A model generated the notes under the pieces. That model was not told the origin of the DNA and made no database searches. It worked only from the letters and a program-made list of their open reading frames with translations. This document shows positions 1 through 64,000 of a stretch of DNA of 64,000 nucleotides, one piece after another (the first letter of the stretch is position 1; every line of letters starts with the position of its first letter). A program made the translations under genes and the position numbers. Source of the stretch: Rapana venosa (taxonomy: Eukaryota; Mollusca; Gastropoda; Neogastropoda; Muricidae); NCBI GenBank assembly GCA_028751875.1, contig CM054155.1, positions 53,557,858 to 53,621,857 on the forward strand, written 5' to 3'.

Positions 1-290
1 CGTGCGTGCATATGTGTGTGTGTGTGTGTAACTTGGCGGATGTGATAATAATGTTGCATTCAGTTTAATGGGCTTTCCCCCCAAGTCTTACTGAATTTGT
101 AATTAGTTCAAGGTAGATTTTCCACCATTTTTGTCAGTTGTTTAGGTTTTCTTTTGGTATTTGCCTTCTTTGGTTTTTATTTACTTCAAGTTACATTTTT
201 ACTTCTGGGCAGATTTGTAAAACAGCCTTTAGTGTGTCTAATTCTTTACCCATTAAAGATTCAATCAATCTTCTTCTTCTTCTTCTTCTT
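1..290. repeat. First copy of tandemly duplicated unit (anchor sequence)
   Basis: The GT run followed by the anchor starting aacttggcggatg, and on through gggctttccccccaagtctt, recurs almost identically from about 4073 to 4203. The next part of this copy (about 140-270: ggttttcttttgg, then acttcaa, gggcagatttgtaaa, ttctttaccc) recurs at about 7500-7640. In both copies it leads straight into a TTC-rich tract. The window therefore starts inside one unit of a tandem duplication with a period near 4.07 kb. The second unit is interrupted by a LINE. Confidence 0.85.
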
Positions 291-3200
291 CTTTTCTTCT
301 TTTTTTCTTCGCAATTCTTCTTCTTCTTCGCAATTTTTTCTTCTTCGCAATTTTTTTTTCTTCTTCTTTTTCTTCTTTGTATCTCTTCTTCTTCTTTGCA
401 ATTTTCTTCTTCCCCTTTTCTGCTACTCTTTCTTTTTCTTCTTCTTCTTCTTCTTTTTCGCCGTTTTTCTTTGTCTTACTTCTTCATTTCCTTTTTGTAT
501 TCTTCTTCTTTTTCTTTTTCTTCTTGTTTTGTTCTTTTCTTCTTGTTCTTCTTCTTCTTCTACTTCGTCTTTTCTTTGCATTCTTCTTCTTCTTTGCAAT
601 TGTTTTTCTTTTTTGCAATTCTTCTTCTTCTTTGCAATCTTTTTCTTTGTTTTTTTTACTTCTTCTATTCTTCGTCGCAATTTTCTTCTTCTTTGCATTT
701 TGTCTTCTTTGCTATCTTCGCAGAATTCTTTTTCTTTGCATTCTTTTTCTTTTTTCTTCTTCTTTTTCTTCTTTTCTTCTTATTTTTTCGTTCTTCTTTG
801 CATTCTTTGCATTTTTTGCATTCTTCTTCTTTGCATTCTTCTTCTTCTTTGCATTCTTCTTCTTTTTTTTTTGTTGACTTGTTGTTGTCGTTGTTTTTCT
901 TCTTTTCTTCTTCTTCTTCTTCCTCGCATTTCTTCTTCTTTGCAATTATTCTTCTTCGCAATTCTTCTTCTTAAAAATCTTCTTTTTCGCACTTCTTCTT
1001 CACAAATCTTTTCTTCTTCTTCTTCTTCTTCTTCTTCTTTTCTTCACAATTCTTCTTCTTCTTCTTCTCTGCAATTCTTCTTCTTCGCAATTCTTCTTTT
1101 TCTACTTCATCGTTGCAATTCTTCTTCTTCTTTGCAAATCTTCTTCCTTGCAAATTTTCTTCGGCATTCTTCTTTTTCTTTGCATTCTTTCACTGCTTCT
1201 CCTTCTTCTTCACTCCTCCTCTTCTTCTTCTTCTTCTTCTTCTTCTTTCCCTTTTTCTTCTTCTTTTTTCTGCTTCTTATTCTGCGAAATTCTTGTTCGA
1301 AATTCTTCTTCTTCGCAATTCTTCTTCGCAATTCTTCTTCTTCGCACATCTTTGCAATCTTTCTTCTTTTCCTTTGAATTCATCTTTGAATTCTCCTTTG
1401 AAATCTTTTTTGAATTCTTCTTCTTCTTCTTTTTCTTCTTCCTTTTCTTCCTATTGTCCTCCTCCTCCTCCTCCTCTTTCTTCTCGTCCTTCTTCTTCTT
1501 TGCAATTCTTCTTCTTCTTCTTCTTCTTCTTCTTCTTCTTCGCAATTCTTCTTCTTCTTCTTCTTCTTCTTCTTCTTCTCCTTCTTCTTCTTCTTCCTCT
1601 CCTCTTTTATTTCTTCTTTTTCTTTTCTTCTTTTTCTTCTTCTTCGCAATTCTTCTTCTTCGCAATTCTTCTTGGCAATTCGTCTTTGCATTTTTCGTTT
1701 TCTTCTTCTTCGTCGTCGCAATTCTTCTTCTTTGTCGTAATTATTCTTCTTCTCCTTCTTCGCAATTTCTTCTTCTTCGCAATTCTTCTTGTTGCCAATT
1801 CTTCTTCACAATTCTTCTTCTTCCCAATTCTTCCTATTCGCAATTCTTCTTCGCAATTCTCCTTCGCAATTTTTCTTCTTCTTCTTCTCCTTCTTCTTCT
1901 TCTTCTTTGCAATTCCTTTTCTTGGTATTTCTTCTTCTTCGCAATTCTTATTTTTTGCAATTCTTCTTCTTCTTTTTCTTCTTCTTCTTCTTTGTATTCT
2001 TTCTTATTCTTCTTCTTCTTTGTAATTCTTCGCAATTCTTCGCAATTCTTCTTCTTCGGAATTTTCCGTCTTCTTCTTCGACTTCTTCTTGTTTGCAATG
2101 CTTCTTCTTCTTCTTCTTCTTCTTTTTCTTCTTCTTCTTCTTCTTCGTCGTCGTCGTGTCGTCGCATATCTTTCTTCTTCGTCGCATATCTTCTTCTTCT
2201 TTTTCTTCTTCTTCTTCTTCTTCTTCTTCTTCTTCATTCTTCGTATTCGCAATTCTTCTTCAAAATTCTTCTTCTTCGCAATTCTTCTTCTTCGCAATTC
2301 TTCTTCGCAATTTTTTCTCTTCGCAATTCTTCTTCTTCGCAATTCTTCTTCTTCTTCTTCGCAATTATATTTCTTTTTCTTCTTCTTCTTCTTCTTCTTT
2401 TTCTTCTTCTTCTTCTTCTCTTCTTCTTCATTTTCGTCTTCGCTATTCTTCTTCTTCACAATTCTTCTTCTTCTTCGCAATTCTTCTTCGCAATTCTTCT
2501 TCTTCGCAATTCTTCTTCTTCGCAATTCTTCTTCTTCTTCTTTTTCTCTTTCGCAATTATATTTCTTTTTCTTTTTCTTTTCTTCTTCTTCGTCTTCTTA
2601 TTACTATTTTATTATTCGTCGCAATTCTTCTTCTTTGTCGCAATTCTTCTCCTTCGTCTTCTTCATTCTTCTTCCTCGCATTTCTTCTTCGCAATTCTTC
2701 TTCTTCTTCGCAATTCTTCTTCGCAATTCTTCATCGCAATTCTTCTTCGCAATTCTTCTTCTTCTTCGCAATTCTTTTTCGCAATTCTTCCTCTTCTTTG
2801 TAATTTTTTTTCACAATTCTTCTTCTTTGCAATTCTTCTTGTTTGCAATTCTTCTTTTTCTTTGCAATTCTTGTTTTTCTTTGCAACTCTTCTTCGCAAT
2901 TCATCTTTCTTCGCAATTCTTCTTTTTCACATTTTCTTCTTCTTCGCAATTCTTCTTCGCAATCCTTCTTCTTTCATCATCTTTGAATTCATCCTCCTCC
3001 TCCCCTCCTCCTCCTGCTTCTTCTTCTTCTTCTTCTTCTTCACAATTCTTCTTCGCAATTCTTCTTCTTCTTCGCAATTCTTCTTCTTCGTAATTCTTCT
3101 TCGCAATTTTTGTTCTTCTTCTTCTCCTTCTTCTTCTTCTTTGCAATTCCTTTTCTTGGCATTTCTTCTTCTTCGCAATTCTTCAAATTCGTCTTCTTTT

Positions 3201-3455
3201 TTTTCTCTTCTTCATCCTCTCCTTCCTTATCTTCTTTTTTTTCTTCTTCTTATTCATCTTTTTTTTTTTTCTTCTTCTTCTTCTTCGCAATTCTTCTTCT
3301 TCGCAATTCTTCTTCTTCTTCGCAATACTTCTTCTTCTTCTACTTCTTCGTCGCAGTTCTTCTTCTTCTTTGCAAATCTTCTTCTTTGCAATTCTTCTTC
3401 AGCATTCATCTTTTTCTTTGCATTCTGTCACTGCTTCTTCTTTATCTTCTCCTAC
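270..3455 (+). repeat. TTC/GAA-rich satellite with CGCAATT punctuation
   Basis: About 3.2 kb of almost pure pyrimidine on the plus strand: runs of TTC broken at irregular short intervals by the phrase ttcttcgcaattcttc, with variants tttgcaatt, ttcgcatt and ttcttggcaatt. The basic unit is a TTC stretch of variable length plus CGCAATT. Long open frames occur on both strands, but they encode only Ser/Phe/Leu or Lys/Arg/Glu low-complexity strings, so they are not genes. Degenerate relatives occur at 7660-8965 and 16410-16640 (same strand) and at 17240-17450 (opposite strand). Confidence 0.95.
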
Positions 3456-3589
3456 ATTTAAGACAGAAATAAAACAGCTGTTGTTTGATACGTGTGACTA
3501 ACTACTCGCAGTCAACACACACAGTGAACTCCAATGTGTATGAACATAATTGGTGCCTATATTGACTATATCAAAGACATATAGTGTGT
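3456..3589. other. Short unique stretch, no gene seen
   Basis: Non-repetitive sequence between the satellite and the GT microsatellites. It has no coding-like frame and no recognised motif. No equivalent was found after the second satellite copy near 8.97 kb, so the duplicated homology does not extend through it there. Confidence 0.5.
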
Positions 3590-3676
3590 ACTTCTGGGTG
3601 TGTGTGTGGAGGGGGGGTGCGTGCGTGCGTGCGTGCGTGCGTGCGTGTGATTATGTATGTAGAGTCGAAGAATGGT

Positions 3677-3718
<42 letters not shown>

Positions 3719-4081
3719 GGGGGGGGGGGAGGGAGGCGTCCGTTCCTGCGTGTGTACACGTGTGTGAGTGAGTGAGTGAGTGTGTGTGTGTGTGGTGTGT
3801 GTGTGTGTGTGTGTGTGTGTGCGGGGGGTGGGGGGGAGGAGGAAGGAGATAGTATATGTACGCGCATGCGCCTGTGCGTAGATCAGGGCGTAACCATTGG
3901 CTGTACTGTGAGAGAATCTTGGCATTATGTGTGTGCTTGAATGAAAGAATGAATAAATGCGTGATGTGGGGGGGGGGGGGGGGTGGCGGGGAAGGGGGGC
4001 GGTGAAGAGTGAGATGGAGTGAGTGAGTACGTGTGTATGCACATGCCCGCGCATGAGTGTGTGTGTGTGCGTGCGTGCGTG

Positions 4082-4122
<41 letters not shown>

Positions 4123-4130
4123 CTTGGCGG
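3590..4130. repeat. Compound GT / CGTG / poly-G microsatellite tract
   Basis: CGTG repeats (about 3617-3648), GT runs (about 3680-3714, 3780-3826 and 4084-4121) and three G-runs of 10-20 bases (near 3717, 3824 and 3968). The last GT run sits directly before the duplicated anchor, exactly as the GT run at 1-30 does before the first anchor. Open frames here give Cys/Val or His/Thr repeats and are not genes. Confidence 0.95.
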
Positions 4131-4203
4131 ATGTTATAATAATGTGGCATTCAGTTTAATGGGCTTTCCCCCCAAGTCTTTCTGAATTTGTTAATTTATT
4201 CAA
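4073..4203. repeat. Second copy of duplicated anchor, left part
   Basis: This matches 1-110 with a few differences (gtgataataatgttgc becomes gttataataatgtggc). The match stops at about 4203, where LINE 5' sequence begins. It resumes at about 7480, in the order expected for a LINE insertion into this copy. Confidence 0.85.
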
Positions 4204-7200
4204 ACCCAGCCGTTGCCTGGTCCTAAGTCCAGGATGAGAAATGGGGAAGGTTGTGCGTTGGGCTAGCAACCCGCCACATAAAAAAAACTTGCTACAGAAA
4301 CGCCAACAAGATCTAATATAAATCAAATCTTGGGTGACAAGCTCAGGACAGATGCTGCAAGGCATTGTATGACGAATAGTGGTGAAAGCCGAAAGGAAAC
4401 TTCTATTCCGACGATGTCCTTGGCAAAGCCCAAACAGGAGGTGAGAGTGGGAGCCTGGAATGTGCGAACGCTGTATGAAGCTGGAAAGACAGCGAAGGTT
4501 GTAAAAGGGAAGAAAAAATTTAGGTTTAACCCCTTTGGGAAATCGTAAATTTGGGGTTGCCGGACTCTGGAAATCTTGACCCTTGGCTCGGAGGGGACAG
4601 GGGGTTTTATTCGGTCGCACGGAGGGGCAACATCGGAGGAGGGGTATCTTAAAGGAAAGGGGGCCAAAAAGGGTTTTAAATTGGGGGGGGAACCCAATCA
4701 ACTCGAAAATCAACACAGCCAAAAACCCTTTCCCCAAAATTTTTTCCAAAAGACCATTCTTTCAGTGTTACGCCCCAAACCCTAACCCAACCCACGGAGG
4801 GGGGAAAAAGGGAATTGTTCTACACCATCTTACGGGAACAAATAGACAAGACACCACAGACCCCATCCTCCCTTCTAAAGGGGAAAATTTCAATGCGAAG
4901 GTTGGAGTGGAGAATACAAAAATTTACATGGGAGAGGGGGGAGGGGGAAATAAAAACGACAATGGACGGGCGTTTTCCCAGATACTGTTTTGGGGAAAAG
5001 GGTTTTTGGTGATGGGTTTGGTACCATTTTCCCAAACAAAAAAACCACCCTTTAAATTGAATGGGTTTTTCCCAGATGGGGGGGAAAAAAAAAGGGAAAC
5101 CAGAATTGCCCAACTTTTTGCCATAAACCCAGAAGTGGAGGAGCCCAAGGGAGGGGCTTTGAGAGCCATTGGGGGAGCTTGACGTTGGCAGCGACCACCT
5201 TCTTGTGTTGTGCAACCCCCAAGCTAAAGCTAAAGAGAACAAAAAAAAAAAAAGAAAAATAAAGCAACTTTTGACTAAAGGGAAATTTCAACATTGAGGC
5301 AGTAAAAAAGTCATTTTACTGTTGGTTTTCCCAAACAAAATTAAAAGTCCGGGCAACACACCTGCAGATGACATCAATCCCCTATACGGAAAACGTACAG
5401 ATAGCTTTCATAGACGCCAGCAAAAGTTTTACGGGGCCCTACAGAAGAAGAGAAAAAAGGAGGGGAATTTAAACCCACCCCCTGGCACCCCAAATGGAGG
5501 GGAAAGACCCGCAAAATTTGGGGAAAGGGTCCCGGGGAAGGGGAAAACGTAAAAAAAACCCCTTTCGCCAAAATAAAAAGAGAAAAAAAAAAAAGTAAAA
5601 AGAAGAGCACAAGGAGAAAAAGAAATTTTGGGCAGAAAACTTGGCGCAGAGGCGAAAAACCGCAGCGGAAAGGAGCTTTTGGGTCTGTCCTCCCAAGATC
5701 CCCAAAGCCCCAAAACAGGTGGATTCACCGAAAAACACTGAGTAAAAAAAACCCGGGAAAATTTTTGCAAAAGACATAGCCCAAACTCAACAGAGGGGCG
5801 GGAAAAATTTTAGAGAAAAACTTTAAACAGACCAGCCCCAATGAAAAAGCAACCTCGAAAAAGGGGTTTTCAAGTTTGAGAGAGAGGGAGGGCTTTAACC
5901 GGGAAAAATTTTGGTGGGGGCCATCAGGCAAAAAAAGGGAAACAGGGCTTCGGGTAGGACAGAATAAGGAAGAAATGTTGAAGGCAGACCCCAAAAAGAG
6001 CGCAAAGGCCTTAACACAATTATTAAAACCAAATTTTTGGGGAGAGGAGGGGGGTTCCGGGCAAGGGAAAAAGAAAGGAAATCATAGTAAAATTTCCCCC
6101 CAAAAAGGGGCAATCTCAGAGTGCGGAAATTTGGGGCGGGGATAAAATTGTCTTTTCCCCCCGGGAAAGATCTTTCCCTTTGTCCTTCAACAGCGTATGA
6201 GGCAACCCATTGGGAAACCCTACGGAAAGCAGGCAGGGTTCAATGCGGGAGAATTGCCCCGGGTTTCAGATCTTTGTTTACGAACAATTGGGAACATTCC
6301 CTCGAAGGGAACTCATCACTCTAAATCATCTATATCGTTTCCAAAAGGTTTTTGACAGCACCTTAAACCCTTCGCGTGGGAAGATTTTGGAACCCCTTGG
6401 TTTTCCTCTGAAAGTCATCCAATTATACGGGACATGTACGCAGAAACCATGCGGGGGCCCGACATGATGGACAGCAGGGGCAAAGGGTTCCACGTGCAGA
6501 CGGGGGTTCAGACAAGGTTTTTTTAAATCTCCCCAAACAGTTTTCCTTTTTGGGCATCGACTGGGTGATGAGGGGGGGCCACCACGTTAGGGCGAGGGGG
6601 GGTTGGGTATGGGGACGGGACAGCCAGGTTTGGGAAGACTGTGTTTTCCCGGGACGAAATTGCACTCGTCGAAATGCCAAAAAGAAAACCAGGAAAAAAA
6701 CATCACGATTTGAAAAAATTACCAGCACCCGTGGGACCCGTTTCCCCCCTAAAAGAAAAGGGGGATTTTTTTTGGGGGGTAAAAGGTTGAAAAAAAAAAG
6801 GGGTGCAGAGAAAAACCAGTTGCGGGGGCTCAGCTCAAAGGGGAAAGGTTTGAACATTTAACCCGGCAGCTACATCTCAGCGACAGTAACATTGAGAAAA
6901 AAATTTTCAACCGGATAGGACTTGCACCCGGGCATTTAGGGGGTTGAAGAACATTTGGTGTAAAATGTCCGGCACACCAAAACCAATTTGAAGATCTACA
7001 AGCCCAATGTACGTTAGTACCCCTATACGCCTGGGAGACAGGGGAAAACCCAAAAAGAAGTTTGAGAGCGGGTAAAGGGGCTTTAAAGGGGAAGGTGTCT
7101 TCGCGAAATCCTGAAATTTCCTGGCAGCACTGTCCCAACGGGAAAAGTGTCAAAAAGCGCACCGGCTTTAAAACAACATTGTGGCCGAGGTTTTTAAAAC

Positions 7201-7478
7201 AGCGGCAAAGGAGGTGGGGGGGGGGCGGGGGGGAACTCTCTCCTTGGGGGCAAGAACGGGAATCCCTCTTTCTGCGCAGATGGGCCCCCACCGGGGAAGA
7301 GGAAACGGGGCAGAAAACTGGCCCCTTTGGGAGGGGGACAGTAGAGGGGGGGAAAATGAGAGAGGCGGGAAAGCCGGGAATTTAATTGGCTGGTTTCCCC
7401 CAAGACAGAAAAGGTTTGGGGGGGATTTTGTTGGCCCCTTTGTGCCCCGGGCACTTTGGGTTTAAGGGTATTAATTTA
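4204..7478 (+). mobile_element. Near full-length APE-type LINE inserted in the duplicated unit
   Basis: Non-LTR retrotransposon encoding an apurinic-like endonuclease, reverse transcriptase (RT) and C-terminal region, of the kind often auto-annotated as craniofacial development protein 2-like. A leader (4204-4440) precedes the endonuclease start motif VGAWNVRTLYEAGKTAKVV (about 4449-4505). Later pieces in changing frames fit the order of such a protein: SVLRPKP near 4765, KDLSLC near 6168, a weak INF/YIDF-type RT block near 6320-6355, FGIDWVM near 6550, NIEKKIFNRIG near 6890 and a basic C-terminus at 7270-7460. Homopolymer-type frameshifts break every frame, probably through poor consensus quality. 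At roughly 3.27 kb it is close to complete. A possible target-site duplication (ttaattta) lies at 4191 and 7471. Clade assignment (RTE/CR1 neighbourhood) is uncertain. Confidence 0.82.
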
Positions 7479-7479
7479 A

Positions 7480-7655
7480 GAAAGGGTAAGAAAGTTTACG
7501 TTTTCTTTTGGGTTTTTTTGTTTTCTTTTTTTTTTTAAAATTACTTCAATTTTAATTTTTTTTTTTGGGCAAAAACTGGTAAAGAGGCCTTTATTTTTGC
7601 CAAATTCTTTACCCTTTAAAAAGATTAAATTTTATAAATCAACCCTTTTTTCGGA
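7480..7655. repeat. Second copy of duplicated anchor, right part
   Basis: This resembles 140-285 (ttttcttttggg, acttcaatttt, gggcaaaaactggtaaa, ttctttaccctttaaa) and leads into a TTC tract as the first copy does. It resumes the anchor after the LINE. Confidence 0.75.
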
Positions 7656-8965
7656 ATTCCCCCGTCTTCTTCTCTTCGCAATTTTTTTTTTCTTTTTCTT
7701 TTTCCCTTCTTTTTTTTCCCATCGGTGGGCGTCATCCCCAATTCTTCTTTTTGGGCCCGAAATTTTTCTTCTTCAAAATTCTTCTTCTTTTTCCTTCTTC
7801 GCAATTTTTTTTTAAAAATTTTTCTTCTTGAATTTTTTCTTCTTCTTCGCAATTTTTTCTTTGAAATTTTTCTTCGAAAGGGTTTTTTCGCTTTTTCTTC
7901 TTCTTTGAAATTTCTTCTTCGCAATTCTTCTTTTTTCTCCTTCGAAGTCTTCTGCTTCGAAATTTCCCTTCTTTTTTCTTCTTCGCAATTTTTGCAATTC
8001 TTCTTCGAATTTCCTTTTTTTTTCCTTTAAAATTCATCTTTAAAATTCCCCTTTAAATTTTTCCCCTTTTAAATTTTTCTTTCTTTTTCCTTTTTTTTCT
8101 TCCTTTTTTTCTTGTCCTCCTCCACCCCCCCCCCCCCCTCCTCGCCTCTTCCCCTTTCACCCCCTCCTTTTTCCCTTTTTCTTCTTCTTCCCCAATTTTT
8201 TCTTCTAATTTTTCTTTTTCCACAAACCCTTCCTTTTTTTTTCGAAATTTTTTTTGAAAAATTCTTTTTTCCCAATTGTCCTATTTCTTCTTCTTTTTTT
8301 TTTTTTTTCTTCTTCTTTTTTCCTTCTTCTTCTTTGAAAATTTCTTTTTTTGGCATTTCTTTTCTTCGCAATTCTTTTTTTTTGCAATCCTTCTTTTCGA
8401 AATTTCCCATTTTCTTCTTTTTCCCTTCCCTTTTTCTTCTTTTGTTCTTCTTTTCTTCTTTTTTTCCCGGAAAAACCCGTCTCCTTCTTCTTTTTTCTTC
8501 TTCTTCTTCTTCGGATTTATCCTTTTTCCCTTCCCCTTTTTCTTGGGAAAATTCTATGTTTTTTCTTCTTCTTTTTCCCTTTTTCTTGAAATTTTTTATT
8601 CTTCTTCGCAATTTTATTTTTCACATATCTTTTCTTCGAAATTTTCTTTTTTCCCCGTTTTCTTGGAAAATTCTTCTTTTCGCAATTCTTTTTCGAATTT
8701 TTTCCGAATTTTTCTTTTTTCCCCAATTTCTTCTTTTCCCCTTTGGGGAAGTTTCTGCTTGTACTTCTTTTTCCCCCCCTTCTTTGAAATTCTTTTTTTC
8801 TCTTCACAGTTTTTTTTTTTCTTTATCTGAATATTCTTCGCCCTTTTTTTTCTTCTTCTCAATTTTTCCCCTTTTCTTTGCTTTTTTTCCTTGCTTTTCT
8901 TCTTTTTCTTTGCACCCTTTGCTTTTCTTTTTCTTTTTTTTTCTTTCCCTTTTCTTTTTTTTGCA
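7656..8965 (+). repeat. Second TTC-rich satellite block, degraded consensus
   Basis: Pyrimidine-rich sequence with the same cttcgcaattcttc phrases as 270-3455, but with T, A and C runs lengthened and frames scrambled. It is about 1.3 kb against 3.2 kb in the first unit. The difference may be real array-length variation or a collapse in assembly. No coding content. Confidence 0.9.
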
Positions 8966-10520
8966 TTTTTTGAAAAAGGGAGTTGGGGGTTTTTTTGATG
9001 GAGGGGATCCTGGTGTGCTCTCTGTGTTTGAGTGTTGTTTTTGTGTATTTTTCCCCATTCGAAATTACTTTTTAGTATCTACGTTTTTTCGATTCCATGA
9101 TCGAACCCCTTTTCCTTTAAATTTATCTTTTTAAATTTTTTGAATTATTTTTTTATAATTTTCATTTTTTGTTAAAATTTGAAGATTCAACGGGACGGTA
9201 TGTTTTGTTTTCAACTAAATTGCGGGTTTTTTTTGTTCCCTTTTTTACTGTAACCCTGCTCCCAAAGTAAAGATTTGCACGTAAACACAAACTCGACCCC
9301 CCCACCCCCCCCACAACACCCCAGTGTTCCTTTTTCCACCGAAAATAAACACAAACTGCCGAAACATGAAGTTTTGTTTCCACTTTTTTTTAAAAAATTC
9401 CAAAAGGGACTTAAAAAACACTTTTCTACCTGGGAATAAACCCCCCGAAAAATTTTAAGAGGTACCCGTCCCCGGCGACATAAATCGCCCCCGGCCCCAA
9501 ATGGGCCCCCATCCTCATTTCTGCGCCAACTACCGTTAACCCTAACCAAGGAAAAAAATGCTTTGCCCCCTTCTAAACCATGCTTCTTCTTTCTTTATAA
9601 ACTTTAAAAAAACGTGTTCGATAATGTTATCATAGTGTTTAAAAAACTTTAAATCCCCAAAACTTGCCCAGTTTTTCCCCCAGTGCTACACCTGACTCCC
9701 CAACCCAAAACTTTTTTGTCTGCTTTCCCGCTCTCCCATCTTTCCCATTCCCTTCATTTTTCCCCACTGATTTTTCCCTAATTCACCATTTTTTTATAAA
9801 CCCCCTCTGCCTCCTTTTTTAACATCCTTCACATGTGCTTGTTAAAAACGTGAAAACTGTTTTCCCCAAAAAGGTTAAAGCTAAACCCTTTTTCCGATTT
9901 CTTCTTTAAAAAAGAACTTTTGATAAAACCTTTTCAAAACAAAAAACCGGGTTTAAAACCATAAATGGTTAAAAACCAAAAATAAAAAAACCTCACCACT
10001 GGTTTAAAACTCTTTCTTTTCCCCCAAACCTCTCGGGGAGGGGGGCATTCCCATCTTTTTAAAAAAAATAATAAAAATAATAAAAAATTTAAAAAAATAA
10101 AAAAAATTAAAATTTAAATGGAATTTATTTTAGTGCTGAAATTTCACAGAAAAAATAAAAGCACTTGCACTCAACTCATTTTTACCCCGGGGGGGTTCGG
10201 GGGGGGAAAAAGGGTAATGGGGGGTTTCAAAACAAGTAAAAAGGCACCAACACACCACACAAAACCACACACACACACACAACACACACCCCAACACACA
10301 CACACACACACACACACACCACATACAAAACACACACAAGGGTTTATCATTTTGGGCAGGGTGAGGGAATTTTTTATGGTTTTAAAAAACCCGGGATAGC
10401 TATAAAATTAAAACATAAAGGGGAAAATTCTCAGGTTTAAAAACAAATAGGGCTTGAGGCCAGATTTAAAAGTGCACAAGAAGATACAGATAACAAATAA
10501 AAAGAACACCCCAAAACCTG
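8966..10520. other. No gene seen; low-quality AT-rich sequence with a CA microsatellite
   Basis: Homopolymer-inflated sequence without a recognisable protein or RNA. A CA repeat occupies about 10256-10336. AAT/AAAT-rich sequence lies at about 10060-10120. Confidence 0.6.
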
Positions 10521-10524
10521 CTTT

Positions 10525-13500
10525 TTCTTTCTGCCACTCCCTTCTTTCCATCTGAATCTTTCGAAGTCTGTGAAATCAATTGCAACCCCCGGGCCCCCCT
10601 TTTGTTTTTGCTGTTTTTAAAACCGTCCACCCCCACCCTTTTAAGAAAAAACGGACATCTTCCATTTTCCCAAATCAAGGGTTTCATCACTCCGGGATCA
10701 CTACACCCTCCCCTCTCAAAAAGCCCTCATTCTGGGTGACTTAAATTTCCCAAATTTTGAAAAACCAGTCTTCTTCTTATTTTAAAAGTCTTTTTTTTTC
10801 AAACCCCCTCTCTTTCTCAGCTCCCAAAACGAACAACCCCAAGATCAGGACATATTTTAAAACAGGCTAATTCCCAATTTTCCCCCAAAAGTTCTGATAA
10901 ACCCCGTACCCTATCATGATGAACTACTTTTTTTTTTTTTTCTGCTGTTTTTTTTTCCCCAAAAACATTCCCCAAAAGCCTTTAGAAAGATAAAGAAAAG
11001 TCCCCCGTCGCAACCTCAAGGCCATGAAAATTCAAACTTTCTCTTCACAACGCTGAAACCCCTTTTCCAAACCCGACAAAAATTAACCCTTTTAAACATT
11101 TACAATGATTTTCTCAGCCAACTCTTGATGGATGCGCCCCCCCAAATGCCCGTCCCCTCCCGGGATGGGCCATGTGCCCCAGGGTTTACCCCCATGAACC
11201 CTTTTGGCCCGCAAAGCGCAAACCCATCCAATTTAAAAGGCACAGTGGTGAAAAAAAAAGGGAAATTTTAAAAAGGGCAGCTTTTTCGAAAACAAGTGAA
11301 CAAAGAAAATCTTTTATTCTTTCGGGAAAAAAAAAAATTATTACTTTTCAAGTCTTGAGGGCCACGTTTTAATGAAATTCTCTTTCCCTCACAAACTACT
11401 CTTTTTGGTTTGGTCTCAAAACTGCTTTAACGGGGTGAAAACTGACTCCGTCGCATAAAAACAGACAGGTTAAACAAAGGGAAACAACAATCTCACAAAG
11501 GCCCCACTTTTTTTTCCACTCTGCAGCAAAACCTAAAGGGATTTAAATTAAAAACTCTCATTTTTTCTATTTTTTACTAAATCTGTCCCACAAAAAATTT
11601 TTTTTTCAATATAAAAAAGAACCGAAATTTAAAAGTATTTTAAATATTTACAATTCAAAAAACCCCCCAAAACAATTTCCATTTCACCCCAAGGGGTCAA
11701 ACAATATTACATTTTATTCACTGGGAACTTTAGCCCATCAACTTCCTGCCTCTCTACACAATGAATTTTGAATTAATACCTTTCAAAAAAGTTCTTTAGA
11801 AAAGGGGAAAAAAAAAAATTTTGAGCTTTTCGGGCCAGATAAAACAATGTTTTTTCCTTGCCCAAATTCTGGAAAAGTAACGAAAAAAAACCACAGATTT
11901 TGGCTGTAATTTTGCTATACACATTTTTTTTTATATCACGATGCCCTTTCCTTAAGGGAAAGTCTTTTCCACTGCTGACGTCTGCTCCCGCCCTTGGCCC
12001 CCAACGCTTTTCCACACCATTATCACTCAGGTTGGGGGGGGTTGTTCCCAGGGGACGGAAAAAGAGGGGCAGCTACGGGGGTTCTCCCCCAAATTGGGGC
12101 AGAAAAGGGGGAAAATTTAAAAACCTTTCACAGATAGCAGAAAAGAATCCCCCTATTAGTAAAAATTTAAAATAAAGGTAAAGGGGGGTCCCCTAACCAA
12201 AATTTAAAGGGCGCCCCACTTTTCTAGGGCCCCCCCCTATTGAGGGCGGCCCCAAACTCCCCCTCCCTCGTCTTTTACCCCTTTCCCCCCCCTAAAGGGG
12301 CAGGTAAACCCCTTTTAAACTAGTTTAAATGGGGGGAAAGTATGTAGCCAAGGCGCGCAAACGGTCCCCCCATCCAACTGGAAAACCCCGCTTGAGGTGC
12401 CCTTTAAATTGGCTGGGGGAAAAAACCAAAATGCTCCAACCCCTTAGTATCCCCTCCCCATTATTAGTACCCAGTATTTTTTTTTTTTTTTATTTTCCCA
12501 ACCTTTTTTTTTTGAAATTTTTTTTGTTCCCAGAAAACTGAACCAACCACACTCACAAAAATATTTCCCAAAGTCCCTGCACTGCACACTTTCCTAAATT
12601 AAAGTAAAAGAGGGTTTTTTTTTGTTTTTAAATAAAAAAATCTTTTTTTCAACATAACCCCTTCATTAGGTAAGTGACTAGATTCGCAACCAAAAAGGCC
12701 CGCTCCCGGGCCGTCAACCTTCCCCGATCAGGACAAAGATGAAAAAGTCAACTCTTTTGACAGAAAAATTTTTACTACGCTATCATTGCACCCCACTCCT
12801 AAAGCAAAGTAAAAAACCAAAAATATCCACAGTTTCAAAACAATACCAAAGGAACAGAAAAAAGGTTGTTACACTGCTATAGTCACACCCTACTCAAAAA
12901 GCATGCCCTTTACCCCCCCATTTTTGAAGAATTATAGAACCGTTTCCAATCTCCTTTTATTTTTTAAAAGGGCCTTGAAAAAAAAAATTCTCAAAAAAAG
13001 CTCAACCCAAACCCCCTTCTCTCCCAAAATTTTTTTCCTGAGGTTTTGTCTGCCTATCAAGTCAATCACAGCAATGAAACCAGCCTAGTACACTTTAAAA
13101 ACCCCGCTTTCCCACTCGTTCTGCCCCAGGGAAATTTCCCCTTTCACTCGCTCCGGGCTTATAAAAGCCTTCGATACTATGACCACTCAATTTTTTCCCT
13201 CCCGTCCCCCAAAAGGGGGTTCCGCGTTTAAAGGGGACAGCCCTCACCTGGTTTAATTTTTTTCTTTCTGACCGTTTTCCCGACATTGCCCGTAAAAAAA
13301 TTTTAATCAATACATGCCAAAAATGGAATGCGGGTTCCACGGGATCCGTTTTGGCCCTGTTCTTTTCATCTTTACAAATGCCCCACTGTCACCAATTAAA
13401 AAAATTTTTAAAAAAAAAGTCATCCCAAAAAAACCATTTAATTTTTTCGCAGTTTACTCTTTAGATTTTAAAGCCCGTGTTTTCTCCTGAAAATCGCCTT

Positions 13501-14415
13501 CTCTCCCGAAAATTTTTGGGCCCCTGCTTTAAAAATATTTCAAACTGGATGGGCCAAAAACAATTAAAGCTAAAAGCAGAAAAAACCGGGAACCCCTGCC
13601 CTTTTGGGGGGCCAAACACAAAAACCCCCCCTTTATTTCCAAAACTTTAAAAGAATTTGCCAGTTTCTTCAGTCCTCTTTAAACCAATGCTGTGAAATTT
13701 CAAAGGGGTTGTTATCAAAAACCACTCTCCCATTCAATAAAAACAAACACCCCGACCGTCATGTGCTACTACAAATTCGACATATTATTTCAAAATTTGA
13801 AGTACCTGGCCACCAAAGCAACAAAACCCCAAAATTGTCACTTCTGTATTCTTTAAAGTTGGACTTTGCAATTTCTCTTTTGTTTTGGTTTCCGCATCAT
13901 TTTAAAGCACTCCCCTTTAAAAGTATACAAAACCCCCCCCCCAGCTCGGGCTAGTTCCCCGAAAGAAAAAATTGGCACAAATTTCCCTCTATTGCGATCT
14001 CTCCAAAGGCTGCCCGGGGCCCCCAAAAACAAATTATAAAATTTAATACCCCGTTACAAAAAGTCTCCACAAAACTGCACCCTCCCACCTCTGTGAAGGG
14101 CTTAACCCGTAACACCTTCACTTCCCCTTTGCTCTGCTGCCGATACCTTTTGGCCCTTTCAAATACCTAGATTTAAAACCCAAACCACCGTTGGCCGCCC
14201 TCTTTCTCTATTTCGGGTCATCAACCTGGAATGAGTCTCTTCTCTCTTTGCCAGAAAAACCCAGTTTGGGCAAATTTTAAATCCAACCTCAAGGGCCCTA
14301 TTTATTTCAAACCCAAAATTTTCCCCCTCCCGTTCCCTATCCCGAAATATCCCATCTTCAAAAACCCAGTTTTTTACCCCTTTCTAAAGTAGTTTAAATA
14401 AAATCAAGTCAATCA
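10525..14415 (+). mobile_element. CR1/L2-like LINE, copy A (endonuclease and RT relic)
   Basis: Plus-strand non-LTR retrotransposon seen through many frameshifts. In order: the endonuclease motif ILGDLNF (near 10730), the end of the endonuclease domain (HDELL near 10915-10930; KVPRRNLKAMKIQTF near 11000-11040), a linker, then RT block KNYRTVSNLL (near 12930), SAYQVNHSNETSLV (near 13045), DHSIFS near 13180, a degraded 'GVPQGS-LGPVLF' block (near 13330-13370), and a C-terminal part with LKLDFAISLL (near 13855) and the linker 'SPLLRSLQRLP' (near 13985-14010). The relic resembles copy B at 17.9-20.9 kb in domain order and wording. The 3' end is taken near 14415 and no tail repeat is clear. The consensus is too poor to judge whether the copy was ever intact. 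Confidence 0.72.
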
Positions 14416-16405
14416 AAACACTTTTTTTCAAATTTTATGAAAAGGGGATTTTCAATACCGACAGGCAGATTGAAAACGCAAAAAAAAACCCAAAGGCACA
14501 AAACATATATTTTTATAATGGTGATATTCCAAATTTCCACATTTTTAAAATGACTTTCAAATAAAAATGTCATGAAAAACACACACAAAAAACACACCGC
14601 AAAGGAAAGCACACAAAACCCTAACAACACATAAAACCCTACACACTTACACACCAAAAAAATTGTTAAAAAACAAAGTTTTGAAAAAACCCCCCAAAAA
14701 AACAAACAAACAAAAAAACAAAAAACATTGACTAGAAGGCAAAAAAAAAACCCCTTTTTATTTCCCACGCACATAACCAAACACGCAACCCCCACGCACA
14801 CCCCCACCCTACATCAAAAAATTTTAATTCAATTTTTAAAAACCCTTGAAAATAGAAGACACTTTTTTATTTCCCCACACCCAAAAACCCAAAAAACTTT
14901 AAATTTTGTAAAGCAAAACCCATTTAAAAATGAAAAATCGGGGAAATAAAAGTAAAAAAATAGGTAAAAACTTTATTGTGAATTCGAATCGAATGTTATG
15001 GGACAAAAGATTTTTTTCTGGGTTTTTTTGCCCCGTTGGGGGCAGGGGGAACGGCTTCCTTTTTTTTCCAATTTTTTTTTTAAACAGATTTATTAAAAAT
15101 TTTCTGAAGGAAAATTTTGGTTTTTTTAAAACCCAAGGTTATTGTACCCAAAAAATTTTAAACAAAGCATAGAACACCCAAAAAAAGACCTGTAAAAAAA
15201 GGAAAAAAATCCTTTTTTTCCTTTCCAAAAATTTTGGGTTTATTTTCCTTTAAAAATACACACGTTGTTGTCCCTTTTTTACAATAGTGGCCGTGTTTAA
15301 ACGTCCCAAAACTTGTGGTTTAAAAACAGTTTTCCCGATACTTTAGTTCGAAAACGTTTTTAACTTTTTGATATGGATAAAAAAATTCTTAAAAATATGC
15401 CCTGATTTTTTGAAAGTTTAGGGCCCTTTTTTAGGTTTTTGAAACTTTAGCTAAAATAGGCCTCGGTGGGGCTGGACTTGGTCCAAGACTGATCCGTATA
15501 GGAGAGGGTAAAAGACACTGTGTCTGCAAACTTTTCCGAAAGGAAAATTTCCCCTAGTTGCTTCTGCAATCATCTGTGTATAGAAGTACAGAAGTGGGAG
15601 AGGACGCAACCAATTTGGGGAACTAGTGCAGGTAAAACTTTAAAAAAAAAGAAGAAATTTTTTTTGGCAAAAACAGGTTGGGCTGTGGGGTTTTTAAAAT
15701 TTAATCAGCAGTGAAAAAAAGTCGAAATTTTTTACATCAAATTTTGAAAATTTTTTTGTTTAAACCCAAAAGGGGAGGCGCATTTTTACGAAAGCTGAAA
15801 ATAAAGTCAACGACCAAATTTTGGCAAGAGAGTCAGGTGTTTTCCCAAATGGCTATACAACTTTGGGGGCAAAAAAATAGTTTAAAATCTTTGACACCCC
15901 TTCGGGACCTGTACGCAAATTGTAGTGGGCAAGGTCTTTCTCTGTGGTGGAAAGAAGGGAAAAATTTTACGATTTTTCATCGTTTTTATCACCCAAAAGT
16001 GTGAGACTACAGGTTCAAAATTTTTAGGCCGAGAAGGATTTGGTTTTTTTTGGGAAAAGTATTATATTGAAAGTTTTCCAAATAACTGGAATCTGACAAA
16101 TATCCCCGTGAGGCCTGGGAAAAGGTGTTGAAGGACAAAAGGCAGGGTCCCGTGGGGGCAAATTTTTAGGGGTTTTTTCACATAAACCATCTGGAAGTAT
16201 ACGACCTTTTGGGGTGGTGTTTTGCGTGTTTTGAAAAAAATTTCACTATTGAAAATTTTTTGTTATGATTTTTTTCTGCGGGGCACCTTTTTTGAAAAAC
16301 TGTTTAAACTATTGATTATTTTTAATTGATTGCAAGCTTGGGTTAAAATTTGGTTTTAAAGCATGCCCCTTTTATTTTCTTTGCAAAAATTAGCCTTATA
16401 AGGGC
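14416..16405. other. No gene seen; low-quality sequence
   Basis: AT-rich sequence with stretched homopolymers and a CA/AAC-rich stretch at about 14575-14800. No frame gives recognisable protein. Parts at 15450-15640 look less distorted but match nothing I recognise. Confidence 0.5.
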
Positions 16406-16645
16406 CCTTCATTCTTTTTTCTTCTCCTTCTTTTCTTCTCCTTCTTTTTCTTTGCATTTTTCTTTTTATTTGGGATTCTTCTCCTTTGGGATTCCTCTTT
16501 TCTGTTCTTTTTCTTCTTCTTCTTCTTCTTCTTTCTTCCCTTTTTCTTTTCTTCCTTTTTGTCTTTTCTTCCTTTTTTCTTCTTCCTTTTTCTTCTTCTT
16601 CTTCTTTTCTTCTTCTTCTTTTCTTCACAATTCTTGTTCTTTTTC
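16406..16645 (+). repeat. Short TTC-rich block, relative of the main satellite
   Basis: Pyrimidine tract with cttctt runs and one ttcttcacaattcttg phrase, the same style as 270-3455. About 240 bp. Non-coding low complexity. Confidence 0.8.
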
Positions 16646-17237
16646 TCCCTTTTCTTAAAAATAACCGAAAAAACCATTATTTTTTGGAGTGCAGTTTGAC
16701 AGAAATTCTGGGAAAAAACTTGAAGTGACATAAAAAAAACAACTGTTTTTAATTGGAGAGAAATGGACCTTTTGTAAATAGTGCTTTTTTGGCCACTGAA
16801 AGCAATTAAAAACTGGAAAGAAAATGTTCGACTTAAAAAAAAGTTAGCAAAGTTTTTTTTTACAAATTCGGATTGGGAAAACAAAAAACCAAAAGTTGGA
16901 ATTTTGTGAATGAACCTTTAAAAAAAAAAATATGAAAAAATTGGGGGGAAAATGGAGAAAAGAAAAAAAAATGAGTTTAAATCATTTTTAGAAAAAATGG
17001 TTCCCGTACATTTAAACTTATAGAAGGTTTAATACCATTTCAAAATAAATTTGTAAAATTAAGTAATTTAAAAATGAATCTTGTTTAATGGAAAAATATG
17101 ATTTATTTTTTTGTTACTTTTGGGGTGCCCCAATTTTATTTTAGCCTGTAAAAAGGGGAAAAGAGTAAAGTTTTCCCGGATGAAAAATTAATTTGTTTGT
17201 TTTTCCCCTAAATGGTTTTCCCAATCAAAAAGTTTTT

Positions 17238-17450
17238 TTTAGAAGGGAAATTTCAAAAGAAGAAGAATTGCGGAAAAAGAAATTGCAAAGGGGAATTGCG
17301 AAGAAAAAAAAATTTCACAAAGAAATATGCCAAAAAAGAATTGCAAGAAGGGAAATTCGAAAATTTTTTGAAGAATTTCGAAAATTTTCAAAGAAGAAAA
17401 GGAAAAAAAGAAGAATTGCGAAGAAGAATTGCAAAGAAGGAAAAATTTTC
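17238..17450 (-). repeat. Inverted block of the TTC/CGCAATT satellite
   Basis: The plus strand reads gaagaagaattgcgaagaa, the reverse complement of the satellite phrase. This is the only block of the family in opposite orientation, about 600 bp from the plus-oriented block at 16406-16645. Confidence 0.8.
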
Positions 17451-17879
17451 GAATACAAAACACCAGTAGTTATGTTAAAAATGACCGGGGAAAAACGGGG
17501 GGGCCCACTTCCCCGCCATTTGGGGGGCTTCCCCCCTTTCCCCTTTCCCCCCCTTTACCTTCCGCCCTCACATGTCACCCCCGACAACGCTTTTTCCCCC
17601 TGCTGCCTTTCCCCCCGCCCCCTTTTCTTTTGATTGTTTGTTGTTTTTAAATCTGATAATGTTTTTTTTTTCTGATGAAATTTTTTGTAAATAAAGAAGT
17701 GGGGTTTTTAAAAAGAATCCCCTTTAATTGCACATTCTTTCACCTCTTCTACCCCCTGATTCACCAACCAAACTTTTGTTGTTTTTCCGATTGCCGAAAC
17801 TCCCCCATCGCCCTTTGTCTCTTCCCCTTTATCTTTTCCAAAAATCACCACTTTATCTTCAACCTCTCCCCCCCCCCCC

Positions 17880-20800
17880 CCCCCCTCCTTCAGATCCCCC
17901 AAGTTTTTTTGTTCAATGTGAAAACTGCTGTCCAAATGGAAAAGTCGACAAAATTCTGTTTCACTCTGAAAAAAAATTGACTTAAACCCCTTTTTTTTTT
18001 CCCCCCCACCGAAATTGGCTTTAAAACCCCTTAACCCTGAGGCCCAAAAAAACCAGCTGACTCCTCCTGGTTTTAAAACCCTTTTTTCCCCCGGGCTTTC
18101 GAGGAGGTGGGATTTTCCATCATCCCCAAAGGGCAATTGGAACCAACTCTTTCTTTTGTCACAAACCCTTTAATTTTCAATGAATCTTTTGAAGTTTTTC
18201 GAAAAACAATTTCAACCTTCCCGGCCCCTCTATTACTAATTCTGCCTTTCCGTCCACCCCAGCCCTAAAAAAAACCCAACTTTTTCCCCTTTTTTCCCAA
18301 GAAATTTCCAAATCACCCCCTCGCCAAATCAGCCCTCCCCCCCACTTTTTACTTTTAATTTTTTGGTGCTTTAAAATTCCCTTTCCCACAACCGTCTTAT
18401 TTAGGTTCAAAAGTCTTTTCAATTTTCCCAACCCTTCTCTCCCCCAACTGGTAAACAAGCAACGCACGAATTTGGGCTTTTTTTAGACTGGCTGATTCAA
18501 AAAGCTTCTTTTTTAAACTTGTCACATCGTTTCCCGTCCCGCAAACTGATTCTGATCATTCCGCCCTTTCTTTCCCATCTAAACATCACAAAACCTGTCA
18601 AAAAGAAGAAATATGTTACTCGCACAATTTTAAGGCCCTTTAGACATTCAAAACCTTTTCCTTCCCAAGTTTCCAAACGTTTTTCAAAAACCTCTGCCCA
18701 AAATGCCTCTCTGATCACTATAACACATTCTCCCCCACTGCTTGATGAGCAGCACCCCTATGTCATTCCCCCCTACAGCCCGTGCCCAGGGATCCCAAAA
18801 AACTTAATAGCGAAGCGCAACCCCGGCAACTAGAACGGCAGGGGCGGAATAAAAAACCGAAATCAACAAAAGCTTTTCCCAAAACAAAAAAACAAATCAA
18901 ATTTCCATTCACAAGACAGAATCTCTTCCAAGTCTCTGTGTACATCCATAAAATCTCTTTTTCCCTCACCTAAAAATTCCTGGTCGCAAACATCTCCTCT
19001 CCAACACCCACAGTTTTCTGAATTCACCCAATTTTTCCCTTTCTTTTCAGACAAATTTCGAAACTTACCTCCAGCTGATCAAACTCAATCCCAGCCGCGC
19101 CTCCGCCCCCCATTCCCTGGCACCCTCTCTTTTCCTTTCCCACCCCACTGTGAAAAAGAAATCATGAAAATTTTTTGAAAAAAATTATAAAATCATGCGC
19201 CCTTTGATCCTATCCCTGCTCCTGTTTTCTCACAATGCTTTCCCAAAACTTGTGTTTTTATTACAAAAATAGAAAATCTCTTTTCAGTCGGGAAATTTTC
19301 CATCAGCTCTTAAAACAGCAATAGTCACACCTCTACTAAAAAACCCCAACCCTCGATCCCACATTTGAAGATTATGGGCCCTTTTCCAACTTCCCCTTTG
19401 TTCTAAAGTACTAAAAAATTGTTCTAAACAGCTCAACGTCCCCTTTCTTCCAATGATTTTCCCACTTTTCAGTTGCCTATCCCCCCAAAACCACAGCCCC
19501 GAAAAACCCCCCAGTCCATACTTTAGATACATTTCTGCTTGCTTTGATGCGGGAAAAATCTCCCCCCACTTTTCTTGACTTTCGCCCTTTGAAACATAGT
19601 CACTCAATTCTTCTTTCGCCTAAAAGTCTTTTTGGATTAAGGACACCCCTCACTGTTTTTTTCATACTACAGACCGTTCCCAGAAAGTTATTGTAAACAA
19701 ATTCAATAAAACCGTCAAAATGGAATGTGGAGTCCCGCAGGGACAGTCCGGGCCCTTTCTTTTAAATCTTACACTGCTCCACTCCCCAATAAAATAAAAA
19801 ACCACCTATTGATCATTATTCTATCCCGATGATACCCAACTTCATTGCAGCGATACTGTGAAAACTTGCCTTCCCCCCTGACAAATATGCCCACGCCTTC
19901 AAGCATTCAAAACGGGATGACCAGAAAAATTTCAACTTAATCCGATAAAACCGAACCATTTCATAGGGACCCAACATAAACTTTCCCTTTACAAAAACTT
20001 CAATAGAATTCGGCAATACTCAGTTCCTTTTGTCCAACCTGGAAGTTTTAAAGTAGTTCTTGAAACACACTCCCATAAAAAATCACCCCCAAACCCTCCC
20101 GTTTGCTACATCAATTACGGCATAAGCGCGACCCAAGTTCGTCCATGATGCAACTTCCAAGTTTTGTCACATCTCTCTTTCTTCATTTTTAGACTACTGA
20201 AATTCTTTATGGCGGGCCCTCCAGCATATCTATCCCTCTCTTCACGATACAAAACTTGCCTGAGGGCCCTAAGAAAAAAAAATTGAACACATCACTTTTT
20301 TTCTCATCTCTTCATTGGTTGCCTGCCCCACAAAGCGGGGTTTAAAATAAAACCCCTCTGTTTCAAATTTTCCCCACAAATCGCACCCTCTTATCTCTGT
20401 GACTGTTTTATTACACCCACTTGTTCCCTTCTTCACCCCAGAACTTTGTGCTTTCGAACACCAGTTCAAACAAACCATTGGCCGTCGCTTTTTCTCTTTT
20501 TTTGGCCATCCCCCGGAATGACCCCCCTCTTTCACTTGTCAAAACCCCTTAGTTCCTTAAAATCCAGCCCGAAACCTCTTATTTCCTACCTGAGACTTTC
20601 CCCCCACATACTGTCCCTAATTTTCAACAGCATCTTTCACCTTCTAATGTTGTTCCCGTGTGTTGGGGTGTGTGGTGTGGTGTGTGTGTGTGGGGTTGGG
20701 TGTTGTGTGGTGGTGTGCGTGTTGGGGTTTTGCACGCGCATGGTTTTTGAAATCGGTTGCTCTTTATTTTAAAGGAGGTTCCCTGCCTGTAAATGTTTGA

Positions 20801-20890
20801 GTGCAACCCCTTTCATTGTTTGTTTTTTAAAAGATCAGGCTATATAAATTCCATATTTATTTAAATTTTTAATTATATTATTATTAATTT
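17880..20890 (+). mobile_element. CR1/L2-like LINE, copy B with 3' end
   Basis: Second plus-strand copy of the CR1/L2-like type. The end of the endonuclease domain reads DSDHSALSFHLNITKPVKKK (near 18548-18610), followed by LDEQHPYV (near 18745). RT shows ECGVPQGQ (near 19725-19745) and a degraded active-site box PDDTQLH (near 19827), where the second residue of the usual (Y/F)ADD box reads as proline. The C-terminal part has APSYLCDCF, LCFRTPVQTNHW (near 20385-20480) and a final Trp/Pro-rich stretch. The 3' UTR contains a TG-rich run (20656-20740) and ends ggctatataaattcc followed by AT/ATT-rich sequence (about 20838-20885), which fits a CR1/L2-type end. Frames are broken throughout, and the region shares the poor consensus quality of its surroundings. 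Confidence 0.75.
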
Positions 20891-23800
20891 GTTTGATCAA
20901 GAACAAATGTACATATAGTTATAAGCAATAACATAAGATTTTAAAAAAAATTTTAGATTTTGAATACGACATTTTAAATAAGTTAAATACAACCCAACAA
21001 ACTGTACAGAAAAAAGAAATGGGAAATGTTTTGTACACAGATACTTTTTTAGTAATCAACAATAAAAGCTATCAAAAAAAGTTTTTCAGAAAGTATCAGT
21101 CAAACAATTAGTTCTTGTAATATTTCCCTTTACCGCAAAAAAACACTATAAGTCATATTTGTTTTAGTAAACCCTCTTTAGTTTTTATGTTTTTTAGATA
21201 TTTTTTTAAAAAACCCCAAAAAGAGGTTCCCTTTTTTTACTCTGATCTGTAAAAAAAACTTTTTCCTTGAGTAATATTTTATCTGTTTTTCATCACCTTG
21301 TCGAGAAAAAAAATCTAAACAAATTGTTTTCCCTTTTACAGCACTAATCTTTTATTGCACAATTTTCCCGAAGAAAGCTTTGTAATTTTTCCAAAATGAG
21401 AAGTTTTTCTGAAGCAAGAATAGTGATCAAAATTTCTTTTTACAAAAATTACAGAATGTCATTTGTTGCATTAAAAATTTTTATTTTTTTCCGAATATAA
21501 ATTTGTTGAAATTTTGGGATCATCTTACTGGAACCCTTTTTTTTTTAATTTTTTTTATTTTTTTACTTTTTCAAAAAAAATTTCTCCAGGTGAGTCCGGG
21601 ATTGTATTGTTCCATTTTTCGCAACACTTTGGCTGTTTTTTTCTGCAACCAGAAAGTCATAATAAGGGGTGTTCCCTTTTTTAAATTTTAAAATAAAAAC
21701 CCCAAAGCCTTTTGAAGGGTTTTTTGTTTATTTTTATTTAAATTTATGTCCCTTTTTTTGTATAACTTTTTTAAACGCAACACAGCCAAAATATGAAAAA
21801 AAAATTTTTTCTTGATTTTTTTCTTCTTAAAATGTTCATATGTCAAAAAATGTTTACTTTTTTCAAATAGTCTGCAATGCATAATACCGTTTTTCTATCC
21901 ATTCTTTCACTTGAAAGAAGTTTCCCCCAACTTTAACTTCTGTTGTAAAATATTTTTCTGTCAAAAGATTTTTAGAATAAAAAAGTTTAACTTTCCTGCA
22001 AACATTTTGTAGCAAGGAAAGAATCAATCCAAAGCTTTTAAATCTTTCCCTAATGGGGGATACAGTATATATTGTCCAACTTTGACAAGGGCAAAAATTT
22101 TTCAATGAAAACTCCACTTTTGAAATTTGGTTTAAGTTTTCTTTCCCTAAAGTTTAAAACCCCTTATATCTGTTTTAGAGATGGTTTCCCAACCTCCTCT
22201 TTATGTTTTTATTTGGTTTTTCTCGGATTCATCTGCTTATTTTTCCCCCAAACTTAAAAAATAGCTTTTGAAGTTAAAATTTTTAAATCATTTTTTGGAT
22301 TTCGTAAGTAAACCAGAGATATACGTTTGAAAGGATTAAAGTTTTTAGCACTGAAAATCTACCAATAGGGTCTATCCCTTTTTTTACCAATTTGAATAAG
22401 ATTTTTTTTTCTGTAATTTTGTTATAAATTTTTTAGTTTTTCACTTTGTGACAATTTGGGTTAAACCATATCGAGTATTTTAAAAATTTTTTTTGGGTTC
22501 CATCAAACCCTTAAATGGGTCTATCCTTACATCAAAAAAATTTTTTGCCCCAAAAGCCAAATTACTTAGTTTTCTATATTCAAAAACATCCGTCATTTTT
22601 CAAATAAATCTAAATTTTTTTAATGGATGTTCAAATGATATGCCGTCCCTTTTTTATTACCTGGTGCATCAGCAAACTGTAACAATTGTATTCGGTCTTT
22701 AAATTTAAAATCCCCTTTGATTTTGGGGGTTTTCCTTTTATCAAAATTGCTAGAACTTTGCGAGAGAAAAAATAAATATGGAAAAGGGCACCCTTCTGCA
22801 TCCTGTGGAAAAAAACCAGGGGGGGCACTGCCCATTAATTTAAAAACTTAGACTTAATATTTTTTAAAGGGTTGAAACCCAAACGCAGTTATTTTTTCCA
22901 AAAAAAATGTTTTAAATACCTTTAAAATGAACGCCCAATTGAATCAAAAGCCTTTTAAAAATAGGGGAAATTTTAACATCCCCGGGAAAGGGTTTTTTTA
23001 ATTTGTAATTAATAATCATCAAAATTTATATTTTCTCCCATAACTTTGGAAAAAAACCTGTCTGGGTCTTTTTGATAGTTTGGGAAGAAATGTTTTTTTT
23101 TATTAGCTATACGGATGAGTATTTTAAAATAACATTAAGTAAGGGTATTGGGCTCGATTTTTTTTATAAAATCTTTTGCTTTTCATGTTTTGGGGTCATG
23201 TAATTGTCCTTTTTTTGTGTGTTTGTTTAATTTCCCATTTTAAAGGATCATTTAAAAAATTGACAACAAAAGAACCAAGTGTTTCCCAAAAAACTTGAAG
23301 AAATTCTGAGGGGAATCCATCAGAGTTGGGCTTTTCCCATTTTTTATTTTAAGGGGGTTTTTTTTTTTTCCCTTCGCAATTTTTTTTTGCGAAGTTTAAA
23401 AATTTGGTGTTTAAAAATTTTTTTTTTTTTTTTTTGGGTTTTCAAAATTTTTAAAAAAAAGTTTTCCCCGATTTATTTGCTTTTGTTTTGTTTTTGGTTT
23501 TTTAAAAATTTTTTTTTTTAAAAAAATTTTTGGATTTTTTTTTTTTTTGGTTGGGGCCCCTTTATTTTAAATTTTGGGGGGGTTGTTTGGTTTTATTTTT
23601 TTCCCCTTTTTTTGTTTTTTTTTTTTGTTGTTGAGTTTTGGTTTTTTTTTTGGTTGCCTGTTTTTTGTTTTTTAAAGAAAAAAAAAAAATTTTGGTTTTT
23701 TTTTAAAATTTGAATTTTTGTTTTTTTTGGTGGAAAAAATTTTTAAATTGTTTTTTTTTTTTTTTGTTTAATGTTTTGGGAGGGGGGGTTTTTTAGTACT

Positions 23801-24750
23801 TTCCCCCTTTTTTTTTTAAATTTTTCAAAATTTGGAGCTTCGAAAATTTGGGGGGGTTGGTAAGGTGGGGGAAAAAAATTAAAGTTTTTTTTTAAAGGGG
23901 GTTTTTGTAATTTTTTAAATTGGGGTTTTTTTTCGAAAAAAAATTTTATTGTAAAAAAGATTTTTTTGTTTAAAAAATGGGTTTTTTGGTTTTTTTTTGG
24001 GTTAAAAAAAAAGGTTAGGGGGAATGGTTGTGTTTTTGGGGGAAAAGGGTTTTTTGACGGTTGGGAAGGGTGTTTGGTGTTTGATTGTTTTTGAAAAGTT
24101 TTTTAGGGGGTTTTTTTGGCCCCCCAAAAAAAATAAAAAAAAATTTTTACAGTGTCTTGTTAAAAATAACCCCTGGTTTTTAGTGGGGGGGTTTTTTGGG
24201 GATGAAAAAGCTCCTTTTTTTGGGGGCTTTGTTTTAAACTTAAAAAAAAAAGAAAGGAGCCCCTTTTGGTTTGGGGGGGGGGAAAGGGGAGGTTTTAAAA
24301 AAAAAATTTTTTTGGGGAGGGTGGGGGGGGGTTGGGGGTTTAAAAAGAAACCGACAGGTTTTTGGTGGCGGTTTTTAAAAATTAGGGTTTGTTTGGTGTC
24401 CGATAGAAAAGTGTGGGGGAAAAAAGGGGGGGGGTTTTTAGAAAATTAAAAAGGAAAAAAAAAGGGTTCGAAAAATTGGGTGCCCTTGGGGGGGGGGGGA
24501 AAAAAAATTGGTTTTGGGGAAAAGGATGGAATGGGGGGGGTCAGGGGGAAAGGGGGGGGTTTAAAACTTTTTTAAAAAATGGTTTTGGAAAAAAGGGGTG
24601 GGGCCGGTTTTTTTCCCGATTAAAAAGTTAGTCTTTTTTGGGCCCTGGGGGGGGGTGGGGGGGTCCCTTTCCCCCTTTTTTAAAATTTTAAAATTCAAAA
24701 AAAAAAAAAATTTAAAAAATTAAAATTTTTTTTTTTTTTAAAAATTTAAA
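20891..24750. other. No gene seen; AT-rich, then severely collapsed sequence
   Basis: At 20.9-23.3 kb the sequence is AT-rich with no recognisable frame. From about 23360 to 24745 it becomes almost entirely runs of T, G and A, a texture no natural coding or repeat family explains. I read this as failed consensus at the end of an unpolished segment. The change to ordinary sequence at about 24750 is abrupt. Confidence 0.7.
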
Positions 24751-24995
24751 AAAGGGTTCAAGTCATACCACGACAGCGTTGTGCGCAAAGCGACTGCCAT
24801 CTTGGCTGATCCCTCCCATGATATGTTTTCTGAATTTCAGTTGTCTTCAGGTCGCTGTTTTTGGTGCCCCTTAGTAAAACAAATAGAAAAAGAAATTCTT
24901 TTATTCTAGTAGTCATTCGAATTCTAAATTCAAAGCAACACTGACCACAGTTTTACATAGTGGGTGTGGGTGTGTGGTCATGAAAATAAGTACTC
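24751..24995 (+). pseudogene. C-terminal fragment of a LINE polyprotein
   Basis: A plus-strand frame beginning at the junction with poor sequence reads HDSVVRKATAILADPSHDM, then a Ser-Gly-Arg segment, then TNRKRNSFILVVIRILN. This is the extreme C-terminal layout of a LINE polyprotein, in which the last residues carry a conserved basic TNR stretch. The upstream part is lost in the collapsed segment. It may belong to the same element as the 3' end at 28290-28335, with the RTE-like element between them. Confidence 0.55.
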
Positions 24996-25017
24996 CTGTA
25001 TCTTACTTTGGGCTTAA

Positions 25018-27815
25018 ATGATTTTTAAATCTCAAACAGAAAATGAAAAGAATGAGCCTCAATATATTAGGACTTTCAGAAGTGAGATGGAAAGGAGCAG
25101 GCTGCATAACATCCGGCAATTACACCATTCTTTACTCAGGAGGAGATCAAAACCAGAAAGGAGTTGGCATGATTCTAGATCAAGAAACCTCAAAGACCAT
25201 CAAAGGTTTCTGGACTGTAAATGACAGAGTCCTGATAGTAAAACTTTAGGGCACACCTTTCGACATTGGAATAGTACAAGTATATGCACCAACAGCTGAT
25301 AAAGATGACGCAGAAATTGAGGAGTTTTATGAAAATATCGAAAAGGCAATGAAGCAAATGAAGTCTCAAGATATCAGAATAATAATGGGTGACCTCAATT
25401 CAAAGGTAGGAAAAGGGAAAGATGAAACCACAGTTGGCCCATTTGGAATAGGAGTGAGAAATGAAAGAGGAGAGCGGCTCACGGAATGGTGCAAGGAACA
25501 AAAGCTGGCTGTCATAAACACATGGTTTGAAAACCATCCAAGAAGATGCTGGACATGGAAAAGCCCTGGCGACAGAACCAGGAATCAAATAGATTACATC
25601 CTGATTCAAGAACGCTTATGTAACTCTATAACATCTTGTAAGTCCATGCCAGGTGCAGACTGTGGAAGTGATCATGTCCCAGTTATCGGTACAATGCGAC
25701 TAAAATTGAAAAAGTTGTCAAAAGCAAAAAGAACACCAAAACTGCAAATGAACATGCTACAAACTGACGAAGAAATCAAAGAAAAATAGAAGATCAAAGT
25801 TGGAAACAAATTCGATGGCCTAGATCAACTCACCACTACAGAGGAAAAATGGCAGATGATGAAAGATAGCATCAGCAAGGCAGCAAAAGAATATATACCA
25901 GTCATAACTAGAAAGGAACATAAAAAGTGGATGAGCTCCGAGATTTTAAACCTAATGGAAAACAGGAGAAAGGCAAAAGTAGATGAAAAGAAGTATAAAG
26001 AACTTGAAAAACTGGTTAAGAAAAAATGTAATGAACCCAAGGAAGAAGGATCTTTTATGCGTGCAAGGAAATTGAAATGAATGCAAATTTTGATAGCAAA
26101 CTTATGCATGAAAAAATAAAAGATGTGACAGGAAAGAAATCATCTGCAAAAACAGGTTGTATAAAGTCGAGAGATGGAGATATACTCATGGAAAAAGAAG
26201 ATATTCTTAACAGGTGGTCAAAATACATCGAAGAGTTATACCACGACGACAGAGGTCCACCTCCTCTTTTTAGCAACGAAGATGGCCACATAATCATGGA
26301 AGACGAAGTGAGACATGCACTCAGCAAGATGAAAGTGGTAAGGCGCCAGGACCTGATGATATCCATCTGAATTGATAACAGCCTGGATGAAGTGGGAATT
26401 AAGGCAGTCCAAAACTACCAAACAATATTATATGACACAGGAGAGATTCCGACAGATATGAAGAAGTCCATCTACATTGCGATCCCTAAGAAATGGGTAC
26501 AGTGAATGTGACCAACATCGTACAATCAGCTGATGAGTCACTCACCAAAGTTCTTTTAGGGAATACTCATGAATAGGAATAAAAATAAAATACTCCCAGA
26601 AATATCAGAAACGCAATTTGGATTCATGGCAGACAAAGGCACCAGAAATGCAATCTTCGCATTGAAAACTCTCATGGAAAGATCCATCGAGGTCAGAAAG
26701 ACCTGTACCTCTGTTTCATTGACTACTCAAAAGCGTTCGACAAAGTACGACACTCCAACTTGTTTGTATTCTGGCAGGGCTACACATTCGACGGGAAAGA
26801 TCTTCGAGTCCTCAGAAACATATATTGGGAACAGGAGGCAGCTATTAGAGGGCGACAATGACATCAGTCAATATAGACCAATCTGCAGGGTGTGAGGCAG
26901 GGCTGCGTGTTCTCGCCTGATTTATTTAATGTATATAGTGAAAACAATTCTACGAAATATTGAGAAGCATGAGGGAATTAGTGTTGGTGGCCACAACATC
27001 GACAACCTGAGATATGCAGATGACACAGTCCTTATTTGCCGACTCTGAAGAAAAACTGCAAAAGATTTTAACAACAGTAACAGACGAAAGCGAAAAGAAA
27101 TGGATTACAGCTCAATGAAAAGAAGACAGAATGCATGATGATCTCGAAAAAAGCTGTTATACCACAATGCAACATAGCCTGTAAAGGAGAGAGAATCAGA
27201 CAAGTAAACACCTTTAAATACCTTGGTTGTACTTTCACCCGGACGGCAAGTGTGACACAGAAATCAAGAAGAGAATCGGTCAATCTAAGGCAACTTTTAA
27301 CAACATGAAATGCATTTTTACCAACAATAAGATAAGCCTCAAGACAAAGATCCATGTTTTGAGAGCCTACGTATGGTCCATTCTTCTGTGCGGATGTGAG
27401 TGCTGGACCCTAGCCAAAGGACACAGAACAGCGACTAGAAGCAGTTGAAATGTGGTTCATCGGAGAATCATGAAAGTCTCATGGACAAAAAGAAAAACAA
27501 ATGCAGAAGTAATGGAAATGGCTGGGTACAAGAGATCCCTTCTCAACACCATCAGAGAAAGACAGCTAAAAAAATTTGGCCATATAATCAGGGCTGACGG
27601 ACTAGAGAAACTGTTATGGAGTGGCAAAATCTGTGGAAACAAGAGCAGAGGAAGACAACGCACAAAATTCACAGACAGATTAAACAAATTCGCAACGAAT
27701 AAAGAGAGCACCAACAATGAGCGCATGAGAGGGACCGAGAACAGGGAAGAATGGAGAGCCATGATCGTCGAGGTCTGCAGGACCAGACCGGACACTTGAA
27801 GAAGAAGAAGAAATC
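25018..27815 (+). mobile_element. RTE-like LINE: endonuclease plus RT, decayed
   Basis: Plus-strand non-LTR retrotransposon in good-quality sequence. The endonuclease domain starts internally (NILGLSEVRWKGAG, about 25058-25100), continues through FDIGIVQVYAPTADKDD (about 25260-25310), the catalytic IIMGDLNSKVG (25380-25412) and QIDYILIQERL (25585-25617), and ends SDHVPVIG (25669-25692). After a linker, RT shows QFGFMADKGTRNAIF (26613-26657), FIDYSKAFDKV (near 26720-26750), GVRQGCVFSPDLF (near 26890-26930) and RYADDTVL (27009-27032). The C-terminus includes a Cys/Trp block (CGCECWTLAKG) and RERQLKKFGHIIRADGL. The last codons are followed by a short GAA tail. There is an in-frame stop after LIVKL (25246) and several frameshifts, so it is inactive. 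The 5' end is truncated within the endonuclease. Confidence 0.88.
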
Positions 27816-28289
27816 GTGTGTGTGTAAGTTTATGTCTTTACTAGTCAATTGTTATTATGGTGCGCGCACGCGCGCGTGTGTATGTGTGTATTTACTAGTC
27901 AATAGTCTATAAAATTGTGTTCATATATTGATGCGTGTGTATGGGTGTGCACATGTGTGTGTGCGTGTGTAAGTGCGCGTGTGCGTGCACACGTAAATAA
28001 TAAGTTCATATGTCTTTTAAATCAATGTTTTTGTTCTGTTGTATTTTTTATTTTTATTTTTTACAACATTGTATTCCTATTTTGGCGTGTGTGTATGTGT
28101 GTGCGTGCGTGCATACGCTGTGCGTTTGTGTGTGCGCCCCTGGGCTTTGTGTGTGGGTGTATATAATATACATATATCGTATATATATATTTTTTTAAGC
28201 TATCTTGGAATGTTCATAACAATATTAAATATATTTTTCTTCTGTCTTTTGAGATAATTATAAGAATCAATGTGCCTGTCAGTATTGTA
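27816..28289. repeat. GT/GC-rich alternating tract, no gene
   Basis: Purine-pyrimidine alternation: gcgcgcacgcgcgcgtgtg near 27860, GT runs to about 27990 and again at 28085-28160, then TA alternation near 28165-28190. Small open frames are Cys/Val low complexity. The block may be the 3' UTR of the LINE ending at 28335. Confidence 0.75.
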
Positions 28290-28335
28290 ATTGCCTTTCA
28301 TGGGATGATTAAAGTGTTTTTGACTTGACTTGACT
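28290..28335 (+). repeat. LINE 3' terminus with GACTT tail
   Basis: The phrase catgggatgattaaagtg, followed by three GACTT units (28322-28335), has the form of a LINE 3' end: a short conserved terminus plus a simple-repeat tail. It probably terminates the element whose C-terminus lies at 24751-24995. Confidence 0.45.
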
Positions 28336-28712
28336 TTCTGATAAAGTTCGCAGACGACAGTGTTCTGTTATCTCTCTTCTCCGGATCACCGAGTTCGTAC
28401 ACTGGTGTGACGAGGCCTATCTGGAGCTAAATGTTTCTAAAACTAAAGATCTTCCTTTCGATATCAGAAGATCAGGGCACACTCCAAAGTATATTATTAT
28501 CCATAATCAAGAAGTTGAAAACGTTTCGAACTATAATTATCTGGAACTGTTTTTGACCACAAGTTTAACTGAGATGTTAACACTGACGCTATTGTCAAAA
28601 AGGGACAACAACGTGTGTATTTTCTGAGGAAACTTAACTCATTTTTTGTAGACAAAATGATTATTTCCTTGTTATACAAGTCTTACATAGAGAGTGTTCT
28701 AAGTTTTGTGAA
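28336..28712 (+). pseudogene. LINE RT fragment (active-site box to thumb)
   Basis: Directly after the GACTT tail a plus-strand frame reads an RT active-site box, FADDSVLLSL (about 28345-28375), then FVHWCDEAYLELNVSKTKD, then a YNYL segment and, after a frameshift, RKLNSFFVDKMIISLLYKS ending ESVLSF (28710). This is the palm-to-thumb part of a LINE RT. The frame breaks near 28540 and the coding match ends where a different dispersed repeat begins. Confidence 0.7.
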
Positions 28713-29035
28713 CAAGAAAATCACTGGAAAAACCTCAAGTGAACATTCGGAAAGTGGTGAGGGTGTTGAAACTGAAGATGACCTAGCTTTCAAGAACTGC
28801 TTGTCTTCTTCTAATAGCATAAAGTACATATTTACAGACATGGCGAAAGACATCTTCGCTCTTTCCGTCTAGCAGTCTTGACAGAGGTAAATCAAAAAAA
28901 CCTTGTCTTTCATATTATCATATAAAGGACAAGCAAGTAAAAGAAAGTTCTTCATTTTCTTCGTGAAAACCACACGCGCATTGCTTATCCCTCGGATTTT
29001 CACTGTGCCTCTACATATTGCAGTTTATAAGTAAT
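28713..29035 (+). repeat. Dispersed repeat, copy 1
   Basis: Shares gtgagggtgttgaa, actgaagatgacct and several later blocks, including tcattttcttc and the catattgca end, with 54075-54400 in the same orientation. Both copies follow LINE-like sequence. No open frame is conserved between the two, so it is probably non-coding, such as a LINE 3' UTR or a SINE-like unit. Confidence 0.65.
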
Positions 29036-29222
29036 ACACCTAGTCTTACATGCGAAAACGCGGCTCTCTTTCTTTGCTAAAGACATAGGTGGATGACCAT
29101 TCCTGAATAAATATATCTACTAATCTCTGTTTGAATTTACTTAAAAACAGCGTTCATTACTGGTACTTTGATTTAACCATACAAATTGAAAACCTGCCTA
29201 TATAACATGTCCTTAATATCTG

Positions 29223-30175
29223 TCACCTAGCTTTTTTTTTTTTACCCCGCTTATCTAAAGACAAAAGCATCTGATAACATTGTTTTGGAAGTCTGTCTGC
29301 TTCCATCAGCAGTAAATGCAGCCAGTACTTCACGGATCTTACAGTTGTTTTTTGATGAAAAGAGGATATCTGCCTAAAGGTACACCCAGATATCGCTTGC
29401 AAGCTAAAGGTATACTTTTTCAAGGTTATCAAGTCTATTAACTTCCCAGACTTCAGAGGAGTATAACAATGTTGACAGCGATTTTCCGTCAAAGTGTTTT
29501 GTGTCATTTCTTTGCACGTTGAATAAACTCTACTTAAAATATGCACCGCTCTTTTTCCTTTAGTAACAAAAGCAGCAGTTCCAAGTTTACAACTTAGTTT
29601 TGTGGTAAATGTCAATCCGAGATACGTGTAACTGTTAACCACTTCTACAAGATCACCATCATAAAAACATTTTTCATTTTTTATAGGTGTTAATCTTTTC
29701 TGAAAACCACAACCTTAGTCTTTTCTTTATTAAATCTAAATTTTAAATTATCACATGTTTTAGATCTCAATTGAGTCTGCAATCCTCTGGAAGTGGTTGA
29801 CAACAATACCACATCGTCAGTGAAGCTGAATACCGTGAACACCAAATTCATTAATATGATGGGCTAAATTATTTAAAAACAGTGAAAAAAAGGGTTGGAC
29901 TAAGAACACAATCATGGCGAACTCGCGTAGGACAAAGAAAAAAAGCCAATGTGTTTGTTATTAATTCTTACACAGAATAAGATGAGATACATAGCTTGAG
30001 AGAGCAAAAAAACTTTCCCCTCACGCGTTTTAAGCTGTATTTTTCCAGTATGTAACACATTCTTAAAAAGTTCATACCATTTCCCAAGTTTATTTTACAA
30101 CTGATACCAGTATTTTGCTCCCTCATCCTTTTAAATTTTTTCCAAAATATGCAGAATCTTGCTTTTCTTGTCAAA
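29223..30175 (-). pseudogene. Minus-strand LINE RT and C-terminal fragment
   Basis: Minus-strand non-LTR retrotransposon relic. From the right: a degraded RT block with GKFFCSLK (near 30020), a RHDCVLSPTLF block (near 29900-29930), the active-site region reading DDVVLLSTTSRGLQTQL (about 29770-29820), FRFNKEKTKVVVF (near 29720), then the thumb, VVNSYTYLGLTFTTKLSCKL (about 29590-29645), and the C-terminal VKYWLHLLLMEADRLPKQCY (near 29280-29340). The wording parallels the larger minus-strand LINE at 35.7-40.4 kb (IRYWLRLLRMDEARIPF there), so they are one family. It ends at an A-run (T-run on plus, near 29231). Frameshifts near 29400, 29690 and 29880. Confidence 0.72.
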
Positions 30176-31611
30176 AATCAAAAAAAATTTTTTTTAACCC
30201 TTTTTTCTTTTTTTTTACAAAACAATAATTTTTTCCTTTTTTTTTGTTTTTCACAAAAACCCTTCTTTTTTTAAAAGTTTTAATTCTTCTTTAGTTTTTT
30301 CTCGGAAATTTTTCCAAAAGGGAAAACGGGTTTTTTCTTTTTCCCCTTTTGCCTTTTCATTACTTCTTGTGGAGCAACAAATAATAGAGGGCCTTTTCCC
30401 CAAATTACTGTTAGGGAAGAAATAGCCTCTTCAACCGATACAAATTTTTTCGTTAATTGTCTTTTGAAATCCCTCCCCCCCCCTTTTTTTTCTCCCAAAT
30501 GATTTTTCCCTCAAGTATATTTTCTCCTTCCTTGCAGTAGTACAATACTTCATACTTTTCTTTTTGTATGTAGGTTTAACACCTAATTCGCAGGTAAGTG
30601 GCCCGGTCTATTGCATTCAGAACTTCGGGTGTTTCATCTTCCCCCAGAAACAAATCACTGATACATAAAATAATCCAAACCTTGCCCTGAGTCTCAAGGT
30701 GCCCATGGTATGCAAAATCAGATTGCCAATCCATCACATTACAAACCCCAAAGGTGCTACCAAACAAATTAACACTTTGTCTTCAGAATTGGAGAAAAAA
30801 AAATAATCTTTTGTGTTTTGTACACAAAATTTTGAATTCATCAAAAACTCAAGTTTTTTCATTTTTTAAAAAGTTTTTCGTGCATTTTAAGTCGCTGCAA
30901 AGCATCGGAGAGAAATCATAAAGGGGCTTCTTAAAAGGCCTTAAAAAATAGCCATTGTCAGTTTTGCTCCAAAATGGTGAGTAGTGGGAAGTACACAGTA
31001 TATAAAAAACATTTTCTTTTTTTTTAAAACTCTTACTATTTTTCAATATAACAACATTTTCTTTTTTCTTATGAATCTTTTAACACCCCAGAGAACATTT
31101 TTCACGAAAACCCTAACCCCAGAGTGCCTGCCGTGCTTAGAAGCTTTTTGCTTTTGAAAATAATTGTTAAACTGTGCAAATGATGCTGTTTCAGATTCCC
31201 GAGAAAAAACGTTTCTGTTAAGGAACAAAATCTACTGGTACAAATCACAAGTCTTCGCTTTGCTTTAAAAATCAACCACACATTGTCCACAAAAATGTCA
31301 TTATACATTTATTTTGTTTATAGGGGGCATGTTTTAACTCTTTGGGTTTAAAGCCCCTTTTGTGTCATGCTTGGCTTACAAGGGTATGATCCCGGGCCAA
31401 AACCCTATCATTCCCCCTCCCAGGTGAAGGGCTCCAGAGTCATTTCCCGACCTCATGACTTCCCCTGTAATGCTTCTGTCTTGGCGCCCCCTAAAGCATC
31501 AGTGAGCTGCTTTGGTTTAGTGCCGGCTGGGAATTTTGACTCCAAGCGCTGCTCCTTTGACTTCACCCCCCCTTTCCCTGTTGTTCTGTGGAAGAGTCTG
31601 TTGAAGCTGGT
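30176..31611. other. No gene seen
   Basis: A poor-quality patch at 30180-30500 with T/A/C runs, then AT-rich sequence to 31330. I recognise no frame, RNA or repeat unit. Confidence 0.5.
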
Positions 31612-32713
31612 TCACCTACCTTTTTCAGTCATTTGTGTGCCATGCCCTTGCAGCATTTGACTCGAATAAAGTTGCATATCTTTTGTTATTACACTATTGA
31701 AAAAGTCTGTCCAAAACATCTTTTTGTTCAACAAGTTCCCCAAAAAGCGTTTACGTGTTTTATTCCGTATTTTGTTTATATGGTGTGTTTTCTTGTGTTG
31801 TCTGTTTCTGTTGCCCAACTCTACCGTTTCGCCCCCCTTGTGTCTGGTTTTATCACCGTCCACGCAGGGTTTTGCCCACCTGGGGCAGCATGTGTGAGCA
31901 GGCGCAGCAGGTCACTGGACTGTGTCTCTGGGAGTGTGCCCAAACCCGGACTGTTTCCTCCGCCTTTTTTCCCTGGTTGCTGGTTGTGCGTGCTCCCCGG
32001 TCTGGAAGCGCCGCTGTTGGTTTTTTGGGGTAGTTGGTGCCCGGAAAATGGGAGTCGATGGCAGCGTTGTGGACTTGTTTTGCTGGTTCCCCTTTCTGGA
32101 CGGGGTCGACTTTTTCAAAGCACTGATAGACAGGGGCTGCGGTTTGTCCCCCCGGTCCAAAATCCCCTTTCCCTTTTTCTCTGTATTTCTGGTCTCTTGT
32201 AAATTTTGCCCTTTTTCTTCCAGTCATTTCTCCCGGGAATCTTTTTTATGGGAGTCGAGTAGTTTGTGGTGCCTGTTCTGGTAATGCTGTAGTCCTGTTT
32301 CTGGATTGTGTATCTCAAGATGATTTCATTTTTGGGTCAGTTGCTTTTCTCTCCTGATTGTGTTTCGGAAATAGTTTTCCATCCCTTCCCCCGACTTTGC
32401 TGATTGGGGTGTTTTTTTTAATACGATTTCTATTGGTGCTCTCTGGGGTAAATTTTTTTCCGTGAGGTTCCTGGCCCAAAAAATCCTTCATAAGCTGTCT
32501 TCTGGTCCCGCCCATTGGTACGTGTTCGAGGGTTCCCCTCCTTTTTGGGATAATAATTGCCTTATCTGCCCTTCTTAAAAAAAAGGGGTTTTTAGAATTC
32601 CAACAGTTGTGTGCCTTTTTGTTAATCAGAAGTGATTTGATATTCTCATTTTCCCCAAAGAGTCTCATCGTCGTATTTTCCCTTTTTGTCCCCCACCCCG
32701 AAATGTCAATCAT
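31612..32713 (-). other. Unrecognised minus-strand coding-like stretch
   Basis: Four partly overlapping minus-strand frames (32713-32315, 32318-32115, 32227-31853, 31863-31612) run in sequence with frameshifts between them. They share a basic, Gly/Pro/Thr-rich composition with Cys and His residues (SPVTCCACSH near 31900). The codon texture looks protein-coding, unlike the surroundings. The region has the same homopolymer problems as 4-24 kb. A gag-like or ORF1-like retroelement protein would fit the setting, but I see no diagnostic motif and assign no function. Confidence 0.3.
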
Positions 32714-33545
32714 GGGCGGCTTCCGTCACTCGTTTCTCCCCCGAACGGGAAGCCTCCTTTTAACCCAGTGAGTCCACGTCGTCTGGAATGGACAGTCAGA
32801 AGTTAGGATTGATCCCCGCATGGGCGTTCGTATTCCCGGGGTGGATCGGTGTCTAGAGGGAAGCCCGCTAAATGCGAAAAGCGGGTCGGGGGGTGTGCGG
32901 GGTTCGTATTTTCCCTTTTGGGCCCCAAAATTTTCCCCCCCTCCATTTTGCCTGATGGTGGTCTGGGCGCAGCTTTTGGATGAGACGATAAAACGAGGTC
33001 CCGTGTGTTACACAAAATTTTCGCGCGGTAAAAGAACCCACGGCAAAAGAGGTTGCCGGCAAAATTCCAGAAAAAAGCCACTTTGAAGGGGAAAAAATAC
33101 AGTTGCAGCCAAAAGAAAAAAAAATTGGCGCTGCTTTGTGGCGACGCGTTCTCCCTGGGGAAGGGACCCAATTTCCGCAGGAAATCTCGTGCTTAAAGTG
33201 GTATAAAAAATAAATAAAAAGGTTCACGGATTCCAAAGAATTCAGGTTGAAAGGTTTTTGTTTCGCTCTGTTGTTCTGCCGCCCGTTCCAGGTGTCCAGT
33301 CTCGCAGTTTGAACTGAGTTTCTGCAGATTTTGATTCTCAGCCCCCTGACTTGAAAATCTTTCAACCGTTGACATCATAGAATCTGGCGGGTGTGCGTCT
33401 AGATGGCAAAAATTTCTGTTCAAGTAGCGTTTATAGAGGTGTGTGGGGTTTTCAAGCAATGTGCATCTGTCCTAGGGCGCCAGCCCTGATTGGGAAACAT
33501 ATGTACTGTGCTCAGGACCAGCTGCGACATAGGGCAGATTAAACA
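32714..33545. other. No gene seen
   Basis: GC-balanced, somewhat homopolymer-distorted sequence. Small minus-strand frames near 32.8-33.4 kb have no recognisable content. Confidence 0.45.
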
Positions 33546-33551
33546 AAACCC

Positions 33552-33650
33552 AAAAGAGAGAGAGAGGGAAAAGGGGAGAGGGGGGAGAGAGAGAAAGGGG
33601 GAAGAGAGAGAGGGGGGAGGGGGAGGGGGAGGGGAGAGAGAGGGGGAAAG
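33552..33650. repeat. GA / GGA purine-rich microsatellite
   Basis: Runs of gagaga and gggga over about 100 bp, strictly purine on the plus strand. It is one of several GA tracts in the window (also 35606-35670 and 53085-53395). Confidence 0.9.
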
Positions 33651-33929
33651 ACCCAATCAAATGCAATACAATATTTTTTTTCAAACTTTTAAGCCCTTCA
33701 CAAGGGGACAGTCGGGGGGAATTGGGACAAACAACTCTAATAAAAAAATGCAAAACTAAAGCAAAGACTCCATGGCAGGGTTCCATGTTTTGGTTGTTTT
33801 AAAAATGTTCGATTAGAAAAATTTGGTGAACACTTTTTTCCCATTACGATGGTGAAAAAAAGGGGTTTGCTTTTTTTTCTTTTTTTTTTTAAAGATAGCG
33901 TGGTAAATGTTGGCCCTACAAGGTGTCAA

Positions 33930-33985
33930 GTCACTCTGGCCAGTCACTTTGGGGCCCCGGCTCAAATCAAGTTCGATTCCAGTGC
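33930..33985 (+). repeat. Possible tRNA-like SINE promoter
   Basis: The sequence agttcgattcc at 33970-33980 matches the pol III B-box form, and tggccagtcactttgg at about 33938-33953 loosely resembles an A-box at a suitable spacing. No tRNA fold, tail or second copy was found. Confidence 0.2.
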
Positions 33986-34478
33986 AGTTATCTCCTGTTC
34001 AATCTTACCATAATCTCACATTCACTCTTACAATCATTTCTCTTATACAAAGTCACCTCCCCTGTTTGTATACTCTCTTTACAAAACTGTCACCTTGGAA
34101 ACAAATAGTGCACATCATCATTATTCATTTTACTTAACCAAAGAAAAACTATGTTTGAATAAGTTATTTTTTCTTCATTACTCCGTTATCATCAACCTAT
34201 TCAACAGAAGTACAAGCAAATTTCACACACTCACACACACACGTCAACAAACTGATATACCAGCATGAAACACATTTTACAAAAGGAGCAGCCTACGTGT
34301 ACACATGCACGAGTTTTTCATGGCACAGATATTCCACACCAGCCTCTCTCACTGCTTCATGAAAACTTTGTCCTGGCCAGTTTCTAACACTGTGTGTCAG
34401 GTGTCTGTGTTCTCCCAGTGCCTGTCACATCAAAATAAGGGAGGGGGACAATTTCAAGTTGACCGACTGGCTACCTTT

Positions 34479-35257
34479 CTATGGTTGAGGAACAAGATGG
34501 TCATTTACATCCATACCATACCTTTTCCCTTCTATCACTAGATGGTCATGGACCATTGCTGCTCTTTTTCCTTGACCTCTGGCAGCCTTCAGGTAAGGTA
34601 AGAGCTTCTTTCTGATCTCTCTCACAAGCAGAGAGAAATCCTCACTGACAAAAGTTGTGTTCCTTTCAGTTTTTGTTTTACTTGCAAAATCCTCCTTTTA
34701 TCTTTAAAGAATGTGTAGCATGCAAGTATGGGTGAATTTGGCTTAGAGTTAAGCCTCTGTACCTGATCAAACTGTACACGATCTGAAAACTGCAATTTAT
34801 CGGTGAGTACGTCCTGGATTGAGTCTTCACAATCTTGCCTGCTATCCTGATCTCTATGGGGAATGCCATGTATGATAAGATTATTCTGCTTCGAACGCCT
34901 TTCTAGGTTATCTGCTTTCTTTTCCAGAGACTCTACCTGGGCATTTAAAGACTCATTTTCTGACTTTAATACATCATTTTCCTGTCTTAAATCTGACAAA
35001 TCTTCTACCTGTCCCTGGAGATTGGCACACGTATCCTTCAGGTCTTTGATATCAGCACTCATGCTGTCACACTTACTGCTGAGATTGTTCAGTTTGACCA
35101 TGACATCTGAAAGGCAAAGGTCGTTGGACGACGTTGGTGCAGTTCTTGGTGAAGATCTTGTGCTGTCCACGCTCTCCCTCCGTGAGGCACCACCAGCACC
35201 AGCTTGACGAGTCTGCCGCCATGCTACCCCATTCTTCGTGCCGGGTCCTGGGTTCAA
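34479..35257 (-). pseudogene. LINE ORF1-type protein with coiled coil and RRM-like core
   Basis: A minus-strand frame starts MNPGPGTKNG and has a Ser/Arg-rich N-terminus, then a long leucine/glutamate heptad region (about residues 50-125, from VKLNNLSSKCD to KKADNLERR). Next comes the short block RSKQNNLIIHGIPHRDQ, followed by an RRM-like core with FKDKRRILQVKQKLKG. A frameshift near 34640 continues it into EDFSLLVREIRKKL and LPYLKAARGQGKRAAM, ending at the stop at 34479. This layout (coiled coil, IIHGIP block, RRM-like fold, C-terminal domain) is that of L1-type ORF1 RNA-binding proteins. No ORF2 follows it on the minus strand. The ORF2 on the same strand at 40.4-35.8 kb lies upstream and belongs to another copy. 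Confidence 0.75.
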
Positions 35258-35605
35258 CTACACATCTCCACACTGGTGAAGCAAATTTCCCATGTAGAGC
35301 AGGGGGAGGAGCACACCTACGGTGACATGGTGTCACCGTGTGTGCGAGTTTTCAATGTCAACACCCTTATCACATGGCCACTAAAATATTTGCTTGCTTC
35401 AACATAAAAGAAGCAAATACTGCTGCAAAGTGACCACACCTGGCCCGAAAAGTCAGTGGAATAGCAGGCATAGTACTGGAACCAACCACTTGCCAAACTT
35501 GAAGTTACAGCTTTAACTATATCCATGAGAAAAAGCACCAAAATATCAGAGCTAATGAAACAATGACTGCACTGTTCATGACAAAGAAGAGCCAGCCCCG
35601 GAAGA

Positions 35606-35670
35606 AAGAAGAGAGAGAGAGAGAGAGGAAGAGAGAGAGAGAGAAGAAGAGAGAGAGAGAGAGAGAGAAG
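35606..35670. repeat. GA microsatellite abutting a LINE tail
   Basis: A purine tract of gagaga with AAGA interruptions, immediately next to four ATTCGG units (35671-35692) that form the simple-repeat tail of the minus-strand LINE. Local arrays may have grown from the tail or provided the insertion target. Confidence 0.9.
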
Positions 35671-36547
35671 ATTCGGATTCGGATTCGGATTCAGAAAGTT
35701 TATTCATTAGGCCATAGCCCCTAATGAAGGGAATAGTGAACATAAACAAAACATACACTTACAAAATCGTAAAAAATCAAATAAACAGAACAATTTAGTT
35801 ATAAATATGTAACAAAACATCATTACTATGACGTGGCAGTTTCTCTTAACTTAAATACCCTAGACAGAAAAAGAGACAAATTCCGTACCTCTTTGTGTCT
35901 AACAGATGATAAGAGTAGACTTAGTTTGAAAACACATAGCTGTCGGTAATATTTTGGCACTATATATCTTTCTCTAATATCTTGATAAGCTGGACAGCAT
36001 AGCACAAAGTGTACTTCATCTTCTTTATCTGTTTTGCATAATGGACAAATCAAATCACTATCCTTAAAGTCTTTATATCTAAAGTAATGCGTGGTCAAAT
36101 CAGACACACCTAATCTAAATCTGGTCATAATATATGTCAAGTGCAAATCCATATCAAGTGTCAAATATAATTTCAACTCATGTGAAGTGGAAAATGTTCT
36201 ATACAGACAAAATCGTTCATTACTTTGAATGTGATCCTCCCAGTCTTGCCATCTGCTGTCAATTAAACGTTGACGTAAAATTTGAATGAATCCATTTACA
36301 CTACCAACACCTTGATTTAACCACCCATCACCAAAGCCATGTTTACTTAGAAAGACACGTACATCAGTAACCCAGTTATTCTTTCCTCTAATATCTAATT
36401 CATATAACATTTTATAATCCCTAAAAGGAATTCTTGCCTCGTCCATTCGCAAAAGTCTAAGCCAATACCGTATCGTTTGTATAGCAGAATTTATGTAAAT
36501 TGGATATCTATTAGTTTTACCATAAACAAACTCATTAGGAGTGCGCC

Positions 36548-36557
36548 TATCAACGCA
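36548..36557. repeat. Target-site duplication, left copy
   Basis: tatcaacgca at 36548-36557 is repeated exactly at 37795-37804, flanking the nested LINE. With one copy counted, the minus-strand host reading frame is continuous across the junction (KRFLCVDRRTPNEF). Confidence 0.9.
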
Positions 36558-37794
36558 GAGGAGGCAGAAGAACACCTTGCAGAGGAACAAGCTGGGTTCA
36601 GGGCAGGCAGGAGCACAATCAAACAGATTTTTAACTGTCACCTCCTGATGGAAAAACATCTTCAACATCATAGAGACCTGTCCACAACTTCATCGACTTC
36701 AAGAAGGCTTTCGACAGAGTTTGGCACGAAGGCCTGTGGCAGGTCCTCAGAATGTTTGGCATTGAAGAAGGACTAGTGCAAACCATTCAAGCACTATACA
36801 ACACCGCAAGCAGTGCAGTCCTTCTGAACAATCAGGTCGGAGACTACTTCAAAACCACAGTTGGGGTCCGACAAGGATGCCTGTTATCTCCAGTCCTGTT
36901 TAATCTGTTCTTGGAAAACATTATGAGAGAGACCCTCCATGACTTCCACTCTACCATCTCCATTGGCGGCAGACCCCTCAACAATTTGCGGTTTGTCGAT
37001 GACATTGACCTCATGGGCGGAAGTAACACAGAGCTGCAAGATCTTACGACCAGACTTGAGAACAGAGCTGGAGCATATGGGATGGAGGTGAGCTCGGAGA
37101 AAAGTAAAGTACTTGTGAACAGCACGAGCAACACCACTGCTAAAATTTACATGAACGGCCAGCAACTGGAGGAGGTAGACGCTTTTAAATACCTTGGCGC
37201 TACACTCACAAAGGACGGGCATTCGACTACAGAAATTAAAGTCAGTCATGGCAACATCGTCCATGACAAAACTCACCACCATATGGAAAAGTAAAGAGAT
37301 CAGTTTCCCAATCAAACTAAAGCTCTACAAAGCCCTAATTCAGACTATGCTGCTGTACGGAAGTGAAACCTGGACATTGACTGCGAATCCAGTCATTTGA
37401 AACAAAATGCCATAGAAAACTGCTGGGCATATCCTGGAGAGAACGAAAGACCAATGAATTTGTCAAGAGCCAAATAACACGGCTGGCAGGTCCACAGGAA
37501 CCCCTTCTCACCATCATCAAGAAGAAAAAGCTGACATGGTTCGGCCACGTCACCTGCCACAACACTTTGCCAAAAACAGTACTGCAGGGAACACTCGAAG
37601 GTGGCAGAAAGAGGGGAAGACAGAACAAGTCATGGATGGACAACATCAGAGTATGGACCAGGATGAATGACTCAGCTCTACTGCGCAGAGCCGAGGACCG
37701 AGATGGATGGAGGAGGCTTACCACGGCATTGTCTTTCGTGTCTCCTCCACGACCGCCAAGGTCACGGGACTGATGATGATGATGATGATGATGA
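36558..37794 (+). mobile_element. 5'-truncated LINE nested in the minus-strand LINE
   Basis: Plus-strand RT beginning at AEEHLAEEQAGFRAGRST (about 36561-36615), then NFIDFKKAFDRVWHEGLW, VGVRQGCLLSPVLFNLFLEN (36866-36925), an active-site box reading FVDDIDLMG in place of the usual YADD (about 36990-37016), KYLGATLTKDG (37187-37220), a LLYGSETW block (near 37350), then a CHxxC-like basic tail and GRKRGRQNKSWMDNIRVW. It ends in about eight TGA/GAT units (37769-37794). The 5' end is truncated in RT. Frameshifts lie near 36680, 37240 and 37400. The endonuclease is missing, as expected for incomplete target-primed reverse transcription. Confidence 0.9.
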
Positions 37795-37804
37795 TATCAA
37801 CGCA
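37795..37804. repeat. Target-site duplication, right copy
   Basis: An exact 10-bp repeat of 36548-36557, immediately after the TGA-repeat tail of the nested LINE. Confidence 0.9.
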
Positions 37805-40430
37805 TAAAAACCTCTTTAAAGCATACAAGTGTATGGTCTCACAATGACTGGCTGCATTACCTAATCCCCATAATTCAGCACCATACTGTACAATAGGCTG
37901 TACCTGAGCACCAAATTATTTTAGAAATAACTTTAAAGAGGTATTTTGTAAAGAAGACAATCTTTTCATTATACATATCAATGCATTTTTTGCTTTACTT
38001 GTGAGATCTTTACAAGCAGAAACAAAGCTTAATCGTGTACTAAAATATATTCCTAAATACTTGTAAACATTGACAACTGGCATTATAGTATTACCATACA
38101 CCCATCTTTCTCTCGCACTCAATGGCCCCCTTTTCTGAGCACAATAATATTACTTTTACTCATATTTACTTTAGCTGAAGAGAAGTGGCAGCATGCTGCA
38201 AGTTATTTTAGTTGGGTCTGTAGACCGATGACAGTTTCAGATAACAATACAACATCATCTGCCAGCAAAAGAATAAACAATTCCAAATCATCAATAGAGA
38301 TTGTGGCACCATGTCTACCATTAGCAACAACACTCACAGCAAGTTCATTGATAAAAAGAGAAAACAGTACAGGGCTACATACATCGCCTTGCTTTACACC
38401 TGTTGTACAATTAATACAGTCGTTGTGCGCCACTTCTAACTACATTTTACAGTGGCATACATGCTTTGTATACATTTGTATAATTTACCTTTGACTCCAT
38501 TTTTCAACAGTATAGGCCACAACAGATGTCTGTTTACACTATCAAAAGTTTTTTCGAAATCAATGAAGGCTACATAAAGTTCTTGATTCAAGGAAAATTG
38601 TTTTTGTACTAATGCAAGAAGTGCAAACATATGGTCAACAGTGGAATAACCTTTTTTTAAAACCAGCCTGATGATCACCAGTGATATTGTTATATTCTAC
38701 CCATTCCTGTAATTTGTTATTTATAATAGTACTAAATATTTTGCTACTTATGTTACTCAATGAAATACCCCTGTAATTATTTGGATTATTAATATGGCCT
38801 TTTTTAAACAAAGGTAAAACAATTGATTCAGTCCAGCTCTGAGGATAGATGTCTCTATCAAATAAAGCATTGAAAAAAGCTATAAAAAAAACTGTACAAC
38901 TTGATCATTTGAACTCTGGAATACTTCACTGATGATACCATCAGGCCTAGGAGCCTTACCAGATTTTAACTTTCTCAGTGCACAAAGGACTTCTTCTTTA
39001 GAAATTGGGCGATTGATGTTGTCATCGTACTCATAACTTTCAATATCCACGTGCAAGTTTTCGCCATTTGTCTCCCTTTCTAAAAGGGTTTGAAAATGGC
39101 GAAACCACATGTCAAGACTTATTTCATTTTTAGGTTTTCTTTTAAAAGAAGCTTTCCTTACATTACTCCATAACTCTTTTTGATTTTGAATTGCGTTGAC
39201 GAGATTAGATAATAAGGCCTGATTATACTGTTTTCGTTTTCTATCCAACAAGTTTTTATACTCACGTCTACATTTTGTATATTCATGACGATCTCTAACA
39301 TTTTTGGTTTGGCGATACTTATGTAACATTTTCCTAACACTTTTTCTATTAGTTCTACATTTCTGATCAAACCAATCATTTGATCGCTTTCTATTATTTC
39401 TATTAACAGGGATACGCTTCTTCATACACTCTGCACAATCTTGCATACATTTATCAAATACATCAAATGCACTATTTATATCATTGTAAATTAGATCAAT
39501 TGCACTACTAATTTTTGTTTGAGAATGTTCTGCATTTAGAAGCTCACAAAATAGTCCAGCATTCTCATTATTCCACACTAACCTTTCTAATATCTGATCA
39601 TCGGCTGTTATATTTCTTTTATGTACATTTTCATTTGGAAAAATGACACTTAATGTTAATGGCATATGATCAGAATCGATCCGTTCAACTACGCACATTT
39701 CACATGTATCATACACAAGGGAAAAAAGTTCGCTTGATAATATAAAATAATTATTTATGCTACTTCCCAAATCAGAGATGTATGTGTAGCGACCTTCAAG
39801 GTTGCCATTACATACGCCATTTAGAATTTTCAAATCTAAAGTGGTACACATATTCAGAAGCATCTTTCCATATGTGTTCAGGCAACTATCTTCTGAGCAA
39901 CGACTGGCACTGCTGAATATTTGAACCTACATCATCAAAAGAGTTCAAAGAAATGTTCAATTATCTACCATTCAAGTCACCACAAAGAATCACATATACA
40001 TCATTTTGTAACAAAATATCAGTTAATCATTCTTCAAGTACATGGATTCCATTGTCTAAATCAAAATATGCATATAAAGGTGACCACTCAGGAGGAACAT
40101 ATATATATATAACACATCTTTCAATGTTCCAAACAGTTTTTTATCCATATGAAACACAAATATTATCATACTTTATATCAACCTTCTTCACACATGAGGC
40201 AAAACAACTTTTATTAAACACACTATACCACCTGAACGTCTTCCTTGTTTGGAAAATTTAATTGCAGGTTTATAATAAACATCATAACCTGAATAAAACA
40301 CTGCATCAAATTGTATCCATAAAAACTTTCAACAACCATACAAAATTAAATATACGCAAATAAAGAGCATCAAAATCTGATCGTTTATTTTTGAAAACCA
40401 ACCAGTCACATCATGACATAAAAGATAAAC

Positions 40431-40975
40431 GACACCTTTCTACAGAGAGTTGTGAGTCAATCGAAAGCTCATTTGAACACTTTCATCAACCGACCAGGAT
40501 CACACCGCTAACTAGTCCCATCATGATTGCAGTCAACAACTGACAATGCACTTTAATTCCCACATGTTCCATCAACAACAACACAACTTTCATTTCCCAG
40601 ACGATCCATTCAACAACAGGACACACACTTTCATTCTCATACGCTCCATCACAACTGACCACACCTTCATTCGCACATGACACAGGCTCACTTGTCAACT
40701 CTGTCAACACATGTGCATTGCGTTTTTCCGTGCTCACCAGCAATCTGCCAACATCATAGCCTATAGACGTGCAAAGGCCATCCTGAAAGCACTGTGGCAG
40801 TATATTTCAACTGTGCTTATACGTGTCGATAAAATTGTGTATAGCTACCGCTTAGGTCTATATGACTGGGCTCCCTGGAACAAAATGACACAAAGCACTT
40901 GGGGGAAGAGGGGAAAGTAGGGTAAATGAAGGGACCACAATCACCAAAAAAACTTTTGTTAGTCAACTGAACATA
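40431..40975. other. No gene seen; probable LINE inter-ORF spacer
   Basis: Between the ORF1-like relic on its right and the ORF2 on its left, both on the minus strand. It contains repeated ttcccacatgttcc / ttcattctcatacgctcc phrases (about 40555-40660). No coding content. Confidence 0.4.
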
Positions 40976-41814
40976 ATAGTCAAAAAACGCCTGAAGGCTC
41001 TCTAACCGTCCTCTTCACTAGCTTCATTCAGATGATTGTGTAGACACTTACTGCACTGACTCTTGCACACGGGAGGAAAATCCCCACGCAATGACGACAT
41101 GGGCTTCCTTTCAACCCTCTTTTCTCTGAGGATTCGTGACTTATCCTTATAGAACGTTGCATCTATGCATGATGGAGCATCATGTTTGTCACCAAGTCGA
41201 TGTACTCTGTCAACGTCAACGTTCGGTTCATGTCCAGTTTGTCAGTCAAAAATCTTGAATTATGTCCTTCACATCTTTCTCCTAGACTCGCACTTATCAT
41301 AGAAATTCAATTTGTTTCCTTCGTCCTTTTTCCTCCAGGATCTCATCCTGTTTGTCAGTCTCTGCATTCGTCTTAGAAAGTTCATTATTCAGTCACGCAA
41401 AACACTCACCTCCTGCCCGTAAATTCCCACCATCTTCCTGACGGACTGAGAAACTTCTCGAATAAGGTCCTGAAGGCCTGCTGCCACAACACCAAACTGT
41501 GTTTATAGTACTATCGCGTCCATAGGACCTCACGAACTCCTTGATTTCATCAGCAAGAGAAAGGGTCCTGGAGCGTGAAGGCGGAGGAGAGTGCCACTGT
41601 CCGATGTGCTGTTGTCTTTGCCATGCTGCGCGCTCTCCGTCCTAACCACTGTATTGGGTTTGTGGTAATGGGGGTGAGGGGTTTTGGGTTTATAATTGTT
41701 TGTGTGTGTGAGTTTGAGTGGGTTGGGCGGGAGGGGGACTTGCGACCCACCAGTAAGCATACACCGTTCTTGTACCAGAACAGCACTTCTGACGCAGGTC
41801 GCTGGTTTGGACAC
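40976..41814 (-). pseudogene. LINE ORF1-like relic upstream of the minus-strand ORF2
   Basis: Minus-strand pieces in changing frames. A start MSKPATCVRS (41814) and a GLQDLIREVSQSVRKM stretch (near 41430-41480) precede a Lys/Glu/Arg-rich, coiled-coil-like part (41280-41400). Then comes VDRVHRLGDKHDAPSCIDA (about 41165-41220), followed by FYKDKSRILREKR. DRVHRLG followed by a basic FYKDKSRILREKR stretch is typical of the RRM-like core of LINE ORF1 proteins. Its position and orientation fit the ORF1 of the LINE whose ORF2 spans 40.4-35.8 kb, giving a total of about 4.9 kb without the nested insertion, which is a normal LINE length. Frames are badly broken. Confidence 0.55.
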
Positions 41815-42905
41815 GTCTCACCGGCTTTGTCAGATCACAAGCATGATCAGGCATGGTCTTGTCTCGCAGTCTTCATGGATGTTCGGTTTTGTCTGATTGG
41901 CATTTCGACATGGTTCCGTATATCTGTCTATCATGTTCGCATCGTCACTGGAGCCTTTGGCTGTGCTCTTGTCTTCACATTACTCGTGTTAGTTCCATGC
42001 AATGTTCTAGTATGCTGTGTCGACTCAACAGTGTTTCTACCTCCAGTCATATTTTCATTGTAAGTGTCATTTTGTGTTTCCTGTCCTAATTCATTTGTAT
42101 CACCTGATACAATCACCCTGTTTGTCATTTGTTCTATAAGTCACTTATCCACTAATAAACTGGTGGTTATCTATCATCATCTGTCTGTCTTCACACCTTG
42201 GACATTTCACTTTTATCTTCTTTCAGCTGGATCACAGAGTCAGAATGGCAGATCAGGATTCCTCTTAGTTGTTGTTGTTGTTGTTGTTGTGTGTTCCCAG
42301 CTTACACCCTGGGACACCCAGAACATACACTCTGATTACTCATTCCACCGGGAGTCCTTGAGAGAGGAAGTACACGGTGAGAAGTTTGCGTGTCGATTAT
42401 TTTCAAGTTACCTCGCCATCCATAGGCAGCCATACTTATTAGCATACTGAAAGATCTCAACTTCAAGAGAGATTTTTTCTCATTAATTATATAAAGGAGT
42501 AGGTGCAGATGTAATTATGTAAAGAGCTTGTCATGGCTGAAGGCAATCTCAACACAACCTTTTAATAACGATAAGCAAACAATTTTATAGTAGGCCTTGT
42601 CATATTAGCTGGACATCAATAACTGCCACAGCTTTTGGCCTGGACCACTCAGTTTTTCCTACCTCTGAGCAGTATTTCCATCTTGTGCACTTGATCTCTG
42701 GGATGACACATGCAGTCTCTCAGGGATCTGCTCTTCTCTGACACGTCTGTGGTCTCCCTTGGTTACTATCTGGAGACAGCATGCTTGAAGTGTTGAGTTG
42801 GTGATAGTTTCCCGTCATCCAGACGATCCCTCATTCTCTGGGGCAGTATGCTAACTGCGCTCGGGGGGGGGGGGGGGGGGGGGTTGGGGGGTGGGGGTTG
42901 GGAGG
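41815..42905. other. No gene seen; contains GTT run and long G-run
   Basis: Ordinary-looking sequence without recognisable coding content. There is a (GTT)n run at 42269-42288, and a G-run of about 20 bases with nearby G-rich sequence at 42864-42898. Confidence 0.5.
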
Positions 42906-42910
42906 CTGTT

Positions 42911-43571
42911 TCAATAACCTACTGTACGATGGTGAGTGCCTGCACTAACTGGAACAAAAGAATGTCTTTCTCTGTATTCTGTCCAACTCTCTATATGCAT
43001 TCCCTCATGTCTTCCATAATCTCCAGTCTCCCTATCACGTAGTTGACCTTGCCATCGAGGGTACCAAGGAGTTCTTTCCTCACCTTCAAACATGTTTCTG
43101 CTTGATAGGAAGGGATGCCTTGGCGCATTACACTATTCCATGCCTTGTCTCTTCTTGCATAGAACATGTTTGCATATGGTAATTCCTGCTTGTCCACCTG
43201 GTTGTCTTTCTGTGTCCCTGCGTTGAAGTTGTTTCTAGGCTGCCTGTGTTTGGAGTGGAGGCCTCTTGTGTCCTTTGCTTTTCGGCTTGAATTTCCTGGG
43301 AAGATAGGACCTGATTCTCCTTCACTTCTTCTATAGCTTTGGAAGTGGTATCGCCTTTCTCCTATTGTCCATGATTTGGATTAGGAGTTTGCTGTTTTCT
43401 CTCACTTGCAGCTTGCCATTGTATTATATGCATATCTTGCCTTGGTCTCGATAAAAGTCTACAATCTCTCTCTGAGACGATGGATGTCAGGTTAACATGC
43501 AACTCATATTCCACTTGTCGTAAACCTGTCACTGAGATCTCAGTCACTGAGATTTCCATCTTACAGTCCAC
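42911..43571 (-). other. Unrecognised minus-strand coding-like stretch
   Basis: Overlapping minus-strand frames (43571-43362, 43325-43128, 43197-42991, 43093-42911) read as one broken coding region. The most protein-like part is LPYANMFYARRDKAWNSVM through VRKELLGTLDGKVNYVIGRL to MEDMRECI, predicted mostly helical and charged. The preceding part is Gln/Thr/Ser-rich. It could be an ORF1/gag-type protein of a retroelement on the same strand as the neighbouring LINE. I recognise no domain. Confidence 0.35.
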
Positions 43572-43836
43572 CTCTGTATTTGCATGAGGATGAGGTCGAG
43601 GATCCCTACGTAATTTGCCACTTTTCCAATTCGAAAGGCCTGAGCAATATCCTCATGGTGCCAGACCTTTTGAGAGTGCGGAATGGTCCGTCAGTAATCA
43701 ACTATTGTTTGTGTGGTTGTATTGTATTCCATCTTGCCCGATCACTCTTTCCTTGTACATTCATAATCTTGAATTGCAGCTTTGAGTCCACTCTCAGTGT
43801 TTTTTGAGCGTTTTTTTCTTTCCAGCTGTAGAGATA

Positions 43837-43987
43837 GGGTATAAGCCGAGGCGAGCTCAACCACTGTTACTGTATCCAAAACCAGGCAACTTTTGGTCCG
43901 ATTCGGCATCGCCCACATCGACCAAAAACCTTGCATAGTTTAATATAAAAAACTAAGCAGTTACCTGACTCAGCCCCCCTTTTACCC
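43837..43987 (-). mobile_element. Palindromic MITE-like element, copy 3 (diverged)
   Basis: Starts GGGTATAAGCCGAGG after TA (43835-43836) and ends with a decayed inverted terminus (ACTCAGCCCCCCTTTTACCC). Its sequence matches the reverse complement of the element at 63484-63630 over most of its length, including the aaccactg, ccaaaacca, attttggtccgattcgg and gccgat blocks. Length 151 bp against 147 bp. Non-autonomous; no coding. Confidence 0.75.
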
Positions 43988-44893
43988 ATCATCTCAACTG
44001 AAACCTGAAAGTATTACTAATTTTAGCTTTTGGCAATTGGTGTAAAAAACTATAAAATTCGGGAAAAATTACTAAAAAAAAATTGAACAATGATCCTTTG
44101 TCTAAGAACTAATACAACAAATATCTAAAATAAATTAAATCTAGATAATTCATCTTCTTTAATACCTGATTTAAAGCTGAATAATTTATTAGACAAAATC
44201 AAGAAAAAAAAGTGCGCAAAACGTCTCGAGTCGTCTACGCTACGCGGCAGTAGATGGGAGCTCATTACAGGAGAGCAATGTTGGAGGAACACTGCAATGG
44301 AGCTTTTGGGTAGCCGGGAAGAGTTTCTCGCGGCATTCGACGAAACTGTGTTGGAGATGCCGACACAGAAATGACAGCATTAGGTAATTCACGACACCAC
44401 AACGCATACACACACGAAACCCATAGGGACCTGTAGCTACTGCAATTCCCTACGGGGTCGATCTCCATGCCTCCATCTCAGCCTGCCTACCCCTGCCTAG
44501 CCTGACTAACCGCCTTCCGACTTCCCCACTGGGCTGCCCCCCAGAGGGCGAAAGAAAGAGTGAAAAATTAATAAATATAAAGCTTCTTAATCATGGCGCA
44601 ATATTTAGCCACGCCTCTTTTGGCGCGAGTGTTCCTTCCTATGTGCAATACTTAGCCACGAGTGTGTTAGCAAAAGATTGTGGCATGTTTGCCAATACAA
44701 CACAACAGTAGCTGCTGAAGAGCAACTGGACATATTATGTGAGGGTGTGTGTGAGAGTGTATGTGTGTCTGGCTGCATGTTTCTTGTGTGTGTTTTAAAA
44801 AATAAGCAATTGGGTTTTACCAACTACACAGTATTTGTCCTGCTGTCCTGTTTTGAGTAATATTTTACTATGCTTGAGCGTCTCAGTTTTAGT
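43988..44893. other. No gene supported
   Basis: AT-rich sequence to 44210, then a GC-richer block (44220-44560) without a convincing frame or RNA. A minus-strand frame at 44468-44265 has no recognisable motif. Protease and integrase, expected near the virus-like genes, were searched for here by eye and not found. Confidence 0.45.
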
Positions 44894-45604
44894 TTATTCT
44901 TTCTCTCTTTCTTGTCCGTCTGTAATAACATCATTCTCCCGAAGGCAATTATTAAACCCTTCTCTGTGCCTTTTCAGTGAAAAATTACAACGACTTTGAT
45001 TTTTGTTCACGGTAATCTTTTAATATGCTATTATATTTGGTGGTCAGCAACCAAACCGATAACTGTGCATGTCTCCCCACTGGAAAAGCGAGCTTAGACA
45101 AACTATTCCTTTTCTTAACAATGCACGCTCTGCTGAGCAGTCGTCTATTAAAAAAGGGTCCTGCCTATTTTCAAAGAAGCCTGTAAAGTATTGCTAAACA
45201 CTTGACTTATACCTGTCAGAGGGATTGCCTATAATAATATTTTCATCTGTCCACATAAATTTTCTCCCCTCTCAGTATGTATTTATTGTTGTGCATGTTT
45301 GGACAGAAATAACAATAACTCGAAATGAATTTTTGTACACTGTATTTGTAATAAATCTCAAACAAATACAGTCTTGCCAACAGCCAGCTGCCCGCATAAT
45401 TAGAGACAGTGTGCTTCTTTTGGTAGATAAAACCTTAGCTGGACCATTAGTAAACAACTTCTATTTAGTCTATTTTCCCTCTATGTTGAGCTGTGCATCT
45501 CACAACAATAGATATATTTTTATGGCTCATCATTTTCTTGCTCTATCTTCTATATGTATAGTATATTCCTCTGAGCCGTTTTCAATTGCGTCTTTCTGAA
45601 CCAT
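44894..45604 (-). pseudogene. Packaging ATPase relic (FtsK/HerA type) of a virus-like element
   Basis: In viruses and Polinton-type elements this ATPase drives DNA into the capsid. The start at 45604 (MVQKDAIENG) suits a small enzyme of about 237 codons, which is the normal size. The P-loop survives as VGKTVFV (about 45361-45385) in one frame, Walker B as FLIDDCSAER (45126-45155) in another, with the two catalytic aspartates visible. These are followed by GRHAQLSVWLLTTKYNSIL (about 45005-45080), the sensor-like segment after Walker B, then a short basic C-terminus to about 44894. There are at least three frame changes and several stops. The order and spacing of the three motifs, together with the neighbouring capsid-like gene on the same strand, support the call. 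Family knowledge supplies the role; activity is excluded by the breaks. Confidence 0.68.
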
Positions 45605-45619
45605 GGCAGCTTATCATCA

Positions 45620-46760
45620 TCTGTAATCTTAAGTCCCCACCCACAATGCATATTTAGATGTTAGTTATTCAATAAGCCTAACATTATGTAGATGTAAAGA
45701 TTGCTTGAACACCATAGTGGGTATCCATTGTGTTGACCAGAACCAAAGTATTGTCTTACCGGGGGCATCATCAAAGTGTTGAAAAGGAAATAGCCTGACC
45801 ATACACATGATTTGGCTGTCCTTCTATAGTACATGATAAATGTTTAATACCGGGATTAATAAACCTATCACATAAACTGGAAAAGGTTGGACTGGTTCTT
45901 CAAACAGCATTAATATTCCTTTTAAATGATCTTGCCGGAGTGTTCAGATTTATGTTTCCAACACAGTATCTGCTTTACTCTTCATTAATGTACTATTGTT
46001 AAGCACATCTATCATAATAGATGCGCAACCTTGACTGATTTTGCTGTGCAATCAAGCGTCCCAAGCTCGGGGATTGAAACAATCATCATACTCTAAAGAT
46101 ATCCTAGATATTTTGTAACTTTGGCGTCAGGGTCACTGATTAAAAACACGAGCACTGTCATTAAAGGTCATCTCATAACGACATCGTCTCTGAGTGCGCC
46201 CTGATAGATAAGGCATGTGAGAGCTGAGCAGTTCAAAGTCAAGAGGAATACAAAACCGGTTACCCATAGCTTCTTTGCTAAGGCAGCATATTTTTTCCTG
46301 TTTCCCTTATCAGCAGAACCTACTGGTGTTTTATCCCTCATCATCTTGTATGCCCTGATAACTAATATCAACTCTTTTTTTCTTTTGTCAATCCAAAATC
46401 AGTATAGGTCAAGAATATGTCTGCATTGATCTAATGAAGTAATTCTTCCCTGCCATTCTAGCTGACACTAATCTTTTTTAATAAAAGCCCGACCTAAGTT
46501 TGCTAACCACACTTTCTGTTTGGATCAATCTCCAGACTCTAGTTCAATCTGAAAAAGCAAGCCTAAGTTGTGCCGGAACAATGACACTTCTTTTCTAAAT
46601 AGAAACCTAACAGTCTAAGAATCTGATTTTTCGATCAATAGTGGAGGGTTTGTTTTGTAATCACGAATTGTTCTGTCCCTGTTATCTTTAATGCCTAATG
46701 GGATCTTTTTAAACTCCTGTATGGATCAAGGATTCTCCAATGTTTGTTGCGCTCTTTTTT
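45620..46760 (-). pseudogene. Major-capsid-like protein relic (double-jelly-roll type suspected)
   Basis: A minus-strand coding-like region directly upstream of the ATPase. The order of fragments is: a basic N-terminus (near 46640-46750), VANLGRAFIKKD (about 46475-46510), DLYxDFWIDKRKKELILV (46360-46420), a helical MRDKTPVGSADKGNRKKY stretch, then CIPLDFELLSSHMPYLSG (about 46200-46252), YEMTFNDSARVF (46150-46190), and late segments with SFKRNINAV / LMLFEEPVQP (about 45905-45935), KHLSCTIEGQPNHVYGQAI and SKYALWVGT near 45630. This succession resembles capsid proteins of Polinton/adintovirus-like elements, with the LDFELL block followed by a FND block. No structure check is possible here. Frameshifts at about 46240, 46140, 45930 and 45780. 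Length is about 380 codons. The start is unclear. Confidence 0.5.
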
Positions 46761-46794
46761 CTATAAGTAGAAAATAAAAAAACAATAATAGAAT

Positions 46795-48009
46795 ATGGAA
46801 GACTATGAACTAGATATGTATATGTGTTTTACGCCAGCTGATGATATGGGTGAAGCGACAGCCTCTGTAGCACCCTTGCATTCAGTCAGAAGAGAATTAT
46901 TAGAAAGGCAGAGTTAAAGATTTTCACTACAAGTTTGGGACAACCAACGCCAGACAAGTACAAGACCATACTGACTATGATATGGACAACATAAGACAAT
47001 CTTAAGCTGTAACTGACACAGGACAAAAGGTTGTAATAACAAAGAAAAATAACCCCCATCAGTTTTTAAGCAAAAAATACACTCTAGTCAGAGACTAAGT
47101 TAGCAATGGCAGAGAAAACTTGGTTATAAAGTGATGCACTAACTCAAACAAGACTGCCTTACGCAAGCTGTTCACAACTACAAAAATGTGAACAAAACCT
47201 ACCAACAAATAATGAAAAGTCTACCACTTGAAGACCTAGCACAGTCGGCAAACACAACAACTGAAACTATTCTAGAGTTGGAAACTAGCTTCACACAAGC
47301 AGACGAAGACACAGCACTGAAAACAATAAATGATCACCCCTACCCATGCGAGAAAGTAATGGGCTCAAATAAGCACTACAAGTATTAGAGGCGAACGGAT
47401 ATAAATAATAATACAAAGCTAGGTGATTTAGACTCCCGCATAGAACTAGAAAAAGAAAAAAGCCAAGCAGAAGCAGACAATGCAAATCTTGACCAGGAAG
47501 TAAAAGAAAGTAATCACACAGCGTCTAAAAAATCTGCAAGATGAACGCCAAGCAAGATTTAGAGGTTCTTAAACAATAACAGACAACAACTACAATCTCA
47601 GGTTATAGCAGAATAAAAGAAACAATTCTCCAATTCTTTAAGAAAACAGACACTAGCGGAAAGAATCCGGACACTGTGTTGCGAGCAAGGCATAACACTT
47701 GTCAGTATAATTACAGCATTGGGGTTTCGCTATTAGCACACTTGGTATGCGCTGACAGAAGCTCACTTCCGCCACCACCACCACACCACCACCTTCCGCA
47801 CCCACAGGCACAGGCTGGGTTTAGGAAACACTCGGCCACTTAGCTATAGCTATTAAGAAAAATTAGCCTAGAAAGTTGGCCACGCTCTTCCTGGTATAAT
47901 TGGTTCTGTTGTTAGCTGGCCATTATCAACAGCAGGAAAAGTTGTGGGATTTATGGCAGAGCATTTATGGGGCGTTACTGGTTTTAGTTGTTGGTTTTCT
48001 TCTTTCTAA
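46795..48009 (+). pseudogene. Coiled-coil protein with hydrophobic C-terminus, virus-like cluster
   Basis: The start at 46795 gives MEDYELDMYMCFTPADD..., 40 codons to a stop at 46915. The frame then jumps through a basic segment with TTSLGQPTPDKYK (46927-46966). An acidic helical part (47188-47560) contains ETILELETSFTQADEDT and LDSRIELEKEKSQAEADNA, a clear coiled coil. After another shift come AERIRTLCCEQGITLVSII (near 47655-47715) and a second hydrophobic stretch, LPGIIGSVVSWPLSTAGKVV (about 47887-47950), ending CWFSSF with the stop at 48007. Layout: short acidic N-terminus, long coiled coil, two membrane-type segments. I recognise the layout as an accessory protein of invertebrate virus-like elements, but no function is established. 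Transcribed away from the capsid-like gene and convergent with the next gene, which it overlaps by 26 bp. Confidence 0.45.
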
Positions 48010-49290
48010 AATAAAGATAAGCAAGGCCGCTTAAAACAAGTATACTTGTTAAAGCAGTTATTTCATCATAGTGACTGTCTCTTACAAGTGGAATAATTAT
48101 TGTTTTTTTTCTTTGCTCTAAGGTGGTAGTAGTTCTTTCCCTTGTTTCTTGTGTCGGACTTACTACACTTGTTTCTTGTGTCGGACTTACTACACTTGTT
48201 TCTTGTGTCGGACTTACTACTACTACTGATGGTGTATTGTTTATACTTTCATTTCTTCCAAGCTGCTCATCATCTCCAGCTTATAATAATATTGTTTGTT
48301 GTAGTTTGTAATTGTTCCTATTTTGTAACTGCATGTTGGAAGGCACCCCCCCACATATATAACCATGTCCTATAGCAAAGTCTAACCTTTAGACCATGCA
48401 TAGTGAAGAACATCTTGATAATGCTGATAGCTTTGATGGTAGGGAGGGTCAACGGCCGAGTAAATACTGTCCTTCAAGATTTTGTCAGAAAAAAGGGGGG
48501 AGGGGGATAAACTGCCTTCTGGCATCCAACCCATTGCCACCAATAATACTCGACCTTGTCAGTGCCTGTGCACCAAGCAGGCACCACACATAAGTTCGAA
48601 CAGAGTCATTTAATCCCTCTAATCCTGGTCTTGTTAACCCTTCACTCTTAGCTAAGAATAAAACGTCCATGCTTACATTGCAATTGCTCTAATTTGAACA
48701 AAGAAAACACTTGCACCACGTGAGAAAGATGTATATGAGGCCACCAGTCATAGGTTATAACCTCCTAGTGCACACCCGCACAAATACAGATCCCCATGCC
48801 ATGATTTTTGTCCTGTGTTTGTCTGAATGCAGTCTTAGAATCAATATTGAACTCATTGCACAGCCTCTCATACGCCTTCATGTTAATCCTACTATTAAAG
48901 GGATTGAAGTTACTATCAGTGGGCAGTGGGACCTGCAGCTCAGATAACACACGCCTGAAACTGATAGTACACATGAAACCTGTACACAGACTTTACTAAC
49001 TGGTTTGGATGGTTCATGTGGTCAGCATATGACACACCACAGCCCGTAGTTGCACAGTGGATAGCAAAGTTTAAGTGGTTTTGATAGAACTGTATAGGAT
49101 TAGACAACCATGCTTTCGCAGTGGCATCATCCTTAATTGGTGGGTTTAAGTATGATTTCAGTGGGTTGGGAACTTTTACTTCGAAGATCAATGTCTCTGA
49201 CACAGCAACATCTAGCTTATTAAAGGTAATAGTCTTTGGGTTATAGTGAGATCCAGCCTCGTATTTTGCATCTTTATTATATTTATACAT
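47984..49290 (-). pseudogene. Large C-terminally anchored protein, virus-like cluster
   Basis: The minus-strand start at 49290 reads MYKYNKDAKYE. The body includes NPIQFYQNHLNFAIHCATTG and VSYADHMNHPNQLVKSVYRF (about 48985-49090). After a frameshift near 48960 come FRRVLSELQVPLPTDSNF and AYERLCNEFNIDS, and after another, GLTRPGLEGLNDSVRTYVW (48590-48645) with LLGAQALTRSSIIGG. The C-terminus has three 9-residue repeats (VSPTQETSV, DNA 48141-48220), a membrane segment ALTSILVLSGLAYLYF, and RKKK before the stop at 47984. About 435 codons: an ectodomain or virion domain on a repeat stalk with a tail anchor and cytoplasmic lysines. A capsid-associated or membrane protein role is inferred from context only. 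Head-to-head with the next gene (21 bp between starts). Broken by at least three frame changes or stops. Confidence 0.5.
48141..48220 (-). repeat. In-gene 27-bp tandem repeat (three copies)
   Basis: Three near-identical 27-bp units (cttgtttcttgtgtcggac..., starting at 48141, 48168 and 48195) encode nine residues each on the minus strand, just outside the C-terminal membrane segment of the host gene. The unit is a multiple of three, so copy-number change keeps frame. Confidence 0.9.
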
Positions 49291-49311
49291 TATTATTCTA
49301 TAGTAGATAAA
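49291..49311. promoter_or_regulatory. 21-bp divergent intergenic region
   Basis: The two start codons at 49290 (minus) and 49312 (plus) are separated by AT-rich sequence containing tattattctatagtagata. It must hold, or lie inside, promoters for both genes. No specific box is identified. Confidence 0.4.
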
Positions 49312-50049
49312 ATGTTTATAACACTAACAAACATCCAGTCAGGTGTACCTGTTAAACTAGCCATTCCTATTGACAACCGCTGTCAACATAAAACAGTTGC
49401 TTTGCATGAGGTCTTCTACAAAGTATCATGGACAAACATTGACAGCAGCAACAACTGGATTAAAGTATAAGATCCTAGAACTAGAGCGTTTAATAAATTT
49501 ACTGTGCAAGAAGGTTATTATGATTTCTGCACACTGGAAAAGGAGCTCTTTCGTCCAGCTGGTATCACACTAAAACTCAACCAAGCTAGTCTAAGAGTAA
49601 CTCTACAGACTTCTTCAATAGTTAAGATGCCACAACGTCTTGCAGAAATGCTTGGTTTCAGGAGCCTATTTAGAAGAATGGTTCTGAGATGATTGGGAAG
49701 TAGCCTTTGGTGTGTGTTTATTAATATGGCGAGGACAAAACCTATGTCGGTGAAAGACCCATTGACTTGGCAGTAAACTCTTTGCTTTTTGTACACCTGT
49801 CTCAGTTAAACACAACACAAAACCAAGTGGTGACGAAGGCTTCTTCCTCATCAGTCCCTTCTGATCTACTAAGAATCCTTCCACCCTAGCAGAGCAATGT
49901 ACTGTGAAACGCAGCACAATAGCTTTACTACACTTCAATTCAAAGAGCTAGAAGAAGGCTTCCATGAAACACTCTGTATAACAATCAAAGACGCAGCACA
50001 AAGAACAGTTGACTGTAAAAATTTACATATTACATTAGAAATAAAATAA
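49312..50049 (+). pseudogene. Beta-rich protein, virus-like cluster (minor capsid candidate)
   Basis: MFITLTNIQSGVPVKLAIPI at the start gives alternating hydrophobic strands. An in-frame stop at 49468 interrupts it, and the same frame continues with VQEGYYDFCTLEKELFRPAG and ITLKLNQASLRVTLQTSS, then LAEMLGFRSLF. After a frameshift near 49690 come LFVHLSQLNTTQNQVV and a Ser-rich stretch, and a last part has HETLCITIKDAAQRTVDCKN before the stop at 50047. About 245 codons in total. The architecture (an EGxY turn, then a KLN strand, then an LGF motif) is typical of proteins encoded beside capsid genes in animal virus-like elements. The function is not established; a penton or capsid-decoration role is a guess. 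The next gene starts 27 bp downstream. Confidence 0.45.
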
Positions 50050-50076
50050 TATAAATACTAATATACATACATAACC

Positions 50077-50920
50077 ATGTCACGCGGTCCCGTAATAAGA
50101 GCACCTGAAACATGCCAAACTATTGAGCTTAAAGATCTTGGTGATGTACAAGAGTTTGAGAAGGATGGGGAGATTGGTGAAGTTTATGCTTTTGAGTACA
50201 CAAATGATGGATACTACAAGCGCACAGCAATAGAAGAAGCTAAGAAACCCTCGGTTTCCTAAACTTGAACAGTTGCGTAATGTTGAAGCTGAAGCATTAG
50301 CAGATGATTTTACTTACAAAGTAACATATAAAGCTAATAAATGGCACTTCAAACCAAGCATCGACTGGCAGATCAAGTTTGAGTTTATTAGTCCATACAC
50401 TCTCTATGCACCCGACAGAACTTTCCGTAAAGCCATAAATGCTGGACCAGTAAACATAGCACTAGCATATCAATCAGCCAGCAGAAATGAAGTAGAGATA
50501 ATAGCATTACAGAATAAGACACGTTACTTGCTTCATAGAAAAGACTCAGTGACTAAACCATCAACCACATTGCTACGATTCCTTCCATACTTTCCTCTGG
50601 ATGATCAGTACACATTGGTGTTTGTTCTGGTTGCAAGAGAAGACAGAGCTACTTTCTTGTTCATGGATGGGATTACTATTAACTGGAAAGACCTCGACGT
50701 TGATGCCCTCAGATTTGCTATTGCTATTCGGAACAGCGGCGGTGACAATGACATTGAAGGGAACATTTCCAGTAATAAAGTCAACTTGCTCCTAGACCCA
50801 CCACAGCTGACACAATTAGCATCCCTCAATCTACACCACATTGACCTTGTTGCAGTCTATTACACAGATGTTGTACTGCCCGACAATCAATTACAAGACT
50901 TACTGAATGAATACCAATAA
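50077..50920 (+). pseudogene. Unrecognised protein, virus-like cluster
   Basis: The start at 50077 gives MSRGPVIRAPETCQTIELKD and an acidic N-terminal part to about residue 57. A single frameshift near 50245 leads into a long clean frame (about 215 codons, NVEAEALADDFTYKVTYKAN to QDLLNEYQ). The second part contains SIDWQIKFEFISPYTLY, PLDDQYTLVFVLVARED and ISSNKVNLLLDPPQLTQL and is predicted mixed alpha/beta. No membrane segment or catalytic motif is visible. It is the best preserved gene of the cluster, with one frame break in 844 bp. It lies between the beta-rich gene (27 bp before) and the small helical gene (40 bp after), all on the plus strand and probably co-expressed. I do not recognise its function; a structural protein is likely from context. 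Confidence 0.5.
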
Positions 50921-50960
50921 AAATTACACACGTTTTTTTTAAACAGTATAAAAGAAGAAG

Positions 50961-51597
50961 ATGACGACTGCTAAATATCCTAAAGTTCCTAGTGCACCAG
51001 ATCCTGAAACTCTTAATGTTAATGCTAATACCTTTCGTTTGACAAACATTACACAGATGCAGCATGACATTGAGCAACAACTAGCAAAGTATACAAAATG
51101 CAGGCGTAGGTACAGATCAGCATTTACTGTGTTGAGCTCTATTACTACAGGTACAGCAACACTGTCTACAGCCGCAGCAGGAACAGGCATTGCTCTCTTG
51201 GCTACTGGAATTGGAGCTCCTGCATCAATAGCATTGGGCTCTGTTTCAATAACAGCAGGAGCCTGTTCATTTGTCACATCAGTCTTTTCGAAGAAGGTTG
51301 TGCGTAAACTAGAAAAACATGATGCTGTTGTTGCCTTGACATTAGCCAAGCTAAGCTCATTCAGGCTCATTATTAGCAAAGCTCTAACAGATTCCACAAT
51401 ATCAGAAGAGGAGTTCAAAGCGTCTTCAGGATGACTACGATGACTACAAGCGTCAAAAGTTCGACCTCCAGAACAAACAACACAAAGCTATGCCTGTGGA
51501 CATTGACTCAATAAAAAAGGAATATATAAAAAAGGGGTATCTGCTTGGCCAAGACAGTGCTTTAAAGGATCAGCTGAGTACTCTATTAAGGAGCTAA
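50961..51597 (+). pseudogene. Small protein with Gly/Ala-rich hydrophobic core, virus-like cluster
   Basis: The start at 50961 gives MTTAKYPKVPSAPDPETLNV. A helical, charged segment (MQHDIEQQLAKYTKCRRRYR) follows. Next comes a long Thr/Ala/Gly hydrophobic stretch of about 60 residues (TGTATLSTAAAGTGIALLAT to VSITAGACSFVTSVF), then a basic helical region (KKVVRKLEKHD) and ISKALTDSTISEEEF. A frameshift near 51420 moves to a frame with DYKRQKFDLQNKQ and a stop at 51595. The core resembles an amphipathic or membrane-inserting hairpin. Similar proteins occur repeatedly in invertebrate genomes near virus-like genes, in my recollection. A membrane-penetration or scaffold role is speculative. Confidence 0.5.
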
Positions 51598-51656
51598 GAA
51601 TTACCTGCGGTAGATTCACTGCTTCATACCGTAGCAAAACAAAAAAACAAGAAGCA

Positions 51657-51676
51657 ATTAATTAATTAATTAATTA
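51657..51676. repeat. TTAA/AATT run
   Basis: Five TTAA-type units (aattaattaatt...) precede a T-run between two virus-like genes. The same run recurs at 52916-52930. Confidence 0.8.
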
Positions 51677-51723
51677 ATTTTTTTTCTTACTATATGAGTT
51701 AGAGATTTTAGTTGAGGCTCAGT

Positions 51724-52190
51724 ATGGACAAAGTGTTTCAGACAATAGAGCTAAATGTTACACAAGCACAAAACGTGGTACAAAGCATTCAAGATGCAAT
51801 CGCACAAATACCAGACAACCTAAACATAGATCCACCAGTAAAGGTGCAGTTGGTTGCTGAAATTCTATACAACACAGGCAAATAAAGATGAAGAATTAAC
51901 TGTTCATGTGTCAACAACACAACAAGCACTGAACTCCTTTGAAGAGCTCAACACAACATGGGCAGATGAGATGATGCGCAACTTCGAACATTCTGCAGAA
52001 ACAGCAAGAATGAGGGGATCAGGATGGACAGTTGGTAAGGTTCTTCGCATAGAACTAAAGCAAACAAAGTTTCATCCCATTGTTGGTAGAAGTTACATTC
52101 CCTTGCCCCTGATGTTGTAGCAAAACGTGCTGTGCTGAACATTCAGAACAAAGATGGTAAGTGTTTTATGTGGTGTGTGAAGATTTTTTT
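51724..52190 (+). pseudogene. N-terminal part of a probable viral family-B DNA polymerase polypeptide, truncated
   Basis: The start at 51724 gives MDKVFQTIELNVTQAQNVV and a helical stretch to 51884. After a frameshift the frame reads EELTVHVSTTQQALNSFEEL, WADEMMRNFEHSAET, GWTVGKVLRIELKQTKFHP and SYIPLP. After another it reads VVAKRAVLNIQNKDGKCFMW, where the match stops at about 52190. The block KRAVLNIQNKDGKCFMW, with its basic-to-CFxW pattern, sits in front of the polymerase domain in virus-like PolB proteins of invertebrate genomes, as I recall the family. The catalytic palm motifs are not in this window, so the body of the enzyme is missing or displaced. Assignment rests on the N-terminal block alone. 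Confidence 0.4.
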
Positions 52191-52945
52191 TTACTTAGTC
52201 GGGACGGCCATCTCTATCCCTTGCGTTCTCCCCTCAGAAGGCCCATTTGTAATTGTGTTAGTAAAAAAAATCATCAAAAATACAAAAACACATAGTAAGA
52301 AATGAAATCTTCTGAAACTTTGTATAACATTTACTGGGTTAGTTCATACATACCCAATTGAAGCTATCTTATTTAGTCAAAAGGGCCGTCATAGAGACCT
52401 TAATTCTTATCCTTCTATTTTGCTTCTGCGACACATATGCCAAAAATGCAGTTGTTCGGCTACTCTCTACAAACTGAAACAAAAAGAGCTCGGAAAAAAA
52501 CGGATTCACCCCACAAAACGCATGCATTCGACGTAGAGACAGGCTCACAAAGCTATATTTAGCTGCAGAGTCATTGTATCATGCAGCGCCACATTGAGAA
52601 ATCTGCATAAGCAAAACTATGCGGCGAGTCCGAAACCGTCCTCTGGCTTTACACTCGATCCGCTAATAGCTGGACAGCCGTCCTTCTGAGAGTAAACAAA
52701 CACACACACATAAACAACACACTACACACACACGTCAAACACACCCTATGTTAGAGTTTGTGTCTGTAACTTTTTGATTTATTCACGTTAAATGAAAAAA
52801 AGTATACATTTTTTCCGGAATTAAAAAACGTAACTCTTTATCGAATTTTAGGAATGAGAAGAAACATATGTATAAAAAGGCGAGAGAGGGGGGGGGGGGG
52901 GGGGTGAGGGGAAAACTAATTAATTAATTTAGTGGTATCTTAAAA
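52191..52945. other. Sequence beyond the polymerase break; possible small insertion
   Basis: From the break at 52190 the sequence has no coding content. A stretch bounded by gggacggcc (52200) and the inverted-like gacagccgtcc (about 52673) could be a 480-bp insertion, but the inverted ends match over only about seven bases. A CA run lies at about 52697-52745 and a G-run at 52888-52903. Confidence 0.3.
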
Positions 52946-53440
52946 AAAATCTCTATTCCCACACAAAAAACACCGGGATGTGATGTATAGGATTGTAAAT
53001 AGTGTGATGGGTAAGAACGCACCAGGACACATCTAAGGGAAGTAAGGTCACTGACTGAAAGTGTAGGGATGTGAGAGAGACAGAAGAAGAGAGAGAGAGA
53101 TAGAGAGAGAGAGAGAATTTCTTTCATTAAAGAGAGAGTAGAGAGAAATGAGAGAATGACAAAATTATTTTATTACTAGTTGTTGAGAGTGAGAGGGACG
53201 AGAGAGAGAGAGGATGTGAGAGAGATATTGAAGTAGAGAGAGAGAGAGAGGGAGTGGAGAGAGACTTTTATTAGGGAGGAGAGATATATATATCCTTTAC
53301 TACGATCGATGAGAGATGATGAGAGAGAGAGAGAGAGAGAGAGAGTAGAGGAGAGAGAGAGAGAGAGATCATTTGACGAGAGAGAGAGAGTGAGGCGACA
53401 TAGATAGAGACAGAGGACCTCCAATGCTGCAGTCACCCTC
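52946..53440. repeat. GA-rich microsatellite cluster
   Basis: Repeated gagaga blocks interrupted by unique 10-40 bp pieces, at 53085-53130, 53195-53265 and 53315-53395. Purine-rich on plus. Small frames are Ser/Leu repeats on minus and are not genes. Confidence 0.9.
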
Positions 53441-53559
53441 AAAAAAGCTTTACTGTTAAGGAAATGGTTATGGCATCTGGACATAGAGATTTAAAAATTA
53501 TGTTTTTAGAATGTTAGTCTTTGTCTGTGTCAAGGTATTTAACGTCTTTCATAAGTTGT

Positions 53560-53735
53560 GTATTAGGACAAGGAGACAATGTTGAGAATGGATCAACATA
53601 AAAACTGGATGGCCTTGAGTGGAACGACTTGCTATGAAGCGAGAATCGCGGGGAGATGGAGGAAGCTGGTTGCAAATCTTCAGTCTATCAGGACAAATGA
53701 AGTGTAAAGGAAGGCGAATTACATGGGTGAGGGAG
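53560..53735 (+). pseudogene. LINE extreme C-terminal relic
   Basis: Plus-strand fragments, in two frames, of the typical last segment of a LINE polyprotein: an aromatic/Trp-containing GLEWNDLL-like stretch (about 53615-53640) and GRWRKLVANLQS (about 53648-53690), then a stop. About 175 bp, degraded. It is followed by GA-rich sequence. Confidence 0.4.
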
Positions 53736-54074
53736 AGGAGAGAGAGAGAGACCGAGACGAGACTGATTGAGGAGTCGACTGAAGAGAGACGAGAGAGAGG
53801 GGAAGAGTTGAGTTCAGAGAGAGAGAGAGACTTCCAGACCCACTACCTGTTCAATGGGTTTTGGCCAGTAGACATAAATACTCATTAAGAAGGGGGATGG
53901 TGGGGTCGTCCTTTAATATATGACAGCTGAAAAAAATATCTCCGATTCAGAAAACAACAGGTTGCAACGCATTTATTGTTGCACAAAAAAACATTTAAGA
54001 TTTCACAATTCAGAACTTTCTAAATACAACTTTGTATCATCTATTATTTCTAGAGTAAAAAGAATATTCGTGCA

Positions 54075-54400
54075 CAAAGAAAATCATGGACGACCCTCAA
54101 GTAAACATTGGGAAGCGGTGAGGGTGTTGAAAACTGAAGATGACCTGGCTTTCAAGAATGCTGTCTTATGCTAATAGCGCGAAAACAGATAATTTACAAC
54201 TGACCACAGACATATTCGGCTTTCCATCTAGCAGTTTTTAACAGAGAGAATCCAGAAAATCGTTTAGTAAACTTTCTCTCTGTCATGTATATAATGGACA
54301 GAAGCAAGAAGGAAAATGTTCATTTTCTTCTTGAAAACCTCTTGCGCATAGTTTCCAAGGGTTTACACCTGTACTATGCATATTGCATATTGCCATATAT
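54075..54400 (+). repeat. Dispersed repeat, copy 2
   Basis: Aligns by eye with 28713-29035 in the same orientation (ggtgagggtgttgaa, gaagatgacct, the aggtaaatc/agagaatcc block, the ataaagga/ataatgga block, cattttcttc, then catattgca). The preceding 54000-54074 resembles LINE-type sequence. Divergence is roughly 20-25% by eye. Confidence 0.65.
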
Positions 54401-54424
54401 TTCATTTATTACCAATCTGTAGGG

Positions 54425-54570
54425 GAGTGATGGCAGGGTGTGCTCGTTTTTTTTTCTCCAGGACCTCTCATTATTTCAGTGAAATGATTCTACGGAACTT
54501 AGTGCAGCATGAAAGTGTCAAAAGTAGGAGGTCACAACATAAACAATCTAGATATGGCGGATAATTGATG
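54425..54570 (+). pseudogene. Fragment of the RTE-like LINE RT
   Basis: Parallels 26895-27015 of the RTE-like element: a degraded GxRQGC block, then ILRNL...HESVK and GGHNINNL leading to the lost YADD site (here DMADN). The same family is therefore present twice in the window. Confidence 0.65.
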
Positions 54571-54639
54571 ATAAATCTAGGCTGGTACCATCACATATGC
54601 TATATGTGCAATTTTCATGTCAAATGAGTATACAATTGA

Positions 54640-55010
54640 CTAAAATCAAACAATTCGCTTGACTTTCATTCAAGAAAACTATTCTTTTAAGTTTATTATA
54701 CAATCTTCAATAGATTACTCTTTCATACCCTGTGCGATTCTGCTAGTGCTAACACTATGAAACCCTAATTAAGTCTGTCTAAACGTGCTCTTAAATGGTC
54801 TTCTGAAGAAGGGAGGATAGGAGATAGAGAGAGATAGAGAGATAGAGGAGGACTCAGTTAAGAATATTCTTCCTCTACAACCATAGTCTAAGAATTTATA
54901 ACAAAGGCCTCATGTATGTTTAAGATTAGGACGGAAACTGTTCCCTCATCCTTAAAAGACATGTTCACAATGAATCATTCCAGAAATATTGAAAAGTCGA
55001 AGTATATAAC
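54640..55010 (+). pseudogene. Possible LINE thumb/C-terminal relic
   Basis: Frames with KKTILLSLLYN (near 54675-54710), a KRALKWSSEE segment (near 54780) and RTETVPSSLKDMF with NHSRN (about 54925-54990) resemble the C-terminal part of LINEs of the 28.3-kb family. A GA-rich interruption (54815-54855) separates them. Weak. Confidence 0.3.
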
Positions 55011-55154
55011 TTCTAGTGTCTCTAATCTCCACAAACTGATTTGTTTTTCAATTCTAGCAGTACTTTTACTCAGGACCTGTGTGTGGAATGCTCCCTTCCT
55101 GATTCATTTAGACAACCAATCATTCTCTCATTCTTCATCTCGCATCTGCTCCCA

Positions 55155-55565
55155 TTACCCCATCGGGGTGTAGGGGCACTGGACAATGACGATCGTTGCA
55201 CAGATGCTCCTCCTGTGCGGTGGTTCGTGTGCAATGCCTGGGTTGTGGAGAAAGCTCTTCCCTGTCCATTCGTGAGTCTTGTTCTCTGTCTTGCCTCGCC
55301 CTTTCTTTCTTCTTTTGCACTGTTCCCTGCAGTATGGTTTAAGACAAGCCCAATCTGGATCTATTAACACTGTTTTGTTACATCTGAAGCTGCCTTTTTT
55401 TGACTGTGTCAGCAGTTTTTCGTTAGTGCTATACTTGTTTGGTGATGGCTTTGTAGGACTTCGTTGTTGGTAGTGTGGTCCATGTATGAAATGCCAAGGA
55501 GTCCTACTTAGGCATCTCTTCTCTAGAGCCTGGATCCTCACTTTGTGATCTGCATTCAATGTCCA
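55155..55565 (-). pseudogene. Minus-strand LINE C-terminal fragment
   Basis: A minus-strand frame reads WTLNADHKVRIQALEKRCL (near 55510-55565), then a TPWHFIHGPHYQ segment, ELL/KLLTQSKKGSF, REQCKRRKKGRGKTE (about 55280-55330) and HEWTGKSFLHNPGIAHEP. This is the order of the C-terminal region of endonuclease-RT LINEs: NADHxxRIQALE, the aromatic H-rich block, then a basic GKxxRGR-like stretch and a W-containing end. Open over about 134 codons. RT is absent on its 5' side. Confidence 0.65.
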
Positions 55566-55569
55566 GAAT

Positions 55570-57115
55570 TAGCCCAATCATTAACAAAATCTTCATAAGT
55601 CATGTTTTTTATCCACCGGATGCCTAAAAATAAAAATCCAAACTGATTTGTTGAAACAAAGTAAATACTCTCCTCCCTTACAATAATACAAAAGTATCCT
55701 CTTTGTCTGCCTTTCCTCTCTCTCTCTTTATGAGTGTGAAGGTTTTACTTGTATTTATCCCGCATTGTGTTATTGCAAACTGACTTCTGAAATGATTTTT
55801 TTCCACTATCCTACTCCTCTAGTCTCACTCTCCTCCTCTCCTTTTATGGTTTGCATAATTAGATTTTTATTGTCGTGTTTTAACAATTAGTAGTTTTCCT
55901 GGTGAAATTTTTATTCATATTTAATATATCAGTTTTATTGGTATGTTGACTGTATTTCAGTTTAATGACATATTTTCATTTTGATATCTTGTATTTTGAT
56001 TTGTACCAATTTATGTATGCTGATTTCCAATGTGCAGATGTCCTTTGTTATGACTTATACATTATGTTCAAAAAGATTTTGAGTTTAGGCTTTGATGCAT
56101 AGGCGTACGCAAAGTGTGTGTGTGTACGTGTGTGGTGTGCTGTGTGTGTGTCGTGTGCACGAGTACTGAGTCTATGGGGATGCCAAAATACTTAGTGGTT
56201 TTTATACGAAGTTTGCTTTATACTATATTGTTTTGTGTGTTTACTATTGCTGTTGCTTCTTTAAAAGCCCAATGAATTTTTGACGTTTTTTTTTTTTGTT
56301 AGCCAAAATGATACTAATTACGTGGCTACGTTATCTTTATTATTTATGGAGGTTTTGCTTTGTGTGGTCTCTTATGGTTTCGGGTTGGGGGGGGGGGGGG
56401 CCCTCGGAGGGGGGGAGGGGGGGGTGATTTTTCAGCTGTCCTATCTCCCCTTAGTTGTTGCGTTTTGTTTATGCTACTTAGTTTCTTTGCTATTTTTTCG
56501 GTTGTTTCGTGTTTTGCTTTTCTTTCATTTTTGCTATTTCTATCTCTCTTTCGCTTATTTTTGTGGGGGGTTTTTGTGTAGATATTGTTTTCAGTATTAC
56601 TTTGTGAAGTGTTTTGTTTGGGCTGATTTTTTAATATGTTCTCCCTAAGGGCCGGTACTGGATGTTAAAATATGCCATGGGTTGCTTATTCATTATCCTA
56701 GAAATTTGAAGATTTTGTCACATTTAGTTAAGGCTAATTTCCGGTAGGGGCGTTTCTCTATTGCGGTTTTAAAGAGGGTGGATCAGCATTTCGTTTACTA
56801 TGTGGGATTGTGCCTGGGGTCCTGATTTCTTGGTGTTGGGTACTGATATGCAAAGGTTTTCTGCTAACAGCTTGTTATAAGAAAGTTTCTACCAGTGCTT
56901 GAGTCTGTGGTTGCCTGTGTATACTCTTTTTATTTGCTACTCCATGGCTTTAGTACAGCTGATGAAATGCTCGTTTAGTTAAATCTTTATCCCATCTCGC
57001 AGCTGAATAGTCTGGTTAGTTTAAATGGTCCAGTCTATAGATTTCCGGCAAAAGAGATAGATAGAGATAGATGAGAGAGTAGAGAGGAGAACTCTTTTCA
57101 GTAAGGGGCTCGCAT
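55570..57115. other. No gene seen; GT run and long G-run
   Basis: AT-rich, ordinary texture. GT-rich run at 56115-56160, G-runs at about 56387-56430 and a GATA/GA-rich stretch near 57055-57085. A plus-strand frame at 56280-56648 is Phe/Leu/Cys low complexity around the G-run and not convincing. Confidence 0.5.
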
Positions 57116-57116
57116 C

Positions 57117-58490
57117 TTTAATAATAGTAATAATAATAAGATTTGAAATTTATATAGCGCTGACTCTTGTAAAAAACTGGGACAATTCGAGGCGCATTGC
57201 ATCAATCATTTACAGGCATGATCTCTCCTTAAAATATGAGCGAAATGATTTCAAATCCATGCGCGCGCACTACGACGCAACGCCAACGCGCGCGCGCGCG
57301 CCACACACAACACTCGGAACACACTTAGAAGGTGAAAGATGCTGTAGAAAAGTAGGGAACAGATATGTGGGGGGAAGTCTCAGGTAGGAAAATAAGTTGT
57401 GTTTTGAGGATGGAATTTGAAGATCAATGAAGGCTTTTTGACGAAGTGAAAAGAGGGATGGTCTTTTGCAGGTGGATGGTCAGAAACAGAGAAGGAACAA
57501 CGGCCAACAGGGTTTGTTTGTATCTGGGTATGTTCAAAAGAACAAAGTATCTAGGTGCTGATCGAAGGTGGAACAGGATGGAAGTGTACAGGTGAAGACA
57601 GTTATAGAGATAAGAGGGTGCAGCATTTGGTGGAGACATTGAAACAGAGGGTATTGATTTTTATACTCCAGTCTTTGTGAGACAGGCAACCAGTGATGAT
57701 TGCGTAGAGATTTCGTGATCGCAGAAGAGGATGTGTTGTGTCAGATTTTTACTTTCTTAGGACCAGTCGTGCTTGCTATGGAGTTTTGTATGCGTTGAAG
57801 AGAGGTGGATTGATGATGCTGGTGCCAGCCAATAAAGGAGGTATTACAGTAGTCTAAACGTGTAAGTAAGAGAGATGTGACAAGCTTGGAAGTGTGCTCA
57901 GTGGAATATCTTGCGAATCGCGTTATGCGCCGTAGTTGATATTAGCGAAGAATGGCAGGTCTGGGTGATGAATTTTTTTCATGTGAGAGTGTGTTGTCAG
58001 GCACTATCTAAGTACTTCACAGGAGTTTGGACAAAGGAATGACGTTCTATTATATGCCGAATGTATTGGTGTTTTTGTGATAACAGGAAGTTTATGTTGG
58101 GTCCCTATGAGCATGGCTTCGGTTATTATCGCCAATGAAGTTGTAAATTGTTCTGGTCATCAGTTTTGAATGTCTTGAAGGCAGTTAGTCAGGACATATT
58201 GTCAGGAGGGAAGGCAAGTTAGTTTCTCAACAGTATCGTGCCTGAAGTGGAGTATCATCGTGCCATAGAAATGTATGATTAATAGGGTGGTTGTTTATTA
58301 TAGTGAGAGTGGAGCAGTGTAGAGAGTAAAGAGAACAGGGTGGGGACCCCCCCTTAGGACTGTTACCTGCGGGAATCAACATTCCATTTTTGACAGTTTT
58401 GATTGAATTTTGTTTTCAATTAACTTTCTGGAACCGGTTTGTGAGGTATGAAGTAAACCAGGTGAGGGCTGTGCCATTAATACCAAAGGA
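57117..58490 (-). repeat. Non-coding dispersed element with TAA-run end
   Basis: Begins at a (TAA)n run (57121-57139), followed by aatttatatagcgctgact, which resembles in reverse the ggctatataaattcc terminus of LINE copy B (20838). It continues for about 1.3 kb without open frames, including the phrase ggaggtattacagtagtctaaacgtg (57837 onward). The orientation is inferred from the tail-like run at its left edge. I do not know the family. Confidence 0.35.
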
Positions 58491-58494
58491 AGGA

Positions 58495-60690
58495 TAGGTG
58501 GAAAGTTTGCAGCACTCACTGTGATAGACTCAGACATAGATACACTGACGAATAGTTTCAATACAGCGGTGTCTGTAACAGCAAACGAGCTTCTTGGCAT
58601 AACGCCGACCAGGTCAATAAAACCATGGGTCACACCTAACATTCCTACAACTATGCGACAAAGGTTTAGAGAGTTGAAGAATAGAAAAATGAAACAAAAG
58701 AATGCGCAGACACAATATAGGGCATGTCAACATAAAGAAAATCAGGAAGTCATGGGACGGAGGCAAAAGAGAAAATGATCGGTGTGGAACAGTGCCAGAG
58801 AGATAGATTGGAATTGAGAACATCAAGGATAAAAAAAAAAAAAAGAAAAAAAACAATAAGCAGAAAAGCATATAGCTGGTAGGACAGACCTGACTAGCAC
58901 GAAACTGTGAAAAAGGTATTAACAATCAAGACAAAAATGGGAAGTGGTCTCACTGACGGACCAGATTTTTGAACAGATGACAGAATACTGCTCCGACTGT
59001 ATAACTTTAGACCGGCAGGAGATCCAGAAGTCCTTAATGTACCCGAAAGCAAAGACCACAGACTGTCACCCATATCCTCCGAGAAGAAGTGGAAAACATC
59101 AGTCAGGATCGCTGAAAAAGGGATGTCAGCAGGGGTCTGACAAACATTCCAGCTGAGTTGGTCACAGTGGGGGGAAGCCATGATCTGGCCCCATATCACC
59201 CTACTAAGAGAGATGCAACACTGATCTGGAAGACAGGAAAATGGCAACACCATGGGACACGCCAGTACTCATCTTCACCATCCCAAGAAAGGAAATCTAA
59301 ACAATCAATAGCCATTAATTACCGCACAATCAGCCTCATATGTCTCCCAAGCTAGGTCATGTGCTGATAATTTTGAATAGACTGAAAGCCACAAGGCAGA
59401 GACCATATTGTGAGGAAAACAAAGCAGGTTTCAGAGCAGGGCGCAGCACAACAGACAGATATTCAACCTCAGAATACTATGGAGCGGTTCCTATCAACAT
59501 CAACAAGACCTTTACCAAGATATTATCGATTTTAAGAAGCATTTGACAGGGTTGTGCATGCAGCTTTGTGGGGCAACCTGATTTTTGTTACTCCAGCATA
59601 CAATGCAAACCTGATCAGAGTCATCATAAACCAGCCTGTACAGCGAGGCCACCTATGCAGTGTACTACAACACAACATTGGAGAATGGTTTTGAACAACT
59701 GTTGGAGTAAGGCAGGGCTGTCTACTCTCACCCACTCTTTTCAAGATCTTATAGGAGAGAATCATGGCTGATGCCACTGGAAACATCAGTGAAGGGATCA
59801 GTCAGCGTGGGTGGCTGAAACGATCACAAAAACCTCGCTTCGCAGATGGACATGATGGAATAGCAGGATCAGAAAAAAGAGCTTGCCAGCTAACAGAACT
59901 CTTGGATAAGGCCTTCCATCAGACATTACGTGGATGGAAAAATCAGTGCAGAGAAGACCAAAGTGATGACTAATAACACAACGGGGCATTATGCACGGAT
60001 ATCAGGAGTTAATGAACCCAGAAAGTTGTGGAAACAGTTCAAAGCTTCAAGTACCTGGGGAGCATTGTATCAGACCAGGGGATCCAAGACATAAGTTACG
60101 TATGCAGGAAACTGCACAGACAATAAAGATTTGTCAATAACTAAATCACCATCGGGAGCGATAAGAATATTCACTTATCTCCAAGTCAGACTAATGCGCT
60201 CCCTTGTCTTATAATATTTCGGTATGCCTGTGAATCATGGACCCTGACTGCAGATGAAGAGAAGAGTACAGGGACAAGTGGAGATGAGATGCTTCGGAGA
60301 CTCAATTGGCATTCTCATAAAAGTCCACATAAGCAACGAAAGCGTGCATAAACAGAGAATCCAGCAAACCATTGGACCTATGAGAACCTTCTAGACCGAT
60401 CGTGAAAAAAGCGTTAATCTTATGTGGTATGGAACATGTCACATGAATCCCAAGGAATTACAAGACAGTTTTTGCAAGGCAACGTCCAAGGAGTAAGAAT
60501 GAAGAGGCAGGTCAAAGAAGAGCTTGGGAGGATAACATCAGCGATATGGAAGGCCTAGAAACTCTTACAAAACCATCTGAGAAAGGCAAGAAAGAGAAGA
60601 AAGGAATGGAGGGAAACTGGTTGCTGAGTTCTTTAGGGGTGCGCCCCACGGTCGTCAGACTCCGGGACAGTTAGATAGTTAGATAGATTT
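58495..60690 (+). mobile_element. Plus-strand LINE (end of endonuclease to 3' tail)
   Basis: Non-LTR retrotransposon truncated at its 5' side. First frame: TLTNSFNTAVSVTANELLG, then KPWVTPNIPTT (about 58540-58650). After a basic linker, RT shows the NYRTISLICLPS segment (about 59320-59355), AGFRAGRSTTDR (59428-59463), EAFDRVVHAALW (about 59535-59570), VGVRQGCLLSPTLFKIL (about 59703-59750) and an active-site region reading FADGHDGIAGSE, where the second aspartate codon reads as glycine. The C-terminal part contains YLQVRLMRSLVL, AEKTK and a basic GRSKKSLGG segment. The 3' end is marked by TTAGATAGTTAGATAG units (60670-60690). Many frameshifts. Family similar to the nested LINE at 36.6-37.8 kb. 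Confidence 0.8.
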
Positions 60691-60940
60691 GGAGGCGTGA
60701 AAGAGAATGAGTGATTTATGGTATCAAGGCTTTAGATAAAGTCAAGAAAGAGTGAGTAGGGAGATTTTTCCATGCATCGAAGCAAGTCGAAGTGTATCTA
60801 ACTTCAAGGGTACCTCGTGGTGGATTTCCCCGGTGCTTGTAAGTTGGGGCGATAGGCAGACTGAAAAGTGGGAAGAAGGTCATTGGAATGATGGTGATGT
60901 GAGCTGTTTTCCTAGAAGCTACGGCCATCACCCCCCCTAT

Positions 60941-60944
<4 letters not shown>

Positions 60945-60995
<51 letters not shown>
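60945..60995. repeat. Poly-C run of about 50 bases
   Basis: Near-uninterrupted C from about 60945 to 60995. This is the longest homopolymer in the window and prone to length error. Confidence 0.95.
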
Positions 60996-61255
60996 AGTTA
61001 AGAGCATACTTATACCGCTTTCTTCTGATTGTGTCATGGGGTAGTATTAAAAAGGTCTAATTTGATGAGTATCATTTGGCTTCTTGTTTATAAAGGAGGG
61101 TCTATTAATGGTCTTTGATCGGTTAAATAGATCTGGCTTATTGCTGTCTAGGAACTTACTCCTGCTGCAGGCTCAGTTTATTAATAGCCGTCTGTTCCTT
61201 TCCAGTACCTTTTGGTATGGTATTGTAGTAGATCTTAGTGAAGTTTGGCATCCAT
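60996..61255. other. No gene seen
   Basis: Ordinary AT-rich sequence to the start of the coding-like minus-strand region. Confidence 0.45.
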
Positions 61256-61259
61256 TGTT

Positions 61260-62925
61260 CTAATAATAATAAATAAAAAAAATTTGACTGTTGTTATCCA
61301 CCTTCTGTGATAAGAAATCTATACTATTGTCATGCCCACACAATAAAAAGCAATATCGCCTTGTATTTCTGGGTTTCAGTGGGTTTATAATAATCACGAA
61401 GCTGTGGCTTATTAATAGGAGATATTTGTTTGCCTTGCACAATGTAGTACTCTTTTATTGCCGTCGTCATCTTCAGAATTATGTTTTTGCAGCATGGCCT
61501 TGTTCACGAAGTTTTTCCATTAATAAAGTCTAACTGAGCAATTCTTTGTCTTTCGTATTCTGCCATGTGCTGCTGTTTCATTTGCTTTTATTGCTTTATC
61601 ATGCCTTCTTCCTTTTTCGTCTGTCATGAAGTTTAGAAAAACAAGTTGTTTGCTACCTGTAAAAGGCAAATGCGTTAAGTACAGCATACACCAACATCAT
61701 CACTAAAGAAGCATTTTCTATTTATGGACTTATATTTCTGGAATAGATTCCCTGCTTTACCTAGAAGTCTTTTGTAGCAATGGATTGCTGTTACTATCCA
61801 TCAACTTGCTTGGCGCTGTCTTCAAAGTCTAGCTTTCCTAAATCAGCAGGCTTTATTTTTAGAAGGCTTCTTTCCTTACTAGAATAGACGGATTAATAAG
61901 ACTGCCAATGAATGGCAGCATGGTAGACCAGATTGACTGCTGTCTTTTCTGTATATTTTTCTACTATATGTCTATAAATTAAATATTTATAACTATTAAT
62001 ACAACTTGAATGGATCGTTGTAGGCTGTTTGTTATGGCAGTGGTTGCGGTTGTGGTTGTGGTTTTGGCTTTTGTTCCTGTTGTGGTTCTTGTCTTGCTGG
62101 TTTTTGTTGCTCCATACTCTATTAGGCTGCTTATAACCAATTCCCATAGCTGTTATACCACTTATTAAGTAAGGAGAAATGTTTGTTTTTGGTGGTGCTG
62201 TGTCTTTTTTCTGTGTTTCTATAGACATACTGTTTTTCGGAATGGTTCTCCAGATAAGATTTTTGCTTTGCTTGGATTGCTAACTTTTTTCATGTTCGAT
62301 TCCTTTTGCTAACCTCTTGCCTGCTTCAATCTCCCAGGTTTCTTGGGTGACAGTTGTCACTTGTTGAAAGGTGTCTGCTGGGCTTGGTTCGAAGCATTAC
62401 TCCTATGTTCTGTTTGTTCGATACTAGTGTTCTGGCTTCCTATCTTTCTCTATATGCTTATATTTTATATGTTTTAATGTTATCATACTTGCAACTATGG
62501 TGCTAAAAGAGGAGCCAAAACGGTAATACATATCACAAGCTAGGTGTCTCCAATGTCTTAGAACAAAACAGGTCTTGTGCTAATCATAATGGATGAGAGT
62601 CAGCTTCTGAGCTCCACATTAAAGTCCCTACTTGTTGCTTAGCATTAAAGGTCCAAATTTACAGGTATGCCCTAGGCTTTCACCATTTTTGCTCCAAGAA
62701 GGGATTCATACCTATTAAATTACTTAATAATGTCTTGTGGTGATAAACTGCTTGAACCTGTTCAACTGTTAGTTGGTGTTCACTGAAGTAATGCTTTGTT
62801 TTACCACAAGCAGCATGGAGTGTACAACGACTCCTTTCTTATCCAGTAGACTTTCTTTCTGTTATTTTTCTGACTAGATCCAGTAGATGTCTCAACAAAA
62901 GTTCGTCGTGCATTCATGTTGTCTA
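61260..62925 (-). pseudogene. Unrecognised minus-strand coding-like relic
   Basis: Minus-strand fragments in order: MNARRTFVETSTGSSQKNN (62917 leftward), KHYFSEHQLTVEQVQAVYHH (near 62740-62800), TFQQVTTVTQETWEIEAGKR (about 62310-62375). Next comes a clean 111-codon frame starting MSIETQKKDTAPPKTNIS (62228-61893), with a hydrophobic ISPYLISGITAMGIGY piece and an Asn/His-rich tail. Then come QQHMAEYERQRIAQLDF (near 61540-61590) and IKEYYIVQGKQISPINKPQL (61400-61470), with LRDYYKPTETQKYKA (near 61340). The codon texture is protein-like and AT-rich, as in the virus-like cluster at 44.9-52.2 kb. It could be further genes of that element, split off by the LINEs at 53-61 kb, or an unrelated element. 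No domain recognised. Confidence 0.4.
62036..62110 (+). repeat. GGTTGT-type imperfect hexamer run
   Basis: ggttgcggttgtggttgtggttttggc and following. It encodes the Asn/His-rich tail on the minus strand. Confidence 0.7.
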
Positions 62926-63017
62926 TCGTTTTTCAATTATAATTTGTGGTAAAATAATTATTGTAGTCTTGAAAAGTGTTATGATAAGTGTTCTAACAAT
63001 GTTGTTGATGCGGGAAC

Positions 63018-63225
63018 TTGTTTATTTCTTGACAAGTTATTTATATAGTTCTTGTTTTAGTTCTTGTACTTGTTCTTGGCAGGTTCTTGTAAGAATCGGG
63101 GATTGGTTGTTATATGTTCTTGGAAGTTCTTGATAAGTTGTTGATAAGTTTGTTATAAGTTCTTGACAAAATATTTTATTAGTTATTAAATAAGTGTTGA
63201 TTTAAGTTCTTGACAAGTTACTTGA
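63018..63225 (+). repeat. Degenerate minisatellite, unit AAGTTCTTGACA
   Basis: Variants of ttcttgacaagtt, ttcttggaagttcttgataag and gttcttgtacttgttcttgg recur at least ten times over about 200 bp, with irregular spacers. No coding. Confidence 0.75.
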
Positions 63226-63317
63226 TATGATATTGTTTTAAGCATAATTCCCATAATTTATAAGTTTTACCCAATCAAAGCAAGATTGTATCATTTTTTA
63301 TTTATTACAAGAGAATA

Positions 63318-63475
63318 GGGAAAAAGCCGACTTAAGGTAAGTGCTCTTCAAAACTTACCTAGTTTTTATAAAAACATGGCAACTTTTTGTGGCATGAGGC
63401 GCAGACGAATCGGCACAAAGTTGCGGGGTTTTATATAAAAAGCTAGGTAAGTCTTAAGGGCAGTCTTTAAGTAGG
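63318..63475 (+). mobile_element. Palindromic MITE-like element, copy 1 (hairpin core)
   Basis: Starts GGGAAAAAGCCGACT after TA (63316-63317). The core is a long inverted repeat: 63353-63391 pairs with 63414-63452 (acttacctag...tttttgtg against cacaaag...ctaggtaagt), around a 22-bp loop containing gcatgaggcgcagacgaatcgg. The loop and flanks resemble copy 2 (gatgaggcgtggccgaattcgg). The right terminus runs into copy 2 and is not clear. No coding. Confidence 0.7.
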
Positions 63476-63483
63476 ATGAGATA

Positions 63484-63630
63484 GGGATAAAGCCGAGTAA
63501 AGGTAAATGTTACTGTTTATCCAAAGCCAGGGCAACTTTTGTCTGATGAGGCGTGGCCGAATTCGGACCAAAATGATGCATGGTTTTGGTAATAAACAGT
63601 AAGTGGTTGAGCTTGACTCGGCTTTATCCC
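63484..63630 (+). mobile_element. Palindromic MITE-like element, copy 2 (intact termini)
   Basis: A perfect 15-bp terminal inverted repeat, GGGATAAAGCCGAGT at 63484-63498 and its complement at 63616-63630, flanked on both sides by TA (63482-63483 and 63631-63632). The inverted similarity continues inward (ttactgtttat against ataaacagtaa; caacttttgtc against gaccaaaatga) over about 60 bp per arm. The TA flanks fit a Tc1/mariner-type target site. 147 bp, non-autonomous. Confidence 0.85.
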
Positions 63631-63632
63631 TA

Positions 63633-64000
63633 TGTTCTCTGTCTCTTGCTTTGTTTGGTTTCAGTTTTGGTTTTGGTTGGGGGTGATGAGCCTTTCATTG
63701 AGTGGGGACTATTCGGTTGTTCCCTCTGAGACAGCGCGAGGCGCGGCGCGACCGTTTTTGTTTTGCTCTTGGTTTTGCTATTTTTGTGGTTGTTCCTGTG
63801 TTTTCTGTTCTGCTTTCTTTGCTTACTTGTTCTACCTTGTTTCTTCTCTCTCTCTCCTTTGGTGATTTTTGTGGGAATTTTTGTTGGAGATATATTTTTT
63901 TCGTAAACTGTAGTAAGTGTAGTTGCTATGGGCTTTATTTTTATTTTATTAATCAATATATATCCTTTAAGGGTGGGGACTAATGTAAAAAAGCACTGGG
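63633..64000. other. No gene seen
   Basis: T/G-rich on plus (ggttttggttttggttggggg near 63658-63685). Small frames on both strands are low complexity. No homology recognised up to the window end. Confidence 0.45.

What the first reader, a model, noticed from the sequence alone, without database searches (positions are those of the whole stretch)
44894..52190. Fossil of a Maverick/Polinton- or adintovirus-like DNA element
Eight compactly packed, AT-rich degraded genes include a packaging-ATPase relic (VGKTVFV, FLIDDCSAER and the RHAQLSVWLLTTKYN segment in the right order), a capsid-like protein directly upstream, and the N-terminal block of a probable viral PolB. The other genes encode unrecognised structural or membrane proteins. 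No host gene arrangement explains this set. If the accessory genes are consistently linked to ATPase, capsid and PolB, it may be a lineage with poorly described gene content. Seen: motifs, order, spacing. Known: ATPase, DJR capsid and PolB are hallmarks of these elements. Inferred: membership of all eight genes in one element.
Basis: partly seen in the sequence, partly recalled or inferred. Interest (0 to 1): 0.88.

Follow-up and report, generated by a model that had tools for sequence, protein, structure and literature searches.

The report
Decayed Polinton-like virus in animal DNA
A broken, incomplete copy of an integrated DNA virus, probably of the Polinton/adintovirus kind, sits in this eukaryotic genome; at least three of its genes belong to real protein families without a name, one of them apparently anchored in a membrane.

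Summary
The observation largely holds. Window 44985-52173 carries about eight compact, frame-broken genes. Three are proven families with intact relatives elsewhere: A3, mainly helical with a C-terminal membrane helix (49290-47987, minus; 41 homologs); A1, beta-rich (50077-50920, plus; 6 homologs); A2, probably a membrane protein (50961-51597, plus; 9 homologs). None has a precomputed Pfam domain. The packaging-ATPase relic rests on three motifs in the right order, found once in the window and in none of 360 shuffles, without a profile match. The polymerase block and the capsid pieces rest on recalled motifs only; searches with such short pieces found nothing. No integrase, protease or terminal repeats were found in what was scanned, and both ends are cut, so membership of Polintons or adintoviruses is open. 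A3 is not a jelly roll. Linkage of these genes in intact relatives, the key test, was not run: the genome search did not complete. Best reading: a truncated endogenous copy of a Polinton/adintovirus-like virus whose virion module may include membrane proteins. New member of a known kind; moderately interesting.

The parts
44985..45393 (-). relic of a probable packaging ATPase (Walker A, Walker B and third motif, in three frames)
   Evidence: 1 triple in the window, 0 of 60 and 0 of 300 shuffles with one; for the pieces; no Pfam/PHROGs match; PDB rows for one piece only at E 0.33 or worse
45661..46398 (-). pieces of a possible major capsid protein directly upstream of the ATPase
   Evidence: for the pieces; resemblance to Polinton-type capsid motifs is recalled only; no significant match
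46795..48031 (+). pieces of one probable gene: charged middle, hydrophobic segments near the end
   Evidence: plus-strand pieces with hydropathy, maximum 2.05; no significant Pfam match; family resemblance recalled, untested
47987..49290 (-). family A3: helical protein of about 410 aa with variable linker and C-terminal membrane helix; frameshifts and stops here, unbroken in relatives
   Evidence: (41 homologs, best 97% identity over 111 aa)
49312..50049 (+). broken gene of unknown family, divergent from A3, 21 bases between the two starts
   Evidence: ORF pieces; no significant Pfam match; IMG/VR scan with one piece empty
50077..50920 (+). family A1: beta-rich protein of about 276 aa, one frame break near 50250
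   Evidence: (6 homologs, 34-63% identity)
50961..51597 (+). family A2: about 200 aa, hydrophobic middle, at least one frame break near 51418
   Evidence: (9 homologs)
51724..52173 (+). N-terminal part of a probable protein-primed PolB, up to the presumed OTU-like cysteine motif, then cut off
   Evidence: motif at 52138-52173, 0 of 100 shuffles; identity as PolB is recalled, not confirmed by any database search

Best explanation
The region is a truncated, decaying endogenous copy of a medium-sized DNA virus of the Polinton/adintovirus-like assemblage in a eukaryotic, probably animal, genome. The living virus would integrate, copy its linear genome with a protein-primed PolB, and pump it into a capsid with an FtsK/HerA-type ATPase (inferred from known Polintons). 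The plus-strand run ends in the polymerase; the virion genes lie beside it on both strands. The A3 protein would sit in a membrane by its C-terminal helix with its helical head on the inside, A2 would be a second membrane protein, and A1 a beta-sandwich surface or vertex protein; together they suggest a virion with a membrane, or assembly on a host membrane. Shown: the three families, their conservation, the predicted A3 anchor, the ordered ATPase motifs. Inferred: PolB, capsid, membership of all eight genes in one element, the animal host, and every function.
For: Three neighbouring genes each have intact homologs in public data that align across the breaks here. Spacing is virus-like: 21 bases between the divergent starts at 49290 and 49312, 27 and 40 bases between the next plus-strand genes, and a tail-to-tail overlap of about 45 bases at 47987-48031 if the unverified plus-strand gene is right. 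ATPase motifs in order. The window also holds LINE-type domains (RVT_1, E 3.5e-27; Exo_endo_phos_2, E 2.9e-11), so it is eukaryotic nuclear DNA. A3 has many relatives (one cluster of 268 sequences) from ENA, JGI and other assemblies on contigs up to 1.76 Mb, while three IMG/VR scans and one GTDB scan confirmed none, as expected of an element of eukaryotes.
Against: No profile match for ATPase, capsid or PolB pieces. No integrase or protease in the pieces scanned and no terminal inverted repeat in 40800-56000. Linkage in relatives was not shown: contig names are not given, and the contig lengths in the three homolog lists do not coincide. The PolB motif pattern hit only phage-like contigs in IMG/VR.
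Confidence: 0.72

Rival explanations
1. It is a relic of another kind of eukaryotic DNA virus or plasmid-like element (for example a Polinton-like virus without integrase, a bidnavirus-like element or a fragment of a larger virus) that shares only some of these genes.
For: No integrase, protease or terminal repeats seen in what was scanned; A3 is not a jelly roll and has 0 BFVD matches at E 0.001.
Against: Both ends are cut off, so absence of genes says little; packaging-ATPase motifs together with a presumed protein-primed PolB block are what Polintons and adintoviruses carry (PMC4028283 section 3 part 1; PMC11071308 passages).
Confidence: 0.18
2. The element is a recent, possibly intact copy and most frame breaks are errors of an unpolished long-read assembly.
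For: The first 111 residues of A3 are 97% identical to the unbroken protein P0016 and its last stretch is nearly identical, while the middle carries several breaks; a run of 54 C lies at 60942-60995.
Against: The polymerase block stops and no termini are found; the ATPase and capsid pieces appear more degraded than A1 and A2; two JGI proteins (P0008, P0014) look like another copy broken at a different place.
Confidence: 0.2
3. The open frames are chance or host sequence and the motifs coincidental.
For: Pfam and PHROGs give no significant match for the pieces.
Against: Best homologs at E 6.3e-86, 1.9e-52 and 3.7e-68 rule this out for three of eight genes; the ATPase triple is absent from 360 shuffles.
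Confidence: 0.02

Closest known systems
Animal Polintons/Mavericks (Polintoviricetes)
   Same: Large elements (15-20 kb, PMC4028283) with protein-primed PolB and FtsK-like packaging ATPase plus uncharacterised proteins (PMC4028283 section 3 part 1; PMC8097293 passages); probable PolB block and ATPase motifs here.
   Different: Integrase, protease, terminal repeats and a jelly-roll capsid not shown here; A1, A2 and A3 have no Pfam domain; the gene order differs from the two-module order described for vertebrate Mavericks (PMC8097293 passages).
Adintoviruses
   Same: [quoted passage not shown] the window block ends at a presumed OTU-type cysteine motif (recalled).
   Different: Hexon, integrase with chromodomain and penton not shown. 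The defining paper (PMC8502044) is not held, so the Stylophora coral adintovirus genes could not be compared.
Membrane-containing double jelly-roll viruses (PRD1-like)
   Same: Works-like comparison only, recalled: small membrane-anchored virion proteins under the capsid.
   Different: No direct comparison with such proteins was made; membership is not claimed.

Membership tests
[quoted passage not shown]
   Only an N-terminal block remains (51724-52173); motif at 52138-52173 recognised from memory; no significant Pfam or PHROGs match.
Polinton/Maverick | FtsK-like genome-packaging ATPase | tested here: inconclusive
   Walker A, Walker B and third motif in order; no profile match for the short pieces.
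Polinton/Maverick | retrovirus-like (rve) integrase | tested here: inconclusive
   No match in 10 + 10 element pieces and in 9 flank pieces and 1 element piece; not every piece was scanned and the element is truncated.
Polinton/Maverick | Ulp1-type cysteine protease | tested here: inconclusive
   Same scans: no match; truncated element.
[quoted passage not shown]
   Pieces from 45661-46398 have no significant match; A3 was folded and is mainly helical, so A3 is not it.
[quoted passage not shown]
   In 40800-56000 only 9 short inverted pairs of simple sequence; the ends were not located, so the duplication could not be looked for.
Adintovirus | PolB with N-terminal OTU-like domain | tested here: inconclusive
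   Presumed cysteine motif present; identity rests on memory and on the description in PMC11071308 (passages).
Adintovirus | hexon recognisable by BLAST to reference hexons | not testable with these tools
   No reference hexon sequences at hand; defining paper not held.

The most novel reading that the evidence does not exclude
A widespread lineage of animal Polinton-like viruses builds membrane-containing virions: the A3 family, a helical head of unassigned fold on a variable linker and a C-terminal membrane helix, ties the capsid to a membrane, with A2 as second membrane protein and A1 as a lectin-like surface protein.
Probability: 0.28. Interest if true: 0.65.

Novelty: new member of a known kind. 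Interest (0 to 1): 0.42.

Why it matters
Maverick particles had not been observed as of 2021 (PMC8097293, start of abstract as listed). If A1, A2 and A3 prove to be conserved structural proteins of such viruses, they name concrete targets for showing whether particles exist and whether they hold a membrane, and they give search profiles for a part of eukaryotic genomes that Pfam does not cover.

Tried and rejected

Novelty searches: (open PMC library). The listings named no such gene family, but protein families cannot be searched by words there and most subscription papers are missing; I make no claim that these genes are unpublished.

Full report
What is there. Between about 44985 and 52173 the window carries the remains of about eight closely packed genes. 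From left to right: a probable packaging ATPase (minus), capsid-like pieces (minus, 45661-46398), a gene with a charged middle and hydrophobic end pieces (plus, 46795-48031), family A3 (minus, 49290-47987), an unnamed gene (plus, 49312-50049), family A1 (plus, 50077-50920), family A2 (plus, 50961-51597) and the start of a probable PolB (plus, 51724-52173). The DNA around it is eukaryotic: a LINE-type endonuclease and a reverse transcriptase domain are present. The region is not AT-rich compared with its surroundings. The host was not identified.

Three families are certain. A1: 6 homologs among 457 candidates, 34-63% identity, 275-283 aa. A2: 9 homologs at E 1 or less among 277 candidates, the weakest at 1.2e-3. 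A3: 41 homologs among 53 candidates, all at 1.9e-9 or better. None of these 56 has a precomputed Pfam domain. My own Pfam scans of the alignments (7, 10 and 34 members) gave best E-values of 0.098 for A1, 0.00056 for A2 (RTX N-terminal domain, 5 of 10 members; 18.4 bits against a cut-off of 26.8 in the first member) and 0.0022 for A3 (tri-helix bundle, 8 of 34 members): weak at best. For the A3 alignment I dropped 7 of 41 homologs (P0019, P0026, P0030, P0037, P0038, P0039, P0049; 236-353 aa). tblastn of all 56 proteins found no match outside 47900-51700; profile searches of window pieces gave other rows only at E 0.24 or worse.

How broken it is. A1 shows one frame break and A2 at least one; A3 shows three frames and five stop codons inside the aligned stretches, while P0016, 97% identical over the first 111 residues, is unbroken. 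In a tree of 36 rows (35 of 41 homologs, those of at least 340 aa, plus the window piece) the window joins P0016 (support 100/99) inside a clade of 13 rows (97/99). The mix of high identity and many breaks fits either recent decay or assembly error; I cannot separate them.

What A3 is. The AlphaFold model of P0016 is confident over residues 11-230, mainly helical, followed by a low-confidence linker (339-383) and a C-terminal helix 382-409. By hydropathy 24 of 34 aligned members have a membrane-like segment at the C-terminus; 10, P0016 among them, do not reach the threshold. The linker varies: the window has three exact copies of a 27-base repeat at 48141-48220. A3 is therefore probably a membrane-anchored protein, and it is not the double jelly-roll capsid.

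A1 and A2. A1 is beta-rich with a model of low overall confidence; its C-terminal part resembles galectin/concanavalin-type sandwiches only at the level of a common arrangement. A2 has a membrane-like hydrophobic segment in 8 of 10 aligned rows.

ATPase, capsid, PolB. The ordered ATPase triple is real and beyond chance, though its limits were set after the fact and no profile matches the pieces. The capsid pieces and the PolB block are recognised from memory; tests gave nothing. The PolB pattern found four IMG/VR contigs, which look like phages by their open frames and show no Polinton-like PolB. Polinton polymerases carry a vOTU-like protease domain before the catalytic part, and in a Stylophora coral polinton the terminal protein is a separate gene (PMC11071308, passages); the short stretch before the motif here would suit the latter (inference).

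Classification. PMC4028283 (outline with abstract, first part of section 3) gives the Polinton set: pPolB, rve integrase, FtsK-like ATPase, protease, jelly-roll capsids. PMC11071296 (section 16 and passages) defines adintoviruses by OTU-PolB and hexon. PMC8097293 (passages) gives the vertebrate Maverick order and says that the vast majority of copies there are degraded. Here no defining feature is fully shown and none is excluded, because the copy is cut at both ends: Polinton/adintovirus-like by what can be seen, membership open. Linkage in intact relatives is the missing evidence; the genome search did not answer in 15 tries.

Verdict. A real relic of an integrated virus-like element, probably Polinton-like, with conserved genes that Pfam does not cover. 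Ordinary as a kind; interesting for the membrane-anchored family A3.

Noticed in passing
window 25250-27799 and 34622-39926: Broken LINE-type retroelement sequence; one endonuclease and one reverse transcriptase domain confirmed, the extent judged by eye.
   Followed up: partly
window 280-9000: Long, irregular TTC-rich satellite-like stretches with the unit TTCTTCTTCGCAA and variants.
   Followed up: no
window 60942-60995: An uninterrupted run of 54 C, unusual and perhaps an assembly artefact.
   Followed up: no
window 48141-48220: Three exact copies of a 27-base unit inside the linker part of the A3 gene; the close relative P0016 has fewer.
   Followed up: partly
proteins P0008 and P0014: Two short JGI proteins, both with a longest contig of 1090 bases, cover consecutive parts of the A2 gene at 88-100% identity: perhaps a second, differently broken copy from the same or a close host.
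   Followed up: no
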